Shown here piece after piece: positions 1-64,000 of a stretch of DNA of 64,000 bases (within the stretch, counting starts at the first letter, position 1; every line of letters starts with the position of its first letter). A program made the translations under genes and the position numbers. The stretch spans positions 1 to 64,000 of the forward strand of contig CAJWUI010000007.1 in the NCBI GenBank assembly GCA_913047695.1, read 5' to 3'. The stretch is from an uncultured Bacteroidota bacterium. Its GTDB lineage: Bacteria; Bacteroidota; Bacteroidia; Flavobacteriales; Flavobacteriaceae. The notes under the pieces were generated by a model. It ran no database searches and was not told the origin of the DNA. It worked only from the letters and a program-made list of their open reading frames with translations.

Positions 1-32
1 CCAAAAATTGACAAAAAATGGTCTTTTTTCAT
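1..32 (-). CDS. possible 5' end of a gene running off the left edge
   Basis: Reading the minus strand, an ATG at 32-30 opens a frame that begins MKKDHFLSIF and runs off the window. Ten codons cannot identify a product. Support comes from context: the next gene is divergent, and a TTGTATATC element on the minus strand (69-77) resembles the promoter-like element seen before other genes here. It may equally be chance. Confidence 0.25.
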   Translation of the reverse strand, partial: MKKDHFLSIF

Positions 33-216
33 TTTAGTGGTTGATGCAATTTTCAACACGATATCTATGATATACAACTAAAATAGTAATATTAAAATTA
101 TCGGCGCTCCACCTTTATAAGGTTTAGTAGTAAATAGGCAGTTTAGATATTTTAATCATCAAAGCTTAACTATTTTAATTTTCATTAATTTCATTAAACG
201 GAAAATTAAAAAACCG

Positions 217-1314
217 ATGCATTCAATACCCCAAAACCGCGTTCGTTCAATAGACATACTTCGGGGTTTTGATATGTTGATGATAGTTTTGGCAGATCAA
301 TTTTTTTCTAAGTTAAATGAGGGTTTAGCCCTAGATATCACCGCATTTCTGTCACTTCAGTTTACACACCCCGAATGGTTTGGATTTAGATTCTATGACA
401 TTATTATGCCCTTGTTTCTTTTTATTGTTGGGTTGGTAATTCCCTTTTCAATGTCAAAATATCTAGAAATCTCTACCAACAAAAAATCTCTTTTCCTAAA
501 ACTAATCAGGAGATTTTTTATCCTTTTTTTGTTAGGATGGATTGTTCAAGGTAACCTTTTGGATTTCGACCTTTCAAAGTTTAAAATATTTAGCAATACA
601 CTTCAGGCCATCGCAGTTGGATATGTTTTTACCACAGTATCATATGTCTATCTCAAACCTACCCAAAGGTATTTTCTTTTTGCGGTTTGTTTGTTAGCAT
701 ATTCCCTTTTATTAACCTTACCAATTATTCCAGGGATTGGTAGGAGTACCCTAAATCCCAATACCAACTTTGCTCTTTACGTAGATAATTTAATTTTCGG
801 TTCTTTTGATGACGGGACGCAATACACTTGGTTTTTATCCAGTATAACTTTTACTGCAACCACCATGTCTGGACTTTTTGCAGGTGAAGTCATTAAAAAC
901 CAAAAAGATAAGTTCAAAGTAGTCAGAATGCTTTTTTCCTTTGGCGCTGTAGCCCTATCAATTGGTCTTTTAGGAAATACTTTTCATCCTATAGTTAAAA
1001 AAATATGGTCTTCTACTTTTGTATTGTTTTCTTCTGGAATTTGCTATTTCCTTATGGCTTTTTTTTATTGGCTCATTGATATAAAAAAGAAATATAAATG
1101 GGCATTTTTCTTAAAAGTTATAGGGATGAACGCAATTACAGCTTATGTAATTTCTCACGTTTTACCTTTTCCCAAAATTGCAGGTTTTTTATTTTACGGT
1201 TTAGCACCTTACACCACAAAATTTTATGATTTGATCACCGTAGTTGGAGGATTTGCTTTACTTTATCTATTACTTTGGTATATGTACAAAAACAAGACTT
1301 TTATTAAGGTTTAA
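217..1314 (+). CDS. NagX/HGSNAT-like membrane acyltransferase (DUF5009 type)
   Basis: A polytopic inner-membrane protein of 365 aa with about ten hydrophobic segments. The N-terminus has the RSIDILRGFDM signature (residues 10-20) of the COG4299 group, related to heparan-alpha-glucosaminide N-acetyltransferase and bacterial NagX. The second family motif follows at about 51-72: HPEW, then FYDIIMPLFLFIVG. Family members are thought to move acyl groups across the membrane onto amino sugars; the substrate here is unknown. The start is the only ATG in front of the signature. It stands alone, with 183 bp before the next operon and a divergent spacer behind it. The family call is solid; the precise function is inference. 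Confidence 0.8.
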   Translation: MHSIPQNRVRSIDILRGFDMLMIVLADQFFSKLNEGLALDITAFLSLQFTHPEWFGFRFYDIIMPLFLFIVGLVIPFSMSKYLEISTNKKSLFLKLIRRFFILFLLGWIVQGNLLDFDLSKFKIFSNTLQAIAVGYVFTTVSYVYLKPTQRYFLFAVCLLAYSLLLTLPIIPGIGRSTLNPNTNFALYVDNLIFGSFDDGTQYTWFLSSITFTATTMSGLFAGEVIKNQKDKFKVVRMLFSFGAVALSIGLLGNTFHPIVKKIWSSTFVLFSSGICYFLMAFFYWLIDIKKKYKWAFFLKVIGMNAITAYVISHVLPFPKIAGFLFYGLAPYTTKFYDLITVVGGFALLYLLLWYMYKNKTFIKV

Positions 1315-1460
1315 ACAATAATATAGTTGATTATTCTTACTATTTATCTCCAATGTTCTCAAGAAAATTCCAAATATTCTTACAAAAGCAGAAATGGAAA
1401 TTTCCAAAAATAATTGAATTATCCATTAACTTGGCCTCATAATTCATTTTAAGTACTAAA

Positions 1461-1470
1461 TTGTATATTG
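1461..1470 (+). promoter_or_regulatory. TTGTATATTG promoter-like element
   Basis: TTGTATATTG lies 27 nt before the ATG at 1498. The same 10-11 nt string occurs before the genes at 5730, 6411 and 8304, with a one-base variant at 13555. It resembles the Bacteroidota -7 box (TAnnTTTG) without matching it exactly. A promoter role is inferred from repetition and position. Confidence 0.45.
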
Positions 1471-1497
1471 AAAATTATAAACTCAAAATCATTAAAT

Positions 1498-1992
1498 ATG
1501 AAAAAGTCTTTAACATTACTCGCTTTCGCGATATTTACTTTTGTTTCAGGACAAAATGATAAAAAAACCTTTCAAGATTTAAAGCAACTAGAGGGTAAAT
1601 GGGTAGGAACTTTAAATCTTTCAAATGGAGAATCTAAGCCAATGAATTTACATTATAGTATCAGATCAAATGGTAGCGCACTTGTGGAGGAAAGCAATGA
1701 GGGAGGAACAGAAATGATGACTATAATAAATCTTCATAACGACAAAATTCTATCAACTCATTATTGTGGGGCAAGAAATAGACCAGTTGCAGAATTAAAG
1801 TCAAATAAGAATGGAATAATAAAATTTGTTACTAACCACAAACGAAGTGGATTAGATGTTAGCAAAGAGTCTTTTGTTGGTTCTTGGGAATTTGTTATAA
1901 CCCCCAATGAAAAAGATAAATTCACTTACAAATACACTTCAATTGGTCCTTATTCTTTTGAAGCTGTAGCAAAAATGAATCGAGTGAAATGA
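1498..1992 (+). CDS. secreted protein, lipocalin/DUF1579-like, unknown function
   Basis: A 164-aa exported protein. I take the ATG at 1498, not the track's TTG at 1468, because 1498 gives a clean signal peptide (MKKSLTLLAFAIFTFVSGQ) and leaves the TTGTATATTG element upstream. The mature part opens with a LEGKWVGTLNL-type strand, followed by alternating beta-strands. This is the general look of small beta-barrel proteins annotated DUF1579 or lipocalin-like, but I cannot assign a family with certainty. It is first in an apparent operon: its TGA overlaps the ATG of the serine hydrolase (ATGA). Function is unknown; a periplasmic binding or accessory role is only a guess. Confidence 0.7.
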   Translation: MKKSLTLLAFAIFTFVSGQNDKKTFQDLKQLEGKWVGTLNLSNGESKPMNLHYSIRSNGSALVEESNEGGTEMMTIINLHNDKILSTHYCGARNRPVAELKSNKNGIIKFVTNHKRSGLDVSKESFVGSWEFVITPNEKDKFTYKYTSIGPYSFEAVAKMNRVK

Positions 1993-3185
1993 AACACCTT
2001 ATTTGTCTCCTATTTTTTATATGCGCATTAAGTTTTTCTCAGTTTGATGATGTCAAACTTTTACAAAAAAAATTTATAAGTGAAGAGATAACAGGAAGTA
2101 ATGTTGCACTTGTTTATAAAGAAGGGAAGGTGGTATATATCAATATTGAAAACTCAGGTAAATTGGGAGACAAAAACATATCAAATAAGAGCTACAAACC
2201 CTATAAGGAAACTATATTTCCAATTTGGTCAATGTCAAAACCAATTACAACAGTAGCCACAATGATTTTATTAGAGAGGGGTTTGATTAAACTTTCAGAC
2301 AATGTTTCAAAATATATTCCATCAATGAGTAAAATGAATTGTGAGACTAATACTGGAATACAACCCTGTAAAAAACAAATTAAAATTTTAGATCTTTTAA
2401 CCCACAGATCAGGGTTTGGCTATTATGGAAATCCAGGATATGGATATGGTTTTACAAGTACCATTAAATATGACAATCTTGAAAGTTTTAGCAATGATTT
2501 ATCGAAAGCTGTTTTGAAATTTGAACCTGGGTCAAAATACTTTTATGGAATAAATCAAGCAGTACTTGGGCGAATTATCGAAGTCGTTTCAAAAAAGAGT
2601 TTTTTTGAATTTTTAAAATATGAGTTGTTTGATCCTCTTGATATGCACGAAACGAAATTTTATTTAACAGAGGAGGAAAAAAGTAGGTTCCAGCCACTTT
2701 TTATAAATACAGGGTTACTTAAAGGGTACACATATGAACTAAACGAACTATCGTATGATGAAAATAATCAAGCTTATTTTGGTGGAGAGGGATTAGTATC
2801 GACACTGGGAGACTATTCAAATTTTTGCAAAATGCTTTTAAATGGAGGTACATACAACGGAAAAAGAATCATAGATCAGAATAGCATCAATTTAATGACT
2901 AGAAAGTATTCACAATCATATCCAGATGAAGAATTTGCTGATACCAGAAAATTAGGTTTTTATTACGGGTTTTCACTTTTTGTTTTAGAAAATCCAGAAA
3001 TAGATGGTACTAATTCATCGAAAGGAATTTATGGATGGTCTGGTTACCACAATACTCATTTTTGGATTGACCCTGAAAAAAAATTATTTGCAATATTTCT
3101 TTCAAGGTCAAGGCAAAGTATATCCAATGTCGACATACAAAAGGAATTTAGGAGAGCTGTTTATATATCCATCAGAAATAAATAA
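1989..3185 (+). CDS. secreted serine hydrolase, beta-lactamase (class C) family
   Basis: An exported 398-aa member of the beta-lactamase/D-Ala-D-Ala carboxypeptidase/esterase superfamily. The signal peptide is MKHLICLLFFICALSFSQ. The nucleophile motif SxxK is SMSK at 81-84. The tyrosine motif is probably YGIN near residue 188, and the third motif region is GWSGYHNTHFW, followed by IDPEKKL. Members cleave peptides, esters or beta-lactams, and substrate cannot be told from sequence. Being class C-like does not imply antibiotic resistance. Translation is coupled to the upstream secreted protein (4-bp overlap), and the metallophosphoesterase starts 23 bp after its stop. Confidence 0.85.
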   Translation: MKHLICLLFFICALSFSQFDDVKLLQKKFISEEITGSNVALVYKEGKVVYINIENSGKLGDKNISNKSYKPYKETIFPIWSMSKPITTVATMILLERGLIKLSDNVSKYIPSMSKMNCETNTGIQPCKKQIKILDLLTHRSGFGYYGNPGYGYGFTSTIKYDNLESFSNDLSKAVLKFEPGSKYFYGINQAVLGRIIEVVSKKSFFEFLKYELFDPLDMHETKFYLTEEEKSRFQPLFINTGLLKGYTYELNELSYDENNQAYFGGEGLVSTLGDYSNFCKMLLNGGTYNGKRIIDQNSINLMTRKYSQSYPDEEFADTRKLGFYYGFSLFVLENPEIDGTNSSKGIYGWSGYHNTHFWIDPEKKLFAIFLSRSRQSISNVDIQKEFRRAVYISIRNK

Positions 3186-3208
3186 TCACTATACTTTTTA
3201 ATATTTAG

Positions 3209-4225
3209 GTGAAGCGTAGGACATTTATGAAAGGAACAACAAGTGCAATTGCAGGAATTGGGTTTCCAGCTATTCACTCTTTTCAAAGTCAATTTAAAAT
3301 AGCACAAAACCCTTTTGAAACATATGTAACTATGGATCAGGAAAAAGTTTGTTTTTATAGTGATGTGATAAGAGAAAAAATTAAAATTATACACATAGCT
3401 GACACTCATCTATACATGGATGACAGTAGGGGTTCGCCATATCAAAATTACAGTAGCCGCATGGCAAATGCTTACAATCAAACAATTCATTTCAAAACAG
3501 GAAAAAAAACAAATCCCGAAAAAGCTTTTGAGGAGGCAATAACATATGCTAAAGAATCAAAGGCTGATATTATTGCACTATTAGGGGATATTTTTAGTTT
3601 TCCATCTGAATTAGCAATTGAATGGGTTTTATTAAAACTGAAGGCTATTGATATTCCATATATTTATATAGCTGGTAACCATGATTGGCATTATGAAGGT
3701 ATGGACGGTGAGCTAGTCTCTCTTCGTGATAAATGGATAAAAAAACGTTTACTCCCCTTATATCAGCGAAAGAATCCTTTAATGGCAGCATATGACATTA
3801 AGGGAATCAGGTTTTTGGCCATTGATAATTCAACTTATGAAATTAATAATGACCAATTAAATTTTTTTAAGGAACAAGTTGCAACAGGTTTACCTCTTGT
3901 TTTATTGATCCACATTCCAATGTATGTTCCTGGGAAAAGCATTTCATTTGGTTGTGGAAATCCATTTTGGGGTGCAAAAACTGATCGAAATTTTAAATTA
4001 GAAAGACGCCCTAAATGGCCTGAAAATGGCCATACAAAAACAACTTTCAAATTTTATAGAGAGGTCTTTCAATCATCGAACCTTATTGGAATATTTGCTG
4101 GTCACATTCACCGCAATTCGATTGAAATTATTAAAGGAAAACCTCAGATAGTTTCAGATGATAATGCCAGTGGAGGGTATCTTGACATCGATTTTATTCC
4201 AATGGAGGACAAGTTTAAAATCTAA
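3209..4225 (+). CDS. Tat-exported metallophosphoesterase (calcineurin-like)
   Basis: A 338-aa calcineurin-like phosphoesterase. The two-metal site motifs appear in order: IADTH (63-67), LLGDIF (about 131), GNHDWH (about 156), LLIHIPM (about 231) and GHIHRN (about 297). The start is a GTG, supported because it places KRRTFMKG at the extreme N-terminus, a twin-arginine signal followed by a hydrophobic stretch. A later ATG (MKGTTSA) would remove both arginines. The enzyme probably acts on phosphomonoesters or diesters in the periplasm; its substrate is unknown. It is the third gene of the 1498-4225 operon and converges on the DUF2911 gene. Confidence 0.85.
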   Translation: MKRRTFMKGTTSAIAGIGFPAIHSFQSQFKIAQNPFETYVTMDQEKVCFYSDVIREKIKIIHIADTHLYMDDSRGSPYQNYSSRMANAYNQTIHFKTGKKTNPEKAFEEAITYAKESKADIIALLGDIFSFPSELAIEWVLLKLKAIDIPYIYIAGNHDWHYEGMDGELVSLRDKWIKKRLLPLYQRKNPLMAAYDIKGIRFLAIDNSTYEINNDQLNFFKEQVATGLPLVLLIHIPMYVPGKSISFGCGNPFWGAKTDRNFKLERRPKWPENGHTKTTFKFYREVFQSSNLIGIFAGHIHRNSIEIIKGKPQIVSDDNASGGYLDIDFIPMEDKFKI

Positions 4226-4246
4226 ACTAAACAATGAAATAAATTT

Positions 4247-4828
4247 TTAGTTTGGTACAAAAAAGGGAAAACTTATTGTTATTTTTTCCCAGCTTAATGA
4301 AATAGTCCCCTGTTGATTAGCAATTTTTTCAATTCTGTATGTCAGATTCTCCATTACTTCTTCTGAAATTTTTGGTTTTACATCGAATCTAAAAACATCA
4401 TCAGCCTGATTGTATTCATCTTTACTGTGTTGTTTCCAATTTTTATTAAATATTAATGTCCAAAATTCTTTATTTGGTATAGTGAAAAAACCATACTTTC
4501 CTGCTTTCAGTAAATTATCATTTATTAATAAGTCTTTGTTGGTAGAAATCCAAGTTGCATTGTGAGCACCTGATTGCCAAATATCTCCGTAAGCCAATAG
4601 GCCTCCGTAAATAATCCTTCCCCTAACAGATGGTGACGAATAATCGATATGAATATGGGCGCCATCAATCATTGTCATTGCATATTTACTTGGGCTTAAT
4701 TTTTCTTTTCTATTCGAAACCACTTCTTCGCCTTTTCGACTTTGATGCTTATGATCTGAATGATTTACTGAGTTATTTTTACAGCAAAGATGTGTAACCA
4801 CAAGAAAGCATAAAATTATTTTTTTCAT
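4247..4828 (-). CDS. DUF2911 lipoprotein
   Basis: A 193-aa lipoprotein with a short signal and lipobox ending in Cys 15-16 (VTHLCCKNN). The body matches the DUF2911 pattern well known in Bacteroidota: DYSSPSVRGRIIYGGL, then GDIWQSGAHNATWI, then a KAGKYGFFTIP turn and a W-x-LIFNKNW strand. The family is a beta-sandwich of unknown function, probably facing the periplasm. A His-rich linker (NHSDHKHQSRK) follows the lipidation site. It is transcribed alone, convergent with the phosphoesterase. The family call is confident; the role is unknown. Confidence 0.82.
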   Translation of the reverse strand: MKKIILCFLVVTHLCCKNNSVNHSDHKHQSRKGEEVVSNRKEKLSPSKYAMTMIDGAHIHIDYSSPSVRGRIIYGGLLAYGDIWQSGAHNATWISTNKDLLINDNLLKAGKYGFFTIPNKEFWTLIFNKNWKQHSKDEYNQADDVFRFDVKPKISEEVMENLTYRIEKIANQQGTISLSWEKITISFPFFVPN

Positions 4829-4902
4829 TAAATATTTTTAATCTCCGAGTTTTTTTATCTAACTCTAATAAAACATTAAATAATTCAATTTCATAAGTTT
4901 TA

Positions 4903-5043
4903 CTATTTAGTAATACTTGAAACGACAAGTTTTATTAATGAAAAATAAATATACAAACCTATTGTTAATGAAATTATAAGTGCTAGAGTAATACAAAATC
5001 TCTGTACTTTATTGTTTTTTTTAACTAGTTTTCCCAAATTCAT
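4903..5043 (-). CDS. possible small single-span membrane protein (46 aa)
   Basis: This frame is below the ORF track's size limit. It starts ATG at 5043 and ends TAG at 4903. It encodes a basic N-terminus (MNLGKLVKKNNK) and one strongly hydrophobic helix (FCITLALIISLTIGLYIYF), then a short polar tail. That layout suits a one-pass inner-membrane protein with the N-terminus inside. It fills the otherwise empty gap between the DUF2911 and RHH-like genes on the same strand. Hydrophobic frames also arise by chance in AT-rich DNA, so this is tentative. Confidence 0.35.
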   Translation of the reverse strand: MNLGKLVKKNNKVQRFCITLALIISLTIGLYIYFSLIKLVVSSITK

Positions 5044-5110
5044 ACTGATGTTCTCTTTTGTCTAGTTATTTTTTGTGTGAAATTACAACTTCCATGGGTA
5101 ATATAATTAT

Positions 5111-5359
5111 TTACTTTTTCAATTCCTGATGTTCTAATATTTCCGGAACATTTCCCTCTAGATCATCTATCAAAATATGTGGAGTATATTTTCTAATCCA
5201 TTGATAAATCACGCCTCTTATAAATTCAGTTTGGGAAGGTTGCTTACCAAATTTTTCTTTTGCCTCACTGGAATTTATAGCATGTTTAATGTAGTCAGTA
5301 AATTGCTTCGAAGCATTAAATTTGACTTGATTGTTGTATTGAATTTTAGTTTTTGGCAT
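5111..5359 (-). CDS. small ribbon-helix-helix-like protein
   Basis: An 82-aa cytoplasmic protein without signal or membrane segment. The predicted layout is a strand with alternating residues (QVKFNAS), a helix (KQFTDYIKHAI), a charged turn, then a second helix (TEFIRGVIYQWIRKY). This is compatible with a ribbon-helix-helix (CopG/Arc-type) DNA-binding fold, with an acidic C-terminal tail (DDLEGNVPEILEHQELKK). No toxin gene is adjacent, so an antitoxin role is not supported. I do not recognise a named family; a small regulator is the best guess. Confidence 0.55.
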   Translation of the reverse strand: MPKTKIQYNNQVKFNASKQFTDYIKHAINSSEAKEKFGKQPSQTEFIRGVIYQWIRKYTPHILIDDLEGNVPEILEHQELKK

Positions 5360-5697
5360 TTAAGGTTTGATTTGGAACAATAATAATTCGATATTATTTA
5401 TTTAATTATCTCGATCGGTTTATTTTTTTGTAAAAATATCAAATTATTTTTTAAAGGTACCTATTAAAATACCATTAAATATTCAAAATAAAAAAAATAC
5501 AAAAAAATTTTTTCTTTTTTACTATCAAAATTGATTTTTTAGACGTATTCCCTTTTTAAAATTTCTTAATTAGGCTTATTTTATTCAAAATATGCATAAT
5601 TTATCTTAATTTTTTGTGTTTTTTTAAAATAAACGCCCCTTTTTGTTTGATTTTTTATATTCTTATGGAAATACTTTTAAGTTAAATCGAATACTTC
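5360..5697. other. AT-rich intergenic spacer
   Basis: About 340 bases without a credible gene. The stretch is very AT-rich with several A or T runs and one short palindrome (CGATCG near 5412). The track's TTG start at 5643 in this spacer gives a frame without a signal peptide until the ATG at 5730, so I read it as leader. Apart from the promoter-like element at 5698-5708, I see no hairpin or repeat of note. Confidence 0.5.
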
Positions 5698-5708
5698 TTT
5701 GTATATTG
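5698..5708 (+). promoter_or_regulatory. TTTGTATATTG promoter-like element
   Basis: An exact copy of the 11-mer found before 6411 and 8304, placed 21 nt before the ATG of the SnoaL-like lipoprotein. Promoter function is inferred. Confidence 0.45.
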
Positions 5709-5729
5709 ATTAAGCTAAAATTTATTTTT

Positions 5730-6242
5730 ATGAAAACAAACATTTTATTTATTGCAACAATTATGTCTATGCTTTTTCTAGCTTGTAACCCTCAACAAAA
5801 TAGTACACCTCAAAAAGCAGAAAATCAAATAGGTATAATTAAAGGGGATGATTTTCGCTCCAATTCGATGATAACATTTATGGATGCTTATGTTAATAAC
5901 AATCTAAGCAGCGTTGCTGATTTATTTACTCCTGATGCGAAAATAATGATAAATGATGCTGATTTGACCTTTTCTCAAATGACAGAAGGATTTTCAGCAG
6001 GTCATCAATATTTTGAAAATATTCGCCACGAAAATAGAGATGCTTTTACAATGCATTACGAAGATGGTAAACCGGCAGGAAATATTTTTACACATTGCTG
6101 GTATACTTGGAAAGCAACAAGTAAAAAAACAGGTGAAGAACTTTCAATAAGAGGCTATGCTTGGATGAAATGGAAAGATGATAAAGTTGAAACAGTTTAT
6201 AATGCATTTGATCCTACCATGTATAACGCTTCTATGAATTGA
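5730..6242 (+). CDS. NTF2/SnoaL-like lipoprotein
   Basis: A 170-aa lipoprotein starting at ATG 5730, which gives the signal MKTNILFIATIMSMLFLAC with the lipidated Cys at 19. The track's TTG start at 5643 would bury that signal. The mature part fits the NTF2/SnoaL cone fold: an opening helix (MITFMDAYVNNNLSSVADLFTPDAKI), then strands with conserved aromatics (HCWYTWKA, GYAWMKWKDDKV). Such domains bind small molecules or act as isomerases or dehydratases, and no catalytic residues can be assigned here. It shares the promoter-like element with the secreted paralogs downstream, which suggests common regulation. Confidence 0.72.
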   Translation: MKTNILFIATIMSMLFLACNPQQNSTPQKAENQIGIIKGDDFRSNSMITFMDAYVNNNLSSVADLFTPDAKIMINDADLTFSQMTEGFSAGHQYFENIRHENRDAFTMHYEDGKPAGNIFTHCWYTWKATSKKTGEELSIRGYAWMKWKDDKVETVYNAFDPTMYNASMN

Positions 6243-6371
6243 AATAAGTGAATTTAATAAATTCAAATCTGTCATTTTTTGCGATCATTTTAATGGTTGT
6301 AAGTACTAGTTCAAACTGAACATGAGTTTTATTTATAGGGAATAATTATGCAAAAATAATTTATTGAGTAA

Positions 6372-6382
6372 TTTGTATATTG
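6372..6382 (+). promoter_or_regulatory. TTTGTATATTG promoter-like element
   Basis: An exact 11-mer 28 nt before the ATG at 6411. The downstream leader (an AT-rich stretch with CATAAA) resembles the leader of the paralog at 8304, suggesting promoter and gene were duplicated together. Confidence 0.45.
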
Positions 6383-6410
6383 TGATTTATTAATCATAAA
6401 CTAAAGTAAA

Positions 6411-7178
6411 ATGAAGAAAAAATATTTTTTATTACTCATTCTTTTATTTATTTACACAAATAATTTAATTGCTCAAAGAACTTTTGTTCTTCATGGTGTA
6501 AATGTTCCTTACCAAAATCAAGAAAATTTTGAAAGTCAAGAAATTGAATACAACTCTAAGTTAGCTCAGGACTACGTTGATAGTGGTAAGATGAGAGGAT
6601 GGGCATTATTAAAAAGAGTTCAAGGAATTGGAGATGCAGAGGATTATAAATTCAACTATTTTTGGGTTCATGCTTTTGACAACATTGAACAAATGGTTGC
6701 CCATAAAGAGAGTCCTTTTTGGGAAAAATTTGAAGATAAATTCGGTTTCAAACCAAATAAGCTCAAAGGTAATGGAATCACAAAAAGTGGTATGTATCAT
6801 TTTATGACCCAAGATGAATTCAATAATGGGCAGGGGAAGTATATAATTTTAAACGATGGAAAGGTCAATGATATACAAGCTGCTATTGAACTTGGAAAAA
6901 AGACAGGAAACATTTTCAAGAAAAACTCGAAAAAGACCGGCATGACAGGATGGGGGGTAGCAACAATCATAGCACCTCAAGACAAACACAATGATAGTAA
7001 TATTTTCTATTGGGATATATATGATTCAATGGAAGGTGTGATGAAACATATGGCTAACCAAGGTGCAGTTTCGTATATACCGAATGATATGGTTGAGAAG
7101 TTTTTAAGTAATCTCCCAGATGGTTTCTCACACAGAAACATAACCGAAATTATTATTGGTACTTCTCCCAAACAATAA
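6411..7178 (+). CDS. secreted paralog A, possible dimeric alpha/beta-barrel protein
   Basis: A 255-aa exported protein (signal MKKKYFLLLILLFIYTNNLIAQ). It is a paralog of the product at 8304: both have a similar length, a K-(M/L)-(R/K)-GWA-(L/M)-L-(K/Q)-R segment near residue 60, and a second similar half containing GWGVAT/MWATAR-like strands. Each half reads as strand-helix-strand with aromatic residues, like ABM/NIPSNAP ferredoxin-like domains, but I cannot name the family. The two halves suggest an internal duplication. It ends at a strong terminator shared with the convergent gene. Function is unknown. Confidence 0.68.
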   Translation: MKKKYFLLLILLFIYTNNLIAQRTFVLHGVNVPYQNQENFESQEIEYNSKLAQDYVDSGKMRGWALLKRVQGIGDAEDYKFNYFWVHAFDNIEQMVAHKESPFWEKFEDKFGFKPNKLKGNGITKSGMYHFMTQDEFNNGQGKYIILNDGKVNDIQAAIELGKKTGNIFKKNSKKTGMTGWGVATIIAPQDKHNDSNIFYWDIYDSMEGVMKHMANQGAVSYIPNDMVEKFLSNLPDGFSHRNITEIIIGTSPKQ

Positions 7179-7197
7179 ATCTTTATAAAATTTTGCT

Positions 7198-7227
7198 AAA
7201 GAACCCTCCCGGACAGGGGGGTTCTTT
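7198..7227 (+). terminator. bidirectional Rho-independent terminator
   Basis: A 12-bp stem (AAAGAACCCTCC / GGGGGGTTCTTT, one G-T pair) with a 6-nt loop. A and T runs flank both sides, so it can end both the plus-strand gene before it and the minus-strand isomerase-like gene after it. Confidence 0.85.
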
Positions 7228-7239
7228 ATTATCTAATAT

Positions 7240-8178
7240 TTAAATACCAAATTTAGAAAGTGAGGCTCTCACTCTTTTAAGCTTTGCTTTAACCTCCATT
7301 TTGTTAAGTTCTTTATTAAAAGGCTCAACACTTACTGCTCCATTATACCCTTTATTTCTAATTATGTTTAAAAAATTTTCCAAGTCAATTATTCCTGTAT
7401 CACCTGGCAACTCTCTCTCAAGATCCATCTGAGTAGCAATAGTTCTACCTAATACTCCATCGTTTAATTGTACAGAAATAATATCTTCAGCTTTTAAAAA
7501 ATCAAGATCTTCATTTTTATCTTCAGCGCAATAAGTATGGTAGCTATCAAGCAAATAACCAACATTGTTTTTCTCAATGGACTTTATAAGCTCTTTTAAT
7601 CCATTTATGCTATGTAAAAAAGGATATTTATCTCTTGCCATAAGTGTCTTTGGACCAACATATTCTAATCCTAATTTTAGACCTGAATCTTCTAGAACAG
7701 TCGCGACTTTATTTAATCGAGTTCTGTGCTGTTCAAAATTTCTCACATAAGTCAACGTTTTGTGAGTAGGCATGATCCAAGTCACTAAACTTGAAACATT
7801 TAATGAAACAATCGAATTTATATTTTCTACCAGAAAATCATATCCTTCTTTAAACTTCGACTCTGTTGTTCTAAATTCAATAGGTAGGCCTCCAGAGTCA
7901 AAAACAATTTCATTTTCTTTCATTTTTTCTAGATAAGCCATTTTATCACTTTCTTTAAATTGTATAAGTTCTCTCAAAGGTGGACTTATGGCTGAAAACT
8001 TGAACTTAATTGCATAATCTAGTAATTCTTTGGCGGTACATCTGATACCTATAGCTCCGGGACTCAATGATGCTTTTAAGCTTTTTTTAGAATCGATAAA
8101 CTCAAAATAATTAATAAAATGCGGGCTTATTGCGGCGGCTGAAAAAGATTTAATAAAGTTTCTCCTTTTTAACATCAT
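7240..8178 (-). CDS. Tat-exported sugar phosphate isomerase/epimerase-like TIM barrel
   Basis: A 312-aa protein of the xylose isomerase/AP-endonuclease-2 TIM-barrel superfamily. The N-terminus is twin-arginine-like (LKRRNFIKSFSAAA), implying export of a folded protein. Barrel motifs include LKLGLEYVGPKT (the metal-binding Glu strand), VGYLLDSYHTYCAED, ISVQLNDG, and a final SVEPFNKEL with the C-terminal Glu. These Glu/Asp/His residues form the usual divalent-metal site. Members isomerise sugars or inositols; the substrate here is unknown. It sits between the two secreted paralogs in opposite orientation. Start 8178 or the next ATG (8175) are equivalent. Confidence 0.8.
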   Translation of the reverse strand: MMLKRRNFIKSFSAAAISPHFINYFEFIDSKKSLKASLSPGAIGIRCTAKELLDYAIKFKFSAISPPLRELIQFKESDKMAYLEKMKENEIVFDSGGLPIEFRTTESKFKEGYDFLVENINSIVSLNVSSLVTWIMPTHKTLTYVRNFEQHRTRLNKVATVLEDSGLKLGLEYVGPKTLMARDKYPFLHSINGLKELIKSIEKNNVGYLLDSYHTYCAEDKNEDLDFLKAEDIISVQLNDGVLGRTIATQMDLERELPGDTGIIDLENFLNIIRNKGYNGAVSVEPFNKELNKMEVKAKLKRVRASLSKFGI

Positions 8179-8263
8179 ATCATAAATATATGTAAAAGTT
8201 GCTTTCAGTTGAAATAGTTATTTAAATCATATGAACTATTGTAAAAATATTGCACAGAACTTA

Positions 8264-8274
8264 TTTGTATATTG
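8264..8274 (+). promoter_or_regulatory. TTTGTATATTG promoter-like element
   Basis: An exact 11-mer 29 nt before the ATG at 8304, within the short divergent region shared with the isomerase-like gene. Confidence 0.45.
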
Positions 8275-8303
8275 TATCATATTAACCATAAATCACAATT
8301 TAA

Positions 8304-9101
8304 ATGAAAAATTTTTTTACAATCATTTTCTTATCATTCATGACCTTTTCTTTTTCTCAAGATTATTTTACTCATGATTATAGATACATACCTGCGGATA
8401 AGCTTGAACATCATATTAAAATTGAAAAACACTTTTGGAGTAAAGTAGCTCAATTACTTGTCAAAGAAGGTAAGCTTAAGGGATGGGCAATGCTTCAAAG
8501 AGAAGGAGGTTCATCAAATGAACCGAATATTTATTTTTATATTGGAATTGGAGATAAAAATAATCTAGATAATTTCTATGATAATTATGCTAAAGCTAGA
8601 AACTCTGTTTTAAATTCAATTGGGGAAGATGCCGCAGAGCTTGTTAAAATCACTTTAAATGTTGAACCAACAAATATTTTTAATACTATAATGCAGAGAA
8701 CAAATTCAGTATCGACAAAGAAAAATTACGAGTTGAATTATATCAAAATCAACTATGCTAAAGTAAATGGGAATATTGGCCAATTTTCTAACATGCAAAA
8801 AAATATGTGGGGGAGCTTTATAAAAAAAGAGATGGATAAAGGTAATGGAAGTCAAGTAATGTGGGCCACTGCAAGGAAGGTATCTCCAAATGGGAATGGT
8901 TATAATTGGAATTTTATGACTATTGATGGATATGAAACTTTATCTGACGTGTTAGCACCCTCGTGGAATTCTAACACAAAATTTCCTCAAGGATTAGATA
9001 AAATTAATTCAATGATGGAAGGTGGAACTTTCTACAAACAAGTTATTTGGAAAGTTTTAATGTCTGTGGACGGCGAGGGAAACTTTAGAATTCGTAACTA
9101 A
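8304..9101 (+). CDS. secreted paralog B, possible dimeric alpha/beta-barrel protein
   Basis: A 265-aa exported protein with signal MKNFFTIIFLSFMTFSFSQ. The mature part repeats the plan of the protein at 6411: an EGKLKGWAMLQREGG segment near residue 60, a polar helix with DNFYDNYAKARNSV, then a second half with the MWATARKVSPNG strand and YNWNFMTIDGY. Direct identity between the two is modest, so the copies are old. It may act as a secreted small-molecule-binding or oxygenase-like protein, but no active site can be assigned. A terminator follows directly after its stop. Confidence 0.68.
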   Translation: MKNFFTIIFLSFMTFSFSQDYFTHDYRYIPADKLEHHIKIEKHFWSKVAQLLVKEGKLKGWAMLQREGGSSNEPNIYFYIGIGDKNNLDNFYDNYAKARNSVLNSIGEDAAELVKITLNVEPTNIFNTIMQRTNSVSTKKNYELNYIKINYAKVNGNIGQFSNMQKNMWGSFIKKEMDKGNGSQVMWATARKVSPNGNGYNWNFMTIDGYETLSDVLAPSWNSNTKFPQGLDKINSMMEGGTFYKQVIWKVLMSVDGEGNFRIRN

Positions 9102-9107
9102 ATTAAT

Positions 9108-9132
9108 AACCCTCCACCAGGAGGGTTTTTTA
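9108..9132 (+). terminator. Rho-independent terminator
   Basis: An AACCCTCC / GGAGGGTT stem with an ACCA loop and a run of T follows the stop of the secreted paralog by a few bases. Confidence 0.85.
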
Positions 9133-9177
9133 TAAAAGTTCGTATTAAGTTAAAATATTATTAGTAATTAAATCAAA

Positions 9178-11355
9178 TTAATTTAAGGAGTAGGCTACGT
9201 AAGAATCTCCAGATTTTGTTCCCATTTTTCCACCTCCACATGCAATAACAATATATTGTTTTCCTTCTAATTCATAAGTCATTGGAGTTGCATAGCCGCC
9301 GGCAGGTAATTTACTTCTCCACAACTCTTCTCCTGTGATTTTATCAAAAGCCCTAAAATATTCATCGTTAGTAGCCCCAATAAAAATTAGTCCACCTGCA
9401 GTAAGAACCGGACCACCATAGTTTTCTGTTCCTGTTTTTGAAAAACCAAGCTTTGTTAATTCATCGTACTCACCAAGTGGAACTTGCCAGACAATTTCAC
9501 CTTTATTTAAATCTATCGCATTTAGTGTTCCCCAGGGGGGTTTAATTGCAGGATATCCATTCTCATCCATAAAACGCCCAAAATAGTTAACTGAATAGGG
9601 TGAAAAATTAGGATCAATTTCTTGTAATGATGTTACTTCAACTTTTATATTGTTGTCTTCTAGAAGGTAAGCGGTTAGTAGATCAATTTGAGTTTTTGAA
9701 ATTTGAGGCATGGGCATCATGCTCCCTTTACCTTTGGAAATTGTAGTTGCTAAATTCAAAGCATTATATCGGTTTTTTAGATTATTTAAACTAGGGATAT
9801 TAGACATTCCATTTAAATCAGCACCATGACATCTTGAGCACTGCTGATTGTAAATAACTTTGCCGTAATCTTTAATCTTATCTCCATTTTCTGAAGATGA
9901 AAAATCTACTTTTTTTGCAATTGATACCCATGGCATTTCGTTTGAGTTTACGTAGAGCCAATTACTATTAGGGTCATATGCTGCACCGCCCCACTCAGCA
10001 CCACCATCTAAACCAGGAAATGTTACTGACCTAATTTTTTCGCTGTGTGGAATAAATTGTCCTTCTGAGTTTAAAGTTTCCCATACCTGTTTAACTGTCT
10101 TATCTAGTATTTTGTCTTTTTGAGTTGGAGTCCAAGCAAGCATAGCTTTTGCATTTGGGAACATGTCGTTAATCTGGTCTTTGGAAAATTCTTGTCTTGC
10201 AAAAGGAGGAATATGTGTTGGTAAAGGTTGGGTCGGCCATGATTTTTCTCCATCAAGTTTTGCTAATTTAACTGGTATTTCTTCTATTGGATATATTGGC
10301 TCCCCTGTTAATCGATCAAAAACAAACAAGTGTCCTGACTTTGTTACCTGTGTTACGGCTTTTATTTTACTTCCATTTCGATTTATTTCAACCAAATTCG
10401 GTGGGGCTGGCAGATCCCTGTCCCACAGATCATGGTGAATGAATTGAAAATGCCATACTCTTTCTCCATTTTTTGCATTTAGTGCGATCAGAGAATTTGC
10501 AAATAAATTTTCTCCTGATCTATTTCCTCCCCAGAAATCATATGATGCTGATCCTGTAGGGATGTAAGCAATACCTGTCGACTCGTCAAGAGTCATTCCA
10601 GCCCATGAATTTGCACCACCCATATGTTTCCAAGCATCTTTCGGCCATGTCTCATAGCCGTATTCTCCAGGATGTGGAATTGTATTAAACCTCCATACTA
10701 ATTCACCAGTATTAAGGTCATAAGCACGAATGTGCCCTGGAGATGCTCCCGGACCCTCATGAACTCTTGAACCTTGAATTAAAATATTGTCATAAACCAC
10801 TCCTGGTGTGTTGGCTATAACAATCATTTCATTGTGAGGGCGGCCTAAGTTTTTTCTAAGATCTACTTTTCCATTTTCACCAAAAGTTTTTTCAGATTTT
10901 CCTGTCAAAGCGTCTACTGCGTATATGTAGCTTCCTGAGGTGTAAACTATCCTTCCATCTTGCCCATCATCCCAATAAATTAATCCTCTATTGACACCCC
11001 ACCAGCCTGGACCAGCATCCTTGCCATGATCAAATTCCCATATTTTTTTTCCAGTTTTTGCATGGATTGCAAAAAGGCTAGTTAAAGGATTTGTACCATA
11101 TAGTATCGTATCAATAACAATGGGACTACATTGTATTTGAGTTGTATTTTTGGAATTTAGAATCCCTCCAGATTTATATTCCCAAATTTTCTTTAAGCTT
11201 TTTACATTTTTTGTATTAACCTGATTTAAACTTGAATAATGACTTCTTGATTTGTCACCTAAATATTCATTCCAGCTTTTAAAATCGTTTTTAACCTCAA
11301 CGGTGTTGCAGTTCATTAATACTAGCAGAATAGGTAGAAAAATTAACTTTCTCAT
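9178..11355 (-). CDS. PQQ-dependent dehydrogenase with internal cytochrome c domain
   Basis: A 725-aa quinoprotein, probably a lipoprotein (signal ending LVLMNC, Cys 16). Repeated W-motif blades of the PQQ beta-propeller are visible (IHAKTGKKIWEF, YDLNTGELVWRF, LNAKNGERVWHF, FDKITGEELWRS). Family members oxidise sugars or alcohols in the periplasm. A c-type heme site CSRCHG lies at about 504-509, with SMMPMP as the likely Met ligand about 50 residues on. This domain sits inside the propeller: blade sequence resumes after it (LNAIDLNKGEIVWQV). The heme would pass electrons from PQQ onward. The substrate is not determinable, and no pqq biosynthesis genes are in the window. Confidence 0.88.
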   Translation of the reverse strand: MRKLIFLPILLVLMNCNTVEVKNDFKSWNEYLGDKSRSHYSSLNQVNTKNVKSLKKIWEYKSGGILNSKNTTQIQCSPIVIDTILYGTNPLTSLFAIHAKTGKKIWEFDHGKDAGPGWWGVNRGLIYWDDGQDGRIVYTSGSYIYAVDALTGKSEKTFGENGKVDLRKNLGRPHNEMIVIANTPGVVYDNILIQGSRVHEGPGASPGHIRAYDLNTGELVWRFNTIPHPGEYGYETWPKDAWKHMGGANSWAGMTLDESTGIAYIPTGSASYDFWGGNRSGENLFANSLIALNAKNGERVWHFQFIHHDLWDRDLPAPPNLVEINRNGSKIKAVTQVTKSGHLFVFDRLTGEPIYPIEEIPVKLAKLDGEKSWPTQPLPTHIPPFARQEFSKDQINDMFPNAKAMLAWTPTQKDKILDKTVKQVWETLNSEGQFIPHSEKIRSVTFPGLDGGAEWGGAAYDPNSNWLYVNSNEMPWVSIAKKVDFSSSENGDKIKDYGKVIYNQQCSRCHGADLNGMSNIPSLNNLKNRYNALNLATTISKGKGSMMPMPQISKTQIDLLTAYLLEDNNIKVEVTSLQEIDPNFSPYSVNYFGRFMDENGYPAIKPPWGTLNAIDLNKGEIVWQVPLGEYDELTKLGFSKTGTENYGGPVLTAGGLIFIGATNDEYFRAFDKITGEELWRSKLPAGGYATPMTYELEGKQYIVIACGGGKMGTKSGDSYVAYSLN

Positions 11356-11408
11356 AACTGTAAATTAATTAATTGAAAAGTAAAATCATAATAATGAAGC
11401 TGATTTAT

Positions 11409-12341
11409 CTAAAATGATCTTTCACCATTTATATCATATCGGGATAAAAAATTCCATACCAATTCTGAGGTGTTTTGCCCTTGGAAAGTAGTCATAAACC
11501 AGACGTGATCTCCACCAATATATTTGTAGTGTTCAACAGAAACCGAGTTATTTCCCTTATCATAAATATAATGCTCGATGGTGATATCTCCACTATTATC
11601 AAAATTTACTATGGGCTCTGGATTTGTTTTATTAAAATTAATCCAGTAGTCTATTGTATTTTGGACTGAATTATAAAAATTATTTCCATTGTAAGGTAAA
11701 TCGAAATCATTTGTTCCGTGTAGATGAATCACTGGCATTGGGTGTGAGGTAGGTCCCATGCAGTCTAACATAGAACCTGATACAGATGCTACTGCAGCAA
11801 TAATTTCACTTTTGTGATTGGCAAGCCCATAAGCCATCATTCCTCCATTAGAATAGCCTACAGCATAAACTCTTTCTAAATCGATATTATAATTAGATGA
11901 AACTTCCTCCACAAGAGTTTCTATAAATCCGAAATCATCAACATCACTCTTATTGTCTTCTCCACTAGGGCATGCATTCCAGTGAGTACTTCCGTCTAGA
12001 TCAAGGCCTTGAGGATAGATTAAAATAAAAGTTTCAGCCTCTGCTAAACGACGCATGTCTGATTCATTCATATATTGATAGGCGTCACCACTAAATCCAT
12101 GAAAATTTAAAACAACCGGAACTGAAAAAGAACCGTCATATGAATCAGGTATATACAAAACATACTCTCTATTTACACCCTGATGAATAATTGTTTGAAA
12201 GTCCGAGGATAAATCATCCGGTTTTGAATAGTTTTTTGTTTCGGTATTAACACAACTATTTATTAAAAAAACTGAAATAACTAAAAAAAATATTTTTTTT
12301 CTTATTGCCAGAAAAACTTTTAGGATCAAATGCATCATCAA
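11409..12341 (-). CDS. PHB-depolymerase/feruloyl-esterase-like lipoprotein hydrolase
   Basis: A 310-aa alpha/beta hydrolase of the esterase-PHB (LpqC) family. The signal ends in a lipobox, LINSC (Cys 30). The fold motifs are in order: VVLNFHGFSGDA (oxyanion region), FILIYPQGLD, WNACPSGEDN, and the nucleophile elbow GYSNGG with Ser about 164. PVIHLHGTNDFDLPYNG carries the acid Asp, and the catalytic His lies near GGDHVW. These enzymes cleave hydroxyalkanoate or feruloyl esters outside the cytoplasm, and the exact ester is unknown. Several Met codons at the N-terminus make the start uncertain by a few residues. It lies 53 bp upstream of the PQQ dehydrogenase on the same strand. Confidence 0.85.
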   Translation of the reverse strand: MMMHLILKVFLAIRKKIFFLVISVFLINSCVNTETKNYSKPDDLSSDFQTIIHQGVNREYVLYIPDSYDGSFSVPVVLNFHGFSGDAYQYMNESDMRRLAEAETFILIYPQGLDLDGSTHWNACPSGEDNKSDVDDFGFIETLVEEVSSNYNIDLERVYAVGYSNGGMMAYGLANHKSEIIAAVASVSGSMLDCMGPTSHPMPVIHLHGTNDFDLPYNGNNFYNSVQNTIDYWINFNKTNPEPIVNFDNSGDITIEHYIYDKGNNSVSVEHYKYIGGDHVWFMTTFQGQNTSELVWNFLSRYDINGERSF

Positions 12342-12379
12342 TTTATCTGAGTGAATTTTACTGGAAAATTAAAAATAAT

Positions 12380-12387
12380 TATATTTG
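12380..12387 (+). promoter_or_regulatory. -7 box TATATTTG
   Basis: TATATTTG is a perfect match to the Bacteroidota -7 consensus TAnnTTTG. Transcription would start near 12394 and run through the hairpin at 12455 towards tRNA-Arg. Confidence 0.4.
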
Positions 12388-12393
12388 AATTCA

Positions 12394-12480
12394 TCAAAGC
12401 AGCCTGTTAAAAATATTTATCGATGTAGCCGCTACGCTACCATTCTAACCAAAGCCCCTTCCAAAAAGGGGTTTGTTCTT
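12394..12480 (+). ncRNA. possible short RNA or tRNA leader ending at a hairpin
   Basis: Between the TATATTTG box and the terminator-like hairpin lies about 85 nt containing a second hairpin, GTAGC-cgctac-GCTAC (12425-12440), GC-rich compared with the surroundings. No known RNA family is recognised. It may be a small RNA, or the leader of the tRNA-Arg transcript. Confidence 0.25.
12455..12480 (+). terminator. terminator-like hairpin before tRNA-Arg
   Basis: A CCCCTT / AAGGGG stem with a 5-nt loop (extended by weak A-T pairs) is followed by TTTGTTCTTTT. No plus-strand gene ends just before it, so what it terminates is unclear. Confidence 0.5.
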
Positions 12481-12482
12481 TT

Positions 12483-12554
12483 GCCCTCCTAGTTCAACGG
12501 ATAGAACAAGAGTTTCCTAAACTTTAGATCCAAGTTCGATTCTTGGGGAGGGTA
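12483..12554 (+). tRNA. tRNA-Arg (CCT anticodon)
   Basis: A full cloverleaf can be drawn: acceptor GCCCTCC/GGAGGGT (first pair G-U), D-stem GTTC/GAAC, anticodon stem AGAGT/ACTTT with loop TTCCTAA (anticodon CCT, reads AGG), and T-stem CCAAG/CTTGG with loop TTCGATT. The discriminator base is A, and the CCA end is not encoded. It lies 100 nt before the esterase start. Confidence 0.93.
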
Positions 12555-12654
12555 CAAAATCCTCCGATTTAGTTTGTGGTTTTTCTTTTATATTTGATTA
12601 AAACAAATAACAATGAGAAAACTTTTAATTGGATGTGATGTAATTTTTAAAAAG

Positions 12655-13500
12655 ATGAGAACACCCTACATAGTTCTTCTTTTAATTCCTTTCTTCTCAT
12701 TTTCGCAAAAAACAATTTCTGTAAATTATAAAAAGTGGGATCTTAAATCATTTCCGGAGTCTAAGATAAATATTGGCGGCTCCGAGGGTTATTATTATGA
12801 TAATGTATCTGAGCCTCAAATGGATTTATATCTGCCAAAGGGAAAGGCTGTTACTGATAAAGCCATGATAATTTGTCCAGGCGGAGGACTTTATTTCTTA
12901 TCCTATGTAAAAGAGGGTATAGAGGTAGCTAAAAAGTTAGCTTCAAACGGAATTACAGCAATTGTGTTAAAATATAGAACATACCCGAGAGAAGGCTCTG
13001 TTTTTGAATGGCATAAAACCTTTTGCTGTGATAATAAAATAGCAATAGATAGTGCTAAAACAATATTACCCTACTCATCAAAAGACGCTTTAAGTGCAAT
13101 TGAAATGATAAGAAATAAGGCTAAAAAATATAACATTGACCCAAATAAAATTGGACTTATGGGATTCTCAGCAGGAGGGGCTGTGACAATGGAGGCTACA
13201 TATAAATCAACTCCCAAAAATCAGCCCAACTTTATTGCCCCAATTTATCCATGGATGGATATAGTAGACAAACAAAATGTTCCGCAAAATAAACCACCAG
13301 CTTTTATCTCCTGTGCAAATGATGACCCATTAAAGCTAGCTGCACCAAGCGTACAAATCTATAAAGATTGGATCTCAGCCAATGCGAAGGCAGAGCTTCA
13401 CATGTTTAGTGAGGGCGGACATGGATATGGTATGAATGATTTATCTATACCAGTAGGTAAATGGTCAGACTTACTGGTTGATTGGATATTGAGTTTGTGA
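12655..13500 (+). CDS. secreted alpha/beta hydrolase (acetyl-esterase/BD-FAE-like)
   Basis: A 281-aa exported hydrolase. I choose ATG 12655 over 12613 because it gives a compact signal peptide (MRTPYIVLLLIPFFSFSQ). The HGG-like oxyanion segment is CPGGGLYFLS, the nucleophile elbow is GFSAGG (Ser about 172), the acid lies in ISCANDDPL, and the histidine in SEGGHGYGM. This order is typical of acetyl-xylan-esterase and feruloyl-esterase-like proteins of polysaccharide-degrading Bacteroidota. No glycan locus (susC/susD) surrounds it, so the substrate stays open. It starts shortly after tRNA-Arg and may be read from the same transcript. Confidence 0.82.
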   Translation: MRTPYIVLLLIPFFSFSQKTISVNYKKWDLKSFPESKINIGGSEGYYYDNVSEPQMDLYLPKGKAVTDKAMIICPGGGLYFLSYVKEGIEVAKKLASNGITAIVLKYRTYPREGSVFEWHKTFCCDNKIAIDSAKTILPYSSKDALSAIEMIRNKAKKYNIDPNKIGLMGFSAGGAVTMEATYKSTPKNQPNFIAPIYPWMDIVDKQNVPQNKPPAFISCANDDPLKLAAPSVQIYKDWISANAKAELHMFSEGGHGYGMNDLSIPVGKWSDLLVDWILSL

Positions 13501-13554
13501 AAATAATTAACAAACCAGTAGTTTTTTTAGTTTTTTTATTCATTTTTCTAATCA

Positions 13555-13565
13555 TTTGTATATTT
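13555..13565 (+). promoter_or_regulatory. TTTGTATATTT promoter-like element
   Basis: A one-base variant of the recurrent TTTGTATATTG element. It ends one base before a possible ATG (13567) and 20 nt before an in-frame ATC (13586). The latter matches the spacing to start codons seen for the other copies. Confidence 0.4.
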
Positions 13566-13585
13566 AATGACTAAATTTTGTAGCC

Positions 13586-16500
13586 ATCAAACAAGCACTT
13601 AGCCTTTTAGTATTTTTACTTTTTCAGATTTCATTTTCCCAAGGGATTGTTCAGAATGGTAATACTATAGAGTGTGATGGTACTGCTGTCGGTGATAGTG
13701 CTTCAATAGGAGGTAAAACAATCTATGTAGTAGATAGAGATGCACTTATCTCAATTGTAGAAAATGGTGATTTCACTTTCACTCCCTCTGGATCTGCTTC
13801 GTCGACTACAGTTACTCCAACCGATTTAAGTTGTGTTTGTACCTCCAATATAACTGATATGAGTTTTATATTTAAAAGAGACGGAGTTTATGGGAAGTCA
13901 AACTTTAATACAGACATTAACAATTGGGATGTCAGTAATGTAACTAGTATGCAATCAATGTTTGAAGAGGCTAGTAACTTTGACAATCCACTCAATTACT
14001 GGGACGTTAGACTTGTTGAGAACATGCAAGCAATGTTCAAAAATGCAGCATTATTTAATAGAAGTTTAAATGATTGGGATGTATCAAATGTAAAAAACTT
14101 TGCCGCAATGTTTCAATCAGCATCTGTGTTTAATAAATCACTTGATAACTGGGTTTTATCACCACAGCTTACGAATCTAAACTATATGTTTTGGGAGGCT
14201 ACAAGATTTAATCAACCTTTAGATAACTGGGTTACAACTAACATAAAATCACTTCAAGGCACGTTTAGAAAAGCAAGAGATTTTAATCAGGATTTAAGCA
14301 CTTGGGACGTAAGTGAAGTCACCCGTATGGATAAACTTTTTTACGGTGCTGCTTCGTTTAATGGTGATATAGATAATTGGCAAGTGCAGAAAGTAATACG
14401 ATTGTCTGAAACTTTTAGAGATGCAATTAGTTTTAATAGGAATATTTCTGGGTGGCAAACATTAAAGCTACAGTTTATGAATTGGACATTTGCAAATGCT
14501 GAAAGTTTCAATGTAGACATAAATAGTTGGGATGTTGAGGAAGTTGTAAATATGAATTATCTATTCAGAGATACTGACATATTTGACCAACCATTAAATC
14601 TGTGGAAAACATATAAGTTAAAATCGACAGAAGGAACATTTTATAAAGCAATAAAATTCAATAGACCTTTAGATGATTGGGATACAGATGAGGTTACAAA
14701 TATGAAAAATATGTTTTTTGAAGCAGTTGAATTCAACAATGGTCAAAGTGGTGGGGTTTCTAACACATTAAGCTTTAATATGTCTTCGGTCAAAAACACA
14801 CAAAGCATGTTTTGGAAAGCATCTAAATTTAACGCGCATCTTTCAGGTTGGGATTTAGGTGAAGTTACTGAAATGGCGTCAATGTTTCGTGATTCAAATT
14901 GGAATAATGGAGCGAGTGCTGGGGTCTCCACAACATTATCTTGGAATGTTGAAAAAGTTAAAAATATGAGTAATATATTCCTTAATAATGGTGCGTTTAA
15001 TGCTAATATTTCTGCTTGGAACCCTTTAAGTGTTGAAGGCTTAAGCTCAGCTTTCGCAAATGCATCAGCTTTTAATAATGGGTTCCCTCCCGGATCTGCA
15101 GGGACAGCAACTATCTCCAACACATTAGATTGGAATATGCCCCGCTTATATAGTGAGGATACTCGGGCTGCCCGAGGTTTGGGATTAGGGAGTACTTTTT
15201 ATAAAGCCACTGCATTTAATTCGTATGTAAATAATTGGAACGTTTCTTCTATTCATAACATAACCAACATATTTTATGATGCTACTTCTTTTAATCAACC
15301 TTTAGATAATTGGAATGTTGGGAATATAGAGTTTATGGAAAATGCATTTAGAGGTGCCACATCCTTTAATCAGCCCATAGGTAATTGGGATGTTACTTCA
15401 GTAGAAAAATTTAACAATATGTTTCTGGGAGCATCAACATTTGACCAGGATATATCATGTTGGTGTGTTCCTAATAACCCTGAAAGAAACAACTTTAGCA
15501 ACGCCTCTCCTATAGATGCTAAACCAAACTATATACCTCGATGGAATCTGCCCTGTTCTCCCATTTTAACTATGGATGATTCTTTTTCCCTTGCCGGAGA
15601 TGATACTTTGATTGGCCCAGGCGAGAGCATAACATTCACAGCTAGTTTTGACAGGGACATCGCAAGTACGGTATCATACAGCTTGAATGGAAGTTCAATT
15701 TCTTCAATGACTGCTGTAAACTCAACAACCTTCACAGTCTCCATAGCTGCAAATGATTTAGCTGATAATACTTATTTGTTTACAATAGAGACTACCGATT
15801 ATTGTGGAGCTAGTTATAATCCTGCTGATGCTACTTTAAATGGAAGTGAAACAGCTACTGATACCATTGAATTTACTGTCGATAAAACACCTCCAAATGT
15901 TACTCTAACGCATAATCATCCAGACAACATCCTCTCAGGTAGTGATACTGTGGAAATTACCGCAACATTTTCTGAAGGAGTTGTATCTCCTACTTTAAGT
16001 CTTGACGGGTTGTTTGCAAATGCCGCAATGACCGGTTCCACATCCTCTGTTTGGACCTATAATATTGATATTACCACATTAACAGTACCCCCTTCAGGCG
16101 ATGATTACTTTGTAACAATAAATGCCAGTGATCCAGCTGGTAACAACTATACTTCATCTACAGGAATTCAAGATGGTAATGAAACCTCTGTAGATAGTAT
16201 CACTTTTACCATTGATAATACACCACCGACAGTAGTTTTAACAGATAGTGATCTTGATGATATTGTTTATCCAGCAGACTCAATAACAGTTACAGCAACA
16301 TTTTCTGAAGCTATGACAAGCGCACCACAAATTAGTTTTTCAGGTGGCCCACAAGATATAAACATGTCCGCTACAAGCTCCCCATCAGTTTGGACTTTTG
16401 TGTTTGACTTTCCATCATACTCTCTTCCAAGTGGAATTTATACCCTCACAGTAAGTGGCACTGATATTTCAGGAAACCCGTATTCAGGGAGCGAAGATGT

Positions 16501-19500
16501 TGAACTTGATTACCAGTTAACAGCACCAACTCTAACCATTTCAGACACAATACTTGACTATGTTTTTGATCAGACATTTCCTCTAACTGCTACCTCAAGT
16601 GGTTCGGGAGCTTTATCTTTTAGTATTGCAAACCCATCGGTCGCAACTGTCAGTGGGTCTACAGGAACTATTAAAGCAGCAGGCTCAACAATTATAACAG
16701 TAAACCAAGCCGCATCAGGTAATTATGCGGCGGCAACAGCAACAGCAACCCTACTAATTAATAAAGCCGTTCCCTCTATAACCAGTTCAAATGTTCTAAC
16801 AAAAATATACGGAGATCCTGTATTTCCTTTAACAGCCACATCAAGTAGTACCGGAAGTTTTACATATCAAGTCTCAGATACTAATATTGCCAATATTGTG
16901 AGTTCTAATGTGGTATCAATTACAGGTGTTGGAACAACAACAATTATTATTACCCAGGCTGAAGATTCAAATTTCTCAACTACAAGCAAGACTATAACAC
17001 TTTTTGTTGATACAGCAGTACCTGAAATACAGAATCTCCCTTTCATAACTAAGATTTTTGAAGACATCTTTCCCGTATCAGAGATTTCAGCAACCTCGAG
17101 CAGCACAGGAATATTTTCTTATACCGTTTCGGACTCTTTAATAGCAACTGTTTCAAGTAATACGATTGTTACCACAGGGGCTGGAACGACAACAATATTT
17201 ATTACCCAATTAGCCGATGGTTTCTATAAGTCTGCTACATCATCTATAACTTTAATTGTAAATAAGGCAATTCCTACAATAATTTTTAATGATGAGACTG
17301 TTACCTACGACAATAGTAGAGTTTTTGGTATTTCTGCCACCTCAAGTAGTACAGGGAGTTTTACCTATTCAGTAGCAGACACAGATGTTGCAAGAGAATC
17401 TACACAATCACAAGCAGGAACGATAAACCCTACGCCAAACAAATCAACTTTTAGAACCAATATAACTAGCCAAACATTTTCGTTCAAAACACGCAAATCT
17501 GGTCAAACTCAAATTACAGCCTTTCAAGATGAAGACAGTAATTATCTAGCAGCATCTGCTACTATGTCTCTTACTGTACTTAAAAAAGATTTGTCTGGTG
17601 ACTGGTACCCTCCAACTTCAATATTTACAAGAGTTTATGGTATTCCACCTTTTGAAGTAATCCGACCAACTGTTGAATCAGATTACTCAGGGACATTTAA
17701 TTATAGATCAGCAGATGCAAGTATTGCGAGTTTCTCTACATCAACAATTACTATTAGCAGTACGGGAACAGTTGCCCTTTTTGCTGATATATCTGGGGAT
17801 GATAAATATAACGCCAAAACTGTAACAGCCACTCTTATCGTTGAAAAATCAAATCAATCAATAATTGTTGAACCATTACCAAATGAAAAGCCATTAAAAG
17901 ATTTCACGTCCCTTACAGTATCTGCAACATCGACATCTGGTACTCCTGTAACAATTTCACTTGTAAGTGGATCTGCAGCAAGTCTTTCAGGTTCTGTAGG
18001 CAATTATTCATTAAATAACATTAATCAGACAGGCTTAGTAACAATTACCTTTACAGTTCCTGAAAGTCAAAATTATTACTCTGCAACAGTGACTGCAGTA
18101 ATTGATGTTGTAAAAACTAATCAATCAATTACTGTAAGTCCAGTAGCACCTACTTTTATTTACTACCAGGAGAATTTAGTTTACACAATAAATGCCTTTT
18201 CTGACTCTTCATTGGCTGTAACATATGGATTAGTATCAGGCACTAATGCTACACTTTCTGGAAATGTATTAAATATTTCAGATATAGGGGAACTAGTTGT
18301 TGAGATAAATCAACCAGGGAATAATATCTATAATCCTGCAATCACAAAAATAGAAGTTATAAAAGTTATTCAAGGAATAACCAACTTAAGTAATTTTAAT
18401 ATACCGGATAAAAATGTTGATGATCCTGATTTTAGAATTCCACCACCAACTTCAAATAGACCCCCCTTTACTTTTAATTACACCTCCTCTGATCCAAGTG
18501 TAGCTGAAATTTCTGGAGATCAAATAATTATTAGACGCCCTGGTTCAACAGTAATAACTGCAAGACAAAACTCTAATAGCAAATTTAATACAGGATCCAT
18601 TACTACAATATTTAATGTCTTTGACAATGATTGTGATGGTGACGGGATAGGAGATTTTGACGACCCTGATGATGACAATGATGGTATACCGGATGAGAAA
18701 GAGCTACAATATGGTACCGATATTTGTGGTTTCGATCCAGATTGTGATCAAGACGGTATCCCCGATTCATTTGATAATGACGACGATAATGACGGCTGTC
18801 CCGATGAAGAAGATTTTTATCCGTGTGACCCAACTAAGTGTGATGACGACTCCGACAAAGATGGAATATTAGATTCTCAAGATAATTGTATTTTTATATC
18901 CAACCCTGACCAAGAGGATACAGACGGTGATGGAGTAGGTGATACGTGTGATAACTGCCCTTTAGAAGCCAATCCTGACCAGGAGGATACAGATGAGGAT
19001 GGAGTAGGTGATGCTTGTGATAATTGCCTATCAGAAGCTAACCCAGACCAAGAGGATATCGATGGTGATGCAGTTGGAGATGCATGTGACAACTGCCTGT
19101 CAGAAACCAATCCTAACCAAGAGGATTCTGACGGGGACGGTGTAGGTAATGCATGTGATAATTGTGTTGATGCTAGTAATCCATTACAAGTAGATTCAGA
19201 CGGAGATGGTATTGGAGATGAATGTGATAGTGATCCTTTTAATTTAGAAATTAAAATTTCTGAGTTTGTTTCACCTAATGGTGACGGTATAAACGACTTT
19301 TTTGAGATCCAAAACATTGAAAATCACCCAAATAATGAGCTTCTAATATATACCCGATCAGGAGTAGTAATTTTCTCTACAAGAAACTACAGAAACAACT
19401 GGAGTGGCACTACAGACAATGGATTAGTCCCAGAAGGGAGTTATTATTTTACCGTAGATTTAGAAGGCGACGGCACTATAGACAGGCAGGGTTGGATATA

Positions 19501-19513
19501 CATATCAAGATAG
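13586..19513 (+). CDS. giant BspA-like/Ig-like/TSP3 surface protein with T9SS type B sorting domain
   Basis: The track starts at ATG 13859, but the frame is open and clearly coding back to 13571. Codons from 13586 give a signal ([19 protein letters not shown]) and then the usual lead-in to DUF285 repeats ([13 protein letters not shown]). No ATG, GTG or TTG is in frame there, so the start is an ATC at 13586, or ATG 13567 joined by removal of one T in TTTT (13576-13579), giving MTKFVAIKQ. Numbered from 13859: BspA-like DUF285 repeats ([14 protein letters not shown] type) 1-560, Ig-like domains about 570-885, Big/MBG-like beta repeats about 887-1580, acidic thrombospondin type 3 Ca-binding repeats about 1589-1795, and a CHU_C/T9SS type B domain ([13 protein letters not shown]) 1799-1884. 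It is a cell-surface or secreted adhesin-like protein; the ligand is unknown. Confidence 0.85.
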
Positions 19514-19621
19514 TTTTTCTAAGACTTTAGCAAAAAAGAAAAGATTCAACAAAACCACTATTTTCACATTCTTTTGGTTTTTCTACTTTTTATTTTCATA
19601 ACTTTAATATTGGAAGTATAC

Positions 19622-19714
19622 ATGAAGATGAGAAGTAGACGAAGAAGATACCTGCAAGCAACACCTTATATTAACATGTTGGGCTGCATTTGGTTCACTG
19701 AAAATATGTTTTAG
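19622..19714 (+). CDS. possible 30-codon leader ORF
   Basis: ATG at 19622 to TAG at 19712 encodes a short basic peptide (MKMRSRRRRYLQ at its start). Its stop lies 3 nt before the GTG of the next gene, so it could be a translation-coupled leader. There is no other support, and it may be chance. Confidence 0.2.
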   Translation: MKMRSRRRRYLQATPYINMLGCIWFTENMF

Positions 19715-19717
19715 ACG

Positions 19718-20032
19718 GTGTCTATTTACATACCTGTAATCATTTTTACGGTTGTGTATTATATAATTTCCATTTCCATTTATAAAGACAACGCCAAGTA
19801 TCTATTATCTCCCTACAACAGTATGTCGCAAGCTCAAAGAAAAAAATTTGGTCTGGATAAATTTCTAATTTTTTTTAAAAATTTTTTTAGACAACAATCT
19901 GCTTACACATTTTTAATTTTCGTAATTTTTAAATGGTTATATAATGATAAAATTGCAATTTCAATTTATTCATTACTTATTACCCTAAGTCTAATTTATC
20001 TTGTTATTAAATCAAATAAATTCTATAGATAA
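19718..20032 (+). CDS. small membrane protein, DUF3784-like
   Basis: A 104-aa protein with three hydrophobic segments (about 4-20, 60-73 and 78-96). Between the first two lies LSPYNSMSQAQRKKFGLDKF, which resembles the cytoplasmic loop motif of DUF3784-type small membrane proteins (a GYNTMS-then-charged pattern). The start is a GTG; no ATG precedes the first helix in frame. Its end overlaps the long track form of the next ORF but not its true start at 20052. The function of such proteins is unknown. Confidence 0.55.
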   Translation: MSIYIPVIIFTVVYYIISISIYKDNAKYLLSPYNSMSQAQRKKFGLDKFLIFFKNFFRQQSAYTFLIFVIFKWLYNDKIAISIYSLLITLSLIYLVIKSNKFYR

Positions 20033-20051
20033 AATTTTAAAAACCAAAATT

Positions 20052-21107
20052 ATGCCTAAAGCAAAGTTAATTTTACCCATATTAATTTTAGTTGTATTCA
20101 ATTTTAGTTGTTCTAAAGAGGACGATTTTTCATCTGAAATGGCAACTACAACTAACACTACAACTCAAACAGAAAATAGCAGCTCGAGCTCTCTATCCAA
20201 CAGCGACAATAACACAACTAATCCTTTAACAACAATTACCCCTACTTCAACCTTTGCTTTAACAGGGAATATAACTTTCAAAAATTATCTACATGAAAGT
20301 CTTCCAAGTGAATGGATTACAGAATACAACATTATAATGCAAAATATGATTGAATTAGCACCAACATCTGTTGTACCTTGGTTTGAAGAGGAACTCAATA
20401 TTTTTGCTTGGTTGGATGATATTGATAAGCCTTTTACTGTTTCTGTTCAAGACTGGGATGGTACGGAAAAATCGGTTACAGTAGAGGGCCAGTGCATATG
20501 TGGTTACGGTGATAAAAGATGGATGTCATTAGAAATGTTTTCTCCTGAATTTGAAGGTGAATTTCCAAGTAATCACAGATTTTCTGTTATAGTCCATGAG
20601 TACTACCATGTCTATCAATCTACACTTTCTGAAAGTTTTACACAGCCCAACGGTGGAGATACATTAAATCCTGAAGGATTTGACATATTATGGCTGGCTG
20701 AGGGTACTGCAGCTACGATTGAATCATTATACATTCAACAATATTATGGAGTAAATTATTTTGAAGAGGGTTTTGGATGGCTTGATTTTAACCAAGCCAT
20801 TACAAACCCAACTGCTTTTGAATCAAGAGACGTTGAAGATACAAACTATGGTGGAGCAACATTTATGATACTAGCATTGGCGAAAGAAATTGAGGCTACA
20901 GGCAAAACACCCGAAGATGCATTTAATTTAATATTAAAGGAATTTTGGAAAAGTAATGCTAACAATCAAAATTGGAAAGTTAGCTTTGAAAATGTATTTG
21001 GATTGAGTTTAGAAACATTTTATTCAAACCTTTCCGGTTACAGTAATGATATTTCTCTTTATTATCCTCCAAGCGACCTAACACTTAAAAACATATTAAG
21101 AAACTAG
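20052..21107 (+). CDS. lipoprotein zinc metallopeptidase-like protein (HEYYH)
   Basis: A 351-aa lipoprotein. The start is ATG 20052 because it yields the signal MPKAKLILPILILVVFNFSC (Cys 20); the track's TTG at 20001 does not. A Ser/Thr/Asn-rich low-complexity linker follows (about 30-70). The catalytic core has HEYYH at 182-186 and a downstream Glu in WLAEGTAATIE (Glu 217), the HExxH...E spacing of gluzincin-like metalloproteases. It likely acts on the cell surface or in the periplasm. It follows the small membrane gene by 19 nt. The substrate is unknown, and assignment to a named peptidase family is not possible by eye. Confidence 0.75.
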   Translation: MPKAKLILPILILVVFNFSCSKEDDFSSEMATTTNTTTQTENSSSSSLSNSDNNTTNPLTTITPTSTFALTGNITFKNYLHESLPSEWITEYNIIMQNMIELAPTSVVPWFEEELNIFAWLDDIDKPFTVSVQDWDGTEKSVTVEGQCICGYGDKRWMSLEMFSPEFEGEFPSNHRFSVIVHEYYHVYQSTLSESFTQPNGGDTLNPEGFDILWLAEGTAATIESLYIQQYYGVNYFEEGFGWLDFNQAITNPTAFESRDVEDTNYGGATFMILALAKEIEATGKTPEDAFNLILKEFWKSNANNQNWKVSFENVFGLSLETFYSNLSGYSNDISLYYPPSDLTLKNILRN

Positions 21108-21189
21108 GTTTTAATTTATTTAAAAGTAAATACTTACATAAAACTAATATTTATCAAACATAAAAACGGTATTGTAAGAATATCAATTT

Positions 21190-22362
21190 ATGAACAATCA
21201 AATAGAAAAAAACTACGATATTATTGTTTTAGGTATAGGGAGTATGGGATCTTCCTCATGTTACCATCTTTCTAAAAGAGGTTTTAGAACATTAGGGATT
21301 GAACAATTTGATATACCTCACAACTTTGGTTCTCATAATGGGCAAAGCCGAATTATAAGAAAGGCTTATTTTGAACATCCAAGTTATGTGCCTCTACTTG
21401 AAGGAGCTTACAAGAATTGGGAAATCCTTCAAAAAGAATACGGGGAGCAGATATATTTTAAAACAGGACTTCTTTATTTTGGTCAAGAAGATCATTTGTT
21501 AATTAAAGGGTCTAGAAGGTCTGCTAAGCAATATGGTATTGAAATTAACCAATTCACAGCTGAAGAGCAGAAAGAAAAATACCCGCAATTTAAAATTCCT
21601 GAAACTTTTGTTAATATGCTTGAAAAAGATGCGGGTTTTATAACACCAGAAAGGGCAATTATAGCATTTACTAAACTTGCTCAAAATTATGGAGCAAAAA
21701 TTAACACTAACGAAAAAGCAGTCAAGTGGTATAAAAAAGAAGATTCAATTATTGTTAAAACTAACAGGAACACATACCGGTGTAAAAAATTGGTTATTTC
21801 AGTTGGAGCTTGGATGTCAGAACTTTCTAACGTTTCAGATTTTAAGGTCACAAAACAAATTCTTGCTTGGGCAAAACCTAAAAATTGGGAGGACTTTACT
21901 CTAGAATCTTTTCCGTGTTGGACTTATGCTGATAATTCTACAAAAGGCATGTTTTATGGCTTTCCAATTCTACCAAGTTCTATTTCGCATGATGGTTATC
22001 AAGGACTAAAATTTGCGCATCATTTTAAAGGGAAAGAAACCGATCCTAACAATGTCGATAGAAGGGTGTCAAAAAAACAGGAAAAAGAAATTTTAGTGGC
22101 GATACAAAAATTTATTCCTAAGGGTATTGAATCTATCCATACTTCTAAAACATGCCTTTATACTTACAGTAAAGATGACGATTTTATAATTGATCATCAC
22201 CCTACTAATGAAGATGTAATTATCACTGCTGGTTTTAGCGGACATGGTTTTAAGTTTACAAGTGTTGTTGGTGAGATAGTTACTGATCTTGTTGAAAAAG
22301 ACAACTCTGATTATCCTATTGAATTTCTCAAGCTTAAAAGATTTAGCAAAAATTCTACATAA
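21190..22362 (+). CDS. monomeric sarcosine oxidase/N-methyltryptophan oxidase family flavoenzyme
   Basis: A 390-aa FAD-dependent amine oxidase. The dinucleotide-binding motif GIGSMGSSS is at about 16-24. The family signature for covalent flavin attachment, KTCLYTYSKDDDFIIDHHP, is present with Cys about 322. GFSGHGFKFTSVVGE near the C-terminus matches the conserved end of MSOX/SolA proteins. The enzyme oxidises secondary N-methyl or cyclic imino acids (sarcosine, N-methyltryptophan, L-proline or pipecolate), releasing H2O2. It lies next to the hydroxyproline cluster, which makes an imino-acid substrate attractive, but this is inference. It ends 6 bp from the convergent serine hydrolase. Confidence 0.87.
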   Translation: MNNQIEKNYDIIVLGIGSMGSSSCYHLSKRGFRTLGIEQFDIPHNFGSHNGQSRIIRKAYFEHPSYVPLLEGAYKNWEILQKEYGEQIYFKTGLLYFGQEDHLLIKGSRRSAKQYGIEINQFTAEEQKEKYPQFKIPETFVNMLEKDAGFITPERAIIAFTKLAQNYGAKINTNEKAVKWYKKEDSIIVKTNRNTYRCKKLVISVGAWMSELSNVSDFKVTKQILAWAKPKNWEDFTLESFPCWTYADNSTKGMFYGFPILPSSISHDGYQGLKFAHHFKGKETDPNNVDRRVSKKQEKEILVAIQKFIPKGIESIHTSKTCLYTYSKDDDFIIDHHPTNEDVIITAGFSGHGFKFTSVVGEIVTDLVEKDNSDYPIEFLKLKRFSKNST

Positions 22363-22368
22363 CAGTTT

Positions 22369-23538
22369 TTAATTTAGAGAGGAGTTCAATTTTAAAGCAG
22401 CATCCATGTAACGGTAAATGTCAGGAGTAAAGTCACTTTTTGAGTCATCTTTAGGACCCTTACTTTTACCTAGGCGAACTAAAATTAAATTTTCATCAGG
22501 GAAAGTTATAACGTATTGACCTAGGTGACCTCGTTCCATAAAAACTTTATGATTTTTATATTCCTCCAACCACCAACCATATCCATATTCGTCACTTTCA
22601 GAAAATCGAGGTCTTAGTGATTTGGCTATAAAGCTTGAATCTAGTAGTACCTCGCCATTCCATCTGCCATGATCTTTATAAAGTTTGGCCAGACGCGCAA
22701 AATTTTTTGCACTAGAAGCAATACAACAAAAAGCTTTTTCAACTCCTTTTTCAGCACTGTCAACTTGCCAATAGCTATCAAATTCGTTACCCATTGGGTT
22801 CCACAGAGTTTCATACAAGTAGTCAGTTAAGTTTTTTCCAGTTGCATTTGCAATGACCATACCTAGCAATTGTGTAGCACCGCTTTTGTAATTAAATTTC
22901 TTTCCAGGTTCTATTTCTATTGGCTGATCTAGCATTAGTTTATTGAGATCTTTAACAAAATATGAGGCTGCAGTAACTGAAAAGGGGGAATAGTAAGCTT
23001 CATCCCAACGAAGACCTGAAGCCATACTTGACAAATCACCGACGGTAACTTGGTCAGAGAAGGGCCCTTTTAGTTCAGGAATAAAATCTTTTGCCTTTTG
23101 ATCCAGATTATTGATGTATCCTTGCATGATAGCCTTGCCAAGTAGTGCAGATACATAACTTTTTGCCATTGAAAACGAATTACTTTTAGAGCTAGGTTTA
23201 TAACCGTCATAATATTTTTCAAAAAATACACTGTCGTTTTTAATTAAAACAAAGGCTACTGTTTTTGTTTCTTTTAAAAAATCTTTGAAATTTTTATCTA
23301 GTAAAATGCTATTAAATTTTTTGTGCTTAGGCCATGGATTGGGGTTTTCTGAAGCAGGCAAAGTATGGTTATCGTATACCTTGTAATCAGATATGTAAGC
23401 GGTAACGTGACCAGTTAAATAAATTTTAGAAACACCACGCAGAATATAATTGTATTTTGAAATATATAGTAGACCTACAAGGATCAATATAATAAACCCT
23501 AAATATGAGAGAATTTTTTTTACCATTTGTTTGTGCAA
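22369..23538 (-). CDS. membrane-anchored serine hydrolase, beta-lactamase (class C) family
   Basis: A 389-aa protein with an N-terminal membrane anchor (LGFIILILVGLLYIS, about 13-27) and a beta-lactamase-type catalytic domain outside. The SxxK motif is SMAK at 123-126. A tyrosine-type motif lies in FNYKSGATQLLG, and the third motif region is ERGHLGQYVITFPDENLILVRLG (HLG). Family roles include peptidoglycan peptidase, esterase and 6-aminohexanoate-dimer-hydrolase-like activities. The start may be the second Met (MVKKIL). It separates the sarcosine-oxidase gene from the hydroxyproline operon, in opposite orientation to both. Confidence 0.83.
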   Translation of the reverse strand: MHKQMVKKILSYLGFIILILVGLLYISKYNYILRGVSKIYLTGHVTAYISDYKVYDNHTLPASENPNPWPKHKKFNSILLDKNFKDFLKETKTVAFVLIKNDSVFFEKYYDGYKPSSKSNSFSMAKSYVSALLGKAIMQGYINNLDQKAKDFIPELKGPFSDQVTVGDLSSMASGLRWDEAYYSPFSVTAASYFVKDLNKLMLDQPIEIEPGKKFNYKSGATQLLGMVIANATGKNLTDYLYETLWNPMGNEFDSYWQVDSAEKGVEKAFCCIASSAKNFARLAKLYKDHGRWNGEVLLDSSFIAKSLRPRFSESDEYGYGWWLEEYKNHKVFMERGHLGQYVITFPDENLILVRLGKSKGPKDDSKSDFTPDIYRYMDAALKLNSSLN

Positions 23539-23661
23539 ATCTAATATTTTTTTAAAACCTAAATTACCTAACTACAGCTACAAATTTTAATTAAACTGAA
23601 GTCAACTTATTTTTTTAAAAACTTATATTAGTTCTATAGTAATTATTCGAATTCAAAGTAA

Positions 23662-24582
23662 ATGAAACAATTTGACTGGGAAGGCGTAATGCCTGCAATA
23701 ACAACTCAATTTGATAAAAATGGGGTATTGGATTTAAAGGCTTTTAGAAATAATTTGTCTAATCAAATAAAAGCAGGAGTACATGGGATCATACTTGGTG
23801 GTACATTAGGAGAGGCGAGTACACTCAAAGATTTAGAGAAAAAAGAACTTCTAGCAACTACTTTGGATGAAGTAGATGGGAAAATTCCTGTTATAATGAA
23901 TATTGCTGAACAAGCTACCTCAAAAGCAGTAGACTTAGCAAAAGAACTTGAGGCTGAGGGTGCAGATGGATTAATGCTGCTTCCTCCAATGCGCTACAAA
24001 GCAAATGATCAAGAAACAGTAGCATATTTTTCATCAGTTGCATCATCAACAAGTCTGCCGATAATGATATATAATAATCCTGTTGATTATAAAATTGAAG
24101 TAACCTTAGATATGTTTGAGAAACTAAAAGAGCACAAAAATATATCTGCTGTAAAAGAGTCTACCAGAGATGTAACAAATATAACAAGGATGATTAACCG
24201 CTTTGGAGACCGTTTTAAAATCTTATGTGGAGTGGATACAATCGCAATGGAAACCTTACTTATGGGAGCAAGTGGTTGGGTTGCTGGACTAGTTGATGCC
24301 TTTCCTGAAGAAACTGTTGCAATATATACCTATTGTAAAACAGGAGAACTAGATAAAGCACGATCAATTTTTAGGTGGTTTTTACCTTTATTAGAGCTTG
24401 ATATTTCTCCTCAGCTAGTTCAAAATATCAAATTGTGTGAATTGGCAACAGGAATGGGGACAGGTCATGTAAGACCCCCTAGACTTCCTCTTCAAGGAGA
24501 AGAACTTGAAAGGGTTAATAAGATTATTAAAAAAGGTCTTGCAAAAAGGCCTAAAAATTTAGATTACAAAAAGTACTTATGA
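23662..24582 (+). CDS. DapA-family enzyme, probable pyrroline-4-hydroxy-2-carboxylate deaminase
   Basis: A 306-aa class I aldolase of the DHDPS/NAL superfamily. The Schiff-base lysine is in AVKEST (Lys 165) and the catalytic tyrosine in IMIYNNP (Tyr 137); GGTLGEASTL is the N-terminal phosphate/carboxylate loop. Not being a lone dapA, and heading an operon with an aldehyde dehydrogenase, a hydroxyproline-type epimerase and a D-amino-acid dehydrogenase, it is best read as the deaminase converting pyrroline-4-hydroxy-2-carboxylate to 2-oxoglutarate semialdehyde. Its stop overlaps the next start by 4 bp. A true DapA or keto-sugar aldolase is the alternative. Confidence 0.85.
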   Translation: MKQFDWEGVMPAITTQFDKNGVLDLKAFRNNLSNQIKAGVHGIILGGTLGEASTLKDLEKKELLATTLDEVDGKIPVIMNIAEQATSKAVDLAKELEAEGADGLMLLPPMRYKANDQETVAYFSSVASSTSLPIMIYNNPVDYKIEVTLDMFEKLKEHKNISAVKESTRDVTNITRMINRFGDRFKILCGVDTIAMETLLMGASGWVAGLVDAFPEETVAIYTYCKTGELDKARSIFRWFLPLLELDISPQLVQNIKLCELATGMGTGHVRPPRLPLQGEELERVNKIIKKGLAKRPKNLDYKKYL

Positions 24583-26117
24583 TAAAGGTTGGGAACTTGG
24601 TTGGAGGTATTTGGCAAACAAATCCAAAAGCTAAAACATTTCAAACGGCTAATCCAAAAACAAAAAAGTCTATTTTATATCAATTCGAAGAGGCCAATAA
24701 AGATCAAATCGATCAAGCAGTTAAGAAAGCAAGTTCAGTTTTTGAATCTTTTTCTGAAACCTCTTTTTCTAAGAGAATAGAGTTTTTACAAGAAATTCAA
24801 AAACAGCTCAACCAAAAGAAAGGTGAAATTTTAAATATTTATCAGCTGGAATCAGCCTTTTCTGGTGCTCGTGCTGAGGGAGAATTTCAAAGGACTTTAG
24901 GACAAATTCAAGAATTTATCGAGCTCTTGAATCTAGGATCTTTTATTAATCCAATAATAAATACTAATGGACCAGATTTAAGAAAAATGCTTTTCCCCAT
25001 TGGACCCATTGCGGTATTTGGGGCAAGTAATTTCCCACTTGCTTTTTCAACTGCTGGTGGAGATACGATTTCTGCATTTGCAGCTGGATGTCCAGTTATA
25101 GTAAAAGCGCATCCTTTCCATGCAGGGACAAGTGCTCTTGTCGCTGAAGCTATCTTAAATGCAATTGAATATTGCAGCTTACCATTAGAAATATTTTCCC
25201 ACTTAGGTGGAATATCTTATAATGTTGGTAGCGAACTTGTAAATCACTTAGCATTAAAGGGAGTAGGATTTACAGGAAGTTTTGTTGGTGGAAAAGCATT
25301 ATATGATCTGGCCCAAAAAAGGGAAGAGCCTATACCTGTTTTTGCTGAGATGGGAAGTGTAAATCCAATTTTTGTTACTGAAACAAGATTAGAGAACGAC
25401 AAAAATCTTTCAGATACTTTGGCACAATCAATTGTTTTAGGCACAGGTCAGTTTTGTACTAATCCTGGTATAATAATTTTTTGCGATTCTAAAGACAAAA
25501 GTGATATTGTTAAACAGGTGAATCAAAAATTCAAACAAATTGAATTACCTCCGATGGTTCATCTAAATATTGAGAGTAATTATCTAAAAAAAATTGAAGA
25601 TCTAAAAAATATAAAGGGCTTGAAGATTTATAAACAATCAGAAAATATTGCTGCTTTAGGATTAATTTCAGCTTCAGTATTATTAGAAAATAAAGAACTA
25701 GTAGATGAAGTTTTTGGGCCTTTTAGTCTATTTGTAAAATGCAGTTCGATAGAGCAAATGAGTGAATTGGCTAAAATTATCCCTGGTCAACTTACTGGAA
25801 CTGTTTTATCAGATAAAAATGAACAAGTTGGATTAAAAAAATTAGTAAACCAGATTAAAAATAAAGTAGGGAGATTACTTTTTGAAGGTGTTCCTACAGG
25901 TGTTGCTGTTACAAAAGCGATGCAACATGGAGGTCCTTATCCAGCTTCAACAGACGGACGTTTTACTTCAGTAGGTACCGATTCCATTTACCGTTGGCTA
26001 AGACCAATTGTTTTCCAAGATTGTCCTAATGTATTACTTCCATCGGCTTTAAAAGATAAAAACCCCCTTGCTATAGAAAGGTCAGTTAATGGACAAATGA
26101 CTAAAAAGGCAATATGA
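24579..26117 (+). CDS. 2-oxoglutarate semialdehyde (2,5-dioxopentanoate) dehydrogenase
   Basis: A 512-aa aldehyde dehydrogenase. Visible motifs are FGASNFPLAFSTAGGDT (Rossmann/active-site Asn region), GFTGSFVGGKAL, the general-base Glu in VFAEMGSVNP, and the nucleophile in GTGQFCTNPG (Cys 293). Length and the FGASNFPLAFS and EMGSVNP segments match the NADP-preferring ketoglutarate semialdehyde dehydrogenase group rather than betaine or acetaldehyde dehydrogenases. In this operon it would oxidise the deaminase product to 2-oxoglutarate. It overlaps both neighbours by 4 bp, implying translational coupling. Confidence 0.88.
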   Translation: MIKVGNLVGGIWQTNPKAKTFQTANPKTKKSILYQFEEANKDQIDQAVKKASSVFESFSETSFSKRIEFLQEIQKQLNQKKGEILNIYQLESAFSGARAEGEFQRTLGQIQEFIELLNLGSFINPIINTNGPDLRKMLFPIGPIAVFGASNFPLAFSTAGGDTISAFAAGCPVIVKAHPFHAGTSALVAEAILNAIEYCSLPLEIFSHLGGISYNVGSELVNHLALKGVGFTGSFVGGKALYDLAQKREEPIPVFAEMGSVNPIFVTETRLENDKNLSDTLAQSIVLGTGQFCTNPGIIIFCDSKDKSDIVKQVNQKFKQIELPPMVHLNIESNYLKKIEDLKNIKGLKIYKQSENIAALGLISASVLLENKELVDEVFGPFSLFVKCSSIEQMSELAKIIPGQLTGTVLSDKNEQVGLKKLVNQIKNKVGRLLFEGVPTGVAVTKAMQHGGPYPASTDGRFTSVGTDSIYRWLRPIVFQDCPNVLLPSALKDKNPLAIERSVNGQMTKKAI

Positions 26118-27124
26118 ATTCCAAAGAAAGGTTAATTTTTGATTGTATAGATGCCCACACACAAGGCAACCCAGTCCGACTTGTTAAAGGGCCTAAACCA
26201 AAGCTAAAGGGCTCATCTATGGGTGAGAAAAGAATTCATTTTATTAATGAATTCGATTGGATTCGAACTGGATTAATGTTTGAACCCCACGGACATGACA
26301 TGATGAGTGGTTCATTTTTTTATGATCCAGACAACAAAGAGAATGATCTTGCAGTTTTATTTATAGAAACAAGTGGATGCTTACCTATGTGTGGTCATGG
26401 ACTTATAGGTACATTAACAATTTTGTTAGAAGAAAACCTGATCTATCCAAAACAAAAAGGGATATTAAATGTAGAGACTCCTGCTGGACTTGTAAAATGT
26501 ATTTACAAACAAGAGGGTATAAAAATTAGTGAAATAAAATTTAATAATGTACCTGCATTTTTAGCCGCTTCAGATTTGGAAATAGTCTGTTCGGATTTAG
26601 GAGCTCTCAAAATTGATGTTTCCTATGGAGGTAATTTTTATGCTATAATTGATATTCAAGACAATTTTAGAGGTATTTCAAAATATACTGCATCGGATCT
26701 AATCAAATGGAGCAGGGAAATAAGGGGAAAAATAAACAGAGATCACAGTTTTATTCATCCACTGGATAGAAAGATAAATGGATGCAGTCATATCCTTTGG
26801 GCTGGAGAGTCTACAAAAAATTTTTCGACAGCTAGCAATGCGGTATTTTATGGAGATAAAGCTATCGATCGTTCCCCCTGTGGAACGGGTACGTGTGCAC
26901 GAATGGCACAATGGTACAAAAAGGGGAAATTAAAAAAAGGTGAGAAGTTTGTTCACGAAAGTATTATTGGATCCACTTTTATTGGAAGAATTGAAAATGA
27001 GATAAATATTGGGAAATATCAAGGTATTGTTCCTAGTATTCAGGGGAGTGCTCGAATTACGGGATATAATAAACTGATTTTAGATCCAGAAGATCCTTAT
27101 GTTAAAGGATTTCAAGTAGTCTGA
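26114..27124 (+). CDS. 4-hydroxyproline 2-epimerase (proline racemase family)
   Basis: A 336-aa PLP-independent epimerase. Both catalytic cysteines are present: PMCGHG (Cys 93) and SPCGTGTCA (Cys 256). This pair separates racemases/epimerases from the dehydratase subgroup, which has a Thr at the second site. DAHTQGNP near the N-terminus is the family opening. It interconverts trans-4-hydroxy-L-proline and cis-4-hydroxy-D-proline, feeding the oxidase encoded next. Proline racemase or 3-hydroxyproline epimerase activity cannot be excluded by eye, but the operon argues for 4-hydroxyproline. Confidence 0.9.
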   Translation: MNSKERLIFDCIDAHTQGNPVRLVKGPKPKLKGSSMGEKRIHFINEFDWIRTGLMFEPHGHDMMSGSFFYDPDNKENDLAVLFIETSGCLPMCGHGLIGTLTILLEENLIYPKQKGILNVETPAGLVKCIYKQEGIKISEIKFNNVPAFLAASDLEIVCSDLGALKIDVSYGGNFYAIIDIQDNFRGISKYTASDLIKWSREIRGKINRDHSFIHPLDRKINGCSHILWAGESTKNFSTASNAVFYGDKAIDRSPCGTGTCARMAQWYKKGKLKKGEKFVHESIIGSTFIGRIENEINIGKYQGIVPSIQGSARITGYNKLILDPEDPYVKGFQVV

Positions 27125-27125
27125 T

Positions 27126-28373
27126 ATGGTAAAAAAAAAAGTTGTTGTATTAGGGGGTGGCATAGTTGGTTTATCAACTGCTTATTATTTAATCCAGGAA
27201 GGACATGAAGTAACAATTATTGATAAGGGTAGATTAGATTCTGGAGCTTCACATGTAAACGCAGGTTATTTAACTCCCAGCCATATAGTTCCCATGGCTG
27301 CACCAGGTATGGTTTCAAAAGGAATGAAATGGATGTTTAATGCTAAAAGTCCTTTTTACATTAAACCGCGTTTTGATTTAGATCTGATTAGATGGGGCTT
27401 AAAATTTATAAAATCTTGTACAAATGACCATGTCCAAAGCTCAATGAAATCGATCCTTGATATAAATCTTTTGAGTAAAAAGTTGTACTTAGAAATGCTA
27501 AAATCAGAATCATTTGACTTTCACCTCGAAACTAAAGGTCTTCTAATGGCCTATAAAACTTCTCACGCCGAAAAAGAGGAATCAGAGATCTCGAAAAGGG
27601 CAAAAGATTTGGGAATTAAAGTAGAACAATTTTCAAAAGAACAAGTTTTAAAAATACAACCAGACATCGCTATGGATATTGCTGGAGCCTTTTGGTATAA
27701 GAGCGATGCACACTCAACCCCAGAGCTATTTGTTAATAATTTAAAAGATTATCTGATTAAAAAGGGCGTTGGATTTAAATTAGAGACTACAGTACAATAT
27801 TTTCAAAAAAATAACAAACAAATTCAGAAAGTAGTAACAGATAAAGGAATTTTTGAAGCAGATGAATTTGTTTTGTCAACTGGAGCTTGGTCACAACAAA
27901 TTTTAAATGACTTGGGCATCAAATTATTGATTCAACCAGGAAAAGGCTACAGGATAAATGTTTACAAATCTACAGGGATAACACTACCAGCAATTCTTTT
28001 AGAGTCAAAAGTAGCTGTAACACCTATGGACGGTTTTACTCGTTTCGGTGGGACAATGGAAATATCAGGAATAAATGATAGAACCAATATTAAGCGTGTT
28101 CATGCCATTGCAGATTCAGTAACAAAATATTATCCAACTCTAGAAATACCAAAAACTTGTATTAATGAAGTTCAAAGCGGTCTTAGACCACTTTCACCTG
28201 ATGGCCTCCCTTTTATTGGCAGGCACTCAAAAATTAAAAATATGGTTTTAGCTACAGGTCATTCTATGATGGGATGGAGCTTGGGACCAGCAACAGGACG
28301 ACTGGTTACTGAAGTTATCTCAGGTAGAAAAACATCAATGGATTTAAAGCCTTTCTTACCTGAGAGGATCTAA
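27126..28373 (+). CDS. FAD-dependent D-amino-acid dehydrogenase, probable D-hydroxyproline dehydrogenase
   Basis: A 415-aa flavoprotein of the DadA/DAO family. The FAD-binding motif VVLGGGIVGLSTAYYL is at residues 5-20, and the C-terminal SGLRPLSPDGLPFIGRH and ATGHSMMGWSLGPATG segments are typical of DadA-like dehydrogenases. It starts one base after the epimerase stop. In this setting it should oxidise cis-4-hydroxy-D-proline to pyrroline-4-hydroxy-2-carboxylate, probably passing electrons to the respiratory chain. A general D-amino-acid dehydrogenase is the alternative. It ends 7 bp from the convergent hemB. Confidence 0.88.
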   Translation: MVKKKVVVLGGGIVGLSTAYYLIQEGHEVTIIDKGRLDSGASHVNAGYLTPSHIVPMAAPGMVSKGMKWMFNAKSPFYIKPRFDLDLIRWGLKFIKSCTNDHVQSSMKSILDINLLSKKLYLEMLKSESFDFHLETKGLLMAYKTSHAEKEESEISKRAKDLGIKVEQFSKEQVLKIQPDIAMDIAGAFWYKSDAHSTPELFVNNLKDYLIKKGVGFKLETTVQYFQKNNKQIQKVVTDKGIFEADEFVLSTGAWSQQILNDLGIKLLIQPGKGYRINVYKSTGITLPAILLESKVAVTPMDGFTRFGGTMEISGINDRTNIKRVHAIADSVTKYYPTLEIPKTCINEVQSGLRPLSPDGLPFIGRHSKIKNMVLATGHSMMGWSLGPATGRLVTEVISGRKTSMDLKPFLPERI

Positions 28374-28380
28374 TGAATTT

Positions 28381-29352
28381 TTAAATTAATTTTACAGCTT
28401 CTTCGGCAAAATAAGATGCAATCATTGAAGCTCCAGCACGTTTAAAACTTAAAAGTTGTTCCATCATTATTTGATCATGGTCTAACCAACCCCTTTCAGC
28501 TGCGGCTTTGAGCATTGCATATTCCCCACTTACTTGGTATGCAGCAAGAGGAGCAGTGATATTTTCCTTTAGATCTCTAATTATATCTAGATAGGCTATA
28601 CCTGGTTTTATCATAATTATATCTGCACCTTCATCAATATCCCTTTTAGCCTCAACGATTGCCTCTTTTCTGTTTCCAAAGTCCATTTGATAGGTTTTCT
28701 TATCACCAAACCCTGGTGCAGAATCTAAGGCATCCCTAAATGGACCGTAAAAACCGGAAGAATATTTAGCACTATAGCTCATAATTACTGTATCCTGATA
28801 GTTTTCTGATTCCAAGAGTTGCCTTATTTTTAAAATTCTCCCATCCATCATATCGCTCGGGGCAACAACATCGGCACCTACCTCTGCATGTGATAATGCC
28901 ATTTTTGATAAAACAGCAACAGTTTTATCATTAATAATTTTTCCCTTCTCTACAATGCCATCGTGACCATATGAGGAATACGGATCGAGTGCAACATCAG
29001 TCATTACAACCATATCTGGGACAGCATCTTTCACCTTTTTTATAGCGCTGTGCATCAAACCTCCAGAATTTAATGCTTCTGAACCTTTGTTGTCTTTTAA
29101 TTTCTCAGAAATTTTAACAAAAATCAAAACTGATTTTAATCCAAGACTCCAAAGATTTTTAACATGTTCTGGAATTAAATCGAGTGTTATTCTTAAGTAA
29201 CCAGGCATTGAAGGGATTTTTTCCCTTTTTTGTTTTCCTTCAATAATAAATAATGGAACAATAAAATCATCAGCACTTAATTTGTGTTCTTGTACTAATG
29301 CTCTAAGACTAGGACTACTTCTTAATCTTCTATTTCTTTGAATTGGATACAT
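28381..29352 (-). CDS. hemB: delta-aminolevulinic acid dehydratase (porphobilinogen synthase)
   Basis: A 323-aa cytoplasmic enzyme that joins two 5-aminolevulinates into porphobilinogen. The conserved RRLRSSPSLRALVQE N-terminus, VVAPSDMMDGRI, the first Schiff-base lysine in SYSAKYSSGFYGPF and the second in IMIKPGIAYLD are all present. The usual length is about 320-330. It is the last gene of the minus-strand heme group, 5 bp beyond the antiporter gene. The metal-site Cys cluster is absent: DVALDPYSSYGHDG replaces the DVCLCEYTSHGHCG type, so it belongs to the Mg-dependent form. Confidence 0.95.
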   Translation of the reverse strand: MYPIQRNRRLRSSPSLRALVQEHKLSADDFIVPLFIIEGKQKREKIPSMPGYLRITLDLIPEHVKNLWSLGLKSVLIFVKISEKLKDNKGSEALNSGGLMHSAIKKVKDAVPDMVVMTDVALDPYSSYGHDGIVEKGKIINDKTVAVLSKMALSHAEVGADVVAPSDMMDGRILKIRQLLESENYQDTVIMSYSAKYSSGFYGPFRDALDSAPGFGDKKTYQMDFGNRKEAIVEAKRDIDEGADIIMIKPGIAYLDIIRDLKENITAPLAAYQVSGEYAMLKAAAERGWLDHDQIMMEQLLSFKRAGASMIASYFAEEAVKLI

Positions 29353-29357
29353 ATTAT

Positions 29358-30683
29358 TTATCGGTTTTCATTATCGTTTTGTTTTGAATAGTTCGGGTCC
29401 AGATCCATTTCTATTGAAACAGAATCTTCTTCATTGAATATAGGTTCTTCGATAGGTTGAGTTTTTTTAATTGTTCCTAATAGCATTACTATCATTGAAG
29501 TTAGGATAACGACAAGTAATACACGCTCATCAATAATACTTTTATCTAAATTGATGAAATTTATATCCTTTAACTGAATAAATAGTAGAATACTAATTAG
29601 ACCTCTTGGTGACATATAGGCAAGTGGACTCGGTTTTAGTTTTAAACTTGTTATGGCAAAATATAAATAGCGAATAAAAATCATTACTATAATTATTAAA
29701 AGACCGTAAAATAGTGGGGCAACACTTAAAAAGTCAATTATTTTGATAGAAAATCCAAAAAACAAAAAGAAAAATGTACGGACTATAAAAGTTGATTCAG
29801 CCGTAAGGGTATGAAATTCATTTAGATCTCTTTCGGAGGCGTCTAGATCAAGGTTTCTTTTTAAGAATTTAGGCAGTAAACTCTTAACATTACTTAAAAA
29901 TATACCAAAAATAAATATAGTTACAAGTGCTGGAAGATGAAATAATTTACCAAAAGCATAAACTAAAATGAGTAGTGCTAGAATTAAAAAGAATTTTACT
30001 TTACTATTTATTTGGCGCATTAATTGAAATAATATGTATGTTATAACAATAGAAATAAATATAACACCCACAATCTGAAGACCAAGTGCGATTAAAGGTT
30101 CAGCCCCTATAAGTGCTTGATTCGATTCGAGTTGGCGAAGAGCATAATTAAAAATCATAATTCCTAAAATATCTGAAAAAGTAGATTCATAAACTACAAA
30201 CTCACGCTCTACTTGCAAGAGACTAGATGCTGAAGGAATAGCAACTGCGCTGCTTATAATCGCAAAGGGTATAGAAAATAGGATAGCACTTGCCGGTTCC
30301 AATTGAAGCACTAATTCGAATATTAGATTCAAGACAAATATATTTGCTATCAGAATAATAAAGGCTGCAAAAAAACCCTTAAGAATTAGCGGTAATTTCT
30401 TAACAGTTATCTCTAATTCAATGGCTCCTTCTAGAACAATTAATATTAACCCTAAGGTACCTAAGACTGGAATTAAATTTTCTAAGAAAGAAAAATTTTC
30501 GTAATCCGTGAATGAAACAAGAATTCGGATAATAATACCAGTTGCCATGAGTAAGATGACAGATGGAAATTTAGTTTTTTTAGCAAATGCATCAAATAAA
30601 TAGGAGAATATTATTAGTAGTGGTAGAACAAATAAAATTGTAAGTGTGCTCATTGAAAACTTAGATAATAAATTAAAATACAA
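29358..30683 (-). CDS. cation:proton antiporter (CPA family)
   Basis: A 441-aa membrane protein with about 12 hydrophobic segments and an acidic cytoplasmic tail (EEDSVSIEMDLDPNYSK). The early EGAIELEI and the AIISSAVAIPSASSLL / ESTFSDILGIM stretches resemble the substrate-site region of Na+/H+ (CPA1/CPA2) antiporters, with acidic residues in membrane segments. It exchanges Na+ or K+ for protons. It lies inside the minus-strand heme group between hemF and hemB, probably only as an operon passenger. The start may be ATG 30653 (MSTLTILF), which gives a tidier first helix. Confidence 0.83.
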   Translation of the reverse strand: MYFNLLSKFSMSTLTILFVLPLLIIFSYLFDAFAKKTKFPSVILLMATGIIIRILVSFTDYENFSFLENLIPVLGTLGLILIVLEGAIELEITVKKLPLILKGFFAAFIILIANIFVLNLIFELVLQLEPASAILFSIPFAIISSAVAIPSASSLLQVEREFVVYESTFSDILGIMIFNYALRQLESNQALIGAEPLIALGLQIVGVIFISIVITYILFQLMRQINSKVKFFLILALLILVYAFGKLFHLPALVTIFIFGIFLSNVKSLLPKFLKRNLDLDASERDLNEFHTLTAESTFIVRTFFFLFFGFSIKIIDFLSVAPLFYGLLIIIVMIFIRYLYFAITSLKLKPSPLAYMSPRGLISILLFIQLKDINFINLDKSIIDERVLLVVILTSMIVMLLGTIKKTQPIEEPIFNEEDSVSIEMDLDPNYSKQNDNENR

Positions 30684-30713
30684 AAAATGTATTTATTGTT
30701 TTTTTGTGATTTC

Positions 30714-31616
30714 TCAAACCCAATTTTTTGGTTTTTTAAGTACATCTAAAAGTTTTTTTTCTCCACTTCCTTCTTTAGGTTTATGGTTGTACTGCCATTG
30801 TACTTTTGGAGGTAGACTCATTAAAATACTTTCGATACGTCCATTTGTTTTTAAACCAAAAAGGGTTCCTTTATCATGTATCAAATTAAATTCAACATAG
30901 CGACCCCTTCTTATTTCCTGCCAATTTTTTTGAGCTGGGGTAAAACGATGTTTCATTCTTTTTTTTAAAATTGGCATGTAAGCATCTAAAAAAGATTTTC
31001 CAACCGCCGTTACAAAATCAAAACGATCTTCTAAACTAAAGTCTTTATTTTTTTTTAGATAGTCAAAAAAAAGACCTCCAACACCTCGAGCTTCATTACG
31101 ATGATGATTAAAAAAATAATTATCACACATCGTTTTAAATTCTGAATAATAGTCAGGGTGAAAATGATCACAAACATTTTTGCAGCTTCGGTGAAAATGT
31201 TTCACATCTTCTTCAAAAATGTAATAAGGTGTTAAGTCTTGTCCTCCACCAAACCACTGATCGATTATATTTCCTTTTTTATCATACATTTCAAAATACC
31301 TCCAATTACCGTGAACAGTAGGTATCATGGGGTTAAAAGGATGTATCACTAAACTTAATCCACAAGCAAAAAAATCAACTTCATTAACATTAAAATACTT
31401 TTCCATACTCTTAGGGAGAGGACCGTCAACTGCTGAAATATTAACTCCACCTTTTTCAATTACATTTCCATTTTCGATTATTCTACTCCTACCACCTCCA
31501 CCTTCGGATCTTTCCCATAGATCTTCATTGAACTTTGCTTTACCATCAATAGACTCTAGCTCTTTTGTGATTTTATCTTGTAAGACCCTAATAAAATTGT
31601 AAAACTGATCTTTCAT
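30714..31616 (-). CDS. hemF: oxygen-dependent coproporphyrinogen III oxidase
   Basis: A 300-aa cytoplasmic enzyme that decarboxylates coproporphyrinogen III to protoporphyrinogen IX using O2. Family signatures are visible: HPFNPMIPTVHGNWRYFE, WFGGGQDLTPYY, HHRNEARGVGGLFFDY, and RRGRYVEFNLIHDKGTLFGL near the C-terminus. The full length matches the family. It lies 6 bp after hemE in the same direction. The aerobic enzyme implies oxygen-dependent heme synthesis. Confidence 0.95.
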   Translation of the reverse strand: MKDQFYNFIRVLQDKITKELESIDGKAKFNEDLWERSEGGGGRSRIIENGNVIEKGGVNISAVDGPLPKSMEKYFNVNEVDFFACGLSLVIHPFNPMIPTVHGNWRYFEMYDKKGNIIDQWFGGGQDLTPYYIFEEDVKHFHRSCKNVCDHFHPDYYSEFKTMCDNYFFNHHRNEARGVGGLFFDYLKKNKDFSLEDRFDFVTAVGKSFLDAYMPILKKRMKHRFTPAQKNWQEIRRGRYVEFNLIHDKGTLFGLKTNGRIESILMSLPPKVQWQYNHKPKEGSGEKKLLDVLKKPKNWV

Positions 31617-31622
31617 TTTATT

Positions 31623-32645
31623 TTAATAATAAGATTTTACAGCATCAACAAAAGCTTTTGCATGATCCACAGGTATATTTGGCAGTATTCCATGTCCAAG
31701 ATTAACTATGTAGCGGTCTTTACCAAATTCATTGATCATTTTATAAACTGCCTCTGTAATTTCTGGAATAGGAGAAAGCAGTCGCGAGGGATCAAAGTTT
31801 CCTTGTAAAGTAACTTGTCCACCCGAAAGATATCGAGCATTCCTTGCCGAACAAGTCCAGTCAACTCCAACTGCAGAAGCACCTGATTTTCCCATATCGT
31901 GTAACGCAAACCAACATCCTTTACCAAAAATTATGACTGGAATTTTATTCTTAATCTCATCAATTATTTGTTGAATGTAAGGCCATGAAAAAATATTATA
32001 ATCTTCTGGAGAGAGAATACCTCCCCACGAATCGAAAATCTGAATTGCGTTTACCCCAGAATTTATTTTTTGTTTGAGATATAAAATGGTAGTAGCTGTT
32101 ATTTTCTGGAGTAAATCATGGGCAAGTTTAGGCTTACTAAAGCAAAATGCTTTTGCTTTATCAAAGGTTTTTGAACCTTGACCTTGAACGGCATAACATA
32201 GTAAAGTCCAAGGCGAACCTGCAAATCCAATCAACGGAACTCTTTGGTTTAATTCTTTTTGTGTTAGTTTGATCGCATCCATTACATAACCAAGATGCTC
32301 CTCGATATCAGGAATTATTAATTTCTCCAAATCAATTTTTGATCTTACTGGATTAGGTATCCACGGGCCTATGTTATCTTTCATTTCAACTTCCAATTGC
32401 ATTGCCTGAAGCACTACTAAAATATCACTAAATAATATAGCAGCATCTGGACCAATTTGATCGATTGGCATAAGGGTAATTTTAGTTGCTAATTCAGGTG
32501 TCTGGCAGCGGGTAAAAAAGTCATACTTTTTCTTAAGAGCCATGAAATCCGGAAGATAACGTCCGGCTTGTCGCATCATCCAAACAGGAGGGCGAGTAAC
32601 GGTTTCACCATTAAGTGCTTTTAGGAAAAGATTATTTTTTAACAT
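31623..32645 (-). CDS. hemE: uroporphyrinogen decarboxylase
   Basis: A 340-aa enzyme that removes four carboxyls from uroporphyrinogen III. The signature [14 protein letters not shown] is at about 18-31, then the conserved LFSDILVV and [19 protein letters not shown], and the C-terminal [16 protein letters not shown]. Length is typical. Its start overlaps the end of hemD by 14 bp, indicating tight operon coupling. Confidence 0.95.
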
Positions 32646-33312
32646 AGTGCTTAGAGAAATAATTAATTATTGTCTGTAACAATTGATCTTCGTTTGGATG
32701 TTTTGCTTCACTAAAATTAGTGGTATACTTTCTTAAAGTTTCTGCAGTGCTTTTCCCAATACAAAAACCATGAGAATCTTTTGGCCATTTGTTTTTTTCA
32801 AAAAAACTTAGAACTGCTGAAGGGCTGAAAAAAATAATTCCATCATAAGAACTCTTAAATTTTTTATTTATAAATAATGTATCGTAAAGCTCATGAATTT
32901 CGATAGTCATATTATTTTTCTTAAATAATGACTCAATTTCAGATCTCCTTTTTCTACCACAAAAAAAAGAGAATGAATTTTTATTATATTTTTCAACTAA
33001 AAAATGGGCCAACTCATCAGCATTTTCTTTCATTCCAATAACGCTGTAACCAAACTTTTCTAAAAGTTCTCTTGTTTTTTCACCTACACAAAATGATTTT
33101 TTACCGATAATCTTATTTTTTAAAGCATTGTTTTTATTGGCTAGCCTAACAGCGTTTTGACTCGTAAAAATAAGCATAGACTGAATTTTTTGATTGGATA
33201 GATACAACGGTTGTATCTCAATAAGTGGATATTCTACTATTGAAGTTCCAATCTTTGCTAAATGATCCTTAGTAATAGGACTTAGTGTCTTTGTAGAGAG
33301 AAGTCTCATCAC
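32632..33312 (-). CDS. hemD: uroporphyrinogen-III synthase
   Basis: A 226-aa protein, poorly conserved as usual for HemD. Support comes from the segments [48 protein letters not shown] and [13 protein letters not shown], which match the two-domain alternating fold, and from its place between hemC and hemE. It closes and inverts ring D of hydroxymethylbilane. Overlaps: 4 bp with hemC and 14 bp with hemE. Confidence 0.9.
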
Positions 33313-34217
33313 AATTGACTTTTAATTTTTTTCATCAATTTTGAGCCTCCTTTTTTCAAAACCTGAAAGGCCAATTTTTCTCCAAGGCCCTTAGCTTTAT
33401 CTAGAGGAATCTCAACTTCTTGAAGGAGAGCCTCTTTACCCTCTATAGAGAAAATACCAGTTTTAAAATGTATTTTTTTGTTTTTAATATGTGCATAAGC
33501 CCCAACTGGAGCTGAACAACCTGCCTGAATGGTTCTAAGAAAATTTCTTTCAATCTCAGCACACAGCATTGTCTCTTCACAATTTAGCTCTTTAATGATA
33601 CTAGCAATTTTTTCATTTTTTTTCATACTAGCTATCCCAATTATCCCTTGCCCAGGAGCCGGTATCATCCATTCTAAAACGGAGTAAGTATTTTCACTTA
33701 GCAGGTTCAAACGTTCTAGTCCAACTTTTGCAAAAATGGCACCGCCCCATTTAGATTTTTTTAGTTTTTTTAACCTTGTCTGGATATTTCCTCTCAAATT
33801 CTCTGTTTTGTGTTTTGGAAACTTTCTCATCCATTGAGCTCTACGCCTTAAGCTTCCCGTACCTACAATATCAGAAACATTCCAATCAACAAATTTTGGA
33901 TTATGCACGACTATATCATAAGGATTATCTCTTTTTAAATAAGCGGAAATTTCAATTTCTTTTGGGAGTATTGTTGGGATGTCTTTTAAGCTGTGTATAG
34001 CAATATCTATTTTTTTGTTTAGAAGAGCAGTATCTAAAGATTTTGTAAAAACACCTTTAATACCCATGGAATAAATAGGCTCCACTAGATTCTTATCCCC
34101 AAAACTCTCAATAACAATTAACCTAGAAGCATAACCAATTTTATTTAATCGATCTCTAACTTGGTTTGCTTGCCATTGAGCTAATGCACTTTTGCGAGTT
34201 CCAATTTGGATCATCAA
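33309..34217 (-). CDS. hemC: hydroxymethylbilane synthase (porphobilinogen deaminase)
   Basis: A 302-aa enzyme polymerising four porphobilinogens. The N-terminal IGTRKSALAQWQA, the DIAIHSLKDIPT substrate loop, GTGSLRRRAQ, and the dipyrromethane-cofactor cysteine in IQAGCSAPVGAYA are all present. Length is as in the family. Start and stop overlap the neighbours hemA and hemD by 4 bp each. Confidence 0.95.
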   Translation of the reverse strand: MMIQIGTRKSALAQWQANQVRDRLNKIGYASRLIVIESFGDKNLVEPIYSMGIKGVFTKSLDTALLNKKIDIAIHSLKDIPTILPKEIEISAYLKRDNPYDIVVHNPKFVDWNVSDIVGTGSLRRRAQWMRKFPKHKTENLRGNIQTRLKKLKKSKWGGAIFAKVGLERLNLLSENTYSVLEWMIPAPGQGIIGIASMKKNEKIASIIKELNCEETMLCAEIERNFLRTIQAGCSAPVGAYAHIKNKKIHFKTGIFSIEGKEALLQEVEIPLDKAKGLGEKLAFQVLKKGGSKLMKKIKSQL

Positions 34218-35443
34218 TCAATTTTTGCAGAATTGAGCTCAAAAACATCTGTAATTAAATCTATTGTCTCTTCAGCTTGATTTGGATTTTCCCTTATGTA
34301 AGCAGCAATTTGTCCTGTAATTTTTTGTGCAATTCTTTGTTTTCTTTGAAATCCAAAACAGTTATTTAGGTACACTTTGACTTCCTCGTCCCTTTTTTCT
34401 GGAGAAATCATTTTTTCTTTTAGAGCATTTAGTGCAGGTATATATTTTCTGTGTTTAAGCCAGTTTAGAAATTCATTTTTGGTTTCGCTTAATATTACCT
34501 CAGCTTTAGGAATATGTTTTTTTCTTTTTTCAATGGTTATATCTGTAATTTGAGAAAGCTCGTCTAAATGAACTACATCAACATTTTCAATTTCACTGAC
34601 TTTGGCATCTACATTCCTAGGAATTGAAAGATCGAGTATAAGCAAAGGCTTACTGTTATGGATTAATTCTTTAGAAATTGTTGAGTTCTGTGCCCCAGTT
34701 GCAACTATAAGTATGTCAGCATTATGAATGCAAGAGGTTAGCTCAGAATAGGGTCTAACAACTACAGGAAATTTATTAGCAATTTTATCTGCTCGAGACT
34801 GGGTTCTATTAATCAATGTGATTTGGTCATTTTGTGTATGTTTTACAAGATTTTTGCATGTGTTAGCACCTATTTTACCTGTACCGAAAAGGAGAATATT
34901 TTTATTTGATATGTTCTGAGTATTTTTAAGAATATACTGTACTGAAGCAAATGCTACAGAAGTTGCTCCACTTGAAATTTTTGTCTCAGTTTTTATTCTT
35001 TTGCTAGCATTTATAACAGCATTTATAAAATGTTCCAAATAGCCTTTGGCTAACCCCATTTTTTTTGAGCGAAAAAAACTTTGCTTTATTTGTCCAATAA
35101 TTTCAAAATCACCGAGTATCTGGCTCTCTAATCCAGTTCCTACACGAAAAACATGATTTATCCCGTCCTCACCTTTAAGTGTATAACCAATTTGTTCAAA
35201 AAACTCTCTATCTCCATCACTATGATTACAAAGTAGGTTTATCAGAATTTCAGAATCAGGCACCCAAGCGTATAGTTCAGTGCGGTTGCATGTATTTACA
35301 ACGATTAAGTCCTTAATTTTTTGTTTTTGAGCTTCTAAGAATAAGGCATGATGTTGGGTGTCATTAAGGCTAAATTTCCCTCTATGATCAATGTTTGCGG
35401 TTTTGTAACTTACCCCTACTACAAAAAAATGGTGCATCTCCAT
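34214..35443 (-). CDS. hemA: glutamyl-tRNA reductase
   Basis: The first committed step of the C5 route (glutamyl-tRNA to glutamate-1-semialdehyde). The 409-aa protein has the catalytic Cys in VVNTCNRTELYAW (Cys 52), ESQILGDFEIIGQIK, the NADPH-binding ILLFGTGKIGANT (about 180) and a C-terminal dimerisation helix. It leads the minus-strand hem operon. A -7 box (TAAGTTTG, 35476-35469) lies about 26 nt upstream. The partner hemL is not in this window. Confidence 0.95.
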   Translation of the reverse strand: MEMHHFFVVGVSYKTANIDHRGKFSLNDTQHHALFLEAQKQKIKDLIVVNTCNRTELYAWVPDSEILINLLCNHSDGDREFFEQIGYTLKGEDGINHVFRVGTGLESQILGDFEIIGQIKQSFFRSKKMGLAKGYLEHFINAVINASKRIKTETKISSGATSVAFASVQYILKNTQNISNKNILLFGTGKIGANTCKNLVKHTQNDQITLINRTQSRADKIANKFPVVVRPYSELTSCIHNADILIVATGAQNSTISKELIHNSKPLLILDLSIPRNVDAKVSEIENVDVVHLDELSQITDITIEKRKKHIPKAEVILSETKNEFLNWLKHRKYIPALNALKEKMISPEKRDEEVKVYLNNCFGFQRKQRIAQKITGQIAAYIRENPNQAEETIDLITDVFELNSAKID

Positions 35444-35468
35444 TATTCAATTCTATCAAAATCCATTA

Positions 35469-35476
35469 CAAACTTA
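35469..35476 (-). promoter_or_regulatory. -7 box TAAGTTTG for the hemA operon
   Basis: On the minus strand TAAGTTTG matches TAnnTTTG exactly and lies 26 nt before the hemA ATG, so the leader would be about 20 nt. No clear -33 TTG was located. Confidence 0.55.
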
Positions 35477-35568
35477 AGATACATAAATTAAAAAAAATAA
35501 CGCTAAAAAGTTTTTAAATAGCTTTTTAGGTTTGATACTCTTTTTTATTAAAAATCAAATAAAAACCT

Positions 35569-35576
35569 TAATTTTG
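35569..35576 (+). promoter_or_regulatory. -7 box TAATTTTG for the AraC gene
   Basis: TAATTTTG matches TAnnTTTG 33 nt before the ATG at 35610. With the hemA box it forms a back-to-back promoter region where the AraC regulator could act. Confidence 0.5.
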
Positions 35577-35609
35577 CTTGGAATCTAGTTAATATTATGC
35601 AGTTGGATT

Positions 35610-36506
35610 ATGAAGGCAATAGATATGAAAAATAACGGTATAAGTTCTTCTTATCACATGGAGATAGAAAGGGGCTTTTATGTCCTTAGATTCAAAAACG
35701 ATACTGAGAGAGTGATAAATGAAATACAGCCTGTTGACCAAGACATAATACAGTTTCATTTTTGTTTAAAAGGTCAAACCAATTTTATATATAACGAGGG
35801 AAATTATACTTTTCAAGTAAGAGAAGAACACTCTATGCTTCTATATAATCCACTTAAATCACTACCTATTAATGTTGAATTGTTACCAGACACATGGATG
35901 GTGAGTATTCTAATTTCAATTTCTAAATTCCATTCTTTATTTTCTAAGGATGCAGATCATATATCTTTTTTAAGTCCTGAAAATAGAGAGAAAAAATTTT
36001 ATAATAGTCAATCATTCAAGTCTTCCATATCTGTAATATTGAGCCAAATTTTGCAATCTAGAATTCATGACAGCATAAAGGGACTCTACATAAAAGGAAA
36101 AGTATACGAACTATTGAGCTTATATTTTAATAAAATTGAAGATCCATCACTTGAAAAATGCCCCTTTTTAATTGATGAGGAAAACGTTCAAAAAATTAGA
36201 GTGGCAAAAGAAATCATTTTAAAAAGAATGACGGATCCTCCAACACTAGATGAATTAGCTATTGAAATTGGACTTTCGCTTAAAAAGTTAAAAGATGGAT
36301 TTAAACAAATTTATGGAGACACCGTGTTTTCATATTTATTAGACTATAAAATGGATGAAGCAAGAAAAATGCTTGAATCACAAAAATACAATGTCAATGA
36401 AGTAGGTTTGAAATTGGGATATAGCACTTCTAGTCACTTCATTAACGCTTTTAAAAAGAAGTACGGAACAACACCAAAGAAATATTTGGGTTCTGTATCT
36501 TCGTAA
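35610..36506 (+). CDS. AraC-family transcriptional regulator
   Basis: A 298-aa regulator. The N-terminal half (about 1-170) is a cupin-like sensor without recognised ligand motif; the C-terminal 100 residues hold two helix-turn-helix units (PTLDELAIEIGLSLKKLKDGF and VNEVGLKLGYSTSSHFINAFKKKYG). It is divergent from hemA with a 166-bp shared promoter region and lies 10 bp before the hemH ATG, so it is well placed to control heme synthesis. The ligand (heme, iron or siderophore, as in PchR-like regulators) is a guess. An alternative start is ATG 35625. Confidence 0.88.
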   Translation: MKAIDMKNNGISSSYHMEIERGFYVLRFKNDTERVINEIQPVDQDIIQFHFCLKGQTNFIYNEGNYTFQVREEHSMLLYNPLKSLPINVELLPDTWMVSILISISKFHSLFSKDADHISFLSPENREKKFYNSQSFKSSISVILSQILQSRIHDSIKGLYIKGKVYELLSLYFNKIEDPSLEKCPFLIDEENVQKIRVAKEIILKRMTDPPTLDELAIEIGLSLKKLKDGFKQIYGDTVFSYLLDYKMDEARKMLESQKYNVNEVGLKLGYSTSSHFINAFKKKYGTTPKKYLGSVSS

Positions 36507-36516
36507 AAAATTGAAA

Positions 36517-37548
36517 ATGAAAGGAGTTCTACTTGTCAATCTGGGTTCGCCAGATAGCACAGAGAGAAATGATGTCAGGGATTATTTAGATGAGTTTTTG
36601 ATGGATGAAAGGGTAATAGATTTACCCAAATGGTTTAGAAGTTTTTTAGTAAAAGGAATAATATTAAAAACCCGTCCAAAAAAATCAGCTGAAGCATACA
36701 AGAAAATTTGGTGGAAAGAAGGGTCTCCTCTGATTGTACTTTCTAAAAGACTAATGGATAAAGTTCAAAGTAAAGTGTCAGTACCTGTAACTCTTGCGAT
36801 GCGATATGGAAATCCTACAATCAAAAAGGGCATGGAGATTTTGGTAAATAAGGGTGTTAAACACATTCTTATTGTCCCACTCTATCCACAGTTTGCAATG
36901 GCAACCACCGAAACAATATTAGTCCTAGCGGAACAAATACAAAATGAATTTTTCCCTGATTTAGAGCTCACCTCACTGCCCCCTTTTTATAATCATCCAG
37001 ACTATATAAAGGTTTTAGGGAACTCAATTCAACAGGCACTCCAAGGAAAAAATTGGGATCATTTATTATTTTCTTATCATGGTGTGCCAAATAGACATAT
37101 TAGAAAATCTGACGTTACAGAATCACATTGTAAAATGAACGGTAAATGTTGCTTTGAGGAATCACCAGCACATAAATATTGTTACAGGCACCAATGTGAG
37201 GTGACTTCTACGAAAGTTGCTGAATTTTTAGAACTCAAAAAAGGGAGTTATTCGACTAGTTTTCAATCTCGTGTTTCGATTTTAGGCACATGGTTAAAAC
37301 CCTACACTGATAAGACTGTCAAAAAATTTGCAAAATCTGGAGTTAAAGAACTAGCGATTGCAACTCCTGCCTTTGTTTCAGATTGCTTAGAAACTTTAGA
37401 AGAAATTGGGATGGAAGCAGCTGAAGATTTTGAAGATAATGGGGGTAAAAAATTACATGTAATACCTTGTATTAATGATAGAGAAGAATGGGTAAATGTG
37501 CTTAGCCGTTGGATCGATGAGTGGGCACATTTGAAGGTTGAAAAATGA
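36517..37548 (+). CDS. hemH: ferrochelatase
   Basis: A 343-aa enzyme inserting Fe2+ into protoporphyrin IX. The start is ATG 36517 (MKGVLLVNLGSPDS), two codons inside the track's TTG. LFSYHGVPNRH carries the metal-site His. A Cys-rich insert (SHCKMNGKCC...CYRHQC) is usual in Bacteroidota HemH. TSFQSRVSILGTWLKPYTD is slightly divergent from the common QSRLGxxxWLxPYTD. It follows the AraC gene and overlaps the MATE gene by 4 bp. Confidence 0.95.
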   Translation: MKGVLLVNLGSPDSTERNDVRDYLDEFLMDERVIDLPKWFRSFLVKGIILKTRPKKSAEAYKKIWWKEGSPLIVLSKRLMDKVQSKVSVPVTLAMRYGNPTIKKGMEILVNKGVKHILIVPLYPQFAMATTETILVLAEQIQNEFFPDLELTSLPPFYNHPDYIKVLGNSIQQALQGKNWDHLLFSYHGVPNRHIRKSDVTESHCKMNGKCCFEESPAHKYCYRHQCEVTSTKVAEFLELKKGSYSTSFQSRVSILGTWLKPYTDKTVKKFAKSGVKELAIATPAFVSDCLETLEEIGMEAAEDFEDNGGKKLHVIPCINDREEWVNVLSRWIDEWAHLKVEK

Positions 37549-38885
37549 GAGGAGTCAATAAACAACCATTAGGATCTCTTCCAATATCTAAACTTTTGAT
37601 TCAGCAGTCAATTCCAGCCTCAATTGGAATTTTGGTTATGTCTTTAAATATTCTGATTGATACAGTTTTTGTTGGTCAGTGGATAGGTTCGGAAGCCATA
37701 GCTGCTATAAATGTAGTTTTACCGGTTTCTTTTTTTATAGCAGCACTAGGGATGTCAATTGGAGTTGGAGGAGGTTCAATTATTTCTAGAAGTCTAGGAG
37801 AAAATAATATTACAAAAGCTGAACAAACTTTTGGTAATCAAATTACTTTAACTTTAATTCTTACAATTTTACTTGTGATTTTTGGTTTGCTATATACAAA
37901 CCAAATTATTCCACTTTTTGGAGGAAAAGGCACATTATTTACTCTAGCAAAAACTTATTATGTTGTTGTTATGTATGGAGTTCCTGTGTTGGCTTTTTGT
38001 ATGATGGCTAATAATACAATAAGAGCTGAGGGTAAACCAAAAAATGCAATGTATGCAATGCTTTTACCTTCAATATCAAATCTTACACTTGACTATGTCT
38101 TTATTAAGATTTTTAATTGGGGTATGATGGGAGCAGCGTGGGCAACTACAATATCATATGGTGTTTGTGCATTGTATATCGTATATTTTTTTATTTCTAA
38201 AAAATCTATTTTAAAAGTAAAACTAAATTGTTTCAAATTAAAGTTGAATTTAGTTACTGAGATCTCCTCCTTAGGCTCAGTTACTTTAATTAGGCAGGCC
38301 ATGGTTAGTGTTACCGTTTTATTAGTAAATAATATACTTTTTGTTCTTGGAGGTGAATCTGCTATTACAGTATATGCAATTATAAGCAGAATGCTAATGT
38401 TTGCCTCTTTCCCAATTTTTGGAATTACACAAGGATTTCTTCCAATTGCAGGATATAACTATGGTGCTAAAAATTGGGAACGTGTTCGCGCATCAATTAA
38501 AACTTCAATAACATATGCTAGCATTTTAGCTACACTTGTTTTAATTCTAATTATATTTTTTTCTGAATCAATACCTGAAGTTTTTTCCGATAATGTAGAT
38601 GTATCACAACAGACTCCAATTGCATTGAGATATGTTTTTATGGCATTGCCGATTGTAGGTATTCAACTAATTGGTTCAGCTTATTTTCAAGCTATTGGAA
38701 AAGCAAAACCTGCTCTATTACTTACATTGAGTCGCCAAGGGTTTTTCTTTATACCACTACTTTTTTCTCTACCCTTATTTTATGGTGTATTTGGAGTTTG
38801 GCTTGCTTTTCCAATAGCAGACTTACTTGCAACTATAGTTACAATCTACTTTCTTAATAAGGCAATTCGAAGAGAATTAATGTAG
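37545..38885 (+). CDS. MATE-family efflux transporter
   Basis: A 446-aa inner-membrane protein with about 12 segments in two similar halves, typical of MATE/NorM-type exporters (Na+- or H+-driven drug or metabolite export). Supporting segments: LIQQSIPASIGILVMSLNILIDTVFVGQ at the start of half one (read in parts), GVGGGSIISRSLGENN, and in half two ITQGFLPIAGYNYGAKN. Its ATG overlaps the hemH stop, so expression is coupled to ferrochelatase; a porphyrin or heme export role is speculative. Confidence 0.9.
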   Translation: MRGVNKQPLGSLPISKLLIQQSIPASIGILVMSLNILIDTVFVGQWIGSEAIAAINVVLPVSFFIAALGMSIGVGGGSIISRSLGENNITKAEQTFGNQITLTLILTILLVIFGLLYTNQIIPLFGGKGTLFTLAKTYYVVVMYGVPVLAFCMMANNTIRAEGKPKNAMYAMLLPSISNLTLDYVFIKIFNWGMMGAAWATTISYGVCALYIVYFFISKKSILKVKLNCFKLKLNLVTEISSLGSVTLIRQAMVSVTVLLVNNILFVLGGESAITVYAIISRMLMFASFPIFGITQGFLPIAGYNYGAKNWERVRASIKTSITYASILATLVLILIIFFSESIPEVFSDNVDVSQQTPIALRYVFMALPIVGIQLIGSAYFQAIGKAKPALLLTLSRQGFFFIPLLFSLPLFYGVFGVWLAFPIADLLATIVTIYFLNKAIRRELM

Positions 38886-38987
38886 CTCTATTAACCGATA
38901 TTTAATTAAAATAGAATTTTATTTTATAATTTTAAGAAGGTATTAGTTGAATTAAACTTAGTCTATATAACAATAAAGCAAACCGTA

Positions 38988-39524
38988 TTGTATTATAATT
39001 ATATCAAAGCTTTACACTTAATTTTTGTAATTACCTGGTTTGCTGGTTTATTTTACATTCCACGGTTATTTATTTATCATATTGAGGCATCAAAGAAAAC
39101 AAATAGAGATTCAGATATCCTAATTCCTCAATTTAAAATTATGACAAAAAGGCTCTGGTATATCATAACATGGCCATCAGCCATATTAGCAATGACATTT
39201 GGAATTTGGTTATTAGTATTGGTTCCTTCATTTATTTTCCAAGGCTGGATGCATTTGAAAATAACTTTTGTTTCTGTTCTAGTTGCGTATCATATAAAAA
39301 CTCATCAGATGTTTTTAAAACAACAAAATGACAAATTGAATTATACTAGTATATTTATGCGAATATGGAATGAGGGAGCAACTATTTTACTTTTTGCAAT
39401 TGTTTTTTTAGTCATTCTTAAAGATAGTTTACACTGGATTACTGGCCTTGTTGGTTTTTTAGGCTTAATAATTGTCTTGATGTTGGGGATACGTCTTTAC
39501 AAAAAAACTAGAAGAAACGAATGA
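38988..39524 (+). CDS. hemJ: protoporphyrinogen IX oxidase HemJ
   Basis: A 178-aa four- to five-helix membrane protein of the HemJ (UPF0093/CopD-like) family: KALHLIFVITWFAGLFYIPRLF at the N-terminus with the conserved heme-binding His, then MTKRLWYIITWPSAILA, GWMHLKITFV and YHIKTHQMF. It oxidises protoporphyrinogen IX, the step missing between hemF and hemH above. The start is TTG (38988); no ATG or GTG precedes KALH in frame. Its stop overlaps the kinase start by 4 bp. Confidence 0.9.
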   Translation: MYYNYIKALHLIFVITWFAGLFYIPRLFIYHIEASKKTNRDSDILIPQFKIMTKRLWYIITWPSAILAMTFGIWLLVLVPSFIFQGWMHLKITFVSVLVAYHIKTHQMFLKQQNDKLNYTSIFMRIWNEGATILLFAIVFLVILKDSLHWITGLVGFLGLIIVLMLGIRLYKKTRRNE

Positions 39525-40993
39525 TTAATAAATTTAAATTTCCTAAACGGATTTCATTTAGAACACGACTTTTCATAGTAATGATTGGAATGCTAGTTAT
39601 TGCTGGATTAATGATATTGGGAACAACAACAATTCAATATGAATCGCAAAGAGAAAATTATCATTTGGGTCGCCTTACAAGAAAAGAAATTCAGATAAAA
39701 AGACATATTGATTATTTATCTAGCAAACATGATTTGAGTAAAAAATCTGTTAATTATTGGAAAAAATACAGTTCTGATTTTGAAAAAATAAATAGTATCC
39801 ATAATGTTCAATATTCGCTTTTTACAATAGATGGAGATCCGATTTTTATTTATCATTCTCCACTTGAAATTGTAGCTAACAATTACAGACTTGGGGCTGA
39901 TTTACTTAAAAAAATAAGAGCTTCTAAAACGGGAAGTTATATCGAGCACTATAAATCAGAGATTGATAACTTTCATGCTTCTTATAATATATTAAGAGAT
40001 CAACTTAATAATCCTTATGCAATTTTATTCTTTCCTTACTTTGAGGATGTTTCATTTTCAGAAAATGAGCTCAACACATTTATAGAAAATCTGTATCAGA
40101 TATATGTACTTCTTTTAATAGGTGTAATTTTAATTGCATATTTCCTTTCAAGATTTGTAACTAGGTCTTTGGAAACAATTAAAGTAAGGATGGGTCAAAT
40201 GAGACTAGAAAAAAAGAATGAGAAAATTTATTTAAAAAATGCAACTAGAGAAATCAATAGTCTAATTGTTTCCTATAATAAAATGGTTGATGACCTTGCT
40301 GACAGTGCTGAAAAACTCGCTAAGACAGAACGCCAACAAGCATGGCAGGAAATGGCTCGTCAAGTAGCTCACGAAATAAAAAATCCATTGACTCCAATGA
40401 GACTAACAATTCAAAGCTTTCAGAAACAATTTGATCCAAATGATCCTGAAAACAAACAAAAATTAAAAGACTTTTCTAGCTTATTAATTCAACAAATTGA
40501 TACAATGAGTGATGTAGCAGAAGCATTTTCTGATTTTGCTTCCTTACCCAAACCTAAGATGAAAAAAGCGGATCTAGTAGAAGTAACAAAAATGGCGGTA
40601 AGCATTTTTGATAAAAAACATATTATTTTCTCTTCTGATAAATCACAAATTTTTCATAAACTAGACAAAACCCAGTGGATTAGAATTATAACTAATATTG
40701 TTCAAAACGCTCTTCAATCTGTTCCAAAAGAGAGAAACCCAATTATTGGAGTTCAATTGTCAACGGAAACGGATAAAACAGTTCTATCCATTACAGATAA
40801 TGGAGATGGAATACCTGATGATATTAGAGATAAAATTTTTGAACCTAAGTTTACTACAAAAACTTCTGGGATGGGATTAGGTCTCGGTATTGTGAAAAAA
40901 ATTATTGAGTCACACAAAGGATCAATAGAATATATATCCAAAAACAGAAAGGGAACAACTTTTACAATTACCCTTCCAAATTTTGGAGATTAG
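39521..40993 (+). CDS. orphan sensor histidine kinase (HAMP-HisKA-HATPase)
   Basis: A 490-aa membrane kinase. TM1 is at about 17-33 and TM2 at about 192-207, enclosing a periplasmic sensor of about 150 residues. A HAMP linker follows, then the phosphoacceptor QVAHEIKNPLTPMRLT (His 284), an N box (IVQNALQSV), the G1 box DNGDGIPDD and the G2 box GMGLGLGIVK. The architecture is NtrY-like. No response regulator is adjacent, so the output is unknown. Coupling to hemJ by a 4-bp overlap hints at redox or heme-related sensing, as inference only. Confidence 0.92.
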   Translation: MINKFKFPKRISFRTRLFIVMIGMLVIAGLMILGTTTIQYESQRENYHLGRLTRKEIQIKRHIDYLSSKHDLSKKSVNYWKKYSSDFEKINSIHNVQYSLFTIDGDPIFIYHSPLEIVANNYRLGADLLKKIRASKTGSYIEHYKSEIDNFHASYNILRDQLNNPYAILFFPYFEDVSFSENELNTFIENLYQIYVLLLIGVILIAYFLSRFVTRSLETIKVRMGQMRLEKKNEKIYLKNATREINSLIVSYNKMVDDLADSAEKLAKTERQQAWQEMARQVAHEIKNPLTPMRLTIQSFQKQFDPNDPENKQKLKDFSSLLIQQIDTMSDVAEAFSDFASLPKPKMKKADLVEVTKMAVSIFDKKHIIFSSDKSQIFHKLDKTQWIRIITNIVQNALQSVPKERNPIIGVQLSTETDKTVLSITDNGDGIPDDIRDKIFEPKFTTKTSGMGLGLGIVKKIIESHKGSIEYISKNRKGTTFTITLPNFGD

Positions 40994-41174
40994 TTTATAA
41001 TTTGTTTTTGGGTTGTATCTGTTAATGGATCAAAAAATACTACAAATCCTTTGGATCATTTGAAAATCATTTATGAAGATTTACAATTATTTTATTTCCT
41101 GAGAGGCATAGGGGAATAATTTTGGGCAGAAAGTCTCTAAGAACTTTTAGTACTCACGGAAATAATTTTAGAAA

Positions 41175-41600
41175 TCAACAGTGATTATTATAGGCCTCTT
41201 TAAGATTTTCTGCAATGAGTTCCGCTGGTCTTCCCTCAATATGATGCCTTTCGATCATGTGTACTAGAGTCCCATTTTTAAACAAAGCAATACTTGGAGA
41301 GGAGGGAGGGAAAGGGATCATCATCTCTCTTGCACTATTTGTAGCTTCAGTATCAACACCAGCAAAAACTGTGGCCAAATTATCAGGCTTTTTATTATTT
41401 TGAAGAGATAAATGAACTCCAGGCCTTGCATTAGCTGCTGCACAACCGCAGATAGAATTTACAACAATAAGAGTGGTTCCAGGTTTTTCTAAAGCAATAT
41501 TTACATCATCTCGCGTCAAGAGTTCATTGAAACCAATGTTGGTCAACTCCTCTTTCATAGGTCTTACTATTTCCTCAGGATACATATCTTTTTTTTTCAA
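41175..41600 (-). CDS. BrxA/BrxB-family bacilliredoxin (YphP/YqiW)
   Basis: A 141-aa thioredoxin-fold protein. The CGC motif in NSICGCAAANARPG is the hallmark of bacilliredoxins, which remove bacillithiol from modified proteins in Bacillus. In Bacteroidota the family is common, where it may act on bacillithiol or other low-molecular thiols. PSPSIALFKNGTLVHMIERHHIEGR forms the C-terminal strand-helix with the cis-Pro region. It stands alone on the minus strand between the kinase and the TerB-DnaJ gene. Confidence 0.9.
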   Translation of the reverse strand: MKKKDMYPEEIVRPMKEELTNIGFNELLTRDDVNIALEKPGTTLIVVNSICGCAAANARPGVHLSLQNNKKPDNLATVFAGVDTEATNSAREMMIPFPPSSPSIALFKNGTLVHMIERHHIEGRPAELIAENLKEAYNNHC

Positions 41601-41680
41601 ATATAAGAATTAATGAAATTGTACTGTTTTGCAAGGACAATTTAATTTATCAAATTTGTAGAATAAATGATTACAGATTT

Positions 41681-42406
41681 ATGATTAAATGGTTTGTTGC
41701 TTTTTTAGGATATTATTTTTTTAGATTTCCCGGAGCACTTTTTGGATTTTTCATTGGGAGTCTTATTGATCAACTTAATAAAAACTCAAATTCTTCCTTT
41801 CAGTCATGGGTTTCATACGGTTCCAAAACAAAAACATTTCAACTTAATTTGTTAGCCCTTTCGGCAACTGTCATTAAAGCTGATGGTAAAATTAAAACAG
41901 AAGAGCTTCAATTTGTGAGAAACTTTTTTATTTCAAATTATGGAACTCAACAGGCTTCAATAATATTTGAAACCTTCAATGAGCAAATCAAAAATGAAGT
42001 ACAAAATATTCAAAAATTAGCAAAAATATTTGTTGAAAGTTCTCCTTATGAGACACGTTTACAAGTATTATATTTTCTCTTTGGAGTTGCTAAAGCTGAT
42101 GGTAGTGTTTCTCAGAGTGAATTAAGTAAAATAGATCAGATTGCTTCTGCGCTTGGTATCCGGATTTCAGATTTTGAAAGCATAAAAGCAATGTTTTTTG
42201 AAGACTCTGATAGTGCATATAAGATTTTAGAAATTTCACCTAATGTTTCAGATTCTGAGGTAAAAAAAGCTTATAGAGAAATGGCCAAAAAATATCACCC
42301 TGATAAATTACAATCAAAGGATCCTGCGCTTATCAAGGGGGCTCAAGAAAAATTTCAAGAGGTACAGAAAGCATATGAAACAATTCAAAATGAGAGAGGC
42401 CTATGA
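41681..42406 (+). CDS. TerB-DnaJ domain protein (DjlA-like)
   Basis: A 241-aa co-chaperone-like protein. The N-terminus is a glycine-containing hydrophobic segment (FFRFPGALFGFFIGSLI) that may anchor it. The middle has two TerB-like helical repeats (VIKADGKIKTEELQFV and GVAKADGSVSQSELSKI). The C-terminal J-domain (AYKILEIS...) has the HPD motif in KKYHPDK, needed to stimulate DnaK. It overlaps the HupE-like gene by 4 bp. The layout resembles DjlA; clients are unknown. Confidence 0.88.
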   Translation: MIKWFVAFLGYYFFRFPGALFGFFIGSLIDQLNKNSNSSFQSWVSYGSKTKTFQLNLLALSATVIKADGKIKTEELQFVRNFFISNYGTQQASIIFETFNEQIKNEVQNIQKLAKIFVESSPYETRLQVLYFLFGVAKADGSVSQSELSKIDQIASALGIRISDFESIKAMFFEDSDSAYKILEISPNVSDSEVKKAYREMAKKYHPDKLQSKDPALIKGAQEKFQEVQKAYETIQNERGL

Positions 42407-42978
42407 CTGAATATTTTTGGTTTTATACTAAGCTTGGGTTTTGGCATGTTATTGATTGGGAAGGTCTCGACCATTTTTATTTTATAATTACAATGGCAAT
42501 TCCTTTCACATTTCTGCAATGGAGAAAGTTATTGTGGTGGGTAACTATTTTTACCATTGGACATACCCTATCACTAATAGGGAACTTTTATTTAAGAATT
42601 CCCTTTTCAGCATATTGGATAGAATTACTAATACCAATCACGATAGCAATAAATTCCATCTTCCTTTTTTATCCAAGCCAAAATAATTTTTCAAAAAGGA
42701 AATTACTTTATCCACTTTTAACAAGTGTTTTTGGTATAATTCATGGATTGGGTTTTGGAAGGTATTTTAAAATGCTAATTCCAGAAAAAGATGTGAGTAT
42801 ATCACTTTTTTCTTTCGCTCTAGGTGTTGAACTTGCACAGGTCTTAATTGTTATTTTAGTTTTATTAATTTCTTTTATTGTCTTAAAAATACTTAAGCAA
42901 TCAAAAAATAAATGGGAATTTTTGATAGGTGCAATGATATTATCTCAAGCTTTATTCATGATTTTAGACCGAATTTAA
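42403..42978 (+). CDS. HupE/UreJ-like membrane protein
   Basis: A 191-aa polytopic protein with about six hydrophobic segments. The motifs HVIDWEGLDHFYFI, FTIGHTLSLI, GIIHGLGFG and ALGVELAQV match the HupE/UreJ_2 family, whose His/Asp-rich membrane motifs bind Ni2+ or Co2+ in some members. In Bacteroidota it is a common standalone gene without hydrogenase or urease nearby, as here, so nickel transport is not established. It is translationally coupled to the DnaJ-like gene. Confidence 0.87.
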   Translation: MTEYFWFYTKLGFWHVIDWEGLDHFYFIITMAIPFTFLQWRKLLWWVTIFTIGHTLSLIGNFYLRIPFSAYWIELLIPITIAINSIFLFYPSQNNFSKRKLLYPLLTSVFGIIHGLGFGRYFKMLIPEKDVSISLFSFALGVELAQVLIVILVLLISFIVLKILKQSKNKWEFLIGAMILSQALFMILDRI

Positions 42979-43012
42979 ATTAGATTTCAGACTAAGTGCT
43001 ATATTAGTAGCA

Positions 43013-43432
43013 ATGGTGCAAAAGAAACAAGAAAAGTACGACAGAGCTTATTTAGAGATGGCTAAAATTTGGGGGCAACTTTCATATTGCAAAAGGAAAA
43101 AGGTTGGTGCATTAATTGTAAAAGATAGAATGATTATCTCTGACGGATATAATGGCACACCATCTGGATTTGAAAACATTTGTGAAGATGAAGACAATTA
43201 TACAAAGTGGTATGTTCTACATGCAGAAGCAAATGCAATTTTGAAAGTTGCGGCTTCTACACAATCTTGCAAAGGTGCTACTCTTTATATTACACTATCA
43301 CCATGTAAAGAGTGTAGTAAATTAATACATCAAGCTGGAATCGTTAGGGTAGTCTATTCTATTGCTTATAAAGACTCTTCAGGGCTAAAGTTTTTAAAAA
43401 AAGCAGGTGTTGTTCTAGATCACCTCCCATAA
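43013..43432 (+). CDS. dCMP deaminase (ComEB-like)
   Basis: A 139-aa zinc-dependent deaminase. The zinc site is formed by HAEANAIL (His and the proton-shuttle Glu) and SPCKECSKLI (two Cys). YNGTPSGFENICED is the usual dCMP-deaminase substrate loop. It makes dUMP for thymidylate synthesis. The S41 protease starts 9 bp after its stop. Confidence 0.92.
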   Translation: MVQKKQEKYDRAYLEMAKIWGQLSYCKRKKVGALIVKDRMIISDGYNGTPSGFENICEDEDNYTKWYVLHAEANAILKVAASTQSCKGATLYITLSPCKECSKLIHQAGIVRVVYSIAYKDSSGLKFLKKAGVVLDHLP

Positions 43433-43441
43433 TTATAATCT

Positions 43442-45022
43442 ATGAAAAATAATAATCTTTATTTATTGCTAATAATTATTCTCTCACTTTCCATAGGGTA
43501 TCTTTTGGGATCAAATAATATAATAAATTCTTATTCATCAAATTCAGATAAATCAAGTGTTAAAAAACTCAATAGGTTAATTAAATATCTAACTCAAGAT
43601 TATGTGGATGAGATTAATTCAGATAGCCTAGTAAATGTTGTTATTAAAGATATAGTTGATAAACTGGATCCTCATTCGGTATTCATACCTGCAGTTCAGA
43701 GAGAATCACTATCTGAAAGTATGAAAGGTAATTTTTATGGAATAGGTGTGCAATTTAGAATGTTACAAGACACTGTTGCAGTAAGTAGAGTATTAAAAGG
43801 GGGTCCTAGTGAAAAAGCAGGTTTATTGTCAGGAGACCGGATACTAATGGCCGATGAGGATACTCTTTTTCAAAAAAAATTGAACAGTAATCAAATTATT
43901 TCTAGATTAAAGGGGAACTCAAAAACACCTGTGAGGTTATCAGTTTATAGAAAAAAAGAAGACTCTATTTACAGTTTTGATATTGTTAGAGGTCCAGTAC
44001 CACTTCCAAGTGTTAATGCATTATATATGGTAGATGAAATCACAGGCTACATTAAAATCACCCGTTTTTCACAAACTACTTATCCCGAGTTTAAAAATGC
44101 AATTACTTTTTTGAAGGCTAATAAAATGAAAAGACTCATAATAGATTTAAGAGGAAACCCAGGGGGATATCTTCAACCCGCTAAAAAAATAGCAGATGAC
44201 TTTTTAGAAGCAAAAAAAGGTATAGTAATCGTTGAGGCCAATAATGGAAAAAGAGTGCAAACATTTTCTACATCAGGAGGTCTTTTTGAAAAAGGAGAGC
44301 TTTTAATCTTAGTGGATGAAGATTCTGCTTCTGCAAGCGAGGTTGTTGCTGGTGCTATCCAAGATAACGATAGAGGCTTAATCATAGGAAGAAGAACTTT
44401 TGGAAAAGGTCTTGTTCAGCAACAAATGCCTCTTGGTCAGGGAGACCAAGTTCGACTTACTACAGCCAGATACTACACCCCAACTGGGAGATCTATTCAA
44501 AGACCTTACAACTCTTCAAGTCGAACAGATTATTATGCTGAAGTTCGCAAACGACACCAAACAGGGGAAATGAATGACCCCTCAAAAATACCGATTAATG
44601 ATAGTTTGATTTTTACCACACCTAAAGGGAAAACAGTTTACGGGGGTGGTGGTATTACTCCTGACATTTATGTTTCCGCTCAGGAAACAAAAGATGAGTT
44701 ATGGAACGATTATATAATAAGTTCTAACCTTATTGATCTTTTTGTTTTTTTAGAGTTAGATAAAAATGTAATAAATTTCAACTTTGATAACAAACAAAAA
44801 TTTTTGAATGAAGAGTTGCCGAATCCAAATCGATTTATTGACTCTTTTACAGAATTTTGCAAGAAAAATAATCTTCCTATTAAAGTGACAAAAAAAAATA
44901 AAAAAAACATTTTAAATTCTATAAAAGCCTTTATTGCTCTTCAAGTTTATGACGAAAACACATACTTTAAGATTGCCAACCAAAATGATAAATTTGTGAT
45001 TAGAGCGATGGAGTTAGATTGA
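43442..45022 (+). CDS. S41-family C-terminal processing peptidase
   Basis: A 526-aa protease with an N-terminal signal/anchor (LYLLLIIILSLSIGYLLGS). A PDZ domain (about 85-175; VSRVLKGGPSEKAGLLSGDRI) precedes the S41 catalytic domain: IDLRGNPGGYL, the serine in DSASASEVVAGA and the lysine in FGKGLVQQ. A C-terminal helical extension follows GGITPD. It acts in the periplasm, trimming or degrading proteins from their C-terminus (CtpA/Prc group). It is probably cotranscribed with dCMP deaminase. Confidence 0.92.
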   Translation: MKNNNLYLLLIIILSLSIGYLLGSNNIINSYSSNSDKSSVKKLNRLIKYLTQDYVDEINSDSLVNVVIKDIVDKLDPHSVFIPAVQRESLSESMKGNFYGIGVQFRMLQDTVAVSRVLKGGPSEKAGLLSGDRILMADEDTLFQKKLNSNQIISRLKGNSKTPVRLSVYRKKEDSIYSFDIVRGPVPLPSVNALYMVDEITGYIKITRFSQTTYPEFKNAITFLKANKMKRLIIDLRGNPGGYLQPAKKIADDFLEAKKGIVIVEANNGKRVQTFSTSGGLFEKGELLILVDEDSASASEVVAGAIQDNDRGLIIGRRTFGKGLVQQQMPLGQGDQVRLTTARYYTPTGRSIQRPYNSSSRTDYYAEVRKRHQTGEMNDPSKIPINDSLIFTTPKGKTVYGGGGITPDIYVSAQETKDELWNDYIISSNLIDLFVFLELDKNVINFNFDNKQKFLNEELPNPNRFIDSFTEFCKKNNLPIKVTKKNKKNILNSIKAFIALQVYDENTYFKIANQNDKFVIRAMELD

Positions 45023-45033
45023 TAAATGAAATA

Positions 45034-45234
45034 CTATTTTTTATTCAGTCTTTCAGCGATCTTTTTTGATAGAATGAGAATTATTAATAATAAAATTGCA
45101 CTAGCAGATGCTATAGCACATATGACAGCAACTGCACTTTTTCCAATTGTTGGGTTTGACCAATCCACCTGAAATAAATTAAATATGAAGATGCTTAAAG
45201 CAATTAGAATGAGTGTGTAATATAATACTTTCAT
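45034..45234 (-). CDS. small two-helix membrane protein, unknown function
   Basis: A 66-aa protein with two hydrophobic helices (YYTLILIALSIFIFNLF and AVICAIASASAILLLIILIL), a polar loop (QVDWSNPTIGKS) and a basic tail. Small proteins of this shape next to MarC are seen in flavobacteria. It starts 4 bp after the marC stop on the same strand and so is likely cotranscribed. The function is unknown. Confidence 0.68.
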   Translation of the reverse strand: MKVLYYTLILIALSIFIFNLFQVDWSNPTIGKSAVAVICAIASASAILLLIILILSKKIAERLNKK

Positions 45235-45238
45235 GATT

Positions 45239-45808
45239 CTAAAATAGTTGGCTAATATTTGAAGTGAACAATTTTACGGCAATCGCTAGTAGAATAATCC
45301 CAAAAACCTTTCGGATTATGTTGATGCCTGATTTGCCTAAATAATTTTCAATGTATTTTGATGATTTTAAGATTATATAAACAAAAATAATATTTATAAT
45401 GATGGCCAAAATAATATTTAAAACGTGATATTCTGCTCGTAATGAAAGTAAAGATGTCATTGTTCCTGCACCTGCTATCATTGGAAATGCAAGAGGTACA
45501 ATTGAAGATGTTTCAGGAGCATCATTACGAAAAATAGATATCCCGAGTATCATCTCTAGGGCTAGAAAAAAAATAACAAAGGAACCTGCAACTGCAAATG
45601 AATTTATATCAATTCCAATTAGGTTTAGTATCTCTTCACCTACAAATAAAAATCCAATCATAATAATTGCTGCAATTATTGAAGCTTTTTCTGATTGAAT
45701 GTGCCCTACTTTTTCTCTTAATGATATGACCAAAGGAATATTTCCAACTATATCAATTACAGCGAACAAAACCAGACTAGCAGTAAAAATTTCTTTTGCG
45801 TCAATCAC
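45239..45808 (-). CDS. MarC-family integral membrane protein
   Basis: A 189-aa membrane protein with six hydrophobic segments. AVIDIVGNIPLVISL at the N-terminus and IVPLAFPMIAGAGTMTSLL in the middle are the two signature motifs of the MarC/YchE family. The name is historical: a multidrug-resistance role was not upheld, and transport function is unknown. It forms a small minus-strand unit with the 66-aa protein. Confidence 0.9.
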   Translation of the reverse strand: MIDAKEIFTASLVLFAVIDIVGNIPLVISLREKVGHIQSEKASIIAAIIMIGFLFVGEEILNLIGIDINSFAVAGSFVIFFLALEMILGISIFRNDAPETSSIVPLAFPMIAGAGTMTSLLSLRAEYHVLNIILAIIINIIFVYIILKSSKYIENYLGKSGINIIRKVFGIILLAIAVKLFTSNISQLF

Positions 45809-45886
45809 TTCAATTTTTTTTGCAAATCTAAATCAGATATTCTAATCAAAAAATCAATTATTATATATTTTTACAAAAAAATTCTA

Positions 45887-46453
45887 ATGATTTTAGTTAA
45901 GGATACTCTGATTTCAGACGATGTATTATCTGAAGAATTTGCATGCAATATTTCAAAGTGCAAAGGTCAGTGTTGTGTTGCAGGTGAAGCAGGTGCACCA
46001 TTGGAAAAAGATGAGGTCAAATATCTCCAGAAAAATTATTCAAAAATAAAACCCTATTTAAGTAAAAAGGGGATAGAGACTATTGAAAAACAAGGAGTTT
46101 ATGTAGATGGATTAGATGGTGATTTTGAAACTCCACTTGTTAGCGGAAAAGAATGTGCCTATGCAGTTTTTTCATCTAGCGGTGTTGCCTCTTGTGGCAT
46201 AGAAAATGCTTACAGAAATAAATCAATAGATTTTCAAAAGCCAATATCCTGTCACTTATATCCTTTAAGAATAAACCAATTTAATAAGACATTGGCCGTT
46301 AATTACCATAAGTGGAGTATTTGTTCAGACGCCTGTTCATTAGGTGAGGCTATTAAAGTTCCTGTTTATCAATTTGTAAAAACAGCTTTGATTAGAAAAT
46401 TTGGTAAAGATTGGTTTAATGCATTGCATGCAAGTGCAAAAAAGACCTCTTAA
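45887..46453 (+). CDS. DUF3109 family cysteine-rich protein
   Basis: A 188-aa cytoplasmic protein. CNISKCKGQCC near residue 21 together with further conserved Cys (CAYAVF, CGIENA, CHLYPLRI, CSDAC) matches DUF3109, related to the YkgJ-type putative zinc or iron-chelating group. The function is unknown; metal or Fe-S binding is inferred from the Cys pattern. It is divergent from marC and lies 223 bp before nrdB. Confidence 0.88.
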   Translation: MILVKDTLISDDVLSEEFACNISKCKGQCCVAGEAGAPLEKDEVKYLQKNYSKIKPYLSKKGIETIEKQGVYVDGLDGDFETPLVSGKECAYAVFSSSGVASCGIENAYRNKSIDFQKPISCHLYPLRINQFNKTLAVNYHKWSICSDACSLGEAIKVPVYQFVKTALIRKFGKDWFNALHASAKKTS

Positions 46454-46676
46454 GAGTTTCCTAGTGTTTTGGGGGGTTGACAGAGACCTACTTTTTTAAT
46501 TAACTGGTATACAATTATTTATAAAAAGATTTTTTTTAGATAAAAATCAAAAAATATAGTTTTTTGTTAAAAACTAAGCTCCATTGTGGAAAAGTTGCTC
46601 TTTCAATTTTGAATACAATTTAGAATCTTTGCTATTCATAATTCAACTTTCTTTAACCTAATTAATAAAACGACAA

Positions 46677-47654
46677 ATGGCAGCAGTAGAACCTATTCTC
46701 CAAGAAAATGAAAATCGCTTTGTAATCTTTCCAATTCAACACCACGATATTTGGGAGTGGTATAAAAAAATGGAGGCAAGTTTTTGGACTGCTGAAGAAA
46801 TTGATTTACACCAAGACCTTTCCGATTGGAATTCTAAACTCAATGATGATGAAAAGTATTTTATCAAGCATATCCTCGCTTTTTTTGCTGCTTCTGATGG
46901 AATTGTAAATGAGAATCTAGCAGAAAACTTTGTTAACGAAGTTCAATATTCTGAAGCTAAGTTTTTTTATGGATTCCAAATTATGATGGAAAATATCCAT
47001 TCAGAAACGTATTCACTACTAATCGATACATATGTAAAAGATGATGCAGAAAAGGATAAACTGTTTAAAGCTATTGAGGTATTTCCAGCTATAAAAAAGA
47101 AAGCAGATTGGGCACTTAGATGGATTGAATCAGATTCTTTTGCTGAAAGACTTATTGCATTTGCTGCAGTAGAGGGTATATTCTTCTCAGGGGCTTTTTG
47201 CTCAATATTTTGGTTAAAGAAACGTGGATTAATGCCAGGACTAACTTTTTCAAATGAATTAATATCTAGAGATGAGGGCGTTCACTGCGACTTTGCTGTC
47301 CATCTACATAACAATCATTTAGTAAATAAAGTATCTCCCAAACGAATTAAGGAAATACTGTTAGATGCCCTAAATATTGAAAGAGAGTTCATTACTGAGT
47401 CCTTACCAATAAGTCTAATTGGAATGAATGCTAAACTGATGACTCAATATCTTGAATTTGTTACAGATCGTCTTTTGGTTGAGCTTGGTATCGAGAAAGA
47501 ATTTAATGTAAGTAATCCATTCGATTTTATGGATATGATTTCTCTACAAGGGAAGACTAATTTCTTTGAAAAACGTGTAGGAGAGTACCAAAAAGCAGGA
47601 GTATTAAATAATGAAAAGAAAGACGAGAAAATAAGTTTTGATGCTGATTTCTAG
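46677..47654 (+). CDS. nrdB: class Ia ribonucleotide reductase, beta (small) subunit
   Basis: A 325-aa di-iron protein. Metal ligands lie in FWTAEEIDL, the [17 protein letters not shown] helix (Glu/His, with the radical Tyr in SETYS) and the [11 protein letters not shown] helix. The sequence around [18 protein letters not shown] and [11 protein letters not shown] is close to the eukaryotic R2 type, as usual for this phylum. The C-terminus (ISFDADF) would dock into NrdA. It generates the tyrosyl radical needed for dNTP synthesis and leads the nrdB-nrdA unit. Confidence 0.95.
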
Positions 47655-47728
47655 TAATTCGTTTTGAAATTTTAAATCAATCTTCTTAATTCTAACCATA
47701 AATTAAAGCAAAACTTAAAATGTAAATT

Positions 47729-50170
47729 ATGTTTGTAGTAAAAAGGGATGGTCGAAAGGAGCCCATCATGTTTGACAAAATCACAGCGAGGATCCGAAAA
47801 TTGAATTATGGTCTAAACCCATTAGTAGATCCTGTTAGAGTTGCTATGCGTGTGATTGAAGGACTTTACGATGGTGTAACTACTTCTGAGCTCGATAATC
47901 TCGCAGCTGAAATCGCTGCAACTATGACTACAACCCATCCTGATTATGCGAAACTAGCTGCGCGTATATCAGTATCGAATTTACATAAAAACACAAAAAA
48001 ATCTTTTTCCGAGACTATGGATGATTTATACAATTATGTCAATCCTAGGACAGGAAAAAAAGCTCCTTTACTCTCAGATGAGGTTTACAAAATAATCAAA
48101 AAAAATTCAGATAAACTTGACTCTAGTATTATTTATAACCGTGATTTTGGTTATGATTTCTTTGGTTTTAAAACCTTAGAACGTTCATACTTATTAAAAC
48201 TTAATGGTAAAATTGTTGAACGCCCCCAGCATATGTTGATGAGAGTCTCGATAGGAATTCATCTTGACGATATTGAATCAGCACTAGAAACATATGAATT
48301 AATGTCTAAGCGGTATTTCACACATGCCACACCTACATTGTTTAACTCTGGAACACCTAAACCACAAATGTCATCTTGTTTTCTTTTGACCATGAAAGAT
48401 GACAGTATTGATGGTATTTATGACACTTTAAAACAGACTGCAAAAATATCTCAGTCTGCTGGAGGGATAGGTTTATCTATACATAACATAAGAGCCACAG
48501 GATCTTATATAGCAGGAACTAACGGTACATCAAATGGAATTGTTCCAATGCTTAGGGTGTTTAATGACACCGCAAGATATGTAGACCAAGGAGGTGGTAA
48601 AAGAAAGGGTTCCTTTGCTATATATGTTGAACCTTGGCATGCTGATATTTTTGATTTTCTTGAGTTAAAAAAGAATCACGGAAAAGAAGAAATGCGTGCT
48701 CGAGACCTATTTTATGCTATGTGGACACCAGACTTGTTTATGAAAAGAGTCGAAGATGACGGCGAATGGACACTTATGTGTCCGAATGAGTGTCCAGGCT
48801 TGTATGATGTTCATGGAGATGATTTTGAAAAATTGTATGAAAAATATGAAGGAGAAGGAAAAGGCAGAAAAACAATTAAAGCTCGCGAGCTATGGGAAAA
48901 AATTCTTGAATCTCAAATAGAAACGGGGACCCCTTATATGCTATACAAGGATTCCGCTAACCGCAAGTCAAATCAAAAAAATCTTGGAACAATACGTTCC
49001 TCAAATCTTTGTACTGAAATACTAGAATATACCTCATCAGACGAGATAGCAGTATGTAATCTTGCATCTATTGCCCTTCCAATGTTCGTTAAGGATGGCA
49101 AGTTCGATCATAAATCACTTTTTGATGTTACAGTAAGAGTTACTAAAAATCTTAATAGGGTAATTGACCGAAATTATTATCCAGTAAAAGAGGCAGAAAA
49201 CTCTAACTTCAGACACCGACCAATTGGATTAGGTGTTCAAGGCCTAGCAGATACCTTTATAATGTTGCGTCTACCATTTACTTCTGAGAAGGCCAAAGAA
49301 TTAAATCAAGAAATTTTTGAAACTCTTTATTTTGCAGCCGTTACCGCATCTGCTGAAGAGGCGAAAAAAGATGGCCCCTATGAAACCTATAAAGATTCAC
49401 CAATTTCTAAAGGTGAGTTCCAACACAACCTTTGGGGAATAAAAGATGAAGAATTAAGCGGCCGTTGGGATTGGGCTGCACTCAGAAAAACAGTAAAAAA
49501 ACAAGGTGTAAGAAACTCACTTTTAGTTGCGCCTATGCCTACGGCTAGTACCTCACAAATTCTTGGCAACAATGAATGTTTTGAGCCTTACACATCAAAT
49601 ATATATACTCGTCGAGTCCTTTCAGGAGAATTCATTGTAGTGAACAAACACTTGCTTGAGGATCTAGTTGAAAGAGGACTTTGGAATGAGGAAATGAAAC
49701 AGGAGTTAATGCGAAATAATGGATCAATTCAAACCATTGAAGCTATTCCAAGTGACATTAAAGAACTTTACAGAACCGTTTGGGAAATGAGTATGAAAGA
49801 TATCATCGACATGTCTAGACATAGAGGATATTTTATTGATCAATCCCAGTCTCTAAATTTATTTATGGAAGGAGCAACTATGGCTAAACTCACTTCGATG
49901 CATTTCTATGGATGGAAATCGGGTCTTAAGACCGGTATGTATTATTTAAGGACAAAATCTGCCGTAGATGCAATTAAGTTTACCCTTGACAATAAGTCTA
50001 AAGAAGAAAAGGTTCCTGTTCAAATACCTGCTACCGCAATAACAGCAAATCAAGCTAATCCAGAATCAGCCCCTCAGCCTGTTGAACCTTTGTCTCCTGA
50101 AGAATTAAAACAGATGCTTTCAAAGGCTAAGGAAAGCGAAGATGATGATTGTTTGATGTGTGGATCCTAG
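47729..50170 (+). CDS. nrdA: class Ia ribonucleotide reductase, alpha (large) subunit
   Basis: An 813-aa catalytic subunit. An N-terminal ATP-cone ([16 protein letters not shown]) gives allosteric activity control by ATP/dATP. The barrel carries [41 protein letters not shown] (thiyl Cys and Glu) and [16 protein letters not shown]. The C-terminal redox pair is in [10 protein letters not shown] Pro/Gln/Ala-rich linker precedes the swinging tail. It follows nrdB by 74 bp and ends just before a strong terminator. Confidence 0.96.
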
Positions 50171-50193
50171 ATGATTATAACATAAATTCTGAT

Positions 50194-50217
50194 AAAGCCC
50201 GCTGTCGCGGGCTTTTT
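50194..50217 (+). terminator. Rho-independent terminator of nrdBA
   Basis: A perfect 9-bp stem (AAAGCCCGC / GCGGGCTTT) with a TGTC loop and a run of T, 24 nt after the nrdA stop. Confidence 0.92.
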
Positions 50218-50296
50218 ATATTCCTGTAAATCAGTGTGCTGCGATCTAATGTTAAGATAATGTTACTAAAACATTACTTAAATATTTATTTTTTAT

Positions 50297-50304
50297 TAAC
50301 TTTG
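50297..50304 (+). promoter_or_regulatory. -7 box TAACTTTG
   Basis: An exact TAnnTTTG match 28 nt before the ATG of the MORN-like gene, downstream of the nrd terminator, so this gene has its own promoter. Confidence 0.5.
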
Positions 50305-50332
50305 TGTTAACAAGGAAGTAACTAGTCTGAAA

Positions 50333-50689
50333 ATGAAACATCTGATTTGTCTTTTTTTATTTACAACCATAGTTTTAAATGCTCAGGAAAATGGGACTAA
50401 ACGAGTGTTTGTTCAAGAAGGTGAATCAGTAAAATTTACAGAATATCATGTAAATGGAAATATTTCACAAACAGGTTATTTTTTAGACGGTAAAAATCAT
50501 GGGGATTGGGTAAGTTATGATCTTAAGGGGAATAAAATTTCGGAAGGAAGTTTTGAAGCGGGGAAAAAAGTTAACCGTTGGCTTTTTTGGAATGGTGATT
50601 CTTTGATCGAAGTCGACTACAAAGACAACAAAATTTTAAGAGCAAAGAAATGGATCAAGCCAGAACTATTGGCATCTAGATCTGATTAG
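50333..50689 (+). CDS. secreted MORN-like (YwqK-type) repeat protein
   Basis: A 118-aa exported protein (signal MKHLICLFLFTTIVLNAQ). The mature part holds three MORN-like units: TEYHVNGNISQTGYF, KNHGDWVSYDLKGNKISEGSF and KKVNRWLFWNGDSLIEVDY. Proteins of this type are often labelled YwqK-family antitoxin, but export and the lack of a toxin gene argue against that role here. It ends 1 bp before the convergent phosphate transporter gene. The function is unknown. Confidence 0.8.
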   Translation: MKHLICLFLFTTIVLNAQENGTKRVFVQEGESVKFTEYHVNGNISQTGYFLDGKNHGDWVSYDLKGNKISEGSFEAGKKVNRWLFWNGDSLIEVDYKDNKILRAKKWIKPELLASRSD

Positions 50690-50690
50690 T

Positions 50691-52955
50691 TTAAAGTTTT
50701 TTAACAACACCGTAGTATTTTTCAACCAATTCATATTTGTGTGTAATGAGGTCTTTTGTTCTTATTAAAAAGTTGAAGTATAGAGTAGTATTTTTCGGAC
50801 TCGTCTCCTCACTCCTTGTTCTTTCAATTTGAGTATTTATTTTAGATTCAATAAGTCCAAATGAATTATTTTTCTCAAACAATACCTCTTCAAATTCTTT
50901 TTGATTTTGGATAGAATTAAATGCTTCTTTTCCCTCTTTAAAAATTTTATTTACTGATTCTTCAATCAATAAGAGGTCTTTAATTTGACTAAATGTTAAT
51001 TTACGGTGGTTGTTATTAAGGTGATCATAACTAATTTTTGCCAAATAAGTCAGATCTTCGGATAGATCATGTAAGTAACCCAAAAGTTCAATATAAAATG
51101 TACTAGCTGGCAATGAACTTTCTTCAAGATTTCTAATAAAGTAGAAAAGATTTCCTTTTAAGTCTTCAATACTGTTCTGTAATTTTTTTGAATTCTTTTT
51201 TGCCTTTTCAAGTGGTTCCAAGTCATTTGTTGAGAGCCCTAATATTATTAGTTTATATACTTTGTAACTTTTTTTCAGTACAAGTTCTATTGTTGAACCA
51301 CTTTGATCAATTACACCTTGAAAAGAGTTACTTTCAACAATAAGAGCAATTTCTTCTTCTCTTACGGACTTATTTTCTTTCCTATGATTAACATAATTTT
51401 TTCCTATTATCAATAAAATGATAAACATGATTACTGCGATTACCTGAACCCCTCCAATATTAAGAAGATACACTATAATACCACCAACAATAAATGCACT
51501 AAAAGCAGTTAAAAACCAACCTCCAATTACATTAAGTACTCCTGAGACTCTATAAACTGCACTATCTGAACTCCATGCACGGTCAGCAAGTGAAGTGCCC
51601 ATGGCTACCATAAATGTCACATAGGTTGTTGATAATGGTAATTTAAGTGAGGTTGCAAAAGAAATTAAAACAGAGGCTACTACAAGATTTATACTCGCTC
51701 TAAGCTTATCGAATTCAGGAATATTACTAGCATTAATGTTTCCTTTCGGGTTGATTTGTTTGAAAGAGTTATTTAATACAAGCTGAGTTTTTTCAGGAAT
51801 AGCATTTTTAATAATTTCATTTAGATTGATAAATATTCTAACTAAAATTCTTGATATAAAATTAGGTTTAAATCTTTCACGAGTTCCATATTGATTGGAA
51901 AGATCCAAAGAAGTTTTAACGACTTTTTTTGCTTTTGATGATAACCAAAGAGTTATTATCATTATTGTTCCAGAGACAAATAAAAAAATAGTAGGTGTTT
52001 GAACTTTTTGAGTTAATTGTATCATACTAAAACTCTCTGCTGAAACCCCAGAACCTAACCACGCTTTGTATGATTGAAAAGCAGCAATAGGAACACCTAT
52101 AAAATTTACTAAATCATTACCAGCAAATGCTAGTGCCAAAGCAAAAGTCCCAACCCCAATAATAATTTTGTAAATATCCCATTTGATAAAATTGATTAAT
52201 ACTGAGAAAAAAAACCAAAGAATAAAGCTTATGATTTGAACTGAAAGAAGATTGCCTTCTATAAAAGAGTTTATTGTTTGGGAATTTAAAAGCTCTAGTT
52301 CCATATTTGAATATGGTGTACCTTTTATTCCTTTAATTAATATAAAATTAAAAATAGCAGCTAATGCAACTCCCCCAAAAAGACTATTTAACCAAGATGG
52401 TTTTTTTTCAAAATTAAATGTGTAAATAATTCGGGATATCCATTGTACTAATGCTCCGATAGAGAACGCTATAAATACTGAAAGTAAGATGCCCAAAATA
52501 ATCTGAGTTGCCTTTTCTGTATTTATATAGGTTGATAAATCAGACAGCAGTTGATCAGACTTAGCTATTTTGATTATTGCCATTACAACAGCAGCACCTA
52601 GTAACTCAAAAACAATAGAGACGGTTGTTGAAGTTGGTAGACCGATAGTATTAAAAAAGTCTAATAATAAAATATCTGTCATCATTACAGCCATGAAGAT
52701 GAAGATGATTTCATCAAAAAAGAATGCCCCAGGGTTAAATATTCCCTTTCTTGCAACCTCCATCATACCGCTAGAGGATAGTGCTCCAAAAAGAATGCCT
52801 ACGCTAGCAAAAATCATGATTTTTCTAAACGAGAAAACCTTTGATCCAATAGCAGAGTTTAGAAAATTCACAGCATCGTTACTTACCCCAACTATTAAAT
52901 CACCAATAGCTAATAGACTCAACAGGATAACTATAAATAAATATATGCTGTCCAT
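50691..52955 (-). CDS. PiT-family inorganic phosphate transporter with PhoU-like C-terminal domain
   Basis: A 754-aa membrane protein. The first about 510 residues form the PiT fold (about 10-12 helices) with the two signature repeats: IGVSNDAVNFLNSAIGSK-type near the N-terminus (GVSNDAVNFLNSAIG) and AFAGNDLVNFIGVP in the middle. The last about 220 residues are helical and soluble, PhoU-like (repeated three-helix layout with LLGYLHDLSEDLTYLAK). The fusion is common in Bacteroidota. It imports phosphate with Na+ or H+. It is the third gene of an operon, 15 bp after the TonB receptor. Confidence 0.92.
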   Translation of the reverse strand: MDSIYLFIVILLSLLAIGDLIVGVSNDAVNFLNSAIGSKVFSFRKIMIFASVGILFGALSSSGMMEVARKGIFNPGAFFFDEIIFIFMAVMMTDILLLDFFNTIGLPTSTTVSIVFELLGAAVVMAIIKIAKSDQLLSDLSTYINTEKATQIILGILLSVFIAFSIGALVQWISRIIYTFNFEKKPSWLNSLFGGVALAAIFNFILIKGIKGTPYSNMELELLNSQTINSFIEGNLLSVQIISFILWFFFSVLINFIKWDIYKIIIGVGTFALALAFAGNDLVNFIGVPIAAFQSYKAWLGSGVSAESFSMIQLTQKVQTPTIFLFVSGTIMIITLWLSSKAKKVVKTSLDLSNQYGTRERFKPNFISRILVRIFINLNEIIKNAIPEKTQLVLNNSFKQINPKGNINASNIPEFDKLRASINLVVASVLISFATSLKLPLSTTYVTFMVAMGTSLADRAWSSDSAVYRVSGVLNVIGGWFLTAFSAFIVGGIIVYLLNIGGVQVIAVIMFIILLIIGKNYVNHRKENKSVREEEIALIVESNSFQGVIDQSGSTIELVLKKSYKVYKLIILGLSTNDLEPLEKAKKNSKKLQNSIEDLKGNLFYFIRNLEESSLPASTFYIELLGYLHDLSEDLTYLAKISYDHLNNNHRKLTFSQIKDLLLIEESVNKIFKEGKEAFNSIQNQKEFEEVLFEKNNSFGLIESKINTQIERTRSEETSPKNTTLYFNFLIRTKDLITHKYELVEKYYGVVKKL

Positions 52956-52970
52956 AAGTTTATCAAGGTA

Positions 52971-55808
52971 TTAAAATTTCACAGAGTAGCCTAGAGAATA
53001 AGTCCTTCCAATATTTCTAAATCTAAAATACTCCGTTATCTTGCCATATCCCTCAAATAAACTTTCTCTTTCGTCATTTAGTAAATTTCTTATTCTAAAT
53101 GTTAGATTTGTATTGTTTTTAAATTGTTTGCTTAAATTAAAATTTAAACTGTTAAATGGCATGGTATAAACGTCAGGATAAAATCCATCTCCAACAACTT
53201 CTAAAGTTTTTCCTTGTACGTTAAAATATAAGCTTCCTCGAATTCCTTTTCGTTGATTATTGTAATCAAGTCCAGCATTTATTAAATATGGGGATTGACC
53301 CTGCAATGGTCTTGAGTCGCCTAAAGTTTCACCTTCTCTAAGCCCTAAACTCCTGAGCTTTAGCTCATCATCACTAAATTTTTCATCAGAAATGATGTAA
53401 GAACCATTAAAATTTAAATTTAAATTTTTAATCCCCTTAAACCAATCACTTAATTTTTTTCTTAATTCAACTTCGAAACCAATGACATTCGCATTTTCAA
53501 GATTGAGAGGTTTATAATTTGAAGTAGAAGCTGCTACAAATACAATTTCAATGGGATCGGTTAAATTTTTGTAAAACAGACTCATTGCAAAAAGCTGAGC
53601 ATCCTCACTAAAAGATTCATATCTAAGATCAAAGTTGTCTATGTAAGTAGGTCTGATATTAATATTCCCAATAAAAAATAAATTTGAAAGGGGATCATAA
53701 ATTTCAGCAATTGATGCTTCTTTAAAACTGGGTCTAGCGGTTGTTAATGAATAAGCCAGTCGCAAATTCTTGTTATCTGTTAAACTATAAATAAAATTTG
53801 TTGAAGGGAATAAGTTGTTTTCACTTATAATTTTATTATTGTCAAATACTTGTCCAAGTTGACTATTTTCACCAGTATAAAATACCTGGTAATTTTCAAA
53901 TCGCAATCCAATAATAGACTTCAATTTTGAACTCAAATTAAATTCATTAGAAATATAACCAGCTAAATTTTGTTGTCTTGCATTAAAAATGTTTGCATCT
54001 TGTTTTATTGTTATTTGCGGATTTATATAAGTTCCATCAAGGTTTGTCGATGAGATTAAATTAGTGGGATTAAAAAGTTGATTTGGATCTCCACCATAAT
54101 TTGCCCAATCACTTTCGGATGTAAAATTACTGCTAACTGAATATTGAGCAATCGAGAAGTCGCGTTCTTTGAAAGAACTATATCCACCAAACTTTAATAC
54201 AGCATTTTCTCCAAGAAAGACAAAACGTTTTGTTAAATCAACTTTCCCAACAAGATTATATTCATCAAGTGTTCTCCAAATTCTTTTAGGTTCAGTATTT
54301 TCCTGAAAGCTAAAAATCCCCTCCTCATCTTGAAATGTTGTGTTTCTTACGTCTTTGTCATGCACTTTGGCAACTGTGCCAGAGAATTTCCATTCCAATT
54401 TTAATTTTGATTCATCAAAGTTGTGCAAGCCTGAAAGTATTCCATTTGAAATAGCTCTTTCGTTATATTCCAAATTAAATTTGTTAAAATCAACGAAATC
54501 GGAAAATCGAGTAAGCTGGCGAAAACTACCAGAGGTACTTTCTCCGTTTTGAATATGAATCGCATTAAATCTGAACTTTGAATTATTTGTTTTATAGGTC
54601 GTTCCGAAAAGACCGCTTAATATTATGTTTTCTCCTCCAATGGTACCATATTGAAGTCTATTTTCTTCGAAGTTTAGTTCGGACCTGTCAGGACTAAAAT
54701 TGAAAATATTATCCTGTGAGTTTTCATAGACGGTTTGTTCTCTTCTGTATGATAGTGAGCCTAAATATCCAAAAGAGTGGCCGTTTTCAAAGTTAAATTG
54801 GTTTCCATAGTTGACTGCTAAATTATAATTCATACCACTTAGGTCATTTTTGGGAGCCATTACAGGATTAAATTGATTTGAAACTCTATTGATAGTATTT
54901 AATCCACTAACTGAATTATTTAGTCTAGGATCAAATACATTTCCCAAAAAAGAATTAAAAATTTTATTTTTTCTTGTCCCGTCATCAAACCCTAAAAAAT
55001 CAGTTCTACTCCCTTCATAGGATAGATAATTGTTATTAAAATGCATATCAGGATTAAATGATGTACTAATTGAAATTGAAATTTCTTCTTTAGATGGAAA
55101 GTCTTTAGTTATAATATCAATTACGCCACCTGTAAAATCTGCTGGAAGGTCAGCTCTTGCTGACTTAATAATTAGAACATTTGATAATAAATTGGTTGGG
55201 AACAAATCCATCTGGATTGTATTTCTGTCTGGGTCTAAACCAGGAATGTCTACTCCGTTAAGGATTGATTTCGAATAACGATCACCAAGACCTCTAACAT
55301 AGACATATTTACCTCCTTGAACAGATACTCCAGGTACATTTTTTACAGCACTTGCAATATCATTTGCTCCTATTTTTCTAAATGCTTGAGCTGAAATGCC
55401 ATCTAATAAACTCGCTGATTTTCTTTGAATTTCCAATACAGAAGATTCAGTATTCCTTCTTGCATCTACCGTAACAACAACTTCTTCTAGTCCTTGAGCT
55501 ACTGAGTTTAAAACTACGTCTATATAAGTATAGTCATTATCACCAACATTTATATTATTTAGCTCTTTGGTTTCATATCCAACAAAAGAAAAAATTAGAC
55601 TATAATTTCCTGGAGGTAATTCAATATCGTATTTACCATCAAAATCTGTAGTTACACCATTAGCAGTTTCTTTGACAAGTACATTTGCAAAAGGTAAGGG
55701 TTCATTGAAGTCTCCATCGATTACATTTCCAATAATTCCATACTGACCAAATAATTTAAATGATATAGTAGTAAAAAAAAGTATTAAATATTTTGGCCTG
55801 TATTGCAT
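52971..55808 (-). CDS. TonB-dependent outer-membrane receptor with CarboxypepD_reg-like domain
   Basis: A 945-aa receptor. After the signal (ILFFTTISFKLFGQ) comes a carboxypeptidase-regulatory-like Ig-type domain (about 25-110; GDFNEPLPFANVLVKETANG, FVGYETKEL), then the plug domain (AVKNVPGVSVQGGKYVYVRGL, IDIITKDF) and a 22-strand barrel ending in an aromatic residue (YSLGYSVKF). No SusD partner is present, so a glycan role is unlikely. Lying between a surface lipoprotein and a PiT transporter, it probably takes up a phosphate-containing compound, but this is inferred from context only. Confidence 0.92.
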   Translation of the reverse strand: MQYRPKYLILFFTTISFKLFGQYGIIGNVIDGDFNEPLPFANVLVKETANGVTTDFDGKYDIELPPGNYSLIFSFVGYETKELNNINVGDNDYTYIDVVLNSVAQGLEEVVVTVDARRNTESSVLEIQRKSASLLDGISAQAFRKIGANDIASAVKNVPGVSVQGGKYVYVRGLGDRYSKSILNGVDIPGLDPDRNTIQMDLFPTNLLSNVLIIKSARADLPADFTGGVIDIITKDFPSKEEISISISTSFNPDMHFNNNYLSYEGSRTDFLGFDDGTRKNKIFNSFLGNVFDPRLNNSVSGLNTINRVSNQFNPVMAPKNDLSGMNYNLAVNYGNQFNFENGHSFGYLGSLSYRREQTVYENSQDNIFNFSPDRSELNFEENRLQYGTIGGENIILSGLFGTTYKTNNSKFRFNAIHIQNGESTSGSFRQLTRFSDFVDFNKFNLEYNERAISNGILSGLHNFDESKLKLEWKFSGTVAKVHDKDVRNTTFQDEEGIFSFQENTEPKRIWRTLDEYNLVGKVDLTKRFVFLGENAVLKFGGYSSFKERDFSIAQYSVSSNFTSESDWANYGGDPNQLFNPTNLISSTNLDGTYINPQITIKQDANIFNARQQNLAGYISNEFNLSSKLKSIIGLRFENYQVFYTGENSQLGQVFDNNKIISENNLFPSTNFIYSLTDNKNLRLAYSLTTARPSFKEASIAEIYDPLSNLFFIGNINIRPTYIDNFDLRYESFSEDAQLFAMSLFYKNLTDPIEIVFVAASTSNYKPLNLENANVIGFEVELRKKLSDWFKGIKNLNLNFNGSYIISDEKFSDDELKLRSLGLREGETLGDSRPLQGQSPYLINAGLDYNNQRKGIRGSLYFNVQGKTLEVVGDGFYPDVYTMPFNSLNFNLSKQFKNNTNLTFRIRNLLNDERESLFEGYGKITEYFRFRNIGRTYSLGYSVKF

Positions 55809-55840
55809 AAATTAACTCATTCTTTAAAAATTATTAATAA

Positions 55841-57148
55841 CTATCTCATATAAAAAGTCCATGAAAAAGTAGAATCATCGGATAACCCATTACCCTCTTT
55901 TTGAACTGTAACAATTTCAGCAAAAATAGAGGCGTCTATTTCAAATGTGCTCTCATCGGATTTGTCATCAAAAATTTTATCGACTGATTCTACATCTGAA
56001 CAAATATTTCCATTACCATCTAGTGGATGTAATATATCTATGTTTGCAAAAGTTAGAGTTCCAGCTGTATATGTTAAAGCATCAGCAGAAGCATCTAACT
56101 CCACATCTTTACCACCAGCAAAATCTTTGAGTAAAATGTTTAATATATCACCAGTTGCCCCTTTTCTAAAATCAGCCATCTCACCATCTACACCTTCAGC
56201 ATCACAGTCATCAGTTGCACCAATTACTGTTGCATTTTTAAGGGTAAATCTTCCAGGTGCTGATCCCTCAGGGCCATCAATTTCAAAGCCATGATCTGAG
56301 GCAGCAGTTAAGACAACTAGAGCGCCGTCTATTGTTCCAGCATACCCTTGGTCTATATCTATTGCATCATCGCCTTGCCCCCAGACAAGAAGATTTGTTG
56401 CTTTAACAGTACCACCAAAAAATTCAATTCCATCATCGACATTTCCCAAAACTTCAATTTGATTGACAGTAGTACCAGATCCAACCCCACCTAAAGTCAA
56501 ACCATTAATTTCGTTACCCTCACCAATTTCAGCTCCTCCATGACGGATAGAAATATATTGAAAAGAACCAGAGTTGTCATCAGCTACTGAGCCGCCATAA
56601 AGTCCATTAGTATCTGAGGTTGGTATACCCTCAATTTGAAGTTCAGTTACATCACTTTTAAATGAACAAGGTGCTTTTCCTAATATTAAAAGTCCTCCCC
56701 AAAGACCTCGAGTATCAACTTTTAAAGCCGGACCACTTTCAGGATAAGTACCCCCAACTTCAATGTTGTCAGCTGCGGCAGTCATTATGATTGGATTATC
56801 AGCTGTTCCGTTTGCGATTATTTTTCCGCCTCTGGCAACTATTAATGTTGAGGCATCAGCACCGGTTCCTGGTGCTGCTTTTATAATTGTTCCAGCAGGT
56901 ATGGTCAATGTTATACCATCAGTTACAGAAACTCTCCCTTTAATTAGCCATATCTTTGAAGCATCTAGGGTTTTATTTTCTGTAATGTTACCTTCAAGAG
57001 TTGAATCTGCGAATGGATCTACTTCATCTGTATTTGTTTCAGTTACAGTTTCAGTAACAATAACATATTCAATAACTGGGTCTTCTTCAGAACATGCTAT
57101 AATTAATAAAGTAAATAGATAGAAAAAAGATAGTTTATAGTTTTTCAT
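55841..57148 (-). CDS. surface lipoprotein with beta-helix-like repeats
   Basis: A 435-aa lipoprotein (signal ending LLIIAC, Cys 19). A Thr/Glu-rich acidic linker follows, then many short Gly-, Asn- and Asp-rich strands (TIPAGTIIKAAPGTG, GGKIIANGTADNPIIM, GNVDDGIEFFGGTVK, GQGDDAIDIDQGYAG) typical of a right-handed beta-helix. The family is widespread in Bacteroidota, often next to a TonB receptor, and has been mislabelled as a transporter. It is first in the operon with the receptor (33 bp apart) and PiT. It probably binds substrate or partner on the cell surface; the ligand is unknown. Confidence 0.8.
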   Translation of the reverse strand: MKNYKLSFFYLFTLLIIACSEEDPVIEYVIVTETVTETNTDEVDPFADSTLEGNITENKTLDASKIWLIKGRVSVTDGITLTIPAGTIIKAAPGTGADASTLIVARGGKIIANGTADNPIIMTAAADNIEVGGTYPESGPALKVDTRGLWGGLLILGKAPCSFKSDVTELQIEGIPTSDTNGLYGGSVADDNSGSFQYISIRHGGAEIGEGNEINGLTLGGVGSGTTVNQIEVLGNVDDGIEFFGGTVKATNLLVWGQGDDAIDIDQGYAGTIDGALVVLTAASDHGFEIDGPEGSAPGRFTLKNATVIGATDDCDAEGVDGEMADFRKGATGDILNILLKDFAGGKDVELDASADALTYTAGTLTFANIDILHPLDGNGNICSDVESVDKIFDDKSDESTFEIDASIFAEIVTVQKEGNGLSDDSTFSWTFYMR

Positions 57149-57171
57149 TTATATTGTAATTAATTATATAA

Positions 57172-57179
57172 CAAATTTA
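57172..57179 (-). promoter_or_regulatory. -7 box TAAATTTG for the lipoprotein-TonB-PiT operon
   Basis: On the minus strand TAAATTTG matches TAnnTTTG and lies 24 nt before the lipoprotein ATG. It is the only such box I found ahead of the three-gene unit. Confidence 0.5.
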
Positions 57180-57308
57180 TTTTACCACCATAATTATTTT
57201 TTTATCAGAAAGTTAACTTTGAGTATCATAGAATTAAATAAATATTAATTAAAATTAATTTTGATAATCTTAAATTAATATAAGGATGATGTTTGGTAAC
57301 TTTACCTT

Positions 57309-58628
57309 ATGATTTGGGAATCACTTCTTTCATTAAAACGTTTTGGAGATACCAACAAGCGCCTTAGAATTGAGCAGGACAATTTGCGTTTGGGATTTGA
57401 AGTAGATTATGACAGAGTAGTTTTTTCAAATGCATTTCGAAGTCTTCAGGATAAAACACAAGTAATACCTTTTTCCAAAACAGATTTTGTTCATACTCGA
57501 CTGACACATAGCCTTGAAGTTTCAGTTGTTGGAAGAAGTTTAGGGCGAATGGCCGGCCATGCCATCTTGCAGAAACACCCACATCTAAAACAATCATTAG
57601 GATATCAATCAAATGATTTTGGTGCTATAACTGCTGCAGCTTCTTTAGCTCATGACATAGGAAATCCCCCATTTGGGCATAGTGGTGAAAAAGCTATTGG
57701 CCACTTTTTTAGTTCAGGAGAGGGTGTAAAGTACAAGAATAAGTTAACTGATAAGGAATATCAAGATTTGTGTGATTTTGAGGGTAATGCTAATGGGTTT
57801 AAAATTTTAACTGAATCAAATCTAGGAACACAAGGTGGACTTAGACTTAGTTATGCCACTTTAGGAGCATTTGTTAAGTATCCAAAAGCTAGTTTACCTG
57901 TAAAACCTACACCCCACGTAGCGAACAAAAAATATGGCTACTTTCAATTACAAAAAACATTTTTCAAAGAAGTAGCAGATGAATTATCATTAATTGATGG
58001 AGAAAAAACTTTTCGTCATCCATTGACCTATTTGGTTGAAGCTGCAGATGATATTTGCTACACGATTATTGACTTTGAAGATGGAATCAACTTAGGATGG
58101 ATATCAGAAGAATTTGCATTAGAATATTTAATCAATCTAGTAAAAGACCAAATTGATTCTAAAAAATATGCACAACTTGCTTTTAAACCGCAAAGATTAG
58201 GTTATTTAAGAGCACTTGCCATAAACAGTATGATCAAAGATGCTGTCGATACATTTGTTAACAATGAACACAGTATACTCTTAGGAACTTTTAGTCAAAG
58301 CCTTTTGGAAAAAAGTAGATTTAAACCTCAGATTGAGGATATTATTAAAATAAGTGTTGAGAATGTTTATCAATCAAAAGAAGTAATTCAAAAAGAGGTC
58401 ATGGGGCATAGGGCTATAACCACATTACTAGAACACTATTGTGAGGCAGCGGTAAGAAGCTTCAACAATAAGGCTAATGTTCATGATAAATTGATCCTTT
58501 CTTTAGTCCCAGAGGGAATTTCAATGGCTGGGAAAACACTATATGAAACTTTATTGAATTCAAGCTGTTTTGTTGCAAGCTTATCTGATGGTAAGGCATT
58601 GAGAATGGCAAAAGATATTGGAGGTTAA
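57309..58628 (+). CDS. dgt: deoxyguanosinetriphosphate triphosphohydrolase
   Basis: A 439-aa HD-domain enzyme splitting dGTP to deoxyguanosine and triphosphate. The N-terminal DYDRVVFSNAFRSLQDKTQV (metal/substrate region), FVHTRLTHSLEVSVVGRSLG with the first His, and SLAHDIGNPPFGHSGEKA with the HD pair (about 114-131) are the dGTPase signatures. YLVEAADDICYTIIDFEDG carries the last Asp. It acts in nucleotide-pool balance. Divergent from the lipoprotein operon. Confidence 0.93.
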   Translation: MIWESLLSLKRFGDTNKRLRIEQDNLRLGFEVDYDRVVFSNAFRSLQDKTQVIPFSKTDFVHTRLTHSLEVSVVGRSLGRMAGHAILQKHPHLKQSLGYQSNDFGAITAAASLAHDIGNPPFGHSGEKAIGHFFSSGEGVKYKNKLTDKEYQDLCDFEGNANGFKILTESNLGTQGGLRLSYATLGAFVKYPKASLPVKPTPHVANKKYGYFQLQKTFFKEVADELSLIDGEKTFRHPLTYLVEAADDICYTIIDFEDGINLGWISEEFALEYLINLVKDQIDSKKYAQLAFKPQRLGYLRALAINSMIKDAVDTFVNNEHSILLGTFSQSLLEKSRFKPQIEDIIKISVENVYQSKEVIQKEVMGHRAITTLLEHYCEAAVRSFNNKANVHDKLILSLVPEGISMAGKTLYETLLNSSCFVASLSDGKALRMAKDIGG

Positions 58629-58678
58629 ATAGATTCGTTAATTATCTTTTTACTGATTACCTTTAACGAAAATTGTAT

Positions 58679-59905
58679 ATGCGCTGGCTAATAACCCTGC
58701 TACTTTTAGTTTTTTTTCAGTGGTATAGCTACCAAGCTTTAAAAACTGCCATATCAAACCGTTGGATACTTTATGGGTATGTATTTTTTACTGTAATCAT
58801 TGTAGGGAACCTTTTATTTTATACTTTGATTTTAGAAAGAAATACAACTAACGAACCCCGCCTTATGTATGCAATTGGTTTTTTTCTTTCTCTTTTAATT
58901 TTTCAACTGCTTGTAAGTGTAATACTTCTAGCTGAGGATGTTTTTAGGATTCCCCAAGCTTTATATAGTTTTTTAAAAAGGGTACCAGAGCAAACAAAAT
59001 TTATTCCTTCTCGCAGAAAAATTATTTCTCAAATTGCACTCGGTCTAGCTTCAATCCCATTCGCATCTCTTTTATACGGCATGTACCGTGGAAAATATAA
59101 TTATAAAGTTTTGTCCTATAAATTAGAATTTGAGGACCTCCCTGATGCATTTGATGGATTCAAGATTACACAAATTTCAGATATACATAGTGGGAGTTTT
59201 GATAATCAAATTAAAGTAAAGTATGGTGTAGATTTAGTAAATAAACAAAAATCAGACTTAGTACTATTCACAGGTGATCTTGTCAACAATCGTGCAGATG
59301 AAATCAAGCCATGGATTAAAATATTTAATAAAATTAAAGCAGAATTTGGTATTTTTTCAATTTTGGGTAACCATGACTATGGTGATTATATGCGCTGGGA
59401 AAGTCCAGCTGCTAAGAGAAAAAATATGGAAGATTTATATGATGCTCACAACGAAATGGGATGGGATTTACTACTTAATGAATCTCGTTTTATAGAAAAA
59501 GATGGAGAGCGATTAGCTATAATTGGAGTTGAAAATTGGGGATCTGGATTTAAAAAAGCGGGAGATCTTAACAAAGCTCTCAATAAGGTTTCCGAAAAAG
59601 ATTTTAAAATTCTGATGACCCACGACCCTTCCCATTGGGAAGCACAAGTTATTCCGCATCCATTTAAAATTCATCTTACTTTAAGCGGGCATACTCACGG
59701 CATGCAATTTGGAATTGAAATACCTGGAATTATCAAATGGAGTCCAGCAAAATGGCGCTATAAACAATGGGCAGGAGTATATGGTGAAAACAAACAGTAT
59801 TTAAATGTCAACAGGGGGTTTGGTTACTTAGCCTACCCTGGGAGAGTCGGAATGTGGCCAGAAGTTTCAGTCATAACTTTATCAAAGTCAAAATCAAGCA
59901 TTTAA
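58679..59905 (+). CDS. membrane-anchored metallophosphoesterase (YaeI/YkuE-like)
   Basis: A 408-aa protein. I use ATG 58679 instead of the track's TTG. Three to four N-terminal membrane helices (about 1-95) and another hydrophobic stretch near 120 precede a calcineurin-like domain: ITQISDIHSG, LVLFTGDLVNN, ILGNHDYGDYMRW, MTHDPSHW, and LSGHTHGMQFG, the full set of metal ligands. Family members hydrolyse phosphoesters, including lipid A-related UDP-sugars or glycerophospholipids; the substrate here is unknown. The next gene starts 37 bp on. Confidence 0.88.
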   Translation: MRWLITLLLLVFFQWYSYQALKTAISNRWILYGYVFFTVIIVGNLLFYTLILERNTTNEPRLMYAIGFFLSLLIFQLLVSVILLAEDVFRIPQALYSFLKRVPEQTKFIPSRRKIISQIALGLASIPFASLLYGMYRGKYNYKVLSYKLEFEDLPDAFDGFKITQISDIHSGSFDNQIKVKYGVDLVNKQKSDLVLFTGDLVNNRADEIKPWIKIFNKIKAEFGIFSILGNHDYGDYMRWESPAAKRKNMEDLYDAHNEMGWDLLLNESRFIEKDGERLAIIGVENWGSGFKKAGDLNKALNKVSEKDFKILMTHDPSHWEAQVIPHPFKIHLTLSGHTHGMQFGIEIPGIIKWSPAKWRYKQWAGVYGENKQYLNVNRGFGYLAYPGRVGMWPEVSVITLSKSKSSI

Positions 59906-59942
59906 TTGATTTTTTTACATTTGTTTTAAATTTTTAAAGTGA

Positions 59943-60242
59943 ATGTCAAAATTCGGTGAGCTTTTAGATGAAAAAATTCCAATTCTTCTTGCATTTTTTA
60001 GAAGTCAAGAAGAGGCGTCGCAGGACATGAATCCCATTTTAAAAGATGTGGCTGCTGCCATGGGTGATAAAGGCAAGGTAATTAAAATTGATGTTGATAA
60101 AAATCAACAATTATCAGAGGCATTAAGAGTTAAAGTGCTACCGACACTTATGATATATAAGTTAAGTGAAATGGTCTGGCGTCAAAGTGGTGAACAAGAC
60201 GCTAATACATTAATTAGTCTTCTGAAAGATCATATAGATTAA
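59943..60242 (+). CDS. thioredoxin-fold protein lacking the CxxC motif
   Basis: A 99-aa cytoplasmic protein. The thioredoxin layout is clear: IPILLAFFRS strand, a helix, KVIKIDVDKNQQLSEALRV, the cis-Pro strand VKVLPTLMIYK and a final helix. At the active-site position, where WCGPC normally stands, it reads FRSQEEA, and the whole protein contains no Cys. It cannot do thiol chemistry and may act as a structural or chaperone-like partner. It is convergent with the DUF2723 gene, with 4 bp between stops. Confidence 0.8.
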   Translation: MSKFGELLDEKIPILLAFFRSQEEASQDMNPILKDVAAAMGDKGKVIKIDVDKNQQLSEALRVKVLPTLMIYKLSEMVWRQSGEQDANTLISLLKDHID

Positions 60243-60246
60243 TAAA

Positions 60247-63200
60247 TCATTCTTTTTTATTTTTTTCATTCAATCTAACTACGTTTTGATTGTATTGAGT
60301 TTCTAATTTTTTAAAAAATTCAGAATTATCATACTTATTTACGATTTGAAGAAAATAATTATAGGCAACCCACTCATTTTCAATTCTATCTTTTAGTTGC
60401 GCTCGATTTGAAATGGGGAATTGGGTATACAATTCCATTCTTTCACTATACTCATTAGCGATTTGTATGCTTAAATTTTGTGCTGATTGTATATCACCAA
60501 TAATGAAAAAACCTTCTGCTACATCTACAAGATTTGTATAAAACTCGTAATCTCCATAGAGATATTTAAAAGGACGAATAGCAGTTGTGAAATTATTTAA
60601 AGATGGCTTTAACTCTGATTTGTCAGCGTGTTTTAATTCAGCTTCAATAAGAGATCTGTAACGTTCAATTTCAGTTACAATTTCCTCACCTAACTCATAT
60701 TGTCTTTCTGCGGATAGAGAATTAAAATATTTAAGCCGATCAAAATACTTATAACCAATTTTTTTCGATAAACCTTGTGCAACTTTAACATCATTTATCC
60801 TGTAATAACCATCAACAAAGGGAACAAGTAAACTATAATAACCAAAATAGTCTAAAGGCATTTTTTCGATAGCAAGATCCATTACTTTTTTTGCTTTTTC
60901 AGTTTTATTTTCATTTATCAATTGTTCTGCTAAACGAGCCATATTACTTCTAAATGAAATACTATTTTTTCTTGTTTCAGGATCATGATAGATATCTTCC
61001 CGCTCGGAATTACCCCAATTCCAATTAAGTACAATGTCATACATTAAATCACTATCTATTCTTCCCATTAGGTAGGGATTTTCTTTACCTAGGTTAGTTT
61101 CAATCGGAACCAATTTATAAACTAGTCCTTCCAGTTGGAGATATTTTTTCATCCATATGTATTCAGAATCTGAATAACTACCTCCTGTAAAATAAATAGG
61201 TCTTTCCCAGTCATTATTAGCCAGAATATCTAGCATCATCATTTGGTTTTTCAAAAGAGCTGTTTCTGGAAGATCTATATCTATATGTGACAAAATTTTG
61301 TCAGCATCCTCAGATTTGACAACACCGCTTTTCAAAACATTTTCCTTATTCACCGGAACACGAATTTTTCTTGTGGGATAAAAAACGCCTTCTTGCTGAC
61401 TTTTAGGTAGCTGGTTGGGATCACGACCTGTTTTGGTCAAAAAATCTTTAATCTTAGTGCGTGGGTGATCACTTGAAATCCAATTCATAAAGTCTTTAAT
61501 ATCCCATCTTACTGAATCCAAAACTGGCTGATATCTTATCACATCTCTTACTCCATATGCATACAAGTCATGTGTCATTTGTGAAGGTATAGGTTCACTT
61601 TCATAAGTTTTTCTCTTCATCTGATCTATATACCAATCGGTACCTAATAAACTTGAATTTATAGTACGCACATCGGTTCTGTACCCTTCAATGTCCTGAG
61701 CATACCATAACGCAAAAGTATCGTTATCACCAATTGTAAAAATTATTGCTCCTTTATCTTTTTGAATTGATTGCAAGTATGAGCGCGAAAGCGATTGGGC
61801 GGTGTAACGGTTTGAACGGTCATGGTCGTCCCAGTTTTGAAAAGCCATTAGAAATGGAACAGCTAACAAACATGTCAAGACCATAAGTGGTGAAGCGATA
61901 CGATTTGAAATATATCTACTTATTTTTTTGATTATCCCCATGCATCCCAAACCAATCCAGATGCTGAAAACATAAAAGGAACCTACAAGGGCATAATCTC
62001 GCTCTCTCGGTTCAAATGGTCGCTCATTAAGGTATACTTTCAATGCAACACCAGTAAACAGGAAAAAAAGCATTAGAACCCAAAATCTTTTTGGATCTTG
62101 GTTATACAAAAAATATAATCCAACAAGGCCTAGAAGAAAGGGTAGAAAGAAATATGTATTTCGGGCCTTATTATTTAAAGCATCATCATTTAAATTTTCT
62201 TGATTTCCAAGGCGGATTTTATCGATAAATGGTATTCCACTTATCCAGTTACCATCAAGAATATTATATTCCCCTTGGTTGTCGTTCTGTCTACCTGTGA
62301 AATTCCACATAAAATATCTCCAATACATATAACCTAGTTGATATTCTATGAAAAATCTCAGGTTAGAAAAAAAAGAGGGCTTTTCAATATCTAAATATGG
62401 ACTGAAAGTTTTTAAAAATTCATGAAATTGATCTCCATCAATTGATCCATCTGAAATATCTTCACGGAATTGATCAATCCTATTTTTCAATTGTGTATTA
62501 GAGCGATATTCTTGTTTAATCCTAAATTCTAAAGGTTCTGTAAAATTCATGTAGTTACCCGCGTGTTCACTACTCCAAAGGCGCGGTAGTATTCCATTAT
62601 GAGCGCTATTAGAATTATATCTGGCATCTTTCCAAAAATTAACAATCTTATACCTCCCTGTTTTATAATCTCTTTCATATTTGGGTTTATCGTCTATATA
62701 TGGTCTTTCAGGATCTTGCCCAGCATATACATCAGAAAACATTGGTCCATAAAAAAGTTTAGTTTCGGGATATTGTTCTAAATTATAATAAGCTAAAAGT
62801 AGGCGTGCATCTGATGGAGAATTTTCATTAATTACAGTATTTGCATTAGCACGGATAGGAATCATAATCCATGATGAGAAGCCTAAAAAAACAAATAGTA
62901 TTGCTAAAATTCCAGTATTTAAGTTTACAAGATTACGTTTTTGAGAAAATTTCAAACCAAAATAGAACAATCCAATAAGAATCAAAGCAGCTATTATTGT
63001 ACCACTATTAAATGGAAGCCCCATTGTATTTACAAAAAACACTTCAGCTTTTCCAAAAAATGCTAAAGTTGAGGGGAGTAACAATTTGAAGATGATAAGT
63101 AAAATTGCTGTTGAAATTAGGTTAGCATAAATAAAACCTTTGAGTGTTATCTGTTTGTAATTTTTAAAGTAATAAATCATTCCTAATGCAGGAATAGTTA

Positions 63201-63795
63201 AAAGGCCCATAAAGTGAACACCAAATGAAAGACCTATGACAAAAGCAATCATTAATAGCCATCGGTCTCCCCTTGAAGTATTCATTTCTTCTTCCCATTT
63301 TAATCCCAACCAAAATAATATTGAAAGAATCAGTGTAGCCATTGCATATACTTCAGTCTCAACTGCGTTAAACCAAAAACTGTCAGAAAAGCAAAACGAT
63401 AACGATCCTACTGCCGCACTACCAAAAAAACCTATGTGATCTGGAATTGAATCTAAATTTTTAAAAGAGGGAAGTTTTTTTAATAAAAGTGTTAGTGTCC
63501 AAAAAAGAAATAGAATAGTAAATGCTGATGAAAAAACAGACATATAATTTACCATTAAAGCTATTTTTTCTGGTCCTGAAGAAAATAATGCAAAAAAGGC
63601 ACCCATCATTTGAAAAAATGGGGCCCCAGGGGGATGTCCGACTTGAAGTTTGGCAGAGGTTGAGATATACTCTCCTGCATCCCAAAAACTTGCAGTTGGT
63701 TCAACTGTACTTCCAAATGTAAATAGGGCTATGGCAAAAACTGACCATCCAAAAACCAGATTCAAAATTCGATATGATGCATTTGAGTTTTGCAT
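60247..63795 (-). CDS. DUF2723 membrane glycosyltransferase (GT117/TMEM260-like)
   Basis: An 1182-aa protein. The N-terminal DUF2723 domain (about 1-200) has TVEPTASFWDAGEYI, where the acidic residues fit a GT-C active site, and KLQVGHPPGAPFFQMMG. More than ten membrane helices extend to about residue 660. The C-terminal half is soluble and includes a region of TPR-like helices. The family is related to human TMEM260, a protein O-mannosyltransferase; in Bacteroidota it is thought to glycosylate exported proteins. Specific substrates are unknown. Length and domain order are normal for the phylum. Confidence 0.9.
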   Translation of the reverse strand: MQNSNASYRILNLVFGWSVFAIALFTFGSTVEPTASFWDAGEYISTSAKLQVGHPPGAPFFQMMGAFFALFSSGPEKIALMVNYMSVFSSAFTILFLFWTLTLLLKKLPSFKNLDSIPDHIGFFGSAAVGSLSFCFSDSFWFNAVETEVYAMATLILSILFWLGLKWEEEMNTSRGDRWLLMIAFVIGLSFGVHFMGLLTIPALGMIYYFKNYKQITLKGFIYANLISTAILLIIFKLLLPSTLAFFGKAEVFFVNTMGLPFNSGTIIAALILIGLFYFGLKFSQKRNLVNLNTGILAILFVFLGFSSWIMIPIRANANTVINENSPSDARLLLAYYNLEQYPETKLFYGPMFSDVYAGQDPERPYIDDKPKYERDYKTGRYKIVNFWKDARYNSNSAHNGILPRLWSSEHAGNYMNFTEPLEFRIKQEYRSNTQLKNRIDQFREDISDGSIDGDQFHEFLKTFSPYLDIEKPSFFSNLRFFIEYQLGYMYWRYFMWNFTGRQNDNQGEYNILDGNWISGIPFIDKIRLGNQENLNDDALNNKARNTYFFLPFLLGLVGLYFLYNQDPKRFWVLMLFFLFTGVALKVYLNERPFEPRERDYALVGSFYVFSIWIGLGCMGIIKKISRYISNRIASPLMVLTCLLAVPFLMAFQNWDDHDRSNRYTAQSLSRSYLQSIQKDKGAIIFTIGDNDTFALWYAQDIEGYRTDVRTINSSLLGTDWYIDQMKRKTYESEPIPSQMTHDLYAYGVRDVIRYQPVLDSVRWDIKDFMNWISSDHPRTKIKDFLTKTGRDPNQLPKSQQEGVFYPTRKIRVPVNKENVLKSGVVKSEDADKILSHIDIDLPETALLKNQMMMLDILANNDWERPIYFTGGSYSDSEYIWMKKYLQLEGLVYKLVPIETNLGKENPYLMGRIDSDLMYDIVLNWNWGNSEREDIYHDPETRKNSISFRSNMARLAEQLINENKTEKAKKVMDLAIEKMPLDYFGYYSLLVPFVDGYYRINDVKVAQGLSKKIGYKYFDRLKYFNSLSAERQYELGEEIVTEIERYRSLIEAELKHADKSELKPSLNNFTTAIRPFKYLYGDYEFYTNLVDVAEGFFIIGDIQSAQNLSIQIANEYSERMELYTQFPISNRAQLKDRIENEWVAYNYFLQIVNKYDNSEFFKKLETQYNQNVVRLNEKNKKE

Positions 63796-63872
63796 TAATT
63801 TTTTTTACGAATTTAATGATTAATAGAGGAAGAGAAAATGTATTTTGAACTGTATGGTTTTTTTAATAAAAC

Positions 63873-63903
63873 TTGGTGTAAAAAAAACTTTCACATAAAT
63901 TTG
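63873..63903 (+). promoter_or_regulatory. tRNA-Gln promoter (TTG-N20-TAAATTTG)
   Basis: A complete Bacteroidota-type promoter: TTG (63873-63875), a 20-nt spacer, and TAAATTTG (63896-63903), 9 nt before the tRNA. This is the best promoter match in the window. Confidence 0.7.
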
Positions 63904-63912
63904 CAGCTTAAT

Positions 63913-63985
63913 TGGCCTATGGTGTAACTGGCAACACGTCTGATTTTGGTTCAGAAGAGTCTAGGTTCGATCCCTAGTAGGCCAA
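63913..63985 (+). tRNA. tRNA-Gln (TTG anticodon)
   Basis: A full cloverleaf: acceptor TGGCCTA/TAGGCCA, D-stem GTGT/ACAC, anticodon stem TCTGA/TCAGA with loop TTTTGGT (anticodon TTG, reads CAA), T-stem CTAGG/CCTAG with loop TTCGATC, and discriminator A. CCA is not encoded. Confidence 0.95.
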
Positions 63986-64000
63986 CTACTTTAAGTCCTC

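Follow-up and report, generated by a model that had tools for sequence, protein, structure and literature searches.

We have analysed a window of 64,000 nucleotides, the whole stretch of DNA examined, from an uncultured member of the Flavobacteriaceae, in which two genes for predicted exported barrel proteins, termed paralogs A and B, and a gene for a SnoaL-like lipoprotein each follow the same short upstream element. The three open reading frames on which the initial annotation centred, 6411-7178 (+), 7240-8178 (-) between, and 8304-9101 (+), were recovered. The features of the locus are as follows.

5698..5708, + strand: promoter-like element TTTGTATATTG upstream of the SnoaL-like gene, exact match
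5730..6242, + strand: SnoaL/NTF2-like lipoprotein gene, 170 aa, candidate exchangeable unit 1 (PF12680, 27.6 bits)
6372..6382, + strand: promoter-like element TTTGTATATTG of paralog A, exact match
6387..6410, + strand: leader TTATTAATCATAAACTAAAGTAAA of paralog A, abutting the ATG, a partly conserved form of the genus-wide leader TTAAYYATAAATCAATTAAAATG, from sequence
6411..7178, + strand: paralog A, predicted exported tandem dimeric alpha/beta-barrel protein, 255 aa (AlphaFold2 model, PDB match, internal repeat)
7204..7221, + strand: terminator-like hairpin after paralog A
7240..8178, - strand: Tat-type PF01261 isomerase/epimerase-like TIM barrel, 312 aa (PF01261, 1.5e-21)
8264..8274, + strand: promoter-like element TTTGTATATTG of paralog B, exact match
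8280..8303, + strand: leader ATATTAACCATAAATCACAATTTAA of paralog B, abutting the ATG, from sequence
8304..9101, + strand: paralog B, predicted exported tandem dimeric alpha/beta-barrel protein, 265 aa (AlphaFold2 model, PDB match), replaced relative to the sister genome
9108..9127, + strand: terminator-like hairpin after paralog B

A quinoprotein gene with a cytochrome c domain (9178-11355) adjoins the region of the TIM barrel and paralog B. Gene 5730 passes the SnoaL_2 cut-off narrowly (PF12680, 27.6 bits against 27) and matches an NTF2 component profile at E 1.4e-44; its product carries a lipobox-like LFLAC. Signal peptides judged by eye suggest that the barrel and SnoaL-like products are exported. 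No known RNA element was detected in the region with Rfam at gathering scores. An 82-aa open reading frame at 5111-5359, upstream of the slot that holds gene 5730, is 79-95% conserved across four relatives and belongs to no clear family (best Pfam match E 0.07), and the gene at 13859-19513, judged by eye, encodes a 1884-aa secreted surface protein with BspA-like and calcium-binding-like repeats and a gliding-type C-terminus.

The host genome (1.96 Mb in 18 contigs, 89% complete) most likely belongs to the NS5 group of ocean flavobacteria. A single-cell genome of the same genus, SCGC AAA795-G10, has been described as NS5 marine group, which ranks among the most widespread of the uncultured flavobacteria (PMC6013644). 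Among the papers searched, none dealt with the genes of this locus, and an NS5 genome paper (PMC9122927) makes no mention of SnoaL.

Pairwise BLAST relates A and B weakly (E 1e-6, 29% over 79 aa), and partly through the signal peptide, so that the claim of paralogy in the initial annotation needed a better test, for which a profile of their relatives was used. One profile takes both proteins (E ~1e-83 and ~1e-77) and the predicted folds agree, which bears the claim out. The GWA-(L/M)-L-(K/Q)-R segment said to be common to both is present as GWALLKR at residues 63-69 of A and GWAMLQR at residues 60-66 of B, and the two-half layout noted earlier reflects a genuine internal duplication (hhalign probability 97%; E 4e-11 for the single comparison). 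In an alignment of 53 family members the best-kept residues of the mature protein are W64, W181, Gly59, Asn148 and Asp202 (A numbering), the two tryptophans occupying equivalent strand-2 positions in the two halves. Beyond these two tryptophans and one Gly, Asn and Asp, the family alignment conserves no set of residues from which a reaction could be named.

AlphaFold2 models of A (pLDDT 90.5, pTM 0.85) and B (pLDDT 88.5, pTM 0.84) each contain two beta-alpha-beta-beta-alpha-beta repeats, and structure prediction, as had been proposed, gives both paralogs the same fold, that of the dimeric alpha/beta-barrel superfamily (ABM, Dabb, NIPSNAP, EthD, Cld). For both models the best PDB match is 2pgc (E 5.9e-12 for A, 2.2e-9 for B), an uncharacterised marine metagenome protein (jcvi_pep_1096685590403) in which a tandem ferredoxin-like repeat likewise makes up an intramolecular alpha/beta barrel (Foldseek probability 1.00 with each; TM 0.63/0.76 for A and 0.56/0.70 for B). 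However, identity with 2pgc is only 13-15%, and A and B differ from it in being, as predicted, exported. Further structural matches are putative monooxygenases (3f44, 3mcs), anthrone oxidase-like proteins (5f9p, 9kdp; PenE), chlorite dismutase and the coproheme decarboxylase HemQ. The first two groups have a two-repeat barrel like that of A and B at 8-15% identity, a likeness of fold, and a sequence-profile search gave no real match among barrel proteins (best 9kdp, E 1.6). Anthrone oxidase-like monooxygenases are known for oxygenating anthrones with no cofactor, using catalytic residues inside the barrel. Chlorite dismutase and HemQ are likewise two-repeat dimeric barrels (TM ~0.5) but the likeness ends at the fold, the family here having no conserved axial haem-ligand His; a haem enzyme of the chlorite dismutase kind was rejected, the best His column reaching 40% in the family alignment. 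Thus, the search against dimeric alpha/beta-barrel families suggested earlier succeeded at the level of fold, with PDB members, but not with Pfam sequence families, where none of the 53 members has a relevant match at E <=0.1. The barrel family has no Pfam entry and NCBIfam holds no family covering A or B; BMC and other weak Pfam matches were dismissed as being at chance level.

The upstream element said to be shared by gene 5730, A and B is confirmed as an exact 11-mer, TTTGTATATTG, at 5698, 6372 and 8264. In the 1.96 Mb genome it is present in 17 copies, compared with one for the reversed control, and 15 of the 17 stand upstream of barrel or NTF2-like genes. A second stretch, the leader TTAAYYATAAATCAATTAAAATG, lies just before the ATG and is conserved more widely than TTTGTATATTG. 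Allowing up to three mismatches, the leader is found at 20 sites in the genome, 18 of them before these gene types (six barrel genes, three related barrel-like genes of 228-232 aa and nine NTF2-like genes), the remaining two being at an unrelated open reading frame, where the pattern lacks the ATG, and at no gene. The hypergeometric probability of this association is ~4e-31, a rough figure that assumes 40 such genes among 1800. By the element and leader counts, the same signal precedes these genes and in general not others, as would be expected of a regulon, and we infer that TTTGTATATTG is a promoter and that the genes form one regulon; the term promoter-like is used here solely from position and conservation. 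The set of 5730, A and B is not an operon, since every barrel or SnoaL gene is preceded by an element of its own, a terminator-like hairpin follows both A and B, and exchange, described below, involves one or a few genes.

The leader is a feature of the genus. With up to two mismatches it occurs in 35 of 36 same-genus genomes at 2 to 29 copies each, a census in which the choice of loci outside the host's own genome was guided in part by the barrel family. None of 23 genomes belonging to other families of the order contains it, and reversed controls gave none. Elsewhere in the family it was found in 33 of 299 genomes of other genera, mostly at one site, with 2-6 copies in a few small-genome genera. 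Half-length proteins of 129-131 aa, encoded at L082 2073-2465 and in L202, follow the same leader, apparently comprise a single barrel repeat and could be either what the tandem form arose from or what is left after its breakdown. Other lineages of the genus retain the leader but have a different sequence ahead of it (CTATATCTTAGAGGTATTATTAA in L094, for instance), and their regulator may therefore be a different one; one set of versions is seen in L094, L080 and L097 as against L068, L074, L083, L091 and L093. The barrel and SnoaL genes of a given genome often carry the same version, and such lineage versions, common to unrelated genes, suggest a co-evolving regulator or concerted exchange.

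Copies of both gene types are numerous and lie together. The genome contains 11 clear barrel-family members, spread over five contigs, as well as weaker relatives, and 12 SnoaL_2 matches. Eight of the 12 are within 5 kb of a barrel-family gene, a zone amounting to 2.9% of the genome (binomial P ~2e-10), and throughout the genome the same element stands upstream of both types; the part of the earlier idea of a small exported pathway by which barrel and SnoaL/NTF2 genes belong together therefore stands. On contig C8 (L129), positions 1-15,000 form an island of about seven barrel-type and about ten SnoaL/NTF2-like genes for small exported proteins, many of them preceded by the element or leader. 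While gene 5730 exceeds the Pfam cut-off for SnoaL_2 (PF12680), most NTF2-like copies in the genome fall below it, and the copies here, to judge from their signal peptides, are exported; one, L129:7018, also matches the SnoaL polyketide cyclase family PF07366 (6.8e-22). Barrel-family genes, at 31-34% identity, also occur in Aurantivirga-like genomes (L088, L090, L095 and L098, from SCGC AAA160-P02 and others); there they have a fixed neighbourhood, lack the leader and are probably a stable, non-exchanged form.

Comparison with relatives reveals that open reading frames are replaced between conserved elements. The closest relative is L066, a contig of AG-891-I06, the flanks of which are ~93-98% identical to the window on either side, or ~90-98% when scored in steps of 100 bases. 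In the slot after the first element, the window has the SnoaL gene 5730 whereas the sister has a barrel gene; identity ends at 5712, just past the element, and returns near 6358, close to the next one. B is replaced too, with a dS of 2.03 against the L066 copy, compared with 0.13 for the bordering TIM-barrel gene and 0.16 for the quinoprotein gene; A stands at 0.30. Conversely, the unit at 5693-6314 containing gene 5730 is 94% identical to its counterpart in a more distant relative, L070 (dS 0.15), in which A, the TIM-barrel gene and the quinoprotein (PQQ) gene are diverged at dS 1.96, 0.89 and 0.45, respectively. In the C8 island, the block colinear with the sister breaks off at the leader (4190) and picks up again immediately after a stop codon (6015), three genes in this interval facing two different ones in the sister. 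Single units also recur in other genome contexts at 91-99% identity overall, among them L131:1344-1928 with L206 (98.6%) and L130:9650-10582 with L045 (97%), as well as L129:5234-6132 and L129:458-1107 with L096. The precision of the borders at the leader is partly expected, any two units having the leader in common, but the dS contrasts are independent of it.

The gene lying between A and B, 7240, behaves differently. It matches the TIM-barrel family PF01261 (1.5e-21, 77.6 bits), begins with the twin-arginine sequence RRNFIK and is related over most of the barrel to sugar isomerase/epimerase structures, namely 3u0h (E 5.5e-22 by sequence) and IolI, 1i60. It departs from PF01261 isomerases in its Tat signal and in a metal ligand: of the four (Glu, Asp, His, Glu), three are kept whereas His is replaced by Gln (SVQLND). 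The replacement is seen in five of five orthologs (the window, L066, L069, L070 and L071), as is the Tat signal, and the protein may possibly have altered or lost metal chemistry. A reading as a QuiC-like 3-dehydroshikimate dehydratase beside a PQQ dehydrogenase was considered but reached only 36 bits, the cut-off being 1200. No element or leader lies upstream of gene 7240, placing it outside the set of units. It is present in eight of 37 same-genus genomes, the host included, and the majority of genomes carrying the barrel family are without it. In five of the eight it lies beside A; the other three have no clear family member in the fetched flank, that of L225 giving one weak partial barrel-family match. 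Gene 7240 is probably a bystander that belongs with the neighbouring quinoprotein (9178-11355) and not with A and B.

These observations bear on the pathway of the initial annotation, in which the barrels, the SnoaL-like lipoprotein and the Tat isomerase would act on one substrate. Conservation of the neighbourhood, on which that proposal partly turned, holds for the order A, TIM barrel, quinoprotein and esterase, kept in five genomes, and fails for the slot genes, which change between close relatives. The isomerase-like gene could not be retained as a member, having neither element nor leader, standing apart from clear family members in three of eight genomes and being absent from the majority of genomes that have barrel genes. 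On these grounds a pathway including the Tat isomerase was rejected as the main view, and we regard it as very doubtful.

Lineage-specific expansion, in which genes duplicate with their upstream region and upstream likeness reflects recent common origin, would account for the tandem pairs L129 13087/13939 and L130 9704/10576 and for barrel copies with a common signal peptide and leader. It does not readily explain the same element and leader on two unrelated folds, a leader kept while the open reading frames are only 20-35% identical, non-homologous genes in orthologous slots, or single units at 91-99% identity in differing contexts of other genomes; the slot comparison also suggests that leader and open reading frame phylogenies disagree, and expansion by itself is unlikely. 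Rapid replacement and single-gene units are typical of immunity and exclusion loci, and both are seen here, as in a periplasmic repertoire resembling polyimmunity loci against rival toxins, or phage surface blockers. Against such a role, which we consider improbable, PADLOC gave one marginal, unrelated match among 13 members and no known defence system, an unsystematic look recognised no toxin genes, and there was no phage match. A phage or plasmid origin was also rejected, A having no tblastn match; in a viral structure library the best match was a giant-virus ABM-like protein, and PHROGs gave one marginal match. Integron gene cassettes are, like the units here, small single-gene units swapped between short conserved borders, and gain, loss and transfer of whole units would fit a system of site-specific recombination, of the integron kind or another, that acts at the leader. 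Unlike cassettes, however, each unit has its own promoter-like element, and the units are dispersed and in both orientations. The genome holds only three PF00589 recombinase genes, two strong-scoring ones, which we take to be possibly a XerC/XerD pair, and a third at a contig edge; judged by their Pfam matches, these do not point to an integron, and site-specific recombination appears quite improbable.

The evidence is instead consistent with a co-regulated, exchangeable repertoire of exported proteins that bind or convert small molecules, of which the window is one site and which extends throughout the genus; we consider this reading probable. A unit, usually a single gene, would consist of the promoter-like element, a short leader running into the ATG and an open reading frame for an exported protein, closed, where looked at (A and B), by a terminator-like hairpin. 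Most of the encoded proteins would have one of two unrelated folds that form a cavity, the tandem dimeric alpha/beta barrel or the SnoaL/NTF2-like cone. Units may be replaced by homologous recombination, with the common element and leader, plus spacer or terminator, as anchors, and the set of products would be diversified through this exchange. ABM and SnoaL folds form cavities, and the substrates of known members are often hydrophobic ring compounds, handled with no cofactor. A binding or converting role is preferred for this reason: outside the cytoplasm, the products would bind small molecules, probably hydrophobic or aromatic, or convert them with no cofactor, and as no catalytic residue set is common to the family, the ligands are likely to be varied.

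More tentatively, the locus may belong to an undescribed exchange system of abundant open-ocean flavobacteria, in which scattered, autonomous single-gene units coding for two cavity-forming exported folds are swapped between loci and genomes, with one dedicated control element that is also the recombination anchor. It looks like an exchangeable outer-surface toolkit. The barrel family and the SnoaL-like genes together amount to tens of exported proteins per genome in a streamlined 2 Mb lineage, and the common element provides a simple handle for listing the whole set in any genome. If these genes are co-regulated and exchangeable, they would serve as a model, open to direct testing, for the way in which bacteria of the surface ocean diversify their outer chemistry.
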